NCBI GenBank assembly: GCA_963678705.1
Contig: OY783208.1
Location: forward strand, 24,736,095 to 24,800,094
DNA from: Panorpa germanica
Taxonomy: Eukaryota > Arthropoda > Insecta > Mecoptera > Panorpidae
DNA length: 64,000 bases
Direction of reading: 5' to 3'
Shown here in pieces: positions 1 to 64,000 of this stretch; position 1 is the first letter of the stretch, and every line of letters starts with the position of its first letter. Both the position numbers and the translations under genes were made by a program. The notes beneath the pieces were generated by a model, which ran no database searches, was not told the origin of the DNA, and saw only the letters and a program-made list of their open reading frames with translations.

Positions 1-725
1 ACAGTATTATGGGGTGACTTTTATCGAATAGTAACCGAACAAGTGTTTAGTGGTGAAGTATCTCAAGTTTATTATTAGAAAATGTTCGACGAATCTTTTA
101 TAGATAATGATTTATTGATTTCTTTGGTGGGTGGAACTAGAACAAAAGCCCACTATGTTAAAACTATGGAATTATAGAAAAACTCCAGTGGCGTGCGTCA
201 CAGACCACGCAATATTTTATCCGCGAATTCCAAATCAACAATAATTCGGCTACTATAAATTCTAGCAATACAAATCTAACCTTCTAACAATACCTTCGCT
301 TCAAAGTCCGCTTCGAACTCTATTGATTCTATTGGTCCTATTCAAAATTAATAAAACTTAAGTAATACCTTTATCAAACAGCGTTTCCTTATTTCTCAAC
401 TTACCTTACCAACATTTAGCTAATTTCATTTTAGTACATTCATTTTGTCGTGTGAAAACTGCGGCTATACGTTTTTTCTAATAAAGTTTAAAATCGAATA
501 CTGTAAAAACAATAAATATTTTGTTAAGTGGAGTACTTTCAAGCGCTGTAACTCATTACCTGTTCGACCTACAAAAAAATGTAATTAACAAAAATTATTG
601 GAAATTTAATCCTCTATAAAATTGGTTTATAACTATTTTTATCGTAGGACCCATGAATAACGAGATAATGCGCTTAAAGTGAAACGATACTTAGCCATTT
701 TTGCTCGCGAAATATAGATGGCGAT
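1..725. other. AT-rich stretch without a recognised gene
   Basis: No convincing coding region, RNA gene or complete repeat was found. A short segment near 625-645 (ATAACTATTTTTATCGTAG) recurs near 3103-3121, so part of it belongs to an old dispersed repeat. Confidence 0.5.
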
Positions 726-1248
726 ACTATACAGCAGGTTAAATATTATCAAAAAAACCATGTTTTTTTATGTTTAAATCGTTTTATGTAAGTAACTATA
801 AACGCGAATCAAAATCTAAAGCTGCAATTAGTTAGATGAATAACGTATCTACATTTTAAGCTTTCTTCCACTGATTTTTAATAAGTTGGAACCGCAAAAA
901 TAAGTTTTGACAATTAATATTGTTATATTTTCTAGTTAAATTCCAATTTTTATTACTCTATTAATTTTTAAGTCTTTGAGAACCATAATAAAAGTTACAA
1001 AATTTAAGACAAACCCTTAGAAATGTTACCAGTCATATAAAAATTGGAATTTAACTAAAATATAGCAATATTTATTTTTGCTATTCCAACTCATTAAAAG
1101 TTAGTGGAAGAAAGCTTAAAATGTAGATACGTTATTCATCTAACTAATTGCAGCTTTAGATTTTGATTCGCGTTTATAGTTACTTACATAAAACGATTTA
1201 AACATAAAAAAAACATGGTTTTTGATAATATTTAATCTGCTGTATAGT
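726..1248. mobile_element. Fold-back (long inverted repeat) element, 523 bp
   Basis: Bases 726-957 recur as the reverse complement at about 1036-1248, leaving a loop of roughly 80 bp. The outer ends read ACTATACAGCA and TGCTGTATAGT. The arms carry small indels and substitutions, so the insertion is not brand new. There is no ORF inside. This is the structure of a non-autonomous fold-back or MITE-type DNA transposon. No target-site duplication is obvious. Confidence 0.75.
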
Positions 1249-1706
1249 AATATATAACTAATCCTCAAAGTTTTGGAACCTGTGGCTATATGATGGCCTC
1301 AACTATTTTAGAAAGTAATATATAATTATGGTCATACACCTATGTATACATACTCACGAATAAAAGAAGTTTTTGACATCAAGAGATCGCCCAAACTATA
1401 TATATATATATATACATCAATGATTATTTGCATGTCAAACTACTCGATATATTTTATTTGCTAAACACGCCGTTTGACTCATAGTGGCAGCACCATATAA
1501 GTGAACAAAATCTTTATTTAAAACTGACGTATGACTAACTTTACTTTGTTTATATTTTGAAACATTTTACGCATGTATTTTTACGTCACACATTCTTGAA
1601 CTCATCGTCATAGCCATATAGTAAAAGACCATGTGACCGTCGGAAAATCACTTCTAAAAATACACGACGCCAGACGAATTTACGCTGAACAAATATCTTT
1701 ATATGA
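1249..1706. other. AT-rich spacer with a short (TA)n run
   Basis: Nothing gene-like is seen. A TA dinucleotide run lies at about 1397-1414. Confidence 0.4.
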
Positions 1707-2280
1707 ATGGGCTTGTGTCCTATGTCTTAATTTCTATAAAAGTGTACTACATATTGATAAAGTGGGTTACTAGAACTCGTTATATGTCTGGAGATATTAA
1801 CAATTAAAAAAGTCATTTTGTCTCTTTAATTATTAAAGGGATTCAACGTTGTACACATTCCAAATGACCAACCTTACAGCTCACAAATCTCTGCTATATG
1901 TATTTATATATCAAAATATCAAATATTATTTACAGCTATTTCAAGGAACAATAAAATTTCAATATTATGTCTGCCTTAGCAGGGTTAAATAAAATAAAAA
2001 CTTATTATTCTTTGACTTGACTTGATTATTTGACTACCAACAGCTACAAAACATTACCACAGCACTGACCTACTCAACAAATAACTGACGTTAAAATGCA
2101 ATTCTCGTCATACAAATATGGCCGACCATTTCTAGCGCTAAAACTACAATTCAAACTTTTAATTGCTATATCTCCATCAACATTTAGATATTTAATAAAA
2201 TAGACACGCCAATACACATTTATTAACATCAATTTCAATCAACAATTGCAAAATCGACATGCCCATTACATGGGCTTGTA
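1707..2280 (+). mobile_element. MITE family copy 1 (ATGGGCTTGTGTCCT family)
   Basis: This is a near full-length copy of a ~590 bp non-coding element that recurs through the window. It starts ATGGGCTTGTGTCC and shares the internal landmarks of the family (AGGGATTCAACGTTGTACAC and AGACACGCCAATACACATT). Its right end is rearranged: the usual GGACACAAGCCCAT is replaced by a scrambled ATGCCCATTACATGGGCTTG. Confidence 0.75.
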
Positions 2281-3638
2281 CTACTAAATTTTGAATTTAA
2301 TTGATTTTGAATTTGGCGCGTATATGTCTATAGAAGAATCTGACACAATACTAAAAAGAATTCCAACAAGTTTAAACATGCAAACGAATCGAATATATAT
2401 AATAACCCTTTAACAGTGAACAATATTCTTATTTCGAGTTTATTTTCCATGCACAGTCGCACCTGATATAACCTTTATTAAAAGAAAAATTAAATTACAC
2501 AATAATTATTTTCTACCCTCTTCCCTTCTATAAATTTAGGTGGTGCAACAGTGTAAATTTATTAAAACATGACTTTAATTTTAATAATGTAAATATGTCA
2601 ACAACGCATCGTGTTTTGTTTATATTCGCACACCTGCACCGAGGTCAATGACCGGTAAGTCATCACAAGTTCTGTTCATTATTTTGCAATGTTTCATTTT
2701 AAAGAAAAATTATTACAATGTGTTAGAGCAGTACATCAGATGTTTATATGTAACAGAAAGAGACAGCAATATTGTTATAAAAATATTTATAAAGTAAACA
2801 ATTGAATTTAGTGTTACGGTTATGCAGGTGGATGTGTTACAGATAAAGACGAGCTTGAGACACTTTGTTCAATTGCCTGTTGAAGGAAAGAGATGGATAT
2901 AGTTTCCAGATTAATCTAACAAAATATTAGCACTCATTTGAAGTTAAAGCAATATTTGATTCGTTTGCAAGTTGGAACTTGCTAGTGTGTAATTTTCAGT
3001 GAAGTGGTCAACTTTACAGCGGTCTAGCTCAATATCTATCAGACATACAGAAAAATGTTGTATATATAAATTGTAGGAAATTGAGTGCTCTATCAGATTG
3101 GTAATAACTATTTTTATCGTAGAACGCACTGGTAAGGAGATATTGCCAAAAATACGTAAACCTTAATTAATCAGATATGTTTATTACATAGTATAATAAT
3201 ATTTTTTAATTGTGTTTTTCTATATAGAAAGGTGAATGTACCAAGTAACAAAACCTAACTTTCTCTTCTCTTTGAAACATATATATATATATTCTTGTAT
3301 ATGTATTAGCACATGATATATGTGTATGTGTGTAAAATGAAATGTAAACATAACCTAAAAAGTATTTCGAGTAAGGTTCTATTTAAAATAAAAACTATAT
3401 CTTTTAAATATAAATTGTAAATTGTAGTTGTAGGATTGTATTAACACGGCCCATGGACCGCACGTTTGTCGTTGACTGTGTCTTGGTATTGAGGTCAGGA
3501 GGTCAAAGAAACGATGCGTCCCCCAGGTCCAGGCGAAGGTCATCTCCAAGAGAAACAAAAACACACTGCATTTCTTAAATAATATCTTAATAATTCTCCC
3601 AAATAACTTAGACATTTATTATTTCTTTTATACTTATT
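2281..3638. other. Spacer without a recognised gene
   Basis: Small ORFs on the minus strand here have no recognisable motif and AT-driven composition. A short dispersed repeat (ATAACTATTTTTATCGTAG) is at about 3103, and a TA run at about 3280. Confidence 0.4.
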
Positions 3639-4778
3639 TCAATATTATCTCCACCGTAACAGGTTTAAATAAAATGAAAATGTATTATTCTTTGACTTGA
3701 CTTGATTATTTCGACTACCAACAGCTACAAAACATCACAACGAATCAACAAATGTTACGTCATAAATATGGCCGACCATTTCTAGCGCTAAAACTACAAT
3801 TCAAACTTTTAATTGCTATATCTCCGTCAACATTTAGATATTTAATAAAATAGACACGCCAACCCGGTAAACATTTTGGAGTAAATTGTACTTAATTTCT
3901 ATTACATATCATGAGTTTTTTGTCTGGAACGTGTTCGTTTTCTATTCAGTCGTTCATAGGAAAGGCCCTTTTTATGAGCTACAGAGATCGCAACGACGGT
4001 TCACTGCTGAATTAAAAGCGGAGTCGGTTTATGATTTATGACCGGAGTTATAAACTTGACACTAGCAGGGATGGCAGGGGTATAAAACTTAATGGAATTC
4101 TACTTTTTAGACTCTGCAAAATATAAATATTGAAATGAAGAAATAAATAGATGTAATCTTTAGTACGGATCGTGATTTTTTTAATGAATATTATTCATCT
4201 TCAACAATACTCGTTATATTAGTTTTTTACATTGTTTTGGTGATTCAAAAATCCACGATCGGCAGGTCTGCGTTAGGTTTAAAACCTCTGTCTTACCATC
4301 GCTAGATACTATCTTCGTTTATATACATTATATTCGGGGATTGAGGGAGATAGCGTTTGTCTATTACCGTTAAAGAAATATTTGTTGAAAAAGGATAGCA
4401 TATACTTTAAGCATACTGTACTGAACTAAATATTATACAAGTGTAAAGGTGAAAAATATATTTTACTTGTCTAACCGCATCTCGTTTCTCTCTCACTTTG
4501 GAATAAATGAGATGAAAGTGAACTTAAAAAAAATATATCCATGTGAGAAAGAAACAGAAATACTTAATGAATGATGTTGGAAAAAGAAAGAATATTATTA
4601 TGAAAAACTAACACAAAATCTGTGACAGGTAGAGAACTTGTAAAGCGTTAGAATAGAATTGTACGAGTGACTCGAACTTCACCAAATAGGGCACTTCACC
4701 AAATTGTTTACTGGGAATACACATTTATTAACATCAACCATTAAAAATGACCCTTAAAAAAGGAGTACACAAGCCCAT
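3639..4778 (+). mobile_element. MITE family copy 2, 5'-truncated and split by a nested insertion
   Basis: The 3' half of the MITE runs from 3639 to 3862, is interrupted by an 853-bp element, and resumes at 4716 (AATACACATTTATTAAC) to finish at ACACAAGCCCAT (4778). In intact copies the sequence across the break reads CGCCAATACACATT, which fixes the insertion point. Confidence 0.75.
3863..4715. mobile_element. Nested non-autonomous DNA transposon, 853 bp
   Basis: It starts CCCGGTAAACATTTTGG and ends with the reverse complement of CCCAGTAAACAATTTGG, giving imperfect terminal inverted repeats of about 17-20 bp. The dinucleotide AA flanks both sides (3861-3862 and 4716-4717), while intact MITE copies have a single AA, so it is a candidate 2-bp target duplication. 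No transposase ORF is present. The superfamily is not assigned. Confidence 0.7.
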
Positions 4779-5080
4779 TAAAATCTACGAATTAGTGATT
4801 TGCATCATATAATTCAAAAAATATTTATTTATTATTTGTAAATAGAATGTGTAATAAATGAGTCAGTTTTAAACATACGTTGTCCCCCTCCCCTCTTACC
4901 CGGCTCCACCCTCATGTTGAGCAACTTTCACTTCGAACACATCACGGCAACACATCAAAACGTCCGAATATTTGCTTCGGGCATGTTCGGGGTACCGAAC
5001 GACTATGACATTAAATCATAACCTGCAATGCTCAGTGTGAACGTATCAGATCGTTTATTCCCCATCAGACATAGAGTGTG

Positions 5081-5453
5081 AATGTGTTCGAGAGAGAAAG
5101 GTATATGTTCATATTTGTGCTCTATGCGCATGCGTCGCAAGTAGTGACAGCTGTCTAGATATGATAAATACTAAATATGTAAAGAAATTATATTTCTTTA
5201 GTTGGTACAAAGCTTGTCTGTCGGTAAAACAGTGACCGTTCAGTGAAAACATATACTCATTTTTAGTTATAGTTATATTTATATATAGTTTATTTATATT
5301 TATACATATCTACATTATTCTCCATCAATATAATGTCATATTTAACAACTGTCACGTATTATATCTAGACAGCTCTGACTTAACAACTGTCACTTTCAAC
5401 GCATGCGCATAGAAAACAAATAGAAACATATACCTCTCTCTCTCGCACACATT
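5081..5453. mobile_element. Inverted-repeat MITE around GCGCATGCG
   Basis: The left arm (5081-5168; AATGTGTTCGAGAGAG... to CTGTCTAGATATGAT) matches the reverse complement of about 5355-5453, including the GCGCATGCG core. Indels separate the arms. No coding content is seen. Confidence 0.65.
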
Positions 5454-7100
5454 TTGGACACAGTTTCAGGTCCAGCATTCTCTCTAATAGCTGCATTCTA
5501 CAATTTCACAATATTACCACTTCCCGATAATGTTATCATCTTTAATTATAACAAATCACTTAGCAACTGTTATCAAGAAATTGATAAGATATTAACCACG
5601 ATAAAATTACGATGAAAAAGTTGGGTTATGTTGAAAATATAAACACATGAAACACTTTGGCACGAAAGTAATTTCGGTGTTTATAAATGTTCATTTTTGA
5701 GAGCTTCTGTTTATGTTAGGATTTCGTGCTTTTATTATTTGACAGATGTAACTTTTACCTTACTTTAGAAGAAAGTTGCACGTAATTATCTTTACAGGTG
5801 TTAATTTGGGGTTAGTTTTAATAAGGGCAACACTTATCGATATGTGAGAATAATCCAATACATATGAGTCACACACAAAAAAGAATGGAAAATAACCAAA
5901 GATTACATAAGGGTGCGTGAAAGAGAAAAAACAAATAAAATAAAAAGAGAAAGCAAATATTTAAAATAACATGGAAAGGTAACAAATATATATAATATAG
6001 ACAAGGGGATGTATATTTGGTTATATCTCAATAACTAATCATACGATCGAGCTCAAATTTTCACAGATTACGTAAAACACATAAATTTAACTTTATGTTG
6101 ACTTTCAACCATTCTGCCAAATTTTTGCGCGCTCAAATTCAAAAAAAGATATTAAAAACACTGCATTACTTTTTTAGCTATAAGGCGGTAAATATATAAC
6201 CTGTATTAATGAAAAAATTCGTGAGGGTACTTAAAGGTATAAGAAACAATCCACAAAAGTTTCAAATAAATCACCCATCAAGTTTCTTCACAAATAAAAT
6301 CCAAAGTTTCGTTTTTTATATATATAAGAGCTTAAAGAGTGAAAGAGATAGCGCGATATTGTTCACTTCTTTATAAATTTATTGATTTGTGTTTGCACAG
6401 GCAGTAGCACGTTCTCTCGAAATGTTACTTAGTAAAAATATTCTTTAATTTGTTAATTTAAGACTCTGTATTTCAAAACGCTATTGACGGTCTATTTTTT
6501 CGAATTTTCGAAAAATTTCTGCGTAGTGTGATACATTGGACATTTCTTAACAAAATGGCTTCATTTTTTTTTGATTTTGGAAAAACCATGCGGCCCCTAC
6601 ACCTCCTGCAAATAACCTCCGCAAAAAAAGAACATGACCGCACATAAATGCGCGTAGCTCCGCCAATTATAAATATTCTCGCACAAAAAAAAACATTTAA
6701 GAAGTTAAAACCATGTCCTAAAATCGTGTCAAAACAGAACTAAAAAATATGCATTAGTTTCCCCGTAAAAAAATCATGAAAATTGGGTTTATTTTCGAGC
6801 GTTGTATAATATGTAATTATCTATCGTTGTGGGTGGATTGCTTAAGCTTTGGAGGCGAGGCTATGACCATGACTCACTAGCAGAGGTCACACACTATGGA
6901 CCCCTCTATCCTTCACCCTACCCCCTACACCCCACAACCCACGTACACCCTTTCATTCAAACCGTGAAGGGTGATTGTATATAAAAATCCAAGGGAAGCT
7001 GGCGATGACGTCAGTAGACTTTTAACAGGGTATGTGTTTAATATGGATATGCATCGAACAGTCTAAACTAGTTTTAATATTTTCTAAGTTTTTCAAAAGA
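5454..7100. other. Spacer without a recognised gene
   Basis: No supported gene. It holds an A-rich stretch (5875-6000), old repeat-like sequence around 6040-6140, and a C-rich patch at about 6898-6950. Confidence 0.4.
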
Positions 7101-7688
7101 ATGGGCTTGTGTCCTATGTCTTAATTTCTATAAAAGTGTACTATATATTGATAAAGTGGGTTACTAGAACTCCTTATATGTTAGGAGATATTAACAATTA
7201 AAAAAGTCATTTTGTTTCTTTAATTATTAAAGGGATTCAACGTTGTACACATTCCAAATGCATGTGACATCACAACCGCTGCCAACCTTACAGCTCATAA
7301 ATCTCTGCTATATGTATTTATATATCAAAATATCAAATATTATTTACAGCTATTTCAAGGAACAATAAAATATCAATATTATGTCTGCCGTAACAGGGTT
7401 AAATAAAATAAATACTTATTATTCTTTGACTTGACTTGATTATTTCGACTACTAACAGCTATAAAACATCAGCTACTCAACAAATAACTGACGTTGAAAT
7501 CCTAATCACGTTATATAAATATGTCCGACCATTTCCAGCGGTAAAACTACAATTCAAACTTTTAATTGCTATATCTTCGTCAACATTTAGATATTTAATA
7601 AAATAGACACGCCAATACACATTTATTAACATCAATTTCAATCAACAATTGAAAAATCGACCACTACAAAATGAGGACACAAGCCCAT
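7101..7688 (+). mobile_element. MITE family copy 3, full length (588 bp)
   Basis: This is the best complete copy. It begins ATGGGCTTGTGTCCT and ends AGGACACAAGCCCAT, an almost perfect terminal inverted repeat of about 15 bp. There is no ORF of note, consistent with a non-autonomous DNA element mobilised in trans. Confidence 0.85.
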
Positions 7689-8044
7689 TGTTTCCGTTTA
7701 AACATAGGTCGGTTAGGGTTCGCAAAGAGTATTAAAACTTTCCTTACATAATGATAAATTATGGTCGTTAGGAAAGTGATTTTCTTGACACGTTTTTTTG
7801 GTATTAGATATTTTGTGAGCTAAATATCCCACTACAAAAACGCACCACGCTCTTAATGGGGGCGTAAGTTTGTCGGTAAGGGGAAACCAGGGCAAGGGGA
7901 AATGTTTGCGTTGGCGAAGCAGAATGAAACAAGAATCGACAAACCCGTAACAACTCTACTATCAAATTTACACATTTTTGAACAAGTTGAAACACGTTAA
8001 CTCCTATCATATATAGTACCATATATAAAACGCCAGCTCTTCGT

Positions 8045-9346
8045 CCCATTGTCTGGCAACGGGTGTGTATTACACGTTTGTTATAGAAAGAGAAACTTCT
8101 AGAGCGATGCCAATTTCTTTGATAATCCTTATTTGTTATTTGTCTAATTTTTAATAGGGTAATATCCGCTACACGTTAAATGAAAATTTAAAATATGTAC
8201 AATTTTCTGGCCTTTTTCTAATCTTTTCTATATTTATAGGCTTTTTTCTAAAATAAAAGTTTATTTGTTATTCATGGTTTGATGCAACTGCTTTATTACA
8301 TTTTGACCATCAATGCTTTTTAGGTTTCTGTGCGACCTTTTTTTTAATTCATGGACATTTTTTCGTAGAGAAAATTTAGGATCTTTGAAAACTTTTGATG
8401 CAGTTATATCCACTACACTTTAAGAAGACGAACTGCGTTAAAAAATTTGACATATCTTAATTATTTTGGATTTTATAAGAGATTCAAAAAATTCATGGAC
8501 TTTTTCAAAGAGAAAAATTGTTGATTTCTTAATATTTTTAGATGCAGTTATGTTAATTTATATTTAAGAACACAAGCTGCTATAAATATTTTGCATTTTA
8601 TAAGGGGTTCTAAAAATTTATGGACACAATATGAGACCCTATAAAATCCAAAATAGGTAAGATATTTCAAATTTATTAACGCAGTTCGTCTTCTTAAATA
8701 TAAACGGATATAACTGCATCAAAAAATATTAAGAAATCAATAATTTTTCTCTTTGAAAAAGTCCATGAATTTGTAGAACCCCCTGTAGAATCCAAAATAA
8801 TTAAGATATTTCAAATTTATTAACACAGTTCGTCTTCTTAAATATAAACGGATATAACTGCATCAAAAAATATTAAGAAATCAATAATTTTTCTCTTTGA
8901 AAAAGTCCATGAATTTGTAGAACCCCCTGTAGAATCCACAATATTTAAGATATTTCAAATTTTTTAACGCAGTTCGTCTTCTTAAAGTGTAGTGGATGTA
9001 ACTGCATCAAAAGTTTTCAAAGATCCTAAATTTTTTCTAGAAAAAATGTCCATGAATTTAAAAAAGGTCGCATAGAAACCTAAAGAGCATTGATGGTCAA
9101 AGTGTAATAAAGCAGTTGCATCAAACCATGAAAAGCAAAGAAACTTTTATTTTTAAAAAAAGCCTATAAATATAGAAAAGATTAGAAAAAGCCAGAAAAT
9201 TGTACATATTTTAAATTTTAATTTAACGTTACCTTATTCAAAATTAGACAAACAAGAAATAAGGATTATCAAAGAAATTTTCATCGCTCTAGAAGTTTCT
9301 CTTTCTATAACAAACGTGTTATACACACCCGTTGCCAGGCAATGGG
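8045..9346. mobile_element. Large fold-back element with internal tandem repeats, 1.3 kb
   Basis: The left end (CCCATTGTCTGGCAACGGGTG) is mirrored by the right end (CACCCGTTGCCAGGCAATGGG). Inverted similarity continues inward for several hundred bases (TAACAAACGTG... and the GATTATCAAAGAAATT segment). The inner right half is a tandem array: a ~145-bp unit containing CAGTTCGTCTTCTTAAATAT occurs about three times (8640-9070), and its reverse complement lies in the left arm. Long mirrored arms with inner direct repeats resemble the FB/Galileo-type architecture. No transposase is visible. Confidence 0.75.
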
Positions 9347-11091
9347 GCAAAGAGCTAGTGTTTCAATATAATGTCGTGGTATAAAACGAAAATAAATACC
9401 ATTACTTCATGAATAGATATATCTCCGTCCATTTTTAGATATGTAGCATACAGACTAAATACAATCGTAACTTTAAACTTCTATATCTTTTTAACTAACT
9501 GGTCAAACAATCTGAAAAACAGTCAAAAGTTTCCTCAATTTTTCCTCTACGATATGTCAACTTTTGATAGAAATCTGAAGAGTCGTTCTCGAGATATGAA
9601 TTAAAATGTTAGCTTACTTTGTAGGCTTAATATCTCGCTTCACAGCTGGTCAAAACATTTGGGATTTTGTCATAAAATTAACGACACTTATATTAACAAC
9701 ATACTTAAATTTCATCAAATTCTGTCAACTCGTTCTAATTCTATTTGGAATATTTCTTCTTAAGTACGATTTTGGCGGCCATTTTATTTAGGGGAATGGT
9801 GTATCCCCTTAATGCACTAAATAACATATCAACTACATAGTATTTACATCTATAGATATTATACGAACCTTGAATACTTATAAATAAAATAATTTAACTT
9901 TATTTTTGTTATTTTACTTTCTGATACAGACAATAAAGAATTTCATATAACGGATGTTCTTAGAGTGATTGTACAAGGTCGTATGACGCGTCAGACACAT
10001 AGTACAAAGTTCGTATAAGTTCGTGTCAACTCGAACAAACACGAAGATTTGACTTGCGTGAGTTTGACAAGCAAAACGAGTTGATGTATTATACAAATGG
10101 AATAAAGAAATAATAATGATTTGTATTTAGTATTGAAATTTAGTGTTAATCAACTATAGGTTTATTAATTATTAGTTTGGGGTACCCTTGTTAAAGAGGG
10201 CCCCGTATAATCGCCCATTTTTCATTTTAATTTGTGTTGTGAACAATATTTGATAAAGTTAACTTTCAGGAATTCAAATGTGACAATGCTTGTGTTGACT
10301 TTTCGCATATTTAGCAATTGGGAAGCTCCCGTCTTATCAAAACAACGTAATCTAACATTTATAAATATTACTAATCGTTATTTGAATTGTCAATATGACA
10401 AACTATTGACTAATATTCATAATTACTAATAGATATAACTATCTCTTTTACACTTATTGAAATATTTTACTTTTATCTCTTTCTGTTATCTACATATATG
10501 CGGACGTGAGTAAATTTGCTAAAATAATGGCGGTGATAATTTTTATCACAAACAGGTAAATCTAGACGATTATTATCTCCAGGATAAATTAAAACGCAAT
10601 TAGAAGGAGGAATTTGATATTATAATTAGTTTACCTGCAGGAAACTAATGAGAAATTAGGTTTTAGGTTATCTTATATACACAAACTAAACTACAACTAT
10701 CACAAAGTTCGCACCTTTATATCTTTTTTCCTAACAGGTCAAATATTCTAAAAAAAACGTCAAAAATTCCGTAATTTATTCCTCTACAACATATCAAACT
10801 TTGAAAGAAATACGCAGAACCGTTCTCGAAATATACGTCAAAACGATACCGCACTTTTTTATACTTGTGTTAATTATAAATATCAAACTTTGTTTCAAAT
10901 TATCTCGACCACGAAACGGTCAATCATGTTCAAATTTTCAGAAAAGTAAGATAATAATATCCTTTATAATCATGCTTATAAGTTTTAGGTTACTGTTTCT
11001 CACTTGGTCGTAAATGTCAAATTTATGCGTTCATAACGTTTCACACAGTGTGTCCTTGTCTGATACATGGTGTGGCGCGCTTACTCTCTCG
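9347..11091. other. Diverged interspersed repeats, no recognised gene
   Basis: Two diverged copies of one repeat lie at about 9490-9640 and 10735-10890; both contain a GGTCAAA...TCCTCTAC...GTTCTCGA pattern. The segment at 10905-10945 (CGACCACGAAACGGTCAATCA) has a relative at 16120-16150. The small ORFs here are AT-rich and motif-free. Confidence 0.45.
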
Positions 11092-11470
11092 CTCCTATCT
11101 AAATGTTGACGAAGATATAGCAATTATAAATTTGTATTCTAGTTTTAGCGCTAGAAATGTCGGCCATATTTATGACGTAATATGTAGTGAGATAGGTCAG
11201 AGCTGTGGTAATGTTTTGTAGCTGTTGGTAGTCAAATAATCAAGTCAAGTTAAAGAATAATAAGTTTTTATTTTATTTAACCCTGTTACATCAGACATAA
11301 TATTGAAATTTTGATTTATAAATACAGATAGCAGAGATTTATGAGCTGTAAGGTTGGTAACCTGTAAACTTGTCAAAGTTCTGTCAAGAATATCCTAACC
11401 TATAACGAGTTATTAACAAATAATTAGACATTTGAGGTTCTAGGTACCAACTTTATCAATATACTAGCTT
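11092..11470 (-). mobile_element. MITE family copy 4, diverged, minus strand
   Basis: It carries reverse-complement landmarks of the ATGGGCTTGTGTCCT family (CTAAATGTTGACGAAGATATAGCAATT, TAGCGCTAGAAATG and AACCCTGTTACA). The outer portions are diverged or lost. Confidence 0.65.
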
Positions 11471-12240
11471 TTACCCCCCGTCGCAAGCGACGTTTGTTTT
11501 TTGTGAGTGGCTTGATTTTCAAGTCAAAATTTAATTCCATTTTTAAATTGAAATAATAAATAAACTTGTCCTATATTGATTTAACATTTAATAACAATTA
11601 ATTTTTCATACAAACTGACTAAGAAAATACATTTTTTAATTCAAAATAAAAAATATTTTCAAATTATGCGTTATTTGACCAACTTTTTTTACAAAATTAG
11701 GAATTTTTTTTTCGATTTGTAAATAAGTTACCAAGGTTAGCCTACATACAAAATTTCAATTTTCTAGCACAATTGTTACTCTCGGCAAATACCGCCCCCG
11801 TGCCACCCAATAAAATTTTGAAATTTTGAATTTTTTTTTATTGATAATATACTTAATTATTCTAGAATCCAGAATATGAACTTTCTCCAAAGTTCCCTAA
11901 CGGGCCCCCGAATTTCTTCAACCCCCCCTTTTTCAATTTTTGAATTTCTAAATTTTGAGAAATGTCAGCATTGAATACCTTAATACACATGCAAAATTTC
12001 AACTTTCTATCTTTTACGAATTAAAAGTAATACAGCAAAAAAGGAATCATTTTTTTTCTAGATTTTCCAAAATTACGGGTTTCCAGGAAATTCAAGGAAA
12101 AATCCGGGGACGCCAAAAGTCTTAGAATTTTTTTCTCTACGAAATAGGAAATTTTCAAAAACATTGATGGAGCCGTTTTCGCGCTGCCATACAAAATTCA
12201 GTACCAAACATATAAGAATATAAACATATAAGAATAGATT
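11463..12240 (-). mobile_element. Helitron/Helentron-like non-autonomous element (copy 1)
   Basis: On the minus strand the terminus reads CGTCGCTTGCGACG (a perfect hairpin), then GGGGGGTAAAAG, CTAG and T. A hairpin about ten bases before a CTRR terminus next to a host T is the Helitron 3'-end signature. The other end carries a microsatellite-like ATAAGAATATAAACAT tail, as seen in Helentron-related INE-type repeats. No Rep/helicase ORF is present. Confidence 0.5.
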
Positions 12241-12334
12241 CAAACAGTTGGAACATTATAATATAAGAAAGAAGATGATGATGATGATAAGAATATAAGC
12301 AAACAAACATACACCTCGGATATTATAAATAAGA

Positions 12335-13558
12335 TAGCTAGAGTTTACCCCCGTCTTTTTGGCGTGTATGATTTGAATCCAATAAAATAATTCATAATTA
12401 AATTTCATATTTAATTCTATTTTTAAATTGAAATAATAAATAAACTCGCACAATACATTGACACATATAAATTGACTAAAAAATTATATTTTTTTCAACA
12501 AAATATAAAATATTTTCAATTTATTCGTTATTGGACCAACTTTTTTTCAATCGTTGTACCTCTATATTGTTCTTATACTCGGTTTATCACCCCCCACTCT
12601 AATGTTGCACTTAAGAAAATGTATTTTTTTTTTATATTTTCGTAATAAATATGTCAATCTGCAGATTGACGCAGATGCAGATATCTGCATACTAAATTTC
12701 AGGTTTTTATTTATATTTTAGCATTAGTACCCCCCACAAACCTCCGCTACTGAACGAGTTTGTCAAATTTTAGCACGGGGATCTATTTTGTTTGTATCTA
12801 AGAACATATATTCTAAACTATAGCCTTTCATCTCTATATATTTTATATTTCTGGTTTTTGGCCCCCAGCGCCCGCCGACACTAGAAATTTGCAATTTTGT
12901 TTAATTTTCCTTTTATTACTATCTATATAGGGCCCATGTTCCAAATTTCAACGTTCTAGCTCTATTGCGACATTGCCCCCAAAAAATCACGCCGCTACTG
13001 AATTAAAATTTTGGTAATCCAATTATTGGCAAACATGCGCAATTAGTGTCTCCATACATACCCTAAGTTTAAATACTACTTTTTCAATATTTCCATCTTT
13101 TACTGTCTCAACTCCCGCCGCCACTGGAAATTTAGGGCTGTTTATTTTTTTTCATTAATTACTGTCTACAGCGAGCCTATATATTAAATTTGAACATCCT
13201 AACTCTATTCTAACATTGCCCCCGGAAATTTGCGCCGCTACTGAACTCAAATTTCAAATTTCCAACTTTTGGCAAATGTGCACAATTATGATCTTAATAC
13301 ACATACTAAATTTCAGTTTTTCATCTTTTCTAGTTCGTCAGATATTTGCAAAAGTATTTTTTCAAATTTTCCAGTTTTTCCAAAATTACGGGTTTCCAGG
13401 AAATTCAGGGAAAAATCCGGGGACGCCAAAAGTCTTAGAATTTTTTTCTCTACGAAATAGCAAACTTTCAAAAACATTGACGGAGCCGTTTTCATTCTAC
13501 CATACGAATTTCAGCAACAAACAAACATATAAACATATAAACATATAAACATATAAAC
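12335..13558 (-). mobile_element. Helitron/Helentron-like element (copy 2)
   Basis: It shares the body of the 11.46 kb copy (GGCGTGTATGATTTGAATCC and a CCGCTACTGAAC motif) and ends in a clean (ATAAACAT)n array at about 13520-13558. The terminus at the left is degraded. A long relative lies at 40.53-41.56 kb. Confidence 0.5.
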
Positions 13559-14215
13559 ATACTAGCTTTTACCCCCGTCGCAAGCGACGTCTGTCTTTTG
13601 TGTGTGGCTAACTTCATATAAAAATTTAAAATCCAGTAACGTTTACCTCCGTCGCAAAGCGACGTCTTTTTGGCGTGTATGATTTGAATCCAATAAAATA
13701 ATTCGTAATTACATTTCATATTTCATTCTATTTTTAAACTGAAATAATAAATAAACTCGCGCACATATACATTAACACATATAAATTGACTAAAAAAATA
13801 TATTTTTTTCATCAAAATAAAAAATATTTTCAATTTATGCGTTATTTGACAAACTTTTTTTCAAAATTTGGAATTTTTTTTTTCGATTCGTAAATAAGTT
13901 ACCAAGGTTAGCCTACATACAAAATTTTAACTTTCTAGCACAATTTTTACTCTCGGCAAATACTGCCCCCGTGCCCCCAAATAGAATTTTGAAATTTTGA
14001 ATTTTTTTTTTATTAATAATATACTTAATTATTCTAGAATCCAGAATATGAACTTTCTCCAAAGTTCCTTACCGGGCCCCCGAATTTCTACAACCCCCCC
14101 TTTTTTAATTTCTGAATTTCTAATTTTTAAGAAATGTCAGCATTAAATAGCTTAATACACATGCAAAATTTCAACTTTTTATCTTTTACGAATTAAAAGT
14201 TACAGAGGAAAAAAA
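13559..14215 (-). mobile_element. Helitron/Helentron-like copies 3a/3b, head-to-tail and truncated
   Basis: A new terminus (ACTAGCTTTTACCCCCGTCGCAAGCGACG) abuts the (ATAAACAT)n tail of the previous copy. About 80 bp later a second, mutated terminus (CGTCGCAAAGCGACG) starts another body that parallels 11480-12060. Tandem stacking of this kind is common for Helitron-type elements. Confidence 0.5.
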
Positions 14216-14848
14216 CAGAATTAAATAATAACAGTTACACTACATAAAAAAGATCAACTGTAAATGAACAATCTCAGGTCGTTAACCTCAAAAATGGTAG
14301 GCCATTATGTATATTCACTAACAATTGCAACACATTTTGTATCATTTAAACAAACTTTCTTTTTGTGTATTCTATAGCTATATGTAGAATATTTGTATAT
14401 AATATATAACATATACGTAAACTAGATAACATTTGACGTACTACTATAGGTGGGAGGTCAATTTTAATAGGAATATTTTGAGGTTAAATTATTATTTTTT
14501 AATACGGAACTAAAATAGTAAAATCTAGATTGACGTAACATCATATTTCTTGAATATTGTAAGTTCGGATTTGTTCGTATATGTTCGATTTTGAATCGGT
14601 TTTAAACCGGTTCAGAAGATTATTAAGAAGGCACGGGACAGTCTGAATATAATATTTAATTAAAGTTTCAATTCTCTTCTTTTTTTTATTTATATTAATG
14701 TACTACATATTAAGTTTATTGTGTAAAAATATAAAATCGATTGCAGTAAAACTTTCTTTCTTTGAAACGCGTTTTTCTCACACTAATTTGATCGGTATTT
14801 TGACTTCTAAGTGCTGTAACAACTCGACAGGGTGTCCTGCAGGAAAAA
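14216..14848. other. Spacer; right end holds a fragment of the NTMT1-intron repeat
   Basis: No gene is seen. From about 14697 to 14848 the sequence is a diverged copy of the repeat that sits in the NTMT1 intron (ATTAAGTTTATTGTGT, AACGCGTTTTTCTCACACT and ACAGGGTGTCCTGCAG). Confidence 0.5.
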
Positions 14849-15467
14849 TTAGTGCAACAATGGTAGACCCCTAGTTACAGACGAGTCTTCGTCATCGATT
14901 GTTGAATAATACCTCTCAAACGTAAACTTACGTAATAATTGTGATGCATTAAATAAATGAATTAAATAACTAATTTATATGAATGTACAACGTATTAAGT
15001 ATATTGTGTGAAAATTTGAAGTCGATTGGAGTAAAACTGTCGGAGATATAGAGTTTTAAGTCTTCACCTCTCTGGTCTGGTTTCGTCTTTTTGGTTGAAA
15101 CTTTTAAACGCGTTTTTCTCACACTTAGCTTTATCAGAATCGGTGTCCTCTCTAGCTCAAAATCTACTGCACCGATCCGCAATGAAATTTTGCACACTCT
15201 TTCTTTACATAAATGCCGAGGTAACGCTGTCGAGTTACTTAACAGGGTGTCCTGCAGAAACTTATCAACTAATGAAATCATTTTGGTTTTTTGATTTCAA
15301 ATAATCCAGTGATGAGTTATGAGTAACTTTTTTTGTGACGTCACCGGAGATTCGCTGTTAATGGCTCATTTCTTGATATTTATTTATTTAAATTTCACAA
15401 AGTATTCTTTAAATGTTATTTTATCATGTAGTAATTATAGAAATAATTATGTATTAACTGTGTCGTC
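14849..15467 (-). pseudogene. Third, partial copy of NTMT1 (last-exon scrap plus intron)
   Basis: Bases 14852-14898 match 47 bp of the NTMT1 final exon (the part encoding DEDSSVTRGLPLLH) almost exactly. About 30 bp covering the splice acceptor is deleted, after which the match resumes in the intron and continues to about 15467. It cannot encode a protein or splice. It adjoins a copy of the repeat found in the same intron, suggesting a repeat-mediated move. Confidence 0.75.
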
Positions 15468-16380
15468 AAAAAATGGTCAGTGTAGCCTTAATCATAATAT
15501 GTATTCTCGAATTGATACGTCATTAAGAAAAGGAACATATAATTAAATATTACAATTAAACAATTATGTCTAGAATAAGTTAAAGACAATTCCAAAAATG
15601 GTAATTCATTTTAATTTTGAAGAATGTTTAAATACATATTATAATGCATTCTGACTCATAGAGATATTTCAATAAATAAATTTACATTCGTTTGTGTTCG
15701 GAGATATTCGGATATTCTCGTTGCATGTGCGTCATTCATATATGCATTTACAAGAATAATATTGGTGTTAAATGTAAATAAAAAAGAACGCCTGAAAGAA
15801 TGTACAAATCTTAACAAAGAAAGGAATCTTTGTAAACAAGCGTCATTATCTTGTATATTTAAGTTATGCTGAAAACTAACTCATATTTGCATTATAAACA
15901 CTTTTGATGCAATTATAGTGATTCAAAATTTTGTTTCGTTAACTTTACGTTACTTTATTGCAATAACGACACGGTCAATCATCTTGGTTTTTTTTATATA
16001 TGTGTAAAAAGTATTACTCTATTTCCCAGCTAATTTTGTTTGGAAAAATATTGAGTTGTTTTTTTGTTAAAAATCAAAAACCACTAAATTTCTCATCGAA
16101 GTTTGATTAATTTTAACTCGAGACCGAAACGGTCAATCAATGTCAAATTTTCAGGTTTATTAGTTCATGATATCCTCTATAACTGTGCAAAATTTTAACC
16201 TCATTCGGTTAAGGCTTATAGCTTGAAAATGTCCTTAAAGTGACCTCTTTTTTCCTTTATTTTATGACAAATTTTCAAATATTTTGATCAGCTGTGAAGC
16301 GAGATAATAGTAATTTTTTTAGAATGTTTGACCAATTAGTAAAGACAAAATGAAGGCTTAAAATTGAGCTTAATTTTACC
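15468..16380. other. Spacer without a recognised gene
   Basis: An old repeat fragment lies at 16115-16330 (ACGAAACGGTCAATCA-like, as at 10.9 kb, and GATCAGCTGTGAAGCGAGATAA, related in reverse to 9.64 kb). The rest is AT-rich and unassigned. The 3' UTR of the minus-strand gene at 17 kb probably lies just to the right. Confidence 0.4.
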
Positions 16381-16982
16381 TGCTTGACCTGAAAAAAAAA
16401 AACACAGAGAAAAGTAATAAATAAAAAATATCAAATATAATTTGTATTAATTTTATTTAATATTTACAAAAATTTACATTTTTGACTTCTAAAACGGAGT
16501 CATTTTTCATTGATAAATAAATTTAGTATAGAACACTAGAAAAAAAATAGTAAAAAAATTATATGTTTTAAATAAATGCATATATATATATTTATTTAGA
16601 TATATATATCTATCAATATTCTTTAAAAAAATATCTTTTATTTTTAAATTTCGATGTATTTCAATTTATACCTGTTTTATATTTTTTTTTAAAAATGTGA
16701 TCTAAATATAATTTTACTACTTCCGGTGGTACAGTCAAAAGGATAATTTTTTTAAAACATTCACAACTTTATACATTTATTTATAAATAGCCACAATACT
16801 GAAACGATGGAATAAGAATTTTCTCGAAAAATAATTGTAATGTTTTTACGTTTGTATCACAAATATTTAAAGAATGTTTTGTTTTGGGTACAGCTGCACT
16901 CAAGTAGGTATAAAAAAACGTTTTAGGTATAAAAACTGGAGGGGGAACCGAATGGCAGGTATAATAATGTGCGTATAGTCTT

Positions 16983-17001
16983 TTAAATAAATAAATATTT
17001 A
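16983..17001 (-). promoter_or_regulatory. AU-rich element directly after the IER stop codon
   Basis: On the mRNA strand the stop TAA runs straight into ATATTTATTTATTTAAAA, containing overlapping ATTTA pentamers and a TTATTTATT nonamer. Further ATTTA-type motifs occur downstream (about 16575-16600 and 16775-16785). AREs of this form drive fast mRNA decay in immediate-early genes. The role here is inferred. Confidence 0.6.
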
Positions 17002-17904
17002 CACTGTCATAGCCAGAAACGGTCTTTGTTGTATGTTGTCACTGTCTTTAGCTTGCGATGAACATAAATCAGGTGTGGACATCGACCTGGAGAGTTTAGT
17101 AACATCACCAACAGAAACACCACCTCCTGGAGTTAAACCACCAAAACTAAATATTGAAACTAACGATGTAATCCGATCAATCTCCATGGTACCTTGCCCT
17201 TCATTATCACTATTTTTAAAAACACCTTCTTCAGCAGCAGCGACTTCCCTGGCTACACAATCAGAAAACAAAGCAGCTTCATCAAGGAACACGGAATCAT
17301 CTTCTGGAGTAGTCTCACTCTCTTGTTTTAAACGTTTAGGTAGTATTGAGAGTACAGCCTCCTCGGTTTCCCATTCTGAGACAGCTCTTCGTCGTTTGAT
17401 ACCTTGTCCAGTTGTGGAACTTTTGTCCAGGTCTATGTACGTCATCTCACTCTTTAAATACGTCGTCGTCGAAGGAGGAGGAGGAGGACTATTCTCCTTG
17501 TCACTATCCTCTGTACACCGAACACAATTAACACTTTGTAAAAAATTTTCACGAGTTGCACTTTCTTCGGTGTCTTCCAATGTTTCTGATGATGTCAATC
17601 CAGCTTCTTCGGCGGTTAGGGCCACTAGGTTGTCTTCCTCGTAGGTATTTGTGTCTTCGTAGGTTCGTTGCTGGTGGTTTTGAGGAGGTTGAGGTGCTGC
17701 TGGAGGTACATGAGCACTAGCTGTCAGATTGAAGCCTCCGCCATGCACCATATGATAGGCTTCTTCCATAAAAATATAACGAGCCTTTTGAAGCACTGTT
17801 GCAACTAATAAATTTTTATGTAAAGACACTCCACCACGATGTACACGGGACTGTGCAATCTTTGCTAAAGAAATTCCAATTAATCGTTGAGCTTCGGTGG
17901 CCAT
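16999..17904 (-). CDS. Immediate-early response family protein (IER2/IER5-like), 301 aa
   Basis: An intronless 301-codon gene. The N-terminus (residues 4-50; AQRLIGISLAKIAQSR, then RGGVSLHKNLLVATVLQKAR) matches the conserved IER domain that opens vertebrate IER2 and IER5 proteins. Basic clusters KRRR (170-173) and PKRLK (189-193) look like nuclear localisation signals. A C-terminal patch (ITSLVSIFSFGG, 245-256) resembles the hydrophobic end motif of IER5. The middle is acidic and Ser/Thr/Pro-rich and probably disordered, with a poly-proline run at 140-144. IER proteins are rapidly induced nuclear regulators that work with PP2A and HSF1 in vertebrates; that function is family knowledge, not shown here. 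The promoter has CCAAT, CRE and TATA elements and the 3' UTR has AREs, fitting an inducible gene. The plus-strand ORF at 17033-17644 is its antisense shadow. Confidence 0.85.
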   Translation of the reverse strand: MATEAQRLIGISLAKIAQSRVHRGGVSLHKNLLVATVLQKARYIFMEEAYHMVHGGGFNLTASAHVPPAAPQPPQNHQQRTYEDTNTYEEDNLVALTAEEAGLTSSETLEDTEESATRENFLQSVNCVRCTEDSDKENSPPPPPSTTTYLKSEMTYIDLDKSSTTGQGIKRRRAVSEWETEEAVLSILPKRLKQESETTPEDDSVFLDEAALFSDCVAREVAAAEEGVFKNSDNEGQGTMEIDRITSLVSIFSFGGLTPGGGVSVGDVTKLSRSMSTPDLCSSQAKDSDNIQQRPFLAMTV

Positions 17905-18117
17905 TTTGTTTGTTATAGTTATTGTTTTTATTTATATTAAAACACAACGAAAAAAAACAAATGTTTTATTTATATTCCCTTTGTGCACTAGATTATATAG
18001 ATTTATTATTACACTATTTTGTTTCTTTATTTATTTTTATTTTATTTTAAGTTTGCTAAATAACACACATCGTGAACAAATAGTAACACTGTAATGCTGT
18101 TGAGCGTCTCTCAGCTC

Positions 18118-18173
18118 TATTTATAAGCTTTGTTTGTGACGTCATGGCCTCTTTCAACGTGAAGCTGACCAAT
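18118..18173 (-). promoter_or_regulatory. Core promoter of the IER gene: CCAAT box, CRE and TATA box
   Basis: Read toward the gene: an inverted CCAAT box (ATTGG, 18169-18173), a perfect palindromic CRE TGACGTCA (18137-18144) and a TATA box TATAAATA (18118-18125). All lie within 56 bp and about 215-270 bp upstream of the ATG (17904). The implied start site is near 18090, giving a ~185 nt 5' leader. This is the arrangement expected of a cAMP/stress-responsive immediate-early gene. Confidence 0.75.
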
Positions 18174-18342
18174 CATAGCGCGTCCTTCATGATACAAAAA
18201 TTACTCCGCTATAGCAACGGATAAACGACCTTATTACTTTTTACCATAAAGACTACACTTGATAAATACTAATTTATTTTAAAATAGTATTAGTAAGGCG
18301 GAAGTTGTATTTTTAATTATACAATTTATGTAAAATTCTGCA

Positions 18343-19320
18343 ATAATTAAAGCTTGCAATCAATGCTAAAGTTACATCGAAATATGTGTGAATCAAATAA
18401 ACAAAATACAGTGACTCACAGGCCACAAATAAAGGAATATACATATAAATATTAAAGACAAATTCATTTCGTGTATTTCTAATTTTATAAAGCATATAAA
18501 CAACCATTTTAATTAGGTAATAATTAATAACTAAGTATTCGTTTAATTTTTATATATGGTTTGAATCTTAGCTTGCAGTCGGTATTACAGAATTTTACAT
18601 TGGAGGTAGTAATACGTAAATTAAAGAAATAAATGAAAATAAATAATTATAACATTATAATTAATAAAACCTTGCATAAACAATACCTTACATACATCGG
18701 AAAATGATGGTTTTCTAAAATATAACAGCAATCTGTTTTACCGACTAATAATTAAAGCTTGCAACCAATGCTAAAGCTACATCGAAATATGAGAAAAGCA
18801 ATGGGTTTGTGTCCTCATTTTTTAGTGGTCGATTTTTCAAGTGTTGATTAAAATTGATGTTAATAAATGTGTATTGGCGTGTCTATTTTATTAAATATCT
18901 AACTCATTGTGTTGTTAACCTTACACAAGGATTGTGATGTCACATGCATTTGGAATGTGTACAACGTTGAATCCCTTTAATAATTAAAGAGACAAAATGA
19001 CTTTTTTAATTGTTAATATCTCCTAACATATAAGGAGTTCTAGTAACCCACTTTATCAATATGTAGTACACTTTTATAGAAATTAAGACATAGGACACTA
19101 ACCCATTTAATAATATGGTTTGAGTCTTAGCTTGAATATAAATTCAACCGGTATTGCAGAACTTTACATTGCAAGTAATAATATGTGAATCAGACGTAAA
19201 TTAAAGAAATAAATGAAAATATTATAATTAATGAAACCTTGCATAAACAATACCTTATATACATCGGAAACCATCATTGGTTTTATAAAATATAACAGAA
19301 AACTGTTTTACCGATTTTTT
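18343..19320. repeat. Local duplication interrupted by a MITE
   Basis: The segment ATAATTAAAGCTTGCAA at 18343 recurs at 18748 with about 40 bp of similarity. The segment 18570-18745 (CGGTATTACAG ... CTGTTTTACCGA) recurs at about 19125-19310. These are two tandem copies of a ~400-bp unit. No coding content is seen. Confidence 0.65.
18801..19106 (-). mobile_element. MITE family copy 5, internally deleted (306 bp)
   Basis: Both termini are present (ATGGGTTTGTGTCCT at the left, TAGGACACTAACCCAT at the right), but roughly 280 bp of the middle is missing; the junction is near TAAATATCTA/ACTCATTG. It lies between the two local duplicate segments. Confidence 0.8.
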
Positions 19321-19654
19321 AGAAAATAAATGGTTTTATATTGATTTAAAACGAATAAAAGATATTCTAAATATATCTAAGTAGGAAAAGGATGCTATAA
19401 AGGTGAATTACAAAGATATAGAACCAGATAATAAATATTACCAGTACTTAATTGATAAAAACCTGTATGAATTAAATTGCGCCTAGTTCGCATGCAACTT
19501 TACCTACTGATAAGAATGATTAAATATAAATAGTAATCAAAATGGGGCCCCCTAAAAATTGCAGCTCAGGACTACGTGATACTTTCGTACTGTAGGCGTA
19601 TTACATTATTTTCCGAAAAGTAATACAGTATTTACTACGCTTTAAAGTTACTTT

Positions 19655-20196
19655 TAAAGAGGAAACGAAATTGCGGATAAATTGGCAAAGGAATCAATAA
19701 ATTTGGAAATTGAGATGAAAGACGATTTTTAATATAATCAAAAAATGAAACTTCAATTTGAGAAACCAAGATTTCATTAACAAAAGTCAGTTAAAAGGAA
19801 GAGATTATTATATGTTACATCCAAATTTAAGTAAGAAGAGATGGTTTAGAAATGAGCCCCGCAAAATGATATCAACTATAATCAGAATCAAAAGTAATCA
19901 TTGTAAAACTCACCTGTCCAGCTCACCTGTACAAAATTAATATTAAATCCGACGATAGATGTCAATGTGGTGAAGAAGGAACTTTGGATCATATTATATT
20001 TGAATGCATAAATTATAGTTTAGAAAGATCTAAATTCAATAGTGATATATTAGATGTGATTAAAACTTTTACTGTTAATACTAAATTTTTGTTAAGTGAT
20101 TCAAAATTAATTAGTGAATTATTTAAATATTTAGAAATTTGTAAAATAGAATTATGTTTGATGGTGGCTATGACGAATAAAAGGCAAAGCAAATAA
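19655..20196 (+). pseudogene. Dead non-LTR retrotransposon 3' end (RNase H and C-terminal Cys/His motif)
   Basis: At 19661-19696 the frame reads GNEIADKLAKES, the conserved end of the RNase H domain in I/Jockey/R1-type LINEs. About 260 bp later another frame reads RCQCGEEGTLDHIIFEC, the C-terminal Cys/His motif that follows RNase H in these elements, and stays open to a stop at 20196. At least two frame changes and stops separate the parts, so the element is inactive. The reverse transcriptase is not recognisable; an open-looking scrap lies at 19350-19480. Confidence 0.65.
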
Positions 20197-20382
20197 GTAT
20201 AAAAAAAAATAAAGTTACTTTTAAATAACACAAATATTAAAGATATAAGATAGACAAAGTCTTTTCAAATTTATATAAGTTAGTATTAGAAAACAAGGTC
20301 CATGAACTTCTTAAAACATTACACGTTCAGGCTTTAAGGAACTTTTTCTAAAAAAATATTTAGTATAGCTACTGCCTAACTC

Positions 20383-20905
20383 TTGTCCTATGTCTTAATT
20401 TCTATAAAAGTGTACTACATATTGATAAAGTGGGTTACTAGAACTCCTTATATGTTAGGAGATATTAACAATTAAAAAAGTCATTTTGTCTCTTTAATTA
20501 TTAAAGGGATTCAACGTTTTACACATTCCAAGTGCATGTGACATCACAACTGCTGCCAACCTTACAGCTCATAAATCTCTGCTATATGTATTTATATATC
20601 AAAATATCAAATATTATTTACAGCTATTTCAAGGAACAATAAAATTTCAATATTATGTCTGCCGTAACAGGGTTAAATAAATTAAAAACTTATTATTCTT
20701 TAACTTGACTTGATTATTTGACTACCAACAGCTACAAAACATTACCATAGCACTGACCTACTCAACAAATAACTGACCTAGTGCTAAAACTACAATTCAA
20801 ACTTTTAATTGTTATATCTCCGTCAACATTTAGATATTTAATAAAATAGACACGCCAATACACATTGAAAAATCGACCACTAAAAAATGAGGACATAAGC
20901 ACATT
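20383..20905 (+). mobile_element. MITE family copy 6
   Basis: A 5'-eroded copy (starts TCTTGTCCTATGTC) running to GGACATAAGCACAT. It shares a small internal deletion (AACTGACCTAGTGCTAAAAC) with copy 7, so the two belong to one subfamily. Confidence 0.8.
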
Positions 20906-21484
20906 TGAACTATAATAAGTAATGTAATTTATTTTTCATTTTATGTCATCATGTTATATTATGGGTCGACGCAACAGCTGCTATAGCTTTGACGTTTAAT
21001 TCTGCATCTTCTTATTTAACATAGGCGGTAAAAATAGACAAATAATTTCAATCGTGCGTTTCAATTCTATAATATTGCAAATTAAATATTTGTGGTTCTG
21101 ATAGCAAACTTTATCAAAATACAGTGCAGTGTTATCTAAATTCATTTATGGTATACTACCCAATTACAAAACAATCAATACTTACACTAATTATATTTCA
21201 TGATATGTTTAATTATCTTACATTACAAATTATCAATTAAATTAATTTTGTGCTAAGATTTAAAATAAATACACAATAAAATATATTTAGAAATCAGTGT
21301 CCGAAAAAAATTAATCAATTTCTTATATTTATTTATTGCGCTACTAAAGAATCTTGTTCAGTTCTTTAGCTAGATTGTAAATGGCTTTCTTAAAGAAGTT
21401 TAATAGTTAAAGACGTTGTTTCAACAATAATTAAAGAACTGTCAATCCAGAAAAAGATAACACGAGTACAAAACCGCTGCTGTA
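20906..21484. other. AT-rich spacer, nothing recognised
   Basis: No ORF, RNA gene or repeat family could be supported. Confidence 0.4.
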
Positions 21485-22031
21485 ATGGGTTAGTGTCCTA
21501 TGTCTTAATTTCTATAAAAGTGTACCACATATTGATAAAGTGGGTTACTAGAACTCCTTATATGTTAAGAGATATTAACAATTAAAAAAGTCATTTTGTT
21601 TCTTTAATTATTAAAGGGATTCAACGTTGTACACATTCCAAATGCATGTGACATCACAACCTTACAGCTTATAAATCTCTGCTATATGTATTTATATATC
21701 AAAATATCAAATATTATTTACAGCTATTTCAAGGAACAATCAAATTTCAATATTATGTCTGCCTTAGCAGGGTTAAATAAAATAAAAACTTATTATTTTT
21801 TGACTTGACTTGATTATTTGACTACCAACAGCTACAAAACATTACCACAGCACTGACCTACTCAACAAATAACTGACCTAGCGCTAAAACTACAATTCAA
21901 ATTTTTAATTGCTATATCTCCGTCAACATTTAGATATTTAATAAAATAGACACGCCAATACACATTTATTAACATCAAGTTCAATCAACAATTGAAAAAT
22001 CGACCACTTAAAAATGAGGACACAAGCCCAT
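21485..22031 (+). mobile_element. MITE family copy 7, full length subfamily member
   Basis: It begins ATGGGTTAGTGTCCTATG and ends GGACACAAGCCCAT, with the same internal deletion as copy 6. It lies about 330 bp outside the left edge of the duplicated gene block. Confidence 0.8.
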
Positions 22032-22596
22032 TGTCTTTTCACGACAATATTTGTCATATTCTCAAAGAATCGTAAGAAAATGACCATTGTTATATCTCAA
22101 AACATCCGTTTCCGTTTCAACATAGGTTGGTAAGGGTTCGTGTGTTAAAAATACAAATTTTATCGTCAAAATCTTAAAATGTAGTACCGTATGAGTATTG
22201 CAACTTTTAAATAAGTACAAACGACATTAAAAAATAAATATATTCTTGGAATAAGTGCTTAGATAAATAGCAGAACCTTGTTATAACGGAGAGTTAAAAA
22301 AAACAATCTTTAGTTATTAGCTGCATACAAAACCCAGCAGAAAATAAATTCTACTTTGAAATCAACGAAAGCCAGGATCATCTTATTTACTTATAAAGAC
22401 TAATAATGAACTATAGCGTCTGCAAAGTTTCGTCCCTTTAATTATCCTGGTTCTATTTAAAACAAATCACATTTGAGATCCTGATAGTTAACTTAATCCT
22501 TTAAAATTTAAATAACAATGAAAATTTACGTATTTTCAGTGAAACCTCTCAAAGATAATATGAAAATCGTGTCCTTTAATTAATTTCAACGTGAAA

Positions 22597-23900
22597 TTAG
22601 AGCTCCTCGTGAACCAGCGACGACTTCTCGGTAGGGTAGCCCCAAAACGAGGAGGGCAAACCACTAGAATCTCGATCCCTTTTAACAAAAGCAGTAAAAC
22701 TTGAAATACAATTCCCAATAAAATGATTTGCGAGCCCCATAATCGCCAGTTCGACATGAGGATCAGGACTTTCCAGCTTGTACACTCCAACACGCATCCT
22801 CTTCAACGCAGAGTTCAACTCCTGCAGCATGTGGTTGCTATCGGACCCTACAAAAATGGACTTGACGCTCTTCAAGTTAACGCTCTTAATTTGTCGTTTT
22901 ATTTGCTTTATGATGAGATCTTTTGATGGTAGACACATTTCTGTGGTGGCTACGCCCCTCTCGTTGCGATATCCAAGGCATTGGGGCGCTGAGAACAGAT
23001 TGGGGGTCTGCTTTATGTGATCGCAGGCCCGAACCCAGTCCATGCCGTTCCTGAGATGAATTCCGATGAAGGAAGCTTTCGGTAGATTTGTTTTTATAAA
23101 TGTGCGAGCCTTCTCGAGCACAAAATCGCTCCATTTTAGGTATTTGTGTAAATTACGGTACTCCAGCTGCACTGGGAAGCTTGCTGGGGCCCCTAAAAGA
23201 ACAAAACACAGGTTTAGAAGGTAACAACAACTCCAGAAGCACGAACATCTCATTGACTTACCTGTAAAAGCTAGAACCGGCCATTTGTGACCAGGATATT
23301 TCGAATTCCACTTCGATTTTATGTCGTTGTTGTAAGTGTCATAATGCAGGGGGCTGTAAAATTCAGAGCTGCTGAAATTGATGTTGAAAGTGTCCCAGAA
23401 AGGACCAAAAGGATTCCCTTCCTTTGCATTGCAACCAACGTTTGAATCTTTGCCGGTTCTGGACATGTAACAAAACGCAGTCCTGTTTCCGTCCGGCCAA
23501 ATTTTAGGGGCTAAATCGCTCATAAATTGTTCCATTGTTATAACCCGATGATATTCCCTTAAGGGCTCGATTTTAAAATACGTGTCAAACGGAATTTGAG
23601 TTGACTTTAGTTCGCCGAAACGATATTCTACCCATGGTGGAAGGATTAGGGTTCTGTTTAAATTATAAGCGAAACCAAGAGACCCTAAAAAATGATCTGC
23701 TTGATTTCCGAAACGTCCTGCAATTTAATTTATTAAATATCGTGTTTTTTAGCTTAACCTAACTTTTAATCCACTGACAACTTACCCATACACGGACAAT
23801 AAGCTATATAACCATTTGGATCTATATCTACATTACCACTAATTGTAAATCCTATTAAATTAACTGAGAATATAAATAATATAAAATATAAGTTAAACAT
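22597..23900 (-). CDS. POFUT1: GDP-fucose protein O-fucosyltransferase 1 (POFUT1), copy A, 388 aa
   Basis: Three exons on the minus strand: 23786-23900, 23262-23717 and 22597-23192, joined by GT-AG introns of 68 and 69 bp, giving 1167 nt and 388 aa, the length of human POFUT1. The enzyme adds O-fucose to EGF repeats (for example in Notch) in the ER lumen. Evidence: a hydrophobic signal peptide (1-20), the hallmark [33 protein letters not shown], the catalytic-site HLRNG (236-240, with the conserved Arg at 238), a VGSDSNHM motif, and a C-terminal HEEL (385-388), a KDEL-type ER retention signal. An ORF reading through the second intron (23193-23261) is artefactual. Exons 2 and 3 of the two copies are almost identical, and splice sites are intact, so both can be functional. 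Confidence 0.95.
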
Positions 23901-24826
23901 TTTTATTTACTAACAATAAATTATAATAAACAATCCATAACTAATACTGTCAAACACTCCAGTCATCCTGGACACAATATCAACCAGACTCTTCAAAACT
24001 TCTATAATGTTAATTGTATTAATTTATTAATTAATTACTTATATTATTAGTTTATATTATAGTGTTATTAATACAACATTTATTATTAATAAAATAAATA
24101 CTTCTCTTTAGTTCAAACAATTTAATATAGTTGCTGTATTGATTGAAAATACAATATAAACTAGTATGTTATGATTTGATGTATTTTAAAATTGTAATTA
24201 AATTAATTTATATTATTAATGAGTTTTTAGTATTACATATATTAGTATTTAGTATTACTAGTTTGTGGAATTCAGTATTTCTTAACCCGCTAAATTTAAA
24301 TCTAGTAAATAAAATGCATTTTACTTGCTCAATAGAACAAGGGGAAATAACCAACTAAATATAATATAACTAAGCAACGGACCATTCTATCCAGTGCGAA
24401 TTTATCTTAGACTCCATTCAATCTGCTATAGTCGACTATAAATTTGTTAAAGATTGGTTGGGGATACCCCCGTTGACACACTACATTCTTAAATTCTAGA
24501 AATGTATATTACATGTACTGATAAAGTTAACTATCAGGATCTCAAATGTGATTTGTTTTAAATAGTCGCAATGTTATTGAAGATATAAACAATTAAAATA
24601 GTCGATTAAAGTCTGCCTTACACTCTACATCTTATATACAAATACATCGACTGAAATTCTTGCCCCTAAACAATCTGCAACCAAACATACACCACCACAC
24701 TTCGTCCAAAAGTCCAAGTTATTTACAATCTAAAAGATTGTTCCATTGTTCCAAAGATCCCATTGTTTTTGTTGTTTTTCACATCAATTTTTTTCAGTGC
24801 AAACTAATAGCTATTAGTGATTAAAC

Positions 24827-24930
24827 AGTACAGGGTGTCCAACAGTCAACGACTACTTTAATTAAATAAAGTAAATGCACAAAGACCGTGAGCAATAAAT
24901 AATTTTAATTTGAAATATTCATTGCATTAA
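24827..24930 (+). repeat. ACAGGGTGTCC repeat, upstream of SPH-FREP A
   Basis: The sequence from ATTAAACAGTACAGGGTGTCC has related copies at 31506-31640 (just after SPH-FREP A), 38757, 42145 and 49795. The gene is therefore bracketed by direct copies of one repeat. Confidence 0.65.
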
Positions 24931-25012
24931 GTCTGAGTCACTTTTCGTTTTATTTTTGTAATTTACCAAAATAATCCATCAACTTATTAAAAACCATTAA
25001 ATGTCATTCGAC

Positions 25013-25050
25013 TGTAACGGTTTCTCGATTACCGTGACATGACCGTTACA
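25013..25050 (+). promoter_or_regulatory. Inverted repeat in the SPH-FREP promoter
   Basis: TGTAACGGT (25013-25021) faces ACCGTTACA (25042-25050), with another ACCGTGAC between. The block is kept in all three promoter copies (near 38944 and 42329), one copy having a single change. AACGG is the core of MYB-type sites, so it is a candidate regulatory site or hairpin about 170 bp before the ATG. No function is demonstrated. Confidence 0.35.
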
Positions 25051-25219
25051 TTGATTAAATTGCCTGCACTCTACTAATTGCGTGGCCAACATTATTGATT
25101 ATTTTCTCAAAGAGGAAAGTTCAGTATTTTCTTGCGGGTCTTTAAAGTGAAAGTGATTAAACTCCAGTGAAACTTTTTACATTTTCAAAATAAATTGAGA
25201 AAATTCTAAAGATTTGAAA

Positions 25220-28200
25220 ATGAAGGTGTTTATCCTTGCCATCTTCGTGTCTTGTGCCTTAACCACCAACGATACGGTGAGTTTTTTACTTTTATTTGTT
25301 TGCTTTGACATTATTCGCTCTCCTGTTCAGCACCGGCTATCTAGGTTCGACGTGGACTTCCTGAGGACTTCCTGGGGACTTCTTGAGGAGTCTTTTCTTG
25401 AGGAGCGCTGCTTGGTGCACCATTTCTTATTTTCTTAAGTAATTTTCCAGTTGTAGACGTGGCATAGCTTTATGTTCATGTAGTAGCGACCCTCCACAGC
25501 AGATGTCAGCTGGGTGGTGATCATTATTGTTACCATAGTAGACAATGTAACATTTGGCCACGAATAACCGTCTTGGTCTTTCAGTCGACAACCACTGAGT
25601 CCACAACCACAGAATCTACGACCTCGGGGACTACGGAATTAACAACCACGTCGACTACTACCCCTAATCCATCAGATGATTATTGCCCCATTGAAGAATT
25701 GAAAACTTGTAAGCGATTAACTAATTTTACAGGACCCCCAATGCGCCCCTGTTGTTAACGTACTGTTATGTTTACAGGCGGATTTAAATACGGAACACCT
25801 GCAGCCAAAAGACAATTCCCTCACGTTGCCTTTCTGAAGAGTAGAAATGCCTATAAAGTGCAGTACTGCAGCGGAAGTCTAATTCATCCTAAATGGGTGC
25901 TCACTTCCGCTTATTGCACGCTCCCGTAAGTAAAATGTCTGATTTGGTATTTCTTTAGGTTGGTAACTAAAGTAACTCATTTTCCAGTCAATCAATTGTT
26001 GAGGTCACCCTCGGGGCCCTCGTTCCGCTCGATGAAGAAGATCCGGACAGGGTCGTTGTTCAATCTGATGACATCTACATCCACCCTGGGTATCTTCCTC
26101 GTTATAATAATCCTAAGAACGATGTGGCTTTGATTAAATTGTCCAGACCGGTGAGATCAGGTAAGATCATCAGATCCTGTAATTCACCAAACTCCTGAGC
26201 GTCATTCATTGTGCTGATTGTTGCAGATGCTATCATCCCCATCGTCCTGAAGAGGGACTCTGGACCAATCCCTAAGGACAACGTTACCTTCGCTGCATGG
26301 GGAGAATCTGGCTACGGTAGGTTCAGTGGATTACTAGGGATATTTAGAAGGACCATAAAAACTAAGTAAAACAGGAAGTATGAAACTATTGACACCACTG
26401 ACATCAGCAAAGACTTTTTTCTGTTTCAGAAACACTCAGCTTTTCTAGACGCTTGCAGATATCTAAGGGGCCCTGCGATTGTCTTGACATAGACAATAAA
26501 GAGTATGATGATGCTGAGGTGGACTCGGAATTTTTCTGCTGTACCTCAGGACCACACTTTTGTTTTGTAAGTGTCCAAATTACTTTTTACTTATTGGCAT
26601 AAAATTGTTGTCTCTGTCACTCATCGAGGACATGTTTTGAGTCTACTGCATTCGTGCCTGTTCGGGTTCTATCGAATTTGATTATTTTACAGATAATAAA
26701 TTTATTCAAATCTTAAACAGATATATTAATCTGTAATGTCTTCCTTCTTGTAGATTCACAACGGGGCCGGATTGGTCGTTAATGGCGTTCTAGTGGCCGT
26801 TATGAGCACGCGGTGCTTTTCCCATTGCCGTCACACTGAAGGAATCTTCACCAACCTCTACAACCACCAACAATGGATTGACGACACTTTGAGTGCAGGT
26901 TGGACTTAACTTACTTCTGAATTAATCAAATATTTATTTAGATTCACTTTCAGGTTGTTTTAAAACTTATTTCAACAATTGGGTTGTCGCCTACTTTCTT
27001 ATCTTCTCCACTTGTTTGCCTCTCTATTGCATTTGTCTATTCTGCACCTGATTTTCCCCTTCACCCAACCAGTTCCTTCATACCCTGCCTCCTTCCAACA
27101 AGTCCTCTCTCTCTTTTTTGTCTCTGTCTTGTCTTCCCAATATCTCTTTCCTTTTTCCTCATTTTCTTCTCCTGGCCATCCTTTGTTCTCTATCCTTAAG
27201 TACGGTGGTGCCTTCTTTTCCAAATATCTCTTGTATTCCTCATTGCGTTTGCCTTCTGTTGTACCTCTACATCCCTTTTCCTCAGTTCTTCCTTTGAACT
27301 CTACCCTTTCTACCCCTACCTCTTTAATTTATTGTCATCTCTGTTAGCGTAAAAGAGATGACAAACTTATTCGACGAATTTGTCAAGTACCAGTGACAAT
27401 TGAACAGCCTTGAAATCTTAAAAATACTTTACGCCATTTCATGCACTTCACTACCGTTTTATTCCAGTTCACAATTCCCTGTCTCTTGCAGTCTTGCTTT
27501 ACTTACTTTTTCCATCTCTCTAGGTTCCCTCACTCATTCTTCCACCGTCTGGATTTCCTCCAGCAATTTCTTCATCATTCTGTTACCGTCCATTCGAGCT
27601 ACAAATTTTAGGTCTTAAAAAGATATACTCAGATGCGATGAACTCAGATCTAAATCCCTGTAACTTTGTCTTCCAGATTGCATTCCAGACTCCAAAGTTT
27701 ACGGAGCGTGCAGTGACATTACCGGCATCCTCCCTGGAGTCTACCTAATCCAACCCCACAACGACATGGAGCCGTTTGAAGTTTTTTGCGACATCCGCAT
27801 GAATGGCGACAAGTGGACGGTAAGTACTCTGACGTCATTTCCTTCTAAGACTTCCTGTTTACATGCAGGGCTTTCCTTACAGGGTCGAGGGGAAAGTTTC
27901 ACCGCTAGGATCTACTTATCCAAGTGTTCTAAGAGTTTATTTAAGGAATAAAAACAGTCTTTAAACTGGCAAAGAATAAAATCTCGCTAAACACAAAATG
28001 CAAATCCTTTTTAGACAACTCTAAGATTTCTTTCCTAGAAATTTAATGAAGATATTTTGCAGGTCATCCAGCAGCGCTTCAACAAGTCCGTTGACTTTTA
28101 CAGGAACTATGCTAACTACACGATGGGATTTGGGCCGATATCTGGAAACCATTGGCTGGGACTGGAGAAGATCCACCAGGTGGGGTCACGATTTGTTCTT

Positions 28201-31200
28201 ATCCTTATGTCATGACTTTGTTTGTAAAGTGTCATTCAGTAATACCAACTGCACCGAACTAAACTCATAATCATCTGCTGTTAACTGTAAATGGAAATGT
28301 GATCACAGTTTAACTGTTGCTTTCAGTTGACGAAAAATGGCGACCATGAACTCAGGGTGGAATTGGAAGCCCACAACTCAAGCAGCCGATACGCCCGGTA
28401 CAGCACTTTTAAAGTTGACTCAGCGGAAACAGGATTCAAACTAACGATCTCTGGTTACAGCGGAAACGCAGGTAGGTCCAATGTTTGTTCCACACGCAAG
28501 ACTTCCTGTACTGATTTCCTGTTCCCGTCACGTGGCCTACAAATTCGCTTGACATTCGGGGGGTGTTTAGTCAGATGGGTTGATCTTCTGTATTCCGACC
28601 CTGGACACTTTCAAGGTCACGCTATCAGAAGTATCGTAGATACAGTGCCGGATTAAAACATGGAACTGCCCGACCACGAGACTAAACGTAATTATATAAA
28701 ACTTATTAATAATTTACTGATGCGGCCCTGATATTCCTCAACAATTTCACTAAAATCTTCTACTTGAACTAAGCCATTGTTTCTGTGTTCAGAGTAATAG
28801 ATACGTTAAAATGAACGGGCCTAGTAGACCATGGGCATCCAATATCTCAATCCGGCACTGCATAGATACTAGGAAATCATCAGCGAAATGAAAGTGTCAA
28901 AAACCGCACTACGACAAAACCATGCGATGTTCTGCAAAAAATGAATTAAAGTCAAAAAATTCCAGCGCCTGGTAGAACTTCAAGGTCATTGTCCAGGCGT
29001 TTCCGGTGGCGTTGATTCCGTGATAGAATAACGGGATCCCGGTTGATTTCTAGTCCCGTAAATCCCGGAACTCTCCTATATTATCAGTATATTTCCACAA
29101 ATCAAATATTTTATAATTATTGCAAAAATCCTGGAAAATGCATAATTCATTTTTGTCAATAAGCCCAATGTTTGATCAATTAATATTACTTTGTGCAGCT
29201 GCATTTAGTTGCTGTCACACATTTGTTGCAGCTGCACCATTTGTCCTTACTTTGGTTTGTGTTTTTGTGCACAGGATAACGTCCCAAGTACCAGAGTTGA
29301 ATCAGGTCGGGCTTTCTTGGAGGGCGCTTATATGGAAAACAAATAACAACGGCTAGGAAATGAAAGTTAAATGCAAAGGCCATTGTTTCTTCTTTCACAT
29401 TTCTATTGATTTGCTAAATAATTGACCGATTTGTTATTTGATAATAAATTGTTTTTAAAATATTATTTTTGACATCATATAGTTTTATGCTCTTGAAAAT
29501 ATGATCTTCTATGGATGTAATTGTTATATGGAGTAACGCAAAAGAACATTAAACTTAACTGCTGAAATGCTATATAACTAATCCCGGGATTGACTCTTTC
29601 AAATCCCGAAATCCAGAAATCCCGGGATCGTGAATATGTTTCGGGATTGTATTCCCTAATTGTAGCCGACTTCAGCCGTACGGGCCAAGAAGAGCGCAAA
29701 TTACGAGATTCCAACGGACTGAGATATCTGGTGATAAGTTTAAAGGGCCACGTTGTGAGACATGCCTTAATAAGTCGCAATATTCCAGGAGAAATTAACA
29801 ATTCAAATAGTCCTTTTTGTCCCTTTAATCGTTTGACGTCACGTCAGTTTCATGCCCTCTTCCCTTCTAATCTACAGACTTCTATCAAAATATTTAAAAA
29901 TTAAAGAAACTAATAGAAAATAATTCACAACCCAATTGTTTTAAAATTATGTCCGCCTCCCATCACTATACAAACCGGGCAACACCGGGTATTAGGAGTT
30001 GATAACAAATAAACTTAACACATAACACACTTTGTGACGTGAACGTGTTATTAAATGTTAAATTATTGATTAAGTAATGTGGTTAACACGTTGAGGACGG
30101 AGCACGGAGTACGGAACACGTTGTGTTTTACTTTTGTAGAAAATTTAAATTATTTGACGTTGAAAACAACAGGAAGTTTTATGTTTTGTTTCCCCGTTGT
30201 CCATTGGTTGTAAAATAATCCCCCCCCTCCGTCGCCCCGTCCCGTCGTGAACGTGTTAACAACGGATGGTTGTTGTTGTGTGTGTCCAGTTGTTGGTTTG
30301 TTTGTACCGCAGTGTTCTTGTTATTGTTTCAGGCGACTCCATGTACAAACCACCCGGCCACAGCGACTGGCACCTGAACGGAATGAAATTCTCTACGTAC
30401 GACAAGGACCAGGACACGTGGTCGGACGGTAACTGTGCTGAGGAGTTCAAAGGTGCCTGGTGGTACAACGCTTGTTCGTACAGGTAACTATCTCCACCTG
30501 CGTCTGCGTCACGTGACGCGTGATGTGACGGTCCTCTAGAGTGTAGGGTTCCACCTCATCGGATGCCCGGGCCTAGACACATTATCTCCAGGCCACGGGT
30601 GTACTTATTCCTACTCCGGGTCTGCGAGTTCTGTCACAAAACACACAACTATTCGTTTCCATGTTACAACATTTTCTCCGCGGCAGTTCAGGAATATGAA
30701 TCCGTTAAATATTCAAACTTTTATCAAATTTCAACAAATTTATTAAACTGAAAATAAGACATTATACTTAAACTAGTAAAATATTTTAGAACTTTTGCTT
30801 AAATTAAGGTAGTTGTGCCGCGACACTAACTTCTATAGCTGTCCTACTCTTTCTAATACACGTCCTATATTTAGGTTAACTTTTTTACGTTAATGTTATG
30901 TCAGATTACAATAAGAAATATATTCGTTTGACATAAATTTACGTTTTTTGTTCACCGGGTGATTAAAAGCAGTTTTATTAGATGGAATAAAAATATGCAG
31001 CAACCCAATGAAACTCCCATCGCTTTGTTGCGGATTTAGATTTTTGTAATTTATGATTTTCAGTGAATTGACTAAAATATATTTGAGTGCAGAGTTCATG
31101 GCAACATTCAGTTGTTGTCAGTTGGTAACCCTGATCCATTTATGTTCACTCTGTGTTTTTGTGTTGGTACTATTCTAACGTTGTGTTTTACTTGCAGCAA

Positions 31201-31315
31201 TTTGAACAGTGCGTACCATGACACGGCTGAGTATGGTTGGAAGACAATGTTCTGGTATTACAACTTTGGCTTGTACGCACTTAAAACATCGCGGATGCTG
31301 ATCAGAAGGAAATGA
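25220..31315 (+). CDS. Serine-protease-homologue/fibrinogen-like chimera (SPH-FREP), copy A, 515 aa
   Basis: Twelve exons: 25220-25276, 25585-25708, 25778-25925, 25988-26160, 26227-26316, 26430-26566, 26754-26898, 27677-27819, 28063-28179, 28327-28471, 30333-30483, 31198-31315. All junctions are GT-AG and phases agree (1548 nt). Order: signal peptide (1-18), Thr/Ser-rich mucin-like linker (20-46), trypsin-like domain (61-291), fibrinogen C-terminal domain (292-515). The protease fold is clear ([25 protein letters not shown]), but the catalytic His is Tyr106 and the catalytic Ser is Asn246 (HNGAGL in place of GDSGGP); only Asp155 remains. It is a pseudoprotease. The fibrinogen part shows [25 protein letters not shown], a Ca-site DKDQD, GAWWYN and SNLN. 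SPHs and FREPs both act in arthropod innate immunity; the fusion suggests a secreted recognition protein. Immune function is inference. Upstream ATG context and signal peptide fix the start. Confidence 0.9.
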
Positions 31316-31872
31316 TCAGCGTGAAACAAAACCGCGCAAAAAGAAAAACACACAGGGAGGGACAGAAATGAAATGAACGGAACCACGAGACAGAAAGAGA
31401 GAGAGAGAGAGAGAGAACAGAGTGGAATTAATTAGTGAATTTAATTAGTCCGACATCTTCATTAAATAAAAATTCCACTTGTAAAACTAATCTGTCAATT
31501 ATTAAAAGTACAGGGTGTCCAAAAGGCGACTACTAACTTATTTAAATAGCGTAAATATAGAACACAAATAATAGGGAACATGCCTACAATTTAAAATTCA
31601 TTAAATTTCTTAAAACCCTGAAAGATTATGTTCAGTTCATTAGAGGGACAGCTCCGAAAAATCGAAGTTTTAGAATTTCGAACAATACACCTGGTTCAAT
31701 AGGCAGACAACTCATAAATGCACAAGAGATGTCTCACTAATGAACTGGACGGTAATTAAAAAGAAAATTAGTTGTTCCATTAAAATTTACAAAAATCAGA
31801 AAATATCAAACAATGGACTTAACCGCGTTGTCTTCTGGGCGGCTCATCTAGTAAGTTGTTTCTCGGTGGGGA

Positions 31873-31921
31873 CAAAACTTTGCAACGATGTTATAATTTA
31901 AAACCCGGTTGCAAAGTTTTG
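31873..31921. repeat. Conserved 14-bp stem hairpin downstream of SPH-FREP A
   Basis: CAAAACTTTGCAAC (31873-31886) is followed after 21 bp by its reverse complement GTTGCAAAGTTTTG (31908-31921). The same hairpin is present after copy B, at about 50162-50210. Confidence 0.55.
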
Positions 31922-32213
31922 ACCCAAAAATTAAATTGCCTTAAATAGTTGAAGAAAAGTAGAAAATCTCTCTCTCTCTTATCTTTTTATTACAAATTTA
32001 TGTATTTATTAAAATAATATTCAAATAACGCGCGCTTTCCATAGAAAGAGTTAAGTAAAGCCGCCATCTTGAATATTATTTTAAATATAAATTAAATATA
32101 TAATAAAAAATGGATTGTATTGAAATATATAAATAAAGATGAATCCCTCAAATATCCAATGATTTTGAAATAAATAACACTACTTATTATATTCTATTCA
32201 GTTCGTGACGTCA

Positions 32214-32360
32214 GTAAAACGAAATTCAAACTTTAAATAGCTATATCTCCGTCAACATTTGGATATTTAATACAATAGACACGCCAATACACATTTATTA
32301 ACATCAATTTCAATCAACAATTGAAAAATCGACCACTACAAAATGAGGACACAAGCCCAA
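32214..32360 (+). mobile_element. MITE family 3' fragment
   Basis: The last ~147 bp of the ATGGGCTTGTGTCCT family (AGACACGCCAATACACATT to GGACACAAGCCCA). The same fragment is at 50574-50711 in block B, so it predates the segmental duplication. Confidence 0.8.
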
Positions 32361-32795
32361 TTCAGTAAAGTTGATTTCTTTGCTGTAGAGTTTTTGCTGT
32401 TATGTGTGTTGCCTTCAATTCAGGCGCATCGACTCTTACTAAATTTAAACGATTAATTTTATTTAATGTCTGTTTATTTTTAGATTCTAGTCTTATAACC
32501 AACAACCTATTGTTACGAGTAGACAGCTACGTGTATTATTCAAGATATAAACAATTAAAATAGTCATTTAAAGAACCAGGATAATTAAAGGGACAAAAGT
32601 TAGCAAGAAATGAAAGATGTGATTCAAATTGCTGTTATTTGTGTTGCCATCAATTCAGGGGCACATCAATACAAAATAAAACACCAGCTGCAGTCAGACA
32701 ATATTTTATATATTTACAAAATATTCACATAATTTAAATCAAATCTCAAAACAAAAATCACAATTAATTCTTAAATTAACGCAAACAATTCATTT

Positions 32796-34581
32796 TTAGG
32801 CCGGCGTCTTCTTCTTCTTCTTCTTATTCTGGGACGTTGTGGATTTCGATTTGACTTCCGGTTCCTTATTTACAACTTCCACATGGATTCTGGATTCCGG
32901 AAGTAAAGCTAAAGTGTACACTGGGTAGATTCCTCTAGGCATGTCGCTCTGTTTCCGTTGTTTAATGCATTTGAGCCCCGCTTTCGTCAACAATTGGTGC
33001 AACAATGGTAGACCCCTAGTTACAGACGAGTCTTCGTCATCGACTTCCACCTTCCCTGGAATAAAAGAACAAATTGTTGAATAATACCTCACAAAACGTA
33101 AACTTACGTAATAATTGTGATACATTAAATAAATGAATTAAATAACTAATTGATGTGAATGTACAACGTATTAAGTTTATTGTGTGAAAATTTGAAGTCG
33201 ATTGGAGTAAAACTGTCGGAGATATAGAGTTTTAAGTCTTCACCTCTCTGGTCTGGTTTCGTCTTTCTTTGAAACTTTTAAACGCGTTTTTCTCACACTT
33301 AGCTTTTTCAGAGTCTAGCTCAAAATCTACTGCACCGATCCGCAATGAAATTTTGCACACTCTTTCTTTACATAAATGCCGAGGTAACGCTGTCGAGTTA
33401 CTTAACAGGGTGTCCTGCAGAAACTTATCAACTAATGAAATCATTTTGGTTTTTTGATTTCAAATAATCCAGTGATGAGTTATGAGTTACTCTTTTTGTG
33501 ACGTCACCGGAGATTCGCTGTCAATGGCTCATTTCTTGATATTTATTTATGAAAATTTCACAAAGTATTCTTTAAATGTCATTTTATCATGTAGTAATTA
33601 TAGAAGTAATTATATATTAAATGTGACGTCAAAAAACATTATCGAAAATATACTTTTTTGTATTGATTTGACCTTAAGTTAAATATTAAGATTTAGGTTC
33701 TTTTTAGAGGCACACAATTCACACTGCTACAAAAATCAACTTTAAACCTAATTTTACCTTAAATCTCACTAAACCTCACTAAATATAGCGCTTGACAACT
33801 GGTCAAAACATTAAGGACACTTATATTAACGTCAAATTTAAATTGTAAGTGGTTTTACTGGCGAACTACCTTAGAATCATTTACTGTATGTAATGTAATG
33901 TATTGTATGTATTAATTATGTAACATTACATAAAAATAAAGTGTTTTATTAACTTCACAAAATGTAAATGTAAATGTAACCTCACTTAACCTTAAATTAA
34001 TGTTGGTACTCACCAGAAGATGTGCAGTTTTCTTTAACAATGATTATTCCATTCTCCGAGAGCCCCTTCATACACCTTTTAAAGAAATCAATAAAGTCAG
34101 AGTCCCCCCCTGAGGTGCCCCAAAACCCACTGACACCAAATAATATCGTACTTTTTGTCAACCGGCTCAAAATCTTGTAAACCAGTTGCATAGTAATTGC
34201 CAATATTAGGAGACGAACCAAGAAAACACTCAGCAGCTTTTAAAAAATCAGAATTTTGTTCAACGAGATCAACTTGGTCAAATATTGGCAATAATAAATG
34301 TTTGGTTATCCTCCCAATACCGGCCCCACAATCTAAAGCACATTGTTTACCCGGAGCACCACACCACTCATTTTAAATAACTCTTCTAAAAATTGTCTGG
34401 AACCTTTAATATCAGTTTGTGAGATAAAACCAAAACCTCCTAACATTCCTTCAATTGTTGCCGGTACTTTTTTCCAATATTTAGCTGCATTTTCATAGAA
34501 AACACTTTTACAATTTTCACTTACTGTCAAACTTTGTAAACGATTAACCTCAAAATTTAAATCATTTGTAGTAGCCTCCAT
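32796..34581 (-). CDS. NTMT1: N-terminal Xaa-Pro-Lys N-methyltransferase 1 (NTMT1), two apparent frameshifts
   Basis: Two exons on the minus strand, 34014-34581 and 32796-33055, with a GTGAGT donor and a TTATTCCAG acceptor that join in phase (SSG/KVEVDDEDSSV). NTMT1 methylates the alpha-amine of proteins starting X-Pro-Lys. Evidence: YWKKVPATIEGMLGGFG, SAM-binding motif LDCGAGIGRITKHLLLP, GLQDFEP, YDIIWCQWVLGHL, GIIIVKEN and DDEDSSV. Two frame breaks lie in exon 1: near 34350-34365 (between FKMSG and GAPGKQ) and at a G7 homopolymer (34103-34109). A homopolymer indel is typical of a sequencing error, but real decay cannot be excluded. The protein has an extra lysine-rich tail of about 30 residues, with a (AAG)n codon run, beyond the usual family end. 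Transcription converges with SPH-FREP A. Confidence 0.85.
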
Positions 34582-34710
34582 AGCTACTACTAATTTATAA
34601 ATATTATATTTAACACAAAATTATTTATTTATATAAATTTATATTTCTGATTGAATTCAACTGAATGTGACATTTACTAATGTAAACAAATATTCGAACT
34701 TCATAATTAT

Positions 34711-34825
34711 TTAAATCTCTACTAGAATAATGGTTTAAGTCTCTACTCGAATGATGGTTTAAGTCTCTACTCGAATGATGGTTTAAGTCCCTACTCGAAT
34801 GATGGTTTAAGTCTCTACTAACTAA
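34711..34825. repeat. 24-bp tandem repeat upstream of NTMT1
   Basis: The unit TTAAGTCTCTACTCGAATGATGGT is repeated about 4.7 times with few changes. It lies about 130 bp upstream of the NTMT1 ATG, in its likely promoter region. Confidence 0.8.
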
Positions 34826-36312
34826 CTCCGGGTTTCATAAACCCCGAAGTGCCCGAAGTAAATAGAAAACCATAAAACCGGGCCTTAATCAGTTTGTATG
34901 AAAAATTAATTGTTATTATTTGTAAAATGAATATAGGACGAGTTTATTTATTAGTTAGTATCTTTTTTTGATTAAATAGTGCTTAGTGTGTTGCATACCT
35001 ACTAGGTGCAGGCTGTAAATGGGGCCAATGGAGCCCCTCACCCACCAAATATTAGGGGGTGAACTTTGTTCTAAGTTATGCATCTATTTTTGTGTGATTT
35101 GTGGATCAGGTGATTCCCTTATTACTGTATTACTGCAGTAATTCCACATTCCAATGGAATTTTGTTTAATGACGTAGTTAACGTTTTCCCAGCTCCATTA
35201 TTATTTCCTTTTTGCATTTTCAACTTGCACTTGATTAATTCATTAATTCGTGTGTGGTGTTTGTTATATCTCACTCACTCACTCACTCACTCGCTCACAT
35301 CTGCGTATCCTTTCGTCACATTTCGGCAGATCTCAGTAAAGGACCTGGAAATACATTTTATAATTATTATCAGTAGCAGTGTACTCGTATCAAGAATTAT
35401 TTCAATTAAAGTTAAATATTCATAGTACAAGACGTATGAGGCGTATGCGACCTTTTAATGCTATCAATTATTGAAGTGTTTTCGTTTTCGGATTGGTCGC
35501 TTAATTTTAAGTGGACTAAAGTGGACTGTATGATTTGTTAACTTGACATAGAAATATAATATTTCTTGGTTCTACTAACTAAATTTATTTATAACTTTGT
35601 TAACACGAGGTTATACTGAATATAAGATATAACACACATCTGTGACAATGTTGATGATGGAACAATTCGAACAGCGAAGTGGTTTGCCTTAAATCATTTG
35701 GGCGGTAACAATATTTGGAATAGCAGAATGCTTTTTACTAGATACAATTAGGCAGAAGAAATTCTCCAGTGGCTTTAGCACTTTTTTTCAACGAGTTGTC
35801 TTGCAAATCTACAATTCATATTAAAGGGATCAAGGAACAGGTTAGGATTAAGGGAAAAGGATGTTCTTCTTGATATGTGTCTTTGTAATGTGACCCGGGA
35901 ATGATCTTCGGGTAGGAGCCCCTCTTATGTCTCTTTCGAATGCTGCACAAATAGGTGTCCATGTAGCAACTCTTTTAAAAGCCTCGCCCGGTAAAGTATA
36001 GGCACTTCATAAAATGAGGGACACCCTAAGGAGGGCCCTGATAAACTGAACCTGATAAAAATGATAAAACATGTTATTACTAAAGTGTTATGTTTTCATT
36101 TTTATACTAAGTACAGAAATTGTTACCTCGAAGATCTGGATTGTTTCGAGTGCTTTCTTCAATTAAATCTTCTATTGCTTTAACATTGGCTTTAAGTTGG
36201 CCCCCTTACTGTTGGCCCCCTTATTGTTAAACAACGATAAATGCTTAGACAAATAATAAGTAATGCAGATTATTCATTCAAGATATAGAAATAATAAATT
36301 TGTAATTTTCAA
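34826..36312. other. Block A/B spacer without a recognised gene
   Basis: 34885-34975 is a scrap of the Helitron-like family in the opposite orientation (TATAGGACGAGTTTATTTATT). A CACT microsatellite lies at about 35269-35297. The stretch 35640-36010 has higher complexity but no recognised product. Confidence 0.45.
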
Positions 36313-36548
36313 ATCAACGAAAGCCAGGATCATCTTATTTACTTATAAAGACTAATAATGAACTATAGCGTCTGCAAAGTTTCGTCCCTTTAATTATCCT
36401 GGTTCTATTTAAAACAAATCACATTTGAGATCCTGATAGTTAACTTAATCCTTTAAAATTTAAATAACAATGAAAACTTACGTATTTTCAGTGAAACCTT
36501 TCAAAGAAAATATGAAAATCGTGTCCTTTAATTAATTTCAACGTGAAA

Positions 36549-37852
36549 TTAGAGCTCCTCGTGAACCAGCGACGACTTCTCGGTGGGGTAGCCCCAAAAC
36601 GAAGAGGGCAAACCACTAGAATCTCGATCCCTTTTAACAAAAGCAGTAAAACTTGAAATACAATTCCCAATAAAATGATTTGCGAGCCCCATAATCGCCA
36701 GTTCGACATGAGGATCAGGACTTTCCAGCTTGTACACTCCAACACGCATCCTCTTCAACGCAGAGTTCAACTCCTGCAGCATGTGGTTGCTATCGGACCC
36801 TACAAAAATGGACTTGACGCTCTTCAAGTTAACGCTCTTAATTTGTCGTTTTATTTGCTTTATGATGAGATCTTTTGATGGTAGACACATTTCTGTGGTG
36901 GCTACGCCCCTCTCGTTGCGATATCCAAGGCATTGGGGCGCTGAGAACAGATTGGGGGTCTGCTTTATGTGATCGCAGGCCCGAACCCAGTCCATGCCGT
37001 TCCTGAGATGAATTCCGATGAAGGAAGCTTTCGGTAGATTTGTTTTTATAAATCTGCGAGCCTTCTCGAGCACAAAATCGCTCCATTTTAGGTATTTGTG
37101 TAAATTACGGTACTCCAGCTGCACTGGGAAGCTTGCTGGGGCCCCTAAAAGAACAAAACACAGGTTTAGAAGGTAACAACAACTCCAGAAGCACGAACAT
37201 CTCATTGACTTACCTGTAAAAGCTAGAACCGGCCATTTGTGACCAGGATATTTCGAATTCCACTTCGATTTTATGTCGTTGTTGTAAGTGTCATAATGCA
37301 GGGGGCTGTAAAATTCAGAGCTGCTGAAATTGATGTTGAAAGTGTCCCAGAAAGGACCAAAAGGATTCCCTTCCTTTGCATTGCAACCAACGTTTGAATC
37401 TTTGCCGGTTCTGGACATGTAACAAAACGCAGTCCTGTTTCCGTCCGGCCAAATTTTAGGGGCTAAATCGCTCATAAATTGTTCCATTGTTATAACCCGA
37501 TGATATTCCCTTAAGGGCTCGATTTTAAAATACGTGTCAAACGGAATTTGAGTTGACTTTAGTTCGCCGAAACGATATTCTACCCATGGTGGAAGGATTA
37601 GGGTTCTGTTTAAATTATAAGCGAAACCAAGAGACCCTAAAAAATGATCTGCTTGATTTCCGAAACGTCCTGTAATTTAATTTATTAAATATCGTGTTTT
37701 TTAGCTTAACCTAACTTTTAATTCACCGATAACTTACCCATACACGGACAATAAGCTATATAACCATTTGGATCTATATCTACATTACCACTAATTGTAA
37801 ATTCTATTAAATTAAATGAGAATATAAATAATATAAAATATAAGTTAAACAT
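36549..37852 (-). CDS. POFUT1: GDP-fucose protein O-fucosyltransferase 1 (POFUT1), copy B, 388 aa
   Basis: Same three-exon structure as copy A, at an offset of 13,952: 37738-37852, 37214-37669 and 36549-37144, all splice sites kept (acceptor of exon 2 is now ACAG). Exons 2-3 show one amino-acid difference (Thr221 to Arg). Exon 1 shows two changes in the signal-peptide region (Val to Phe, Gly to Glu). The catalytic HLRNG, Cys residues and C-terminal HEEL are all intact. The near identity means either recent duplication or gene conversion, and both copies appear usable. Confidence 0.95.
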
Positions 37853-39174
37853 TTTTATTTACTAACAATAAATTATAATAAACAATCCATAACTAATACT
37901 GTCAAACAGTCCATTCATCCTGGACACAATATCAACCAGACTCTTCAAAACTTCTATAATGTTAATTGTATTAATTTATTAATTAATTACTTATATTATT
38001 ATTTATATTATATATTGTTATTAATACAACATTTATTATTAATAAAATAAATACTTCTCTTTAGTTTAAACAATTTAATATAGTTGCTGTATTGATTAGA
38101 CATACAATATAAACTAGTATGTTATGATTTGATGTATTTTAAAATTGTAATTAAATTAATTTATATTATTAATGAGTTTTTAGTATTACATATATTAATA
38201 TTTAGTATTACTAGTTTGTGGAATACAGTATTTCTTAACCCGCTAAATTTAAATCTAGTAAATAAAATGCATTTTACTTGCTCAATAGAACAAGGGGAAT
38301 TAACCAACTAAATATAATATAACTAAGCAACGGACCATTCTATCCAGTGCGAATTTATCTTAGACTCCATTCAATCTGCTATAGTCCACTATAAATTTGT
38401 TAAAGATTGGTTGGGGATACCCCCGTTGACACACTACATTCTTAAATTCTAGAAATGTATATTACATGTACTGATAAAGTTACCTATCAGGATCTCAAAT
38501 GTGATTTGTTTTAAATAGTCGCAATGTTATTGAAGATATAAACAATTAAAATAGTCGTTTAAAGTCTGCCTTACACTCTACATCTTATATACAAATACAT
38601 CGACTGAAATTCTTGCCCTTTAACAATCTGCAACCAAACATACACCACCACACTTCGTCCAAAAGTCCAAGTTATATACAATCTTTTACTTCCATATTTT
38701 TGTTGTTTTTCACATCAATTTTTTTCAGTGCAAACTAATAGCTATTAGCGATTAAACAGCACAGGGTGTCCAACAGTCAACGACTACTTTAATTAAATAA
38801 AGTAAATGCACAAAGACCGTGAACAATAAATAATTTTAATTTGAAATATTCATTGCATTAAGTCTGAGTCACTTTTCGTTTTATTTTTGTAATTTACTTA
38901 AATAATCCATCAACTTATTAAAAACCATTAAATGTCATTCGGGTGTAACGGTTTCTCGATTACCGTGACATGTCCGTTACATTGATTAAATTGCCTGCAC
39001 TCTACTAATTGCGTGTTTTTTCTGCGCTTCTCCAATCGTCTAGTGCATTGTTCGGCTGACAGCTCAACATTATTGAGTATTCTCTCATACAGTGAAGTTC
39101 TCAAAGTGATTACATTTTTTATAATTTAAATTTTTATATTTTAAACAAATTACAAGAATTCTAAAGAATTGAAA
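37853..39174. other. Intergenic region copy B (POFUT1 B / orphan exon 1)
   Basis: Parallels the region before SPH-FREP A, including the ACAGGGTGTCC repeat (38757) and the MYB-like inverted repeat. About 38990-39050 has a short insertion (TTTTTTCTGCGCTTCTCC...) absent from the other two promoter copies. Confidence 0.5.
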
Positions 39175-39231
39175 ATGAAGGTCTTTATCCTTGCCTTCTT
39201 CGTGTCTTGTGCCTTAACCACCAACGCTACG
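39175..39231 (+). CDS. Orphan/alternative first exon of SPH-FREP B
   Basis: It encodes a 19-residue signal peptide start ([19 protein letters not shown]) and ends in the same GTGAGT donor, in the same phase, as the real first exons at 25220 and 42535. About 240 bp downstream, similarity to the normal intron stops at GGGTGGT/AATCAACATCGG, and exon 2 is missing until 42892. It could be a dead duplicate, or an alternative promoter and first exon splicing to 42892 over a 3.7 kb intron. Confidence 0.6.
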
Positions 39232-39629
39232 GTGAGTTTTTTACTTTTATTTGTTTGCTTTGACATTATTCGCTCTCCTGTTCAGCACCGGCTATCTAGG
39301 TTCGACGTGGACTTCCTGAGGACTTCCTGGGGACTTCTCTTTTCTTGAGGAGCGCTGCTTGGTGCACCATTTCTTATTTTCTTAAGTAATTTTCCAGTTG
39401 TAGACGTGGCATAGCTTTATGTTCATGTAGTAGCGACCCTCCACGGCAGATGTCAGCTGGGTGGTAATCAACATCGGATTTATTGAATATTTTGAAGGTT
39501 TTTTGTTAATCGTCAAATTGATTTGGAATTTCGTTAAAAATTGACCGAAATATTGCTATTTGCACTTTGAAATTTGACTGATTTATTATTTGGCCGCCAT
39601 TTTGTGACAGCTGACGTGACACTCTTACA

Positions 39630-39835
39630 TAACAGAGATGGCAATATATTTCAGGGGTAGAGCCACGTTTTACTTTCTATAAAATTGCACTACGAGTATA
39701 TATTTATAAAGTTGGCTACCAGGACCTCAAATGTCCAATTATTCTAAAATAAAGTCGCAGTATTACAAAAGAAAGTACCAATTAAAATAGTCATTTTTGT
39801 CCCTCTACCCCACAAGTATATTGCCATCTCTGTTA
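39630..39835. mobile_element. Short MITE with ~33-bp terminal inverted repeats
   Basis: TAACAGAGATGGCAATATA and the following bases at the left (39630-39661) are mirrored by the right end (39803-39835, ending TATTGCCATCTCTGTTA). The element is 206 bp with no ORF. A related end fragment (TCATCTCTGTTAGCG) lies in an SPH-FREP A intron near 27334. Confidence 0.75.
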
Positions 39836-39879
39836 AGCAACAGAGTGTAAAGGAGATGTATCAGAAATTCAACCAGTTA

Positions 39880-40443
39880 ATAAAAGTATTTGTAAAATTA
39901 TTAAAAATGAGTGGCAAAAAACTAAAAAACGAATTCGCCCCTGTGAGGTTGTAAAACGAAAAATGAATCAGTATTGAACCAGGAAAGGCGATAGCGCGAA
40001 AATCGCTCGGAAAGTTATTGAAGTTTTATATTTAGTGTGGGAAGATTCAACTCAAAAAACTAATTCGGTAGAACAAGCTAAAATTTGAGCTTTAGATGGT
40101 AAGTTTTGTGACACTTTTATATCCAATAATACACCTACAATATATATCTCTTGGAATCTTGAAATCTTTATTTTTCAATGCTTAATTTTTGTTTTAGATA
40201 ATATGGAGATAAATGGAACAAATGTTGACCTTGGAAAATGGAATTTATCGGAAGTAAATAATTATATAACTGATATACTCTAATTTAAAATGATCCAATT
40301 CGTTTAATTATATTGTTTAATTAGTTTTTAATAAGCTTGCAGAACGTGCTAATTGCCGAATACCTGATAATGGAGTTATCGAATGGAAAAAGTTCATTAA
40401 GGATGTGAATTCAACATCAAACAATAAGAAAAGCAAAGGATAA
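39880..40443 (+). pseudogene. Unrecognised decayed coding sequence
   Basis: Gene-like composition appears in pieces: a frame at 39903-40100 (EWQKTKKRIRPCEVVKRK ... SAKIARKVIEVLYLVWED) broken by stops, a GT-AG-like gap (40100-40198), DNMEINGTNVDLGKWNLSE, and a last piece AERANCRIPDNGVIEWKKF ending at a stop (40441-40443). No family is recognised. It sits only in the block B insertion and may be a processed or transposon-borne remnant. Confidence 0.35.
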
Positions 40444-40527
40444 TTAAGCGGCTAGAAATTGGTCCTTGTAGTTTAAACGGCGCCTGTACCAGGCAAATTA
40501 TCTCCAGGACACCCAGGAAACTTTATA

Positions 40528-41560
40528 GATATACTAGCACTTCGCCCCGTCGCAAAGTAACGTGTATATAATATTTGTGATTAAATTTAAACTTATTTGT
40601 TACATTGAACTTAATGCAAAATATTATTCTTAAGTAATTTTCGCTAAAATATATGTTTTTTAAATTTGTTTTCCTTTATTTTGTTCTAATTCTACCATTT
40701 ACCTCAATTCAGCCCTGTATTGAACAATGTCCAGTACCCCGCCTCTAAACCCCAATCATCACCTCTTGGCTCCATGCTCTTTATCGTTCCCGTTAATGCA
40801 CTTTCAATTAATTTGCACTACACCGCCACCCGTAATTCCAGCACCTCTGCACTACTCTGCATCGCCTCTACCTCACAGCGCCCTTATCCGATTATTGACA
40901 CATCTACTCCCCTCCTCCCACTAGACTCGCTACATGCTAAATATCATCGTTGTACCTTTATATTGTTCTTATATTCAGTTTATCACCCCCTACCCTAATG
41001 TTACACTTAAGAAAATGTAGTTTTTTTAATTTATTTTCGTAATTATTATATTAATCTATACCTGCATACTACATTTCAACTTTGTATTTATATTTTAACA
41101 TCAGCCCCCCCACATTTCCGCCGCTACTGAATTAAATTAGTGTTTCTATACATATCGCAAGTTAACAATTTCTTGATTAAATATTTCTAGCTTTTACCGT
41201 GTCAACTTTCGCCGCCACTGGAAATTTAGGGTTTTCTATTTTGTTTTCATTAGTTAGAGGCCTACATACCAAATTTCAACGTTCGAATTCTACTCTAACA
41301 TTGCCCCCAGAAATTCACGCCGTTACTGAACTTAAACTTAGGATTTCCAATTATTGGAAAATATGCTATTATGGACTCAATGCACACCCCAATTTTCAGT
41401 TTTCTATCTTTTCTAGTTCATGAGATATTGGCAAAAATAGTTTTTGGAATTTTTCGGTTTTTCAAAGTGAATTTCAGGGAGAATTTTACTAACGCAGAAA
41501 GTCTTAGAAATTTGTCCTCTCCAAAATATCAAACTTTGTAGGCGTCGTTTAGAAGATGCC
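40528..41560 (-). mobile_element. Helitron/Helentron-like element (copy 4)
   Basis: The left end ATACTAGCACTTCGCCCCGTCGCAA is a mutated form of the 11.46 kb terminus. The body shares several segments with 12.55-13.46 kb (ATCGTTGTACCTTTATATTG; CCGTTACTGAAC). The sequence after it (41700-41990) is C-rich and unassigned. Confidence 0.5.
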
Positions 41561-42534
41561 GTATAGGATTTTGATTCCCGATAAATATCTCTACACTGTG
41601 AACATTTTGACAACTACGGACATTGTAATAGGTAGAAATTCCTTCTTTAAGAATCACCAAACCATCCGCTCCATTTCGAATCTAAGTTTTAAGCCAGTTG
41701 CAATTAGTTCCGCACCAGCGCTTAGATTTCACGCAAACAATTATAAGTTACATCCCTTTCCCTTAAAAGATCCTGCACATCCTTTCCTCCTCCCATTTCG
41801 TATTCCCTCCTTTCCTGATTTGTTCCCCCACCAATCTCAAGAACTCCCTCTCTGTATTTTTCATTTTATCCTCCCACCTAATCACTCTCGTTCTTGCCCC
41901 TACCCTCAAATTGCTCCCCTTCTCGCCGGGGTTATTCCGCCTTCCGCTGTACTAAGAGAAGACCACCGTGAAGTGATGCGCATGCGTCAGTAACACACAG
42001 TACCAACTGTAACGCATTTAAAACCCTACATTGAACGCGGGAAATTTAAATCGTTAAAACACAATATTATAGAAGATATTAACAATTGAGAAAATGCTTT
42101 TTTGCATGAATGTACATCTGCAAACTAAAAGCTATTAGCGATTAAACAGTACAGGGTGTACAACAGTCAACGACTACTTTAATTAAATAAAGTAAATGCA
42201 CAAAGACCGTGAACAATAAATAATTTTAATTTGAAATATTCATTGCATTAAGTCTGAGTCACTTTTCGTTTTATTTTTGTAATTTACTTAAATAATCCAT
42301 CAACTTATTAAAAGCCATTAAATGTCATTCGGGTGTAACGGTTTCTCGATTACCGTGACATGACCGTTACATTGATTAAATTGCCTGCACTCTACTAATT
42401 GCGTGGCCAACATTATTGATTATTTTCTCATAGAGTAAAGTTCGCTATTTTCTTGCGGGTTCTTAAAGTGATTAAATTTCAGTGAAACTTTTTACATTTT
42501 TGAAACAAATTGTGAGAATTCGAAATAATTGAAA

Positions 42535-45500
42535 ATGAAGGTGTTTATCCTTGCCATCTTCGTATCTTGTGCCTCAACCACCAACGCTACGGTGAGTTTT
42601 TTACTTTTATTTGTTTGCTTTGACATTATTCGCTCTCCTGTTCAGCACCGGCTATCTAGGTTCGACGTGGACTTCCTGAGGACTTCCTGGGGACTTCTCT
42701 TTTTTTGAGGAGCGCTGCTTGGTGCACCATTTCTTATTTTCTTAAGTAATTTTTCAGTTGTAGACGTGGCATAGCTTTATGTTCATGTAGTAGCGACCCT
42801 CCACGGCAGATGTCAGCTGGGTGGTGATCATTATTGTTACCATATTAGACAATGTAACATCTGGCCACAAATAACCGTCTTGGTCTTTCAGTCGACAACC
42901 ACCGAGTCCACAACCACAGAATCTACGACCTCGGGGACTACGGAACTAACAACCACGTCGACTACTACCCCTTATCCATCAGATGATTATTGCCCCATTG
43001 AAGAGTTAAAAACTTGTAAGTGATTAACTGGTTTTACAGGACCCCCAATGCGCCCCTGTTGTTAACGTACTATTATTTTTACAGGCGGGTATAAATACGG
43101 AGTTTCTGCAGCCAAAAAACAATTCCCTCACGTTGCTTTTTTGAAGAGCAGAAATGCCTATAAAGTCCAGTACTGCAGCGGAAGTCTAATTCATCCTAAA
43201 TGGGTGCTCACTTCCGCTTATTGCACGCTCCCGTAAGTAAAATGTCTGATTTGGTATTTCTTTAGGTTGGTAACAACTCACAACTGAAGTAACTCATTTT
43301 CCAGTCAATCAATTGTTGAGGTCACCCTCGGGGCCCTCGTTCCGCTCGATGAAGAAGATCCGAACAGGGTTGTTGTGCAATCTGATGACATCTACATCCA
43401 CCCTGGGTATCTTCCTCGTTATAAGAATCCTAAGAACGATGTGGCTTTGATTAAATTGTCCAGACCGGTGAGATCAGGTAAGATCATCAGATCCTGTAAT
43501 TCACCAAACTCCTGAGCGTCATTCATTGTGCTGATTGTTGCAGATGCTATCATCCCCATTGTCCTGAAAAGGGACTCTGGACCAATCTGTAAGGACAACA
43601 TCACCTACGCTGCATGGGGAGAATCTGGCTACGGTAGGTTCAGTGGTTTACTAGGGATATTTAGAAGGACCATTAAAACTAGGTAACGCAGGAAGTTTGA
43701 AAATCATAATTTCAGAAACATTGACCTTCACTCACGAAATCATGATATCAGAAGGACCTTGCAGGTGTCGTGACAATGACATCAAAGTAGAATATGATGC
43801 TGCAGCAACGGACTCTGAATTTTTCTGCTGTACCTCAGGAGAACATTTTTGTTTTGTAAGTCTGTGAATTACTTTTTACTTACTTGTAGTTAGTCTGATA
43901 AGTTTTATAAATTGTTAATTAACAGACGACACTAATTCAATATTTGGAATCACTTAAAATTACATTCCTACACATAAAACGATATACATGAGATTGTTGT
44001 CTCTCCCACTCATCGGGGACGTGTTTTGAGTCGACTGCACTCGTGTTTGTTCGGGTTACTTCGGATATTGTTCTGTTACAGATAATAAATTTCCATCCAT
44101 GCATTAATCTGTAATGTCTTCCTTCTTTTAGATTCACAACGGGGCCGGATTGGTCATTAATGGAGTTCTAGTGGCCGTTATGAGCACTCGGTGTTTTACC
44201 CATTGTCGCCACACTGAAGGAATCTTCACCAACATCTACAACCACCAACAATGGATTGACGACACTTTGAGTGCAGGTTGGACTTAACTTACTTTTGAAT
44301 TAATCAGATATTTGATCAGATTCACTTTCAGGTTGTTCCAATATGTATTTCAACAATTGGGTTGTGTATTTCGTTTTATCTATTCCGCACGGTTTCATCA
44401 TACTCTCCTTCCTTTCAGCAAGTCCTCTCTCTCCTATTTTTCTCTCCTCCTTACACATCTACTATACCTTCCTTCACCGTCTTCCCAATATCTCTTTCCT
44501 TTTCTTCATTTTCTTGTCCTGGCCATGCTTTGTTTTCTATCCTTAAGTACGCTGGTGTCTTCTCCTCCAAATTCGTCTTGTATCTCATATTGCGTTTGTC
44601 TTCTGTTGTACCCCTACATCCCCTTTTCCCAGTTGTACCTCCACGCTTCTTCCTTCTTTCTTCCTGAACTCTACCTTATAAAGATATACTCAGATGCGAT
44701 GAACTCAGATCTAAACCCTTGTAACTTTGTCTTCCAGATTGCATTCCAGACTCGAAAGTTTACGGAGCGTGCAGTGACATTACCGGTATCCTCCCTGGAG
44801 TCTACCTAATCCAACCCCACAACGACATGGAGCCGTTCGAAGTTTTCTGCGACATCCGCATGGACGGTGAGAAATGGACTGTAAGTATTCTGACTTCATT
44901 TCATTCCAACACATTTCCTGTTTACATGCAGGGCCTTCCTTACAGGGTCCAGGTGAAAGTGTCAAATATTAGTTTCGTCTAACACCGCAAACGTAAACAC
45001 AAAATGGGGATATTACCTTCAATATTTTACGCAAATGATAAACTTTTTAGATAACTCCAAGATTTCTTTCCTAGAAATTTAATGAAGATATTTTGCAGGT
45101 CATCCAGCAGCGCTTCAACAAGTCCGTTGACTTTTACAGGAACTATGCTAACTACACGATGGGATTTGGGCCGATATCTGGAAACCATTGGCTGGGATTG
45201 GAGAAGATCCACCAGGTGGGGTCACGATTTGTTCTTATCCTTATGTCATGACTTTGTTTGCAAAGTGTCATTCAGTAATACCAACTGCACCGAACTAAAC
45301 TCATAATCATCTGCTGTTAATTGGAAATGGAAATGTGATCACAGTTTAACTGTTGCTTTCAGTTGACGAAAAATGGCGACCATGAACTCCTAGTGGACTT
45401 GCAGGCCCACAACTCAAGCAGAAGATACGCGCGGTACACTACTTTTAAAGTTGATTCTGAGGAAACGGGATTCAAATTGACGATCTCTGGCTACAAGGGA

Positions 45501-48500
45501 AACGCAGGTAGGTCCAATGTTTATTCCACACACAAGACTTCCTGTACTGATTTCATGTTCCCGTGGGTCACGTGGCCTACAAATTCGTTTGACATTCGAA
45601 GGATAATAAACAAATAAAACTTGTAATAACAAATTAAATAGCAATATAAAAAGACATAATACAAGTATATCAAACTAAGAACCAGAAATGTAAACGATTT
45701 TGTAAAACAAGTAATGTGGTACACCTGTAGACATGGAGGAAGTGAAGTCAAAACGTGCAAAGTAGGAGGAAGTCTGTCTTAAATAGAAGATGCTGCGGAT
45801 CGAGTTACACAGAGCAGAGAAATGGAAACTTCGGTGAGGACAACAAAAGGGCGCAGGAATCGTATAACAGATGTTAAAACGAAACCAGCAGGGCGAGAAG
45901 ATTATATCGAGATGAAAACTGGATCTACATAACTCAGTGATTCTCGGTCAAATGAAACTGATAAAGGCAATGATAAATTTAGCAAGAAAAAGGAAAAAAA
46001 CTGAAGCTACATCCGGATATATAGAATCATTTAAAATCTAAAGGAAACTTCAATGGAGCCCAACTCTTTGATCGTGGGGGCTTCAAACTGTGTTTTATGC
46101 CACCCCTACCTGTATGGAAAACAATAAAAAATTATAAATGGACAACGACCTTCAGTCTGGCTGGATGATAAAAAGGAGCCATCATCTAAACTGGTTCGGT
46201 ACAAGATCAAACTAATGGAAACAAATTCTGTATCCAGCCCTGAATAACCATGTAGGAATCGAAGCAGACGTTGAGGCACCTGTATCTAACAAACCCCAGA
46301 AGTTGTATTCCAATGAGACTCGAAGCCACACCAGAACAAATAGAAGAACCAGCTATACATTGGTAAATACTAAAGAAAAACTACTGAGCTACTAAAGACT
46401 GATCAAAAATCATCGAACCCTGATGACCAGAGGACTGAAAGAAAAATACAATTAGTGGTACATAAATAAAGATACAGAAAGTTGTGTAACATGTGAAACA
46501 AATAAATAAACAAGAAAAAACCCAAAATCAATTGAATAGAATAAATAGCAGAGCTGTAACGTTTTAAAAATGAAATACCTTCGCCCAACAAAAATGCACA
46601 ACAAATGAACATAAAGAGGAAATCAAGATAATTCAGAAGACGTTGAAAGATGAATAAAGGAAACCTTACACAGAAGACAATTTACCGTTAGGAAGAATAA
46701 TCAAAGCAGACGCGTGTCAGACAAGCTATGAAATTAAAATCATAATCCACATTCCATTAATTGATAACACCCTGTATTCCAATCAAACGAAAATCTGTTG
46801 TCCAATTAATAATCCCTTCTAATAAATGTCTAGCTACAGCAAATGCATAGGTTGCAGGCGTAACAAAGAAGAAGAACCACTCAAATAATTCTCACCACGC
46901 GAAGTCCAATTAATGCCAAAACAAAAGAACTCTTCGTGTATTGGACAAACGTCCGAATCCTTTGCAGACATCATCGACCCTACAAAGCAATGCACCCTTC
47001 AGGGATGCAACAAGTAGGAGCTAAGACGAATTGGAAGGTGCTACCCCTGATGACCATCTTTGAGAATGTCACTGCCAAAGGAATACAACAGCTGGACCTG
47101 CATAACATCAACCAGGACGAGTTTAAACCAATAACAAGACTGTACCAGGATGTAAAACCCATAAAAACCTAGAATTAAGTAATAAACACATGCAGTTAAT
47201 GATGCTGCAGTAATTAAACTATGTGTCCCTAAAGTAACAGGTTTAACTTAGATAGATATTTCCAAAAAGACAAAGAACGAGAAAATTAACAAAACGAAAA
47301 TCAATTAACTTTGAAGGAAATCAAATGACAATAAATTAAAATTAAAATTTCCATTCTTGGTAAGGAGGAGTTAAGGAAACAACCATTCCAGGAAACTGTC
47401 AAAGTTTGGAATGACATCCGGCATCTCAAGATGAAGCAATAGAACTAGAAGACATAATTAGGAATGGCTCAATCGCTGCTGCTTAGGATCTAGACGCACA
47501 AGAGTTTTATCCAATAGTTGTCTTCATTCACAGAGAATTGTAAATTACAAAAGTCCATTAATCTAACGTTGTCAGTGGCGTGCCATTTATGTTATGCAAA
47601 TACAAAACTAATGGGCCCTATAACTTGGTTGACAACAGGTTGGTGGTTGAATTTCATGTGGAAACCACGGTTGAAGTGAGTTCAAAAACTTTTGACATTT
47701 GGTGGGCGGAGCCTGATGTCGGTGATTAGCCGTGTCGACAGAAATAAATCAATTTCGTTCAAAATTAGAAGTTTCTAGATCGAAAATTGTAGCTAGCATT
47801 ATTATGTCGATATTTGTTGGCCATTTTATGTATCGTCCCACGCACCAGAGTTGAATCAGGTCGGGCTTTCTTGGAGGGCGCTTATATGGAAAACAAATAA
47901 CAACGGCTAGGAAATGAAAGTTAAATGCAAAGGCCATTGTTTCTTCTTTCACATTTCTATTGATTTGCTAAATAATTGACCGATTTGTTATTTGATAATA
48001 AATTGTTTTTAAAATATTATTTTTGACTTCATATAGTTTTATGCTCTTGAAAATATGATCTTCTATGGATGTAATTGTTATATGGAGTAACGCAAAAAAA
48101 CATTAAACTTAACTGCTGAAATGATATATAACTAATCCCGGGATTGACTCTTTCAAATCCCGAAATCCCGACTATAAGAATATTAAAAATATTAAAGAAA
48201 CTAATAGAAAATAATTCACAACCCAATTGTTTTAAAATTATGTCCCCCTCCCATCACTAGACAAACCGGGCAACACCGGGTATTAGGAGTTGATAACAAA
48301 TAAACTTAACACATAACACACTTTGCGACGTGAACGTGTTATTAAATGTTAAATTATTGATTAAGTAATGTGGTTAACACGTTGAGGACGGAGCACGGAG
48401 TACGGAACACGTTGTGTTTTACTTTTGTAGAAAATTTAAATTATTTGACGTTGAAAACAACAGGAAGTTTTATGTTTTGTTTCCCCGTTGTCCATTGGTT

Positions 48501-49608
48501 GTAAAATAATCCCCCCCCCCTCTCCGTCGCCCCGTCCCGTCGTGAACGTGTTAACAACGGATGGTTGTGTTGTGTGCCCAGTTGTTGGTTTGTTTGTACC
48601 GCAGTGTTCTTGTTATTGTTTCAGGCGACTCCATGTACAAACCACCTCACGGCGGCGGCAACAACTACCTGAATGGAATGAAATTCTCTACGTACGACAA
48701 GGACCAGGACAAGTCGTCGTATAACTGTGCTGAGTTGTGGCAAGGTGCCTGGTGGTACAATAATTGTGCGAACAGGTAACTATCTGCATCTGCGTCTGCG
48801 TCACGTGACGCGTGATGTGACGGTCCTCTAGAGTGTAGGATTGCCACCTCATCGAATGCCCGGGCCTAGACACATTATCTCCAGGCCACGGGTTTACTTA
48901 TTCCTACTGCGGGTCTGCGAGTTCTGTCACAAAACACACAATTATTCGTTTCCATGTTACAACATTTTCTCCGCGGCAGTTCAGGAATATGAATCCGTTA
49001 AATATTCAAACTTTCATCAAATTTCAACAGATTTATTAAACTGAAAATAAGACATTATACTTAAACTAGTAAAATATTTTAGAACTTTTGCTTTAATTAA
49101 GGTAGTTGTGCCGCGACACTAACTTCTATAGCTGTCCTACTCTTTCTAATACACGTCCTATATTTAGGTTAACTTTTTTACGTTAATGTTATGTCAGATT
49201 ACATTAAGAAAAATATTCGTTTGACATAAATTTACGTTTTTTGTTCACCGGGTGATTGAAAGCAGTTTTATTAGATGAAATAAAAATATGCAGCAACCCA
49301 ATGAAACTCCCATCGCTTTGTTGCGGATTTAGATTTTTGTAATTTATGATTTTCAGTGAATTGACTAAAATATATTTCAGTGCAGAGTTCATGGCAACAT
49401 TCAGTTGTTGTCAGTTGGTAACCCTGATCCATTTATGTTCACCCTGTGTTTTTGTGTTGGTACTATTCTAACGTTGTGTTTTACTTGCAGCCATTTGAAC
49501 GGTCCGTACCATGACTCGGCTGTGTATGGTGATAAGATAATTAAGTGGTATTTCAACTTTGGCAAGTACACACTTAAAACATCGCGGATGCTGATCAGAA
49601 GGAAATGA
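42535..49608 (+). CDS. Serine-protease-homologue/fibrinogen-like chimera (SPH-FREP), copy B, 516 aa
   Basis: Twelve exons: 42535-42591, 42892-43015, 43085-43232, 43305-43477, 43544-43633, 43716-43855, 44132-44276, 44738-44880, 45099-45215, 45363-45507, 48625-48775, 49491-49608; 1551 nt, all GT-AG and in phase. Domain order matches copy A, and the same inactivating changes are present (TSAYC for TAAHC; HNGAGL for GDSGGP), so the pseudoprotease state predates duplication. Differences are concentrated: exon 6 ([17 protein letters not shown] against [17 protein letters not shown]), exon 11 around the calcium site (two compensating indels) and exon 12. Constant parts such as [15 protein letters not shown] and MLIRRK are unchanged. 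Intron 10 is much longer than in copy A. Intact and probably expressed; a diversified paralogue. Confidence 0.9.
45600..47830. other. Copy-B-specific content of SPH-FREP intron 10
   Basis: Copy A has about 0.7 kb of unrelated sequence at this place (28560-29285); copy B has about 2.2 kb. The stretch is richer in G/C and less repetitive than its surroundings. A frame near 46238 reads [10 protein letters not shown], reminiscent of LINE RNase H, and 46936-47172 is open for 78 codons. It may be a decayed retroelement, but no family is established. Confidence 0.35.
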
Positions 49609-51133
49609 TCAGCGAAAAACAAAACCGCAAAAACAAAAACACACAGGGAGGGAAGGAAATGAAAGGAACAGAACCACGAGACAGAAAGAGAGAGAGAGAG
49701 AGAGAACAGAGTGGAATTAATTAGTGAATTTAATTAGTCCGACATCTTCATAAAATAAAAATTCCACTTGTAAAACTAATGTGTCAATTATTAAAAGTAC
49801 AGGGTGTCCAAAAGGCGACTACTAACTTATTTAAATAGCGTAAATATAGAACACAAACAATAGGGAACATGCCTACAATTTAAAATTCATTAAATTTCTT
49901 AAAACCCTGGAAGATTATGTTAAGTTCATTAGTGGGACATCTCCGAATAATTAAAGTTTGAGCATTTAGAACACTACACCTGGTTCAATAGGCAGACAAC
50001 TCATAAATGCACAAGAGATGTCTCACTAATGAACTGGACGGTAATTAAAAAGAAAATTAGTTGTTTCATTAAAATTTACAAAAATCAGAAAATATCAAAC
50101 AATGGACTTAACCGCGTTGTCTTTTGGGCGGCTCATCTAGTAAGTTGTTTCTCGGAGGGGACAAAACTTTGCAACGATGTTATAATTTAAAACCCGGTTG
50201 CAAAGTTTTGACCCAAATGAACTTATAAAACAAAATTTAAACTAAAATCAAAAAAAAGGAAAAATTGCCTTAAATAGTTAAAGAAAAATGAAAAATCTCT
50301 CTCTCTCTCTCTCTTTCTCTCTCCTATCTTTTTATTACAAATTTATGTATTTACTAAAATAATATTCAAATAACGCGCGCTTTCCATAGAAAGAGTTAGG
50401 TAAAGCCGCCATCTTGAATATTATTTTAAATATAAATTAAATATTATAAATATATAATAAAAAATGGATTGTATTGAAATATATAAATAAAAATGAATCC
50501 CTCAAATATCCAATGATTTTGAAATAAATAACACTACTTATTATATTCTATTCAGTTCGTGACGTCAGTAAAACGAAACTCAAACTTTAAATAGCTATAT
50601 CTTCGTCAATTTTTGGATATTATAAAATAGACACGCCAATACACATTTATTAACATCAATTTCAATCTACAATTGAAAAATCGACCACTACAAAATGAGG
50701 ACACAAGCCCAATTCAGTAAAGTTGATTTCTTTGCTGTTGTGTGTGTTGCCTTCAATTCAGGCGCATCGACTCTTACTAAATTTAAACGATTAATTTTAT
50801 TTAATGTCTGTTTATTTTTAGATTCTAGTCTTATAACGAACAACCTATTGTTACGAGTAGACAGCTACATGTATTATTGAAGATATAAACAATTAAAATA
50901 GTCATTTAAAGAACCACGATAATTAAAGGGACAAAAGTTAGCAAGAAATGAAAGATGTGATTCAAATTGCTGTTATTTGTGTTGCCATCAATTCAGGGGC
51001 ACATCAATACAAAATAAAACACCAGCTGCAGTCAGACAATATTTTATATATTTACAAAATATTCACATAATTTAAATCAAATCTCAAAACAAAAATCACA
51101 ATTAATTCTTAAATGAACGCAAACAATTCATTT
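49609..51133. other. Region between SPH-FREP B and the NTMT1 exon copy
   Basis: Parallels 31316-32795: GA microsatellite (about 49686-49705), ACAGGGTGTCC repeat (49795), hairpin (about 50162-50210), CT run (about 50296-50325) and MITE fragment (50574-50711). No gene is seen. Confidence 0.5.
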
Positions 51134-51384
51134 TTAGGCCGGCGTCTTCTTCTTATTCTGGGACGTTGTGGATTTCGATTTGACCTCCGGTTCCTTATTT
51201 ACAACTTCCACATGGATTCTGGATTCCGGAAGTAAAGCTAAAGTGTACACTGGGTAGATTCCTCTAGGCATGTCGCTCTGTTTCCGTTGTTTAATGCATT
51301 TGAGCCCCGCTTTCGTCAACAATTGGTGCAACAATGGTAGACCCCTAGTTACAGACGAGTCTTCGTCATCGACTTCCACCTTCC
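51134..51384 (-). pseudogene. NTMT1: NTMT1 final exon, copy B (rest of gene interrupted or off-window)
   Basis: The 251-nt exon with its acceptor is intact and matches the block A exon, except that three lysine codons of the (AAG)n run are missing. Upstream the intron follows block A only to 51577, where the palindromic element starts. No NTMT1 exon 1 follows inside the window. If the block was duplicated whole, exon 1 should lie beyond the element, so this may be an intron-inserted gene and not a true pseudogene. Confidence 0.75.
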
Positions 51385-51604
51385 CTGGAATAAAAGAACA
51401 AATTGTTGAATAATACCTCACAAAACGTAAACTTACGTAATAATTGTGATACATTAAATAAATGAATTAAATAACTTATTGATATGAATGTACAACGTAT
51501 TAAGTTTATTGTGTGAAAATTTGAAGTCGATTGGAGTAAAACTGTCGGAGATATAGAGTTTTAAGTCTTCACCTCTCAGTAGAGGGTTTGTGAGAGTTCT
51601 GGAA

Positions 51605-51618
51605 CCTCCCATGGGAGG
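51605..51618. repeat. Perfect 14-bp palindrome near the element terminus
   Basis: CCTCCCATGGGAGG lies 27 bp inside the inferred left end of the polymerase element. It could be a protein-binding site or chance. Confidence 0.4.
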
Positions 51619-51834
51619 GAATTTAAGTATAGGTAAGCGACGTACGTCCCATGTTATTAGTATAGGAGAATAAATACAAGGTGTCTAAAAAGGGTTGCCA
51701 GTATATGAAATATATGAAAATATTGAAATTATTGAAGTTTTATGCTTGGAATAGGGTGTTCCAGAATAATATTTATAGGTATATAATTATATGTAATGTT
51801 ATAATAATAGAATTATAATACACCTACGTTTCAT

Positions 51835-53592
51835 GTTTTTTATTTTTTAGAAATTAAATCCGCCATTTTGACTAAAATTTTTTTACTTTCGTTTTCTAAA
51901 CGTGTTCTCCTGTTAGGATGTTGGTACTGATGGGGGATAAATTTTTTATCAAAAATGCAATATCTTCAATCGTTTACAAGATATTTAAAGTTTTATTTTT
52001 TAGAAATTAAATCCGCCATTTTGACTAAAATTTTTTTACTTTCGTCTTCTAAACGTGTTCTCCTGTTAGGGTATTGGTACTGATGGGGGATAAATTTTTT
52101 ATCAAAAATGCAATATCTTCAACCGTTTACGAGATATTTAAAGTTTTATTTTTTAGAAATTAAATCCGCCATTTTGACTAAAATTTTTTTACTTTCGTCT
52201 TCTAATCGTGTTCTCCTGTTAGGGTATTGGTACTGATGGGGGATAAATTTTTTATCAAAAATGCAATATCTTCAACCGTTTACGAGATATTTAAAGTTTT
52301 ATTTTTTAGAAATTAAATCCGCCATTTTGACTAAAATTTTTTTACTTTCGTCTTCTAAACGTGTTCTCCTGTTAGGGTATTGGTACTGATGGGGGATAAA
52401 TTTTTTATCAAAAATGCAATATCTTCAACCGTTTACGAGATATTTAAAAATTTATTTTTTAGAAATTAAATCCGCCATTTTGACTAAAATTTTTTTACTT
52501 TCGTCTTCTAATCGTGTTCTCCTGTTAGGGTATTGGTACTGATGGGGGATAAATTTTTTATCAAAAATGCAATATCTTCAACCGTTTACGAGATATTTAA
52601 AGTTTTATTTTTTAGAAATTAAATCCGCCATTTTGACTAAAATTTTTTTACTTTCGTCTTCTAATCGTGTTCTCCTGTTAGGGTATTGGTACTGATGGGG
52701 GATAAATTTTTTATCAAAAATGCAATATCTTCAACCGTTTACGAGATATTTAAAGTTTTATTTTTTAGAAATTAAATCCGCCATTTTGACTAAAATTTTT
52801 TTACTTTCGTCTTCTAAACGTGTTCTCCTGTTAGGGTATTGGTACTGATGGGGGATAAATTTTTTATCAAAAATGCAATATCTTCAACCGTTTACGAGAT
52901 ATTTAAAGTTTTATTTTTTAGAAATTAAATCCGCCATTATGACTAAAATTTTTTTACTTTCGTCTTCTAATCGTGTTCTCCTGTTAGGGTATTGGTACTG
53001 ATGGGGGATAAATTTTTTATCAAAAATGCAATATCTTCAACCGTTTACGAGATATTTAAAGTTTTATTTTTTAGAAATTAAATCCGCCATTTTGATTAAA
53101 ATTTTTTTACTTTCGTCTTCTAAACGTGTTCTCCTGTTAGGGTATTGGTACTGATGGGGGATAAATTTTTTATCAAAAATGCAATATCTTCAACCGTTTA
53201 CGAGATATTTAAAGTTTTACTTTTTAGAAATTAAATCCGCCATTTTGACTAAAATTTTTTTACTTTCGTCTTCTAAACGTGTTCTCCTGTTAGGGTATTG
53301 GTACTGATGGGGGATAAATTTTTTATCAAAAATGCAATAACTTCAACCGTTTACGAGATATTTAAAGTTTTATTTTTTTAGAAATTAAATCCGCCATTTT
53401 GACTAAAATTTTTTTACTTTCGTCTTCTAAACGTGTTCTCCTGTTAGGATATTGGTACTGATGGGGGATAAATTTTTTATCAAAAATGCAATATCTTCAA
53501 CCGTTTACGAGATATTTAAAGTTTTATTTTTTAGAAATTAAATCCGCCATTTTGACTAAAATTTTTTTACTTATGTCTTGTAAATGTGTTCT
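51835..53592 (+). repeat. 153-bp tandem array, left arm (about 11.4 units)
   Basis: The unit contains AAATCCGCCATTTTGACTAAAA and CTGATGGGGGATAAATTTTT. The landmark CGCCATTTT starts at 51861 and then every 153 bp to 53545, with a single 1-bp insertion. Units are about 97-99% alike and differ at a few sites (AAACGTG or AATCGTG). No ORF crosses the array. Its last unit decays just before the polymerase promoter region. Confidence 0.95.
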
Positions 53593-53623
53593 TTAAATAT
53601 CATATGGTATTTACAGAAATATA

Positions 53624-53690
53624 CGATGATAGCCGAAGATAGCCGATGATAGCCGATGATAGCCGAAGATAGCCGATGATATCCGAAGAT
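53624..53690 (+). repeat. Short GATAGCCGA(T/A) repeats, left arm
   Basis: A ~10-bp unit (GATGATAGCC / GAAGATAGCC) occurs about seven times between the 153-bp array and the polymerase gene. Mirrored at 63031-63097. Confidence 0.85.
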
Positions 53691-53850
53691 GCACAAAGAT
53701 TATTGCTTAAATAGATATATTTAACATTTTTTTATTTAATATTGTTGAATGCAGTTGAATGAGAACATCTGTTGAAAAAAGAACTGCAAATATATAATAT
53801 TTTTTTTATAATAAGAAGAAAATAATAAGTGTTAAAAAAAGATTTATGAG

Positions 53851-56800
53851 ATGTATACCTGCAAAGAGTGTAATACATTATTTTCAAGATTAGATAATCT
53901 GAAACGTCATGAAAATGTATCTTGTAATTCAAATAAATTTTTGTGTGAATATTGTGGTTTAACATATACAAATATAAGAAATTATACTAATCATTTATTG
54001 AAAATACATCAAATTGAATTTGAGTGTAATAATAAACGCAAATTGGATGCTGAACCTGAAATATCAAGTAAACGATCCAAAACGGAGTTAATTGAGAGTT
54101 CATTAACTAAAAAGAAAATTACGGATTGGTGTAATGCATGCAAAAGTAATGTGTTAAATAAAAATCTATATAACCATTATAGAAGTAATGAGCATAAAAG
54201 ACTAGCAAGTGTAGATGTAGAATGCGATAATGATATACAAAAAATTACTTCAGCATTTAAAAATCGTATTGCGGCATATAGATTACATACCAAAGAAATG
54301 TTTAACAGTATTAAAGAATATATGATATTTTTTCAAAATAAAGTATTCGTGTTATTGGGAAAGTATTTGGAAGAATTTAATACAATTAAAGTAAATATTG
54401 AATTATTTGGTTTATATGTAAAATATAATAAAGATGAGGAGTTATTAATTGATATAAAATCTTTTAACACTAAAAATAAAGTGATTAATAAATCCATTGA
54501 TCTAAAGGAAATATATAATAATTTTAGAAAAGTTATTGAAATAAAAAGTGAAGAATTTCAACAACGTGATTCAGGATGGAGTCTTAAAGAGATAATGCAT
54601 TTGGAAATAAATATTAACAGATATAATCCTTTGCGGGGATCATCTTATATTGATTTACCAAAGAAAGTTAAAGATAAAAAGGCTATAGTAAATGTAGTAA
54701 ATAATGATCAAGCTTGCTTTATGTGGGCTATAACTTCAGCATTGTATCCAGCATCAAAAGGTATGACTAGAGTTACATCATATCCACATTATTCAAAAGT
54801 ACTTAATTCAAATGGTATAGAATTACCGATGAAATTAAAAGATATTAGAACATTTGAGCATAATAATGATATAAGTGTGAATGTATATGGACTTGAAAAT
54901 AATTCCATTGTGGGACCGTTGCATTATACATCTAAGAAGAAGAAACAACATGTTAATTTATTGTATATTGAAGATTTGAGTAATGGACATTATTGTTGGA
55001 TTAAAAATATGTCAAGATTAATAAGAAGTCAATTTACTAAGCATAATGGTAAACAATTTTTGTGTGATGGATGCTTTTCATTTTTTAACACAGAAGATCA
55101 GTTAAATAGACATTTAGAATATGATTGCAATAAGATATATACAATCCTTCCTTCTAAGTATAAGGCTAAAGATAAATTAGGTAATATGAGACCTCAAAAC
55201 ATTTTAAAATTTGATAATTATAAGAATAAATTACGCGTTCCATTTGTGATATATGGAGATTTTGAAACATTATTAAAACCCATTAGTACTTGTTATCCTG
55301 ATACTAATACATCATTTTCAAATAATATTCAAATTCATGAACCATATTCTTTTGCTTATTATATTAAATGTTCCTTTAATGATTCCTTAAGTAAGTTTGT
55401 TACGTACAGAGGTATTAATTGCGTTAAAGTATTTATTGAAACAATAACTGAAGACGCTAAACAAATTTATAAAATCTTAAATAAAGTGAAACCTTTAAAT
55501 AAATTATCTGATTGGCAACAACAGGAATATGATGAAGCTTCTATTTGCCATATTTGTGAAGGTATCCTCAAAGGTGATAAAGTGTTAGATCATTGTCATT
55601 TAACTGGTAATTACCGAGGAGCTGCTCATAATCATTGCAATTTAAAATTTACAATTCCAAAGTTTATACCTGTCATATTCCATAACTTAAGTAATTACGA
55701 TAGCCATATAATTGTAAAAGAATTAGGTAATGATAGTGAAAAAATTGAAGTTATTCCAGAAAATAAGGAAAAGTATATATCTTTTACGAAACATATTTTG
55801 GTGGAATCAAAAGTCGATAAAAATGATAAAGTTCATAACTGCTATATTAAACTTAGATTTATTGATTCTTTACGATTTATGCATTCTAGTTTAGAAACAC
55901 TTGCAAAAAATTTATTATCAGAACAATTTTTCGAATTAAAAAAATTCTATCCGAATGAAAATCATTTCAATTTATTAAAACGTAAAGGTGTATTTCCTTA
56001 TGAATATGTAAATAGTAGGGATATGCTTAATGAATCTGAGTTGCCATCTCAAAATAATTTTTATAGCTCACTTAATGGCTGTAATATATCTGACGATGAT
56101 TACAATCATGCCAAAATGGTTTGGTATGCATTTGAAATGAAAACATTGGGGGAATATTCAGACTTATATTTAAAGATCGATGTTCTGTTGTTAACAGATA
56201 TTTTTGAAAATTTTCGAGATGTGTGCTATAAAACATATAATTTAGATCCCTGTCAATATTATACAGCACCAGGACTTTCTTGGGATGCTATGTTAAAGTA
56301 TACAAGTATTGAATTAGAACTTTTAACAGATATTGATATGTTACATTTTATTAAAAAAGGTATAAGAGGTGGAATATCACAATGCTCTCACAGACATGGA
56401 ATTGCAAATAATAAATATATGTCCAATTATGATTCAAATAAGGATTCTCAATATTTAATGTATTGGGATGCAAATAACTTATATGGTTGGGCTATGAGTC
56501 AATATTTACCACATGAGGGATTTAAATGGTTAGATACATATAAATTACAAACATTTAATGTAGAAGCTATTGAAGATAACTCAGACGTTGGTTATATATT
56601 AGAAGTCGATTTAAGATATCCTAATTATTTGCACGATGAACACAATGATCTACCTTTCTGTGCCGAAAATATTAAACCACCTAGCATTAAAACAAATGAC
56701 GTTAAATTAATACCAAATCTAAATAACAAGTATAATTATGTGCTTCACTATAGATCGTTAAAGCAATGTCTTAAAAATAATCTGAAAATAGATAAAATTC

Positions 56801-57690
56801 ATAGAATTTTGGAATTTAAACAGTCTGATTGGTTAAAAAGTTATATTGATCTAAATACATTAAAAAGAAAGAACTCTGCAAATGCATTTGAGAAAGACTT
56901 TTTTAAATTAATGAATAATTCAGTTTATGGTAAAACAATGGAAAATGTAGATAAACGAGTCGATGTAAAGTTAATAACTCATTGGGATAATATAGGAAAA
57001 AAAATGGGTGCTAATACACTTATAAGTAAACCAAACTATCATAGTTGTTCTATATTTCATGAAAACTTAGTTGCTATTCAAATGCAAAAACTTAAGGTTT
57101 TTTATAATAAACCATTGTATTTAGGATTAAGTGTACTTGATATATCAAAAACTTTAATATACGATTTTCATTATGATTTCATCAAAAAAATCTATAAAGG
57201 TAATGCTAAATTGTTGTATACAGATACAGATTCATTAATATATCAAATTAAAACAGATGATATATATGACGATATTAAGTGTAATCTAGATAAATTTGAT
57301 ACATCTAATTATCCATTTAATAATGAATTTTCATTACCTTTAATGAACAAAGCTAAATTAGGCTTAATGAAAGATGAATGCGCGGGTAGTATAATTTGGG
57401 AGTTTGTTGGGTTAAGATCAAAAATGTATGCAATTGATATTGAGGGTTCATGCACAGCTAAAGCAAAAGGAATTAAGAAAAATATTGTAAACAAATTCAA
57501 TATTAAAGATTATGTAAATTGTTTATCTCAGGATAACATATTATTGATCACAATGAATACCTTTAAATCGATTAAGCATACAATTTATACTCAAATGATA
57601 AGTAAAGTAGGTCTTAGTGGAAATGATAATAAAAGATATGTATTAACTGATGGTATAAGTACTTTAGCACATGGACATTATAAAATTTAG
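53851..57690 (+). CDS. Family-B DNA polymerase with zinc fingers and endonuclease VII motif, left arm, 1279 aa
   Basis: One uninterrupted ORF, starting at the first ATG after an AT-rich leader. Order: C2H2/C2HC fingers (4-25, 32-53, 94-113); a conserved block (about 250-390) with NNDQACFMW (Cys289) and NGHYCWIKN (His380) that could be a papain-like fold; another finger (405-428); exonuclease motif I DFE (470-472); an inserted endonuclease VII-like CxxC...DHCHLTG...HNHC (566-596); exonuclease II SNYD (617) and III YLKID (773-777); polymerase motif A DANNLYGWAM (Asp873), motif B KLMNNSVYGK (1019-1028), motif C YTDTDS (Asp1125, Asp1127) and KMY (1191-1193). All catalytic acids are present. This is the DNA_pol_B_2 type found in protein-primed viruses, linear plasmids and Polintons. 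It probably replicates the element itself. Confidence 0.9.
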   Translation: MYTCKECNTLFSRLDNLKRHENVSCNSNKFLCEYCGLTYTNIRNYTNHLLKIHQIEFECNNKRKLDAEPEISSKRSKTELIESSLTKKKITDWCNACKSNVLNKNLYNHYRSNEHKRLASVDVECDNDIQKITSAFKNRIAAYRLHTKEMFNSIKEYMIFFQNKVFVLLGKYLEEFNTIKVNIELFGLYVKYNKDEELLIDIKSFNTKNKVINKSIDLKEIYNNFRKVIEIKSEEFQQRDSGWSLKEIMHLEININRYNPLRGSSYIDLPKKVKDKKAIVNVVNNDQACFMWAITSALYPASKGMTRVTSYPHYSKVLNSNGIELPMKLKDIRTFEHNNDISVNVYGLENNSIVGPLHYTSKKKKQHVNLLYIEDLSNGHYCWIKNMSRLIRSQFTKHNGKQFLCDGCFSFFNTEDQLNRHLEYDCNKIYTILPSKYKAKDKLGNMRPQNILKFDNYKNKLRVPFVIYGDFETLLKPISTCYPDTNTSFSNNIQIHEPYSFAYYIKCSFNDSLSKFVTYRGINCVKVFIETITEDAKQIYKILNKVKPLNKLSDWQQQEYDEASICHICEGILKGDKVLDHCHLTGNYRGAAHNHCNLKFTIPKFIPVIFHNLSNYDSHIIVKELGNDSEKIEVIPENKEKYISFTKHILVESKVDKNDKVHNCYIKLRFIDSLRFMHSSLETLAKNLLSEQFFELKKFYPNENHFNLLKRKGVFPYEYVNSRDMLNESELPSQNNFYSSLNGCNISDDDYNHAKMVWYAFEMKTLGEYSDLYLKIDVLLLTDIFENFRDVCYKTYNLDPCQYYTAPGLSWDAMLKYTSIELELLTDIDMLHFIKKGIRGGISQCSHRHGIANNKYMSNYDSNKDSQYLMYWDANNLYGWAMSQYLPHEGFKWLDTYKLQTFNVEAIEDNSDVGYILEVDLRYPNYLHDEHNDLPFCAENIKPPSIKTNDVKLIPNLNNKYNYVLHYRSLKQCLKNNLKIDKIHRILEFKQSDWLKSYIDLNTLKRKNSANAFEKDFFKLMNNSVYGKTMENVDKRVDVKLITHWDNIGKKMGANTLISKPNYHSCSIFHENLVAIQMQKLKVFYNKPLYLGLSVLDISKTLIYDFHYDFIKKIYKGNAKLLYTDTDSLIYQIKTDDIYDDIKCNLDKFDTSNYPFNNEFSLPLMNKAKLGLMKDECAGSIIWEFVGLRSKMYAIDIEGSCTAKAKGIKKNIVNKFNIKDYVNCLSQDNILLITMNTFKSIKHTIYTQMISKVGLSGNDNKRYVLTDGISTLAHGHYKI

Positions 57691-58340
57691 TACTAATTTT
57701 AAGTTAAGTTTAAGTTTTGTATAAATTTATATCTGTTTTAGTTAGGATAATTAAAATGTATATTTATATAACAATTGAAAAATAGCATATTTGTAAATAA
57801 ATAATAATATATAAACACAAACCATTGAGTTTTATTATTATAAGATTTAATGTTTTAATACATCCATATAAAATAAGATACACATATTTTATTAGTAATG
57901 TTTTGTTATATATAATTCTTATATGATTAACACTGGTCATAAGAGCTCTAATATATATGCATAGACATATTAATGTATGAGTATGCGTACATAAACTGGA
58001 TGACAATTGTATACGTTATATGCAGCAGCAGTACCCAAATCAATTCATTAGTGAATTCAGGCATGTCAAAAAAAAAACCAATATTTTATTTCTTATTATC
58101 ATACCAACGTAATGGGAATGTAACTTGGAATATTGGAATAGTGGTGTAGGTTAGGTTACACACCCGCAAAGCGAGATTTAGTTTAGAGCCCAAACCCAGG
58201 CCCAGACCCCTACCCGGGCCACCCCACCCGGGTCCGCACCAGAACCCCCCGCCCCAATCTGTACCCCGTAAATAGTTCGAACGTAACTTGAACGTAATGG
58301 GAACGTAATGGGAACGTAACTTGAACGTAACTTGAACGTA
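57691..58340. other. Element inner flank, left arm
   Basis: Between the polymerase stop and the palindrome centre. It is AT-rich to about 58130, then changes abruptly into a GC-rich block (58188-58262) and 11-bp iterons. The minus-strand ORF at 57764-58006 has no recognisable motif. Confidence 0.6.
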
Positions 58341-58533
58341 GAGTATTTATTTTAGAATTCCGTTCAAGTTACGTTCAAGTTACGTTCAAGTTACGTTCAA
58401 GTTACGTTCCCATTACGTTCCCATTACGTTCAAGTTACGTTCGAACTATTTACGGGGTACAGATTGGGGCGGGGGGTTCTGGTGCGGACCCGGGTGGGGT
58501 GGCCCGGGTAGGGGTCTGGGCCTGGGTTTGGGC
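58188..58533. repeat. Palindrome centre: GC-rich blocks and 11-bp iterons around a 40-bp spacer
   Basis: C-rich CCCAGGCCCAGACCCC-type sequence (58188-58262) is followed by 11-bp units ACGTAACTTGA / ACGTAATGGGA (58280-58340), a unique spacer beginning GAGTATTTATTTTAGAATT, then inverted iterons (58361-58441) and the mirrored GC block (to 58533). The right iteron array has two more units than the left, the only clear asymmetry in the palindrome. It resembles a terminal or origin region joined head to head; function inferred. Confidence 0.8.
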
Positions 58534-59030
58534 TCTAAACTAAATCTCGCTTTGCGGGTGTGTAACCTAACCTACACCACTATTCCAATATTCCAAGTTA
58601 CATTCCCATTACGTTGGTATGATAATAAGAAATAAAATATTGGTTTTTTTTTTGACATGCCTGAATTCACTAATGAATTGATTTGGGTACTGCTGCTGCA
58701 TATAACGTATACAATTGTCATCCAGTTTATGTACGCATACTCATACATTAATATGTCTATGCATATATATTAGAGCTCTTATGACCAGTGTTAATCATAT
58801 AAGAATTATATATAACAAAACATTACTAATAAAATATGTGTATCTTATTTTATATGGATGTATTAAAACATTAAATCTTATAATAATAAAACTCAATGGT
58901 TTGTGTTTATATATTATTATTTATTTACAAATATGCTATTTTTCAATTGTTATATAAATATACATTTTAATTATCCTAACTAAAACAGATATAAATTTAT
59001 ACAAAACTTAAACTTAACTTAAAATTAGTA

Positions 59031-62000
59031 CTAAATTTTATAATGTCCATGTGCTAAAGTACTTATACCATCAGTTAATACATATCTTTTATTATCATTT
59101 CCACTAAGACCTACTTTACTTATCATTTGAGTATAAATTGTATGCTTAATCGATTTAAAGGTATTCATTGTGATCAATAATATGTTATCCTGAGATAAAC
59201 AATTTACATAATCTTTAATATTGAATTTGTTTACAATATTTTTCTTAATTCCTTTTGCTTTAGCTGTGCATGAACCCTCAATATCAATTGCATACATTTT
59301 TGATCTTAACCCAACAAACTCCCAAATTATACTACCCGCGCATTCATCTTTCATTAAGCCTAATTTAGCTTTGTTCATTAAAGGTAATGAAAATTCATTA
59401 TTAAATGGATAATTAGATGTATCAAATTTATCTAGATTACACTTAATATCGTCATATATATCATCTGTTTTAATTTGATATATTAATGAATCTGTATCTG
59501 TATACAACAATTTAGCATTACCTTTATAGATTTTTTTGATGAAATCATAATGAAAATCGTATATTAAAGTTTTTGATATATCAAGTACACTTAATCCTAA
59601 ATACAATGGTTTATTATAAAAAACCTTAAGTTTTTGCATTTGAATAGCAACTAAGTTTTCATGAAATATAGAACAACTATGATAGTTTGGTTTACTTATA
59701 AGTGTATTAGCACCCATTTTTTTTCCTATATTATCCCAATGAGTTATTAACTTTACATCGACTCGTTTATCTACATTTTCCATTGTTTTACCATAAACTG
59801 AATTATTCATTAATTTAAAAAAGTCTTTCTCAAATGCATTTGCAGAGTTCTTTCTTTTTAATGTATTTAGATCAATATAACTTTTTAACCAATCAGACTG
59901 TTTAAATTCCAAAATTCTATGAATTTTATCTATTTTCAGATTATTTTTAAGACATTGCTTTAACGATCTATAGTGAAGCACATAATTATACTTGTTATTT
60001 AGATTTGGTATTAATTTAACGTCATTTGTTTTAATGCTAGGTGGTTTAATATTTTCGGCACAGAAAGGTAGATCATTGTGTTCATCGTGCAAATAATTAG
60101 GATATCTTAAATCGACTTCTAATATATAACCAACGTCTGAGTTATCTTCAATAGCTTCTACATTAAATGTTTGTAATTTATATGTATCTAACCATTTAAA
60201 TCCCTCATGTGGTAAATATTGACTCATAGCCCAACCATATAAGTTATTTGCATCCCAATACATTAAATATTGAGAATCCTTATTTGAATCATAATTGGAC
60301 ATATATTTATTATTTGCAATTCCATGTCTGTGAGAGCATTGTGATATTCCACCTCTTATACCTTTTTTAATAAAATGTAACATATCAATATCTGTTAAAA
60401 GTTCTAATTCAATACTTGTATACTTTAACATAGCATCCCAAGAAAGTCCTGGTGCTGTATAATATTGACAGGGATCTAAATTATATGTTTTATAGCACAC
60501 ATCTCGAAAATTTTCAAAAATATCTGTTAACAACAGAACATCGATCTTTAAATATAAGTCTGAATATTCCCCCAATGTTTTCATTTCAAATGCATACCAA
60601 ACCATTTTGGCATGATTGTAATCATCGTCAGATATATTACAGCCATTAAGTGAGCTATAAAAATTATTTTGAGATGGCAACTCAGATTCATTAAGCATAT
60701 CCCTACTATTTACATATTCATAAGGAAATACACCTTTACGTTTTAATAAATTGAAATGATTTTCATTCGGATAGAATTTTTTTAATTCGAAAAATTGTTC
60801 TGATAATAAATTTTTTGCAAGTGTTTCTAAACTAGAATGCATAAATCGTAAAGAATCAATAAATCTAAGTTTAATATAGCAGTTATGAACTTTATCATTT
60901 TTATCGACTTTTGATTCCACCAAAATATGTTTCGTAAAAGATATATACTTTTCCTTATTTTCTGGAATAACTTCAATTTTTTCACTATCATTACCTAATT
61001 CTTTTACAATTATATGGCTATCGTAATTACTTAAGTTATGGAATATGACAGGTATAAACTTTGGAATTGTAAATTTTAAATTGCAATGATTATGAGCAGC
61101 TCCTCGGTAATTACCAGTTAAATGACAATGATCTAACACTTTATCACCTTTGAGGATACCTTCACAAATATGGCAAATAGAAGCTTCATCATATTCCTGT
61201 TGTTGCCAATCAGATAATTTATTTAAAGGTTTCACTTTATTTAAGATTTTATAAATTTGTTTAGCGTCTTCAGTTATTGTTTCAATAAATACTTTAACGC
61301 AATTAATACCTCTGTACGTAACAAACTTACTTAAGGAATCATTAAAGGAACATTTAATATAATAAGCAAAAGAATATGGTTCATGAATTTGAATATTATT
61401 TGAAAATGATGTATTAGTATCAGGATAACAAGTACTAATGGGTTTTAATAATGTTTCAAAATCTCCATATATCACAAATGGAACGCGTAATTTATTCTTA
61501 TAATTATCAAATTTTAAAATGTTTTGAGGTCTCATATTACCTAATTTATCTTTAGCCTTATACTTAGAAGGAAGGATTGTATATATCTTATTGCAATCAT
61601 ATTCTAAATGTCTATTTAACTGATCTTCTGTGTTAAAAAATGAAAAGCATCCATCACACAAAAATTGTTTACCATTATGCTTAGTAAATTGACTTCTTAT
61701 TAATCTTGACATATTTTTAATCCAACAATAATGTCCATTACTCAAATCTTCAATATACAATAAATTAACATGTTGTTTCTTCTTCTTAGATGTATAATGC
61801 AACGGTCCCACAATGGAATTATTTTCAAGTCCATATACATTCACACTTATATCATTATTATGCTCAAATGTTCTAATATCTTTTAATTTCATCGGTAATT
61901 CTATACCATTTGAATTAAGTACTTTTGAATAATGTGGATATGATGTAACTCTAGTCATACCTTTTGATGCTGGATACAATGCTGAAGTTATAGCCCACAT

Positions 62001-62870
62001 AAAGCAAGCTTGATCATTATTTACTACATTTACTATAGCCTTTTTATCTTTAACTTTCTTTGGTAAATCAATATAAGATGATCCCCGCAAAGGATTATAT
62101 CTGTTAATATTTATTTCCAAATGCATTATCTCTTTAAGACTCCATCCTGAATCACGTTGTTGAAATTCTTCACTTTTTATTTCAATAACTTTTCTAAAAT
62201 TATTATATATTTCCTTTAGATCAATGGATTTATTAATCACTTTATTTTTAGTGTTAAAAGATTTTATATCAATTAATAACTCCTCATCTTTATTATATTT
62301 TACATATAAACCAAATAATTCAATATTTACTTTAATTGTATTAAATTCTTCCAAATACTTTCCCAATAACACGAATACTTTATTTTGAAAAAATATCATA
62401 TATTCTTTAATACTGTTAAACATTTCTTTGGTATGTAATCTATATGCCGCAATACGATTTTTAAATGCTGAAGTAATTTTTTGTATATCATTATCGCATT
62501 CTACATCTACACTTGCTAGTCTTTTATGCTCATTACTTCTATAATGGTTATATAGATTTTTATTTAACACATTACTTTTGCATGCATTACACCAATCCGT
62601 AATTTTCTTTTTAGTTAATGAACTCTCAATTAACTCCGTTTTGGATCGTTTACTTGATATTTCAGGTTCAGCATCCAATTTGCGTTTATTATTACACTCA
62701 AATTCAATTTGATGTATTTTCAATAAATGATTAGTATAATTTCTTATATTTGTATATGTTAAACCACAATATTCACACAAAAATTTATTTGAATTACAAG
62801 ATACATTTTCATGACGTTTCAGATTATCTAATCTTGAAAATAATGTATTACACTCTTTGCAGGTATACAT
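59031..62870 (-). CDS. Family-B DNA polymerase with zinc fingers and endonuclease VII motif, right arm, 1279 aa
   Basis: The exact mirror copy of the left-arm gene; the predicted protein is identical over all 1279 residues, so every motif listed there is present. The two genes converge on the palindrome centre, their stop codons being 1340 bp apart. Perfect identity without one silent difference argues for continuous homogenisation, very recent inversion-duplication, or an assembly fold-back. Confidence 0.85.
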   Translation of the reverse strand: MYTCKECNTLFSRLDNLKRHENVSCNSNKFLCEYCGLTYTNIRNYTNHLLKIHQIEFECNNKRKLDAEPEISSKRSKTELIESSLTKKKITDWCNACKSNVLNKNLYNHYRSNEHKRLASVDVECDNDIQKITSAFKNRIAAYRLHTKEMFNSIKEYMIFFQNKVFVLLGKYLEEFNTIKVNIELFGLYVKYNKDEELLIDIKSFNTKNKVINKSIDLKEIYNNFRKVIEIKSEEFQQRDSGWSLKEIMHLEININRYNPLRGSSYIDLPKKVKDKKAIVNVVNNDQACFMWAITSALYPASKGMTRVTSYPHYSKVLNSNGIELPMKLKDIRTFEHNNDISVNVYGLENNSIVGPLHYTSKKKKQHVNLLYIEDLSNGHYCWIKNMSRLIRSQFTKHNGKQFLCDGCFSFFNTEDQLNRHLEYDCNKIYTILPSKYKAKDKLGNMRPQNILKFDNYKNKLRVPFVIYGDFETLLKPISTCYPDTNTSFSNNIQIHEPYSFAYYIKCSFNDSLSKFVTYRGINCVKVFIETITEDAKQIYKILNKVKPLNKLSDWQQQEYDEASICHICEGILKGDKVLDHCHLTGNYRGAAHNHCNLKFTIPKFIPVIFHNLSNYDSHIIVKELGNDSEKIEVIPENKEKYISFTKHILVESKVDKNDKVHNCYIKLRFIDSLRFMHSSLETLAKNLLSEQFFELKKFYPNENHFNLLKRKGVFPYEYVNSRDMLNESELPSQNNFYSSLNGCNISDDDYNHAKMVWYAFEMKTLGEYSDLYLKIDVLLLTDIFENFRDVCYKTYNLDPCQYYTAPGLSWDAMLKYTSIELELLTDIDMLHFIKKGIRGGISQCSHRHGIANNKYMSNYDSNKDSQYLMYWDANNLYGWAMSQYLPHEGFKWLDTYKLQTFNVEAIEDNSDVGYILEVDLRYPNYLHDEHNDLPFCAENIKPPSIKTNDVKLIPNLNNKYNYVLHYRSLKQCLKNNLKIDKIHRILEFKQSDWLKSYIDLNTLKRKNSANAFEKDFFKLMNNSVYGKTMENVDKRVDVKLITHWDNIGKKMGANTLISKPNYHSCSIFHENLVAIQMQKLKVFYNKPLYLGLSVLDISKTLIYDFHYDFIKKIYKGNAKLLYTDTDSLIYQIKTDDIYDDIKCNLDKFDTSNYPFNNEFSLPLMNKAKLGLMKDECAGSIIWEFVGLRSKMYAIDIEGSCTAKAKGIKKNIVNKFNIKDYVNCLSQDNILLITMNTFKSIKHTIYTQMISKVGLSGNDNKRYVLTDGISTLAHGHYKI

Positions 62871-63030
62871 CTCATAAATCTTTTTTTAACACTTATTATT
62901 TTCTTCTTATTATAAAAAAAATATTATATATTTGCAGTTCTTTTTTCAACAGATGTTCTCATTCAACTGCATTCAACAATATTAAATAAAAAAATGTTAA
63001 ATATATCTATTTAAGCAATAATCTTTGTGC

Positions 63031-63097
63031 ATCTTCGGATATCATCGGCTATCTTCGGCTATCATCGGCTATCATCGGCTATCTTCGGCTATCATCG
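63031..63097 (-). repeat. Short GATAGCCGA(T/A) repeats, right arm
   Basis: Mirror image of 53624-53690, reading ATCGGCTATCTTCGGCTATC on the plus strand. Confidence 0.85.
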
Positions 63098-63128
63098 TAT
63101 ATTTCTGTAAATACCATATGATATTTAA

Positions 63129-64000
63129 AGAACACATTTACAAGACATAAGTAAAAAAATTTTAGTCAAAATGGCGGATTTAATTTCTAAAAAATAAAAC
63201 TTTAAATATCTCGTAAACGGTTGAAGATATTGCATTTTTGATAAAAAATTTATCCCCCATCAGTACCAATATCCTAACAGGAGAACACGTTTAGAAGACG
63301 AAAGTAAAAAAATTTTAGTCAAAATGGCGGATTTAATTTCTAAAAAAATAAAACTTTAAATATCTCGTAAACGGTTGAAGTTATTGCATTTTTGATAAAA
63401 AATTTATCCCCCATCAGTACCAATACCCTAACAGGAGAACACGTTTAGAAGACGAAAGTAAAAAAATTTTAGTCAAAATGGCGGATTTAATTTCTAAAAA
63501 GTAAAACTTTAAATATCTCGTAAACGGTTGAAGATATTGCATTTTTGATAAAAAATTTATCCCCCATCAGTACCAATACCCTAACAGGAGAACACGTTTA
63601 GAAGACGAAAGTAAAAAAATTTTAATCAAAATGGCGGATTTAATTTCTAAAAAATAAAACTTTAAATATCTCGTAAACGGTTGAAGATATTGCATTTTTG
63701 ATAAAAAATTTATCCCCCATCAGTACCAATACCCTAACAGGAGAACACGATTAGAAGACGAAAGTAAAAAAATTTTAGTCATAATGGCGGATTTAATTTC
63801 TAAAAAATAAAACTTTAAATATCTCGTAAACGGTTGAAGATATTGCATTTTTGATAAAAAATTTATCCCCCATCAGTACCAATACCCTAACAGGAGAACA
63901 CGTTTAGAAGACGAAAGTAAAAAAATTTTAGTCAAAATGGCGGATTTAATTTCTAAAAAATAAAACTTTAAATATCTCGTAAACGGTTGAAGATATTGCA
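63129..64000 (-). repeat. 153-bp tandem array, right arm (runs off the window)
   Basis: Mirror image of the left array. Private unit variants are mirrored too: GCCATTATGAC (52939) appears as GTCATAATGGC (63778), and the CAATAACTTC variant (53335) appears as GAAGTTATTG (63377). At least 5.5 units are visible. Confidence 0.95.

Follow-up and report, generated by a model that had tools for sequence, protein, structure and literature searches.

Dispersed palindromic elements of probable Polinton origin carry a polymerase gene in each arm in the genome of Panorpa germanica

A protein-primed replicon with one end in two copies is seen in the symmetric recombinants of adenovirus and in comparable palindromic molecules; these use a helper-supplied polymerase and are not known to form a dispersed integrated family. 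For bidnaviruses, we know of no palindromic integrated element. AAV snap-back genomes are, like the element described below, self-complementary, symmetric or looped, and are formed from either end (PMC8235507). Bidnaviruses have a family-B DNA polymerase (PolB) in the same structural neighbourhood as ours, but differ in their parvovirus-type capsid gene and ssDNA genome (PMC4061559). Intact vertebrate Mavericks have terminal inverted repeats (TIRs) of 46-1,447 bp and eight conserved genes, seven in one species (PMC8097293). No palindromic Polinton was present among the literature matches listed, in agreement with a preliminary description of this DNA that had considered the architecture unusual.

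The element studied here shares with Polintons/Mavericks (adintoviruses) a protein-primed PolB, AGT-type termini, 6-bp duplications, TIRs, and relatives in the same genome that carry integrase, ATPase and capsid genes. It is unlike them in that the TIR makes up nearly the whole element and the sole gene found is PolB, present twice. It also differs from AAV, which relies on Rep and hairpin ends rather than on a protein-primed PolB, in that its palindromes lie inserted in chromosomes at many loci and retain the polymerase gene. The window (the whole stretch analysed, 64,000 nucleotides) corresponds by genome match to C5:24736095-24800094, the final stretch of contig C5, and contains the following features:

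51572..51577, no strand: left flank CCTCTC, predicted target-site duplication (junction compared with two insertion-free paralogues; right partner unassembled)
51578..51837, + strand: left terminus and pre-satellite part, beginning AGTAGAGGGTTTGTGAGAG (exact junction)
51838..53592, + strand: 153-bp satellite array, about 11.5 units (tandem-repeat detection)
53624..53690, + strand: 10/30-bp tandem repeat before PolB (tandem-repeat detection)
53851..57690, + strand: left PolB gene, 1279 aa (open reading frame), with C2H2 fingers, possible TP-like and OTU-like parts, exonuclease, palm and an Endonuclease_7 motif
57691..58278, + strand: PolB 3' region with a GC-rich stretch near the inner end (composition)
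58279..58340, + strand: 11-bp repeat array (GAACGTAACTT), inner end of the left arm (tandem-repeat detection)
58341..58360, no strand: asymmetric centre, holding all 17 mismatches of the palindrome
58361..58442, - strand: 11-bp repeat array, inner end of the right arm (tandem-repeat detection)
59031..62870, - strand: right PolB gene, identical to the left and convergent with it (arm complementarity, open reading frame and genome match)
63031..63097, - strand: mirror of the 10/30-bp repeat (tandem-repeat detection)
63129..64000, - strand: mirror satellite array, cut by the contig end (complementarity and tandem-repeat detection)

The preliminary description had reported that positions x and 116721-x are complementary for about 5.6 kb on each side, with identical 1279-codon polymerase genes and a mirrored satellite, and all of this was borne out: the arms pair without mismatch over 5,620 bp (52721-58340, mirror 58381-64000), both reading frames are present, each 100% identical to the same protein, and the satellite is a base-for-base mirror over its visible part. 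The centre is imperfectly symmetric because its two 11-bp arrays (58279-58340 vs 58361-58442) are unequal in length. At the left, positions 48172-51577 resemble 29882-33248 at 93.7% in a comparison within the window, and this likeness breaks off between CACCTCTC and AGTAGAGGG; two insertion-free paralogues, at about 33249 and 15073, run on as CACCTCTC-TGGTCTGG. Position 51578 (AGTAGAGGG) is thus the exact left terminus of the element. At the right, the palindrome extends to the last base of the window (64000) and the end of this copy is unseen because contig C5 ends there; symmetry predicts a right terminus at window coordinate 65143, some 1.1 kb beyond the contig end provided that both satellite arrays are equally long, and after it CCTCTC-TGGTCTGG.

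Identical arms, and a second arm cut short by the contig end, are also what would be seen if the window held an assembly or sequencing fold-back, with the second arm absent from the genome. The rest of the genome makes this highly improbable. With 51578-51838 as query we obtained 40 scored matches (62 candidates), and the convergent PolB pair occurs at 14 loci, the window included. We fetched the ends of ten loci other than the window and found both termini at nine of them, mirrored and of the AGT type seen at 51578, as is characteristic of Polintons/Mavericks, with lengths of 12.9-15.4 kb. Exact 6-bp target-site duplications, likewise typical of Polintons/Mavericks, flank seven of these nine, with host sequence on both sides, and a related palindrome in the same genome has diverged arms. 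Whole palindromes therefore insert, which an assembly fold-back does not explain, and for the family we reject an artefact on the basis of the two-sided flanks, the duplications and the diverged-arm palindrome. Several observations count against the reading that we favour below: the terminus motif was absent from the fetched ends of the tenth locus; two of the nine palindromes, both on short contigs, have no duplication (one, on C209, starts 10 bp past an integrase match of another element); and eight PolB entries are unpaired, one of which crosses the centre into an inverted PolB end. The palindrome is genuine and one member of a dispersed mobile family, as had been proposed from the window alone; it is self-complementary and carries one end twice, as a snap-back genome does, with both ends visible at other loci.

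The encoded 1279-aa protein is a protein-primed PolB of the Polinton/adintovirus type, which sharpens the earlier assignment to family B. Searches of Pfam and PHROGs returned zinc fingers and Endonuclease_7 only, and PDB sequence searches returned zinc fingers, together with faint influenza PA matches when a single sequence was used. The assignment therefore rests on the polymerase motifs, kept in 28 aligned sequences, on DNA_pol_B_2 matches in three of these 28 homologues, and on the fold, for which the top structural matches are phi29 and adintovirus PolB (phi29 being the nearest solved fold). A model of residues 111-471 (pTM 0.52) shows a weak match to Y-family polymerases (E 5e-3, prob 0.99); a match of this kind would be expected of a terminal protein of LF/PAD descent (PMC11071308). 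Within the possible OTU-like part, Cys289 and His380 are invariant in the 28 sequences, and the 50 fold matches listed for the N-terminal model include no OTU protein.

The visible element is polymerase-only: integrase, ATPase and capsid genes were not found. A tblastn search with the integrase of L010, a Polinton-bearing stretch of the same genome, gave no match in the window, nor did the L010 ATPase, PLA2 and capsid proteins at E 1e-4, and apart from PolB the left arm has no stop-to-stop frame of at least 90 aa. The proposal that the element is polymerase-only and nearly all TIR is supported for the visible part. Long inverted repeats built partly of tandem repeats are also a feature of Galileo, and could suggest a cut-and-paste transposon of the Foldback/Galileo kind with a captured polymerase gene. 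This has a negligible probability, and we reject it, given the Polinton-type fold of PolB, the relatives that carry Polinton genes, and termini and 6-bp duplications that resemble those of Mavericks (PMC8097293).

We favour, with a probability of about 0.7, a Polinton-derived family in which a fold-back ("snap-back") derivative has become a propagating lineage that is copied by its own PolB and inserted by the integrase of another element. The replication route, for which the preliminary description had suggested a hairpin or head-to-head dimer, is inferred, as are the parent and the cooperation between elements. A linear, terminal-protein-capped Polinton would be copied by strand displacement; the growing strand would fold back at an 11-bp repeat array and copy itself to its starting end; and the resulting hairpin would open in the next round to give a linear duplex whose two ends have one and the same origin. 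Having retained the polymerase gene, such a molecule could be replicated from both origins by the enzyme that it encodes, and an rve-type integrase from a fuller Polinton or an integrase palindrome would then insert it, producing the 6-bp duplication. Against this reading, no full-size element with the window PolB and other Polinton genes was identified in the genome; the PolB pieces of a fuller Polinton at C7 are just 31-42% identical to the window PolB, so the parent element is missing. Two intervals, C7:7767608-7784609 and C15:915013-934108, have the same termini at their limits and are candidates for it.

It is unlikely that the palindromes are helper-made defective by-products that do not propagate themselves, every inserted copy being terminal. 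AAV does yield symmetric and looped snap-back genomes of the same shapes from either end (PMC8235507), but 24 of the 37 PolB entries are full length and stop-free, the gap between the convergent genes is nearly constant at 13 of the 14 loci, and the window gene, compared with decayed pieces in L021, gives a pN of 0.014 against a pS of 0.029 (29 and 14 changes; one codon omitted). The constant gap suggests one propagating lineage rather than many independent accidents; a single accidental duplication was also considered and rejected. Taken together, open frames, constant gap and pN below pS suggest, but do not prove, a selected lineage.

Less likely again is a palindrome formed once in the chromosome, by inverted duplication or gene conversion between repeats, and not episomally, that then spread as a unit. 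That sequence of this kind recombines is shown at C7, where Polinton pieces are nested and rearranged. However, palindromes of three different contents (PolB; integrase; ATPase with a PolB piece) have mirrored termini, duplications, and 11-bp arrays that lie centrally or within the loop, and these common features favour a recurrent process.

The same genome harbours fuller Polintons with integrase, ATPase and capsid genes, and seven integrase gene pairs in palindromic layout, one of which was read whole. Duplications of 6 bp flank five of the six integrase palindromes tested; the sixth, without one, counts against our main reading. Their termini (AGTAGGGTAGTAG, AGTAGTTGAGG) are related to those of the PolB palindromes yet different, so insertion of PolB palindromes by their integrase is conjectural. 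A split (bipartite) Polinton, with polymerase and integrase in two complementing palindrome lineages that co-spread as inherited insertions and draw capsid functions from fuller Polintons, is a tentative idea that we consider possible, though doubtful.

Instability is expected of long perfect palindromes, and despite this palindromes of about 13-16 kb insert here as units. Our data suggest that a virus-like self-synthesising transposon can lose nearly everything but its polymerase and have the same end at both sides, and that partner palindromes may divide polymerase and integrase between them. An animal genome thereby offers a place to test Polinton fold-back replication. The convergent arrangement of the genes further predicts self-complementary transcripts as a possible substrate for host small-RNA pathways.

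Parts of the element recur elsewhere. The 153-bp satellite is also present in L019, L010 and L021 (about 93-96% alike), and 11-bp arrays resembling the central ones are found in L010 and L021, and also in the integrase palindrome L047, there again at the centre. The window terminus has no match in L019-L021, where the element has another terminus. Among 20 ten-kb stretches and one 2-kb stretch picked irrespective of content, one (L010) contains Polinton sequence. In viral contigs, a PolB scan with a single sequence gave no match and an alignment-based scan gave two contigs, L001, with an rve integrase, an A32 ATPase and a PolB at 39% (10 of 12 ORFs scanned), and L002, with no rve reported (10 of 13 ORFs scanned). 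Inverted repeats listed in these two contigs reach at most 62 nt.

The inverted repeat at the end of the window is centred on 58360/58361, with 5,620 bp perfect in each arm and its 17 mismatches all within the innermost 20 positions. The preliminary description had claimed such a palindrome with a 1279-codon gene in each arm, and both hold: the arms are perfect over that length and the ORF, encoding a Polinton/adintovirus-type DNA polymerase (PolB), reads inwards in both. In the following list, C denotes contigs of this genome and L047-L049 are stretches covering one element.

Palindromic elements discussed here
Window, from 51578: window element; arm from outer to inner, 153-bp satellite array, short 10/30-bp array, 1279-codon ORF reading inwards, GC-rich stretch, 11-bp array
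Window, 53851-57690 (+): PolB gene, left arm
Window, 59031-62870 (-): PolB gene, right arm
C7:4,987,479-5,000,663: looped palindrome, 13,185 bp, mirrored AGTAGGGTAGGAGAGCGG termini, duplication AGAGTG
C17:8,038,124-8,053,871 (L047-L049): integrase palindrome, 15,748 bp, duplication ACTTAT

The left end of the window element is an exact junction, defined through a segmental duplication against two paralogues without the insertion: likeness to the paralogues ends at CACCTCTC, and the element then starts AGTAGAGGG. The right end is unassembled because the window is the end of contig C5; by symmetry, the right terminus would be expected at window coordinate 65143. The segmental duplication is direct (22355-25523 / 36307-39470 and 29882-33248 / 48172-51577; about 94-95%, the latter pair 93.7%) and holds a GDP-fucose O-fucosyltransferase ORF twice; of the duplication's two copies, the second is the one interrupted by the element.

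PolB has 37 match rows in the genome; 24 span the full length and contain no stop. In sorted rows, a plus copy is followed by a minus copy at 14 loci, window included, with a gap of 1,326-1,388 bp at 12 of them; the gap is 1,345 bp on C181, provided that the second fragment is used, and 1,936 bp on C233, measured between matches ending at residue 1195. Eight rows are unpaired, and one of these (C13:11.747 Mb) continues beyond a centre into the end of an inverted PolB. For the terminus (51578-51838) there are 40 scored genome matches, which stand in opposite orientation on either side of 11 of the 14 loci. Both ends were examined at 10 PolB loci, window excluded (at most loci the ends alone were read), and the terminus motif was absent from the ends examined at C6:20.83 Mb. 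Of the other nine palindromes, which measure 12,926-15,404 bp, seven are flanked by the same 6 bp on both sides (TTTGTA, CATATA, TGCAAC, GATATT, CACGTC, TATAAA, GACCTG); those on the short contigs C82 and C209 lack such a match, and the C209 palindrome starts 10 bp past an integrase match. Assuming equal base use, the chance of at least seven such identities in nine is about 2e-24. Whole palindromes are therefore the inserting unit, and the proposal that this is a mobile element is borne out for the family by these duplications. The same termini also enclose a 19.1-kb and a 17.0-kb stretch without a PolB pair (C15:915013-934108 and C7:7767608-7784609), which are candidate single-arm relatives or parent.

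The looped palindrome at C7 is embedded in Polinton-type sequence. Its arms are inverted copies with 97.4% identity over 4,003 columns (BLAST), or 104 substitutions in 4,000 columns, 27 of them in the 2,923 non-satellite columns, around a loop of 2.76 kb (6765-9523 of L021, one of the Polinton-rich stretches L010, L019 and L021). The preliminary description had itself raised the alternative of an assembly fold-back; such diverged arms are not expected of one, and the 6-bp duplications at other loci likewise speak against it. The looped palindrome looks chimeric, since its arms join an ATPase resembling one Polinton subfamily (98% like that of L010) to a PolB piece resembling another (98% like the window's). 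Arrays of 11 bp lie near its junctions (L021, L019, L010) and may be template-switch points.

The window PolB is one of a very large protein set: of 7,977 scored candidates, 6,258 match it, and the entries with an organism name among the 120 matches listed are insects. Of 28 aligned homologues, 3 reach Pfam DNA_pol_B_2, and the alignment conserves motifs of the exonuclease and of the polymerase. The C2H2 fingers and the Endonuclease_7 motif score slightly below Pfam cut-offs. Among solved structures, the modelled core (residues 431-1279, pLDDT 91.7) most resembles phi29 DNA polymerase; among viral models it most resembles an adintovirus PolB and densovirus/bidnavirus PolBs. Residues 111-471 (pLDDT 81.8, pTM 0.52) match Y-family polymerases weakly, and no OTU fold appears among the matches listed for this model, although Cys289 and His380 do not vary in the alignment. 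The terminal-protein domain has been derived from an LF/PAD fold (PMC11071308); the weak Y-family likeness is as expected for such a domain, though not proof of it.

In intact vertebrate Mavericks the TIRs are 46-1,447 bp long, the duplications are of 6 bp and the ends mostly read (AGT)2 or (AG)3 (PMC8097293). The window element is like them in its end type and polymerase, and its family in the 6-bp duplications, but an integrase, an ATPase and capsid genes were all looked for in it without success. The element is Polinton-derived without being a canonical Polinton, and would work with Polinton parts. Searches of mainly open-access literature showed no palindromic Polinton among the papers listed.

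Fuller Polintons exist in the same genome. A content-blind sample, made up of 20 ten-kb stretches and a single 2-kb one, struck a Polinton-rich region once, on C7 at about 5.0 Mb. This region has PolB pieces at 31-42% identity to the window's, an rve + chromo integrase, an A32 ATPase, a protein with a PLA2 domain and a capsid protein of the double-jelly-roll type (E 3.7e-99), as well as the window's 153-bp satellite close by and similar 11-bp repeats. Its integrase and capsid proteins have at least 128 and at least 130 scored genome matches, and a capsid row lies within 9 kb of 21 of 43 integrase rows (counted on C1 and C5 only); fuller Polintons, possible helpers, are thus common. No full-size element carrying the window's own PolB was identified in the genome, and so the direct parent is missing.

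Integrase genes also occur in palindromes, a second such family. Seven divergent pairs, chosen by eye among the integrase rows, have a start-to-start spacing of 3,353-3,665 bp. Duplications were found in five of the six tested: at C17, C4 (GCAGTG), C6 (TTAGAC), C3 (CATATA) and C1 at 22.18 Mb (AACGTG), and not at the checked ends of the C1 pair at 0.92 Mb. Palindromy throughout was seen for C17 only, which matches its own reverse complement at 99.92% in the central 10 kb and 99.86% in the outer 2.9 kb; each of its arms holds an intact integrase ORF of 309 aa, and it has 11-bp arrays at the centre and broken, scrambled PolB pieces 90-98% like the window's among the matches listed. Termini of integrase and PolB palindromes are related, not identical. 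Divergent capsid-row pairs at C5:7556971-7561016 and C8:998435-1007391 suggest that there may be inverted elements with capsid genes as well.

Based on these results, we infer, with a probability of roughly 0.7 and for this one genome, that the PolB palindromes are a fold-back Polinton derivative propagating as a lineage, copied by its own PolB and inserted by an integrase from elsewhere. Strand-displacement synthesis would begin at a terminal-protein-capped end, the growing strand would fold back at the 11-bp array and copy back to the starting end, initiation at the newly made end would open the hairpin, and another element's integrase would insert the palindrome. AAV, whose snap-back genomes are symmetric or looped and come from either end (PMC8235507), is a precedent in form. 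That the PolB-PolB gap is nearly constant and that many PolB frames are open speaks for a self-copying lineage more than for repeated accidents. The boldest reading compatible with the data, and a tentative one, is that PolB and integrase palindromes might complement one another. Read-through transcripts of the convergent PolB pair would be self-complementary, a possible source of small RNAs. Two more imperfect fold-back sequences, about 82% self-inverse, lie in the window at 725-1249 and 8028-9363, the latter containing a 144-bp tandem repeat.
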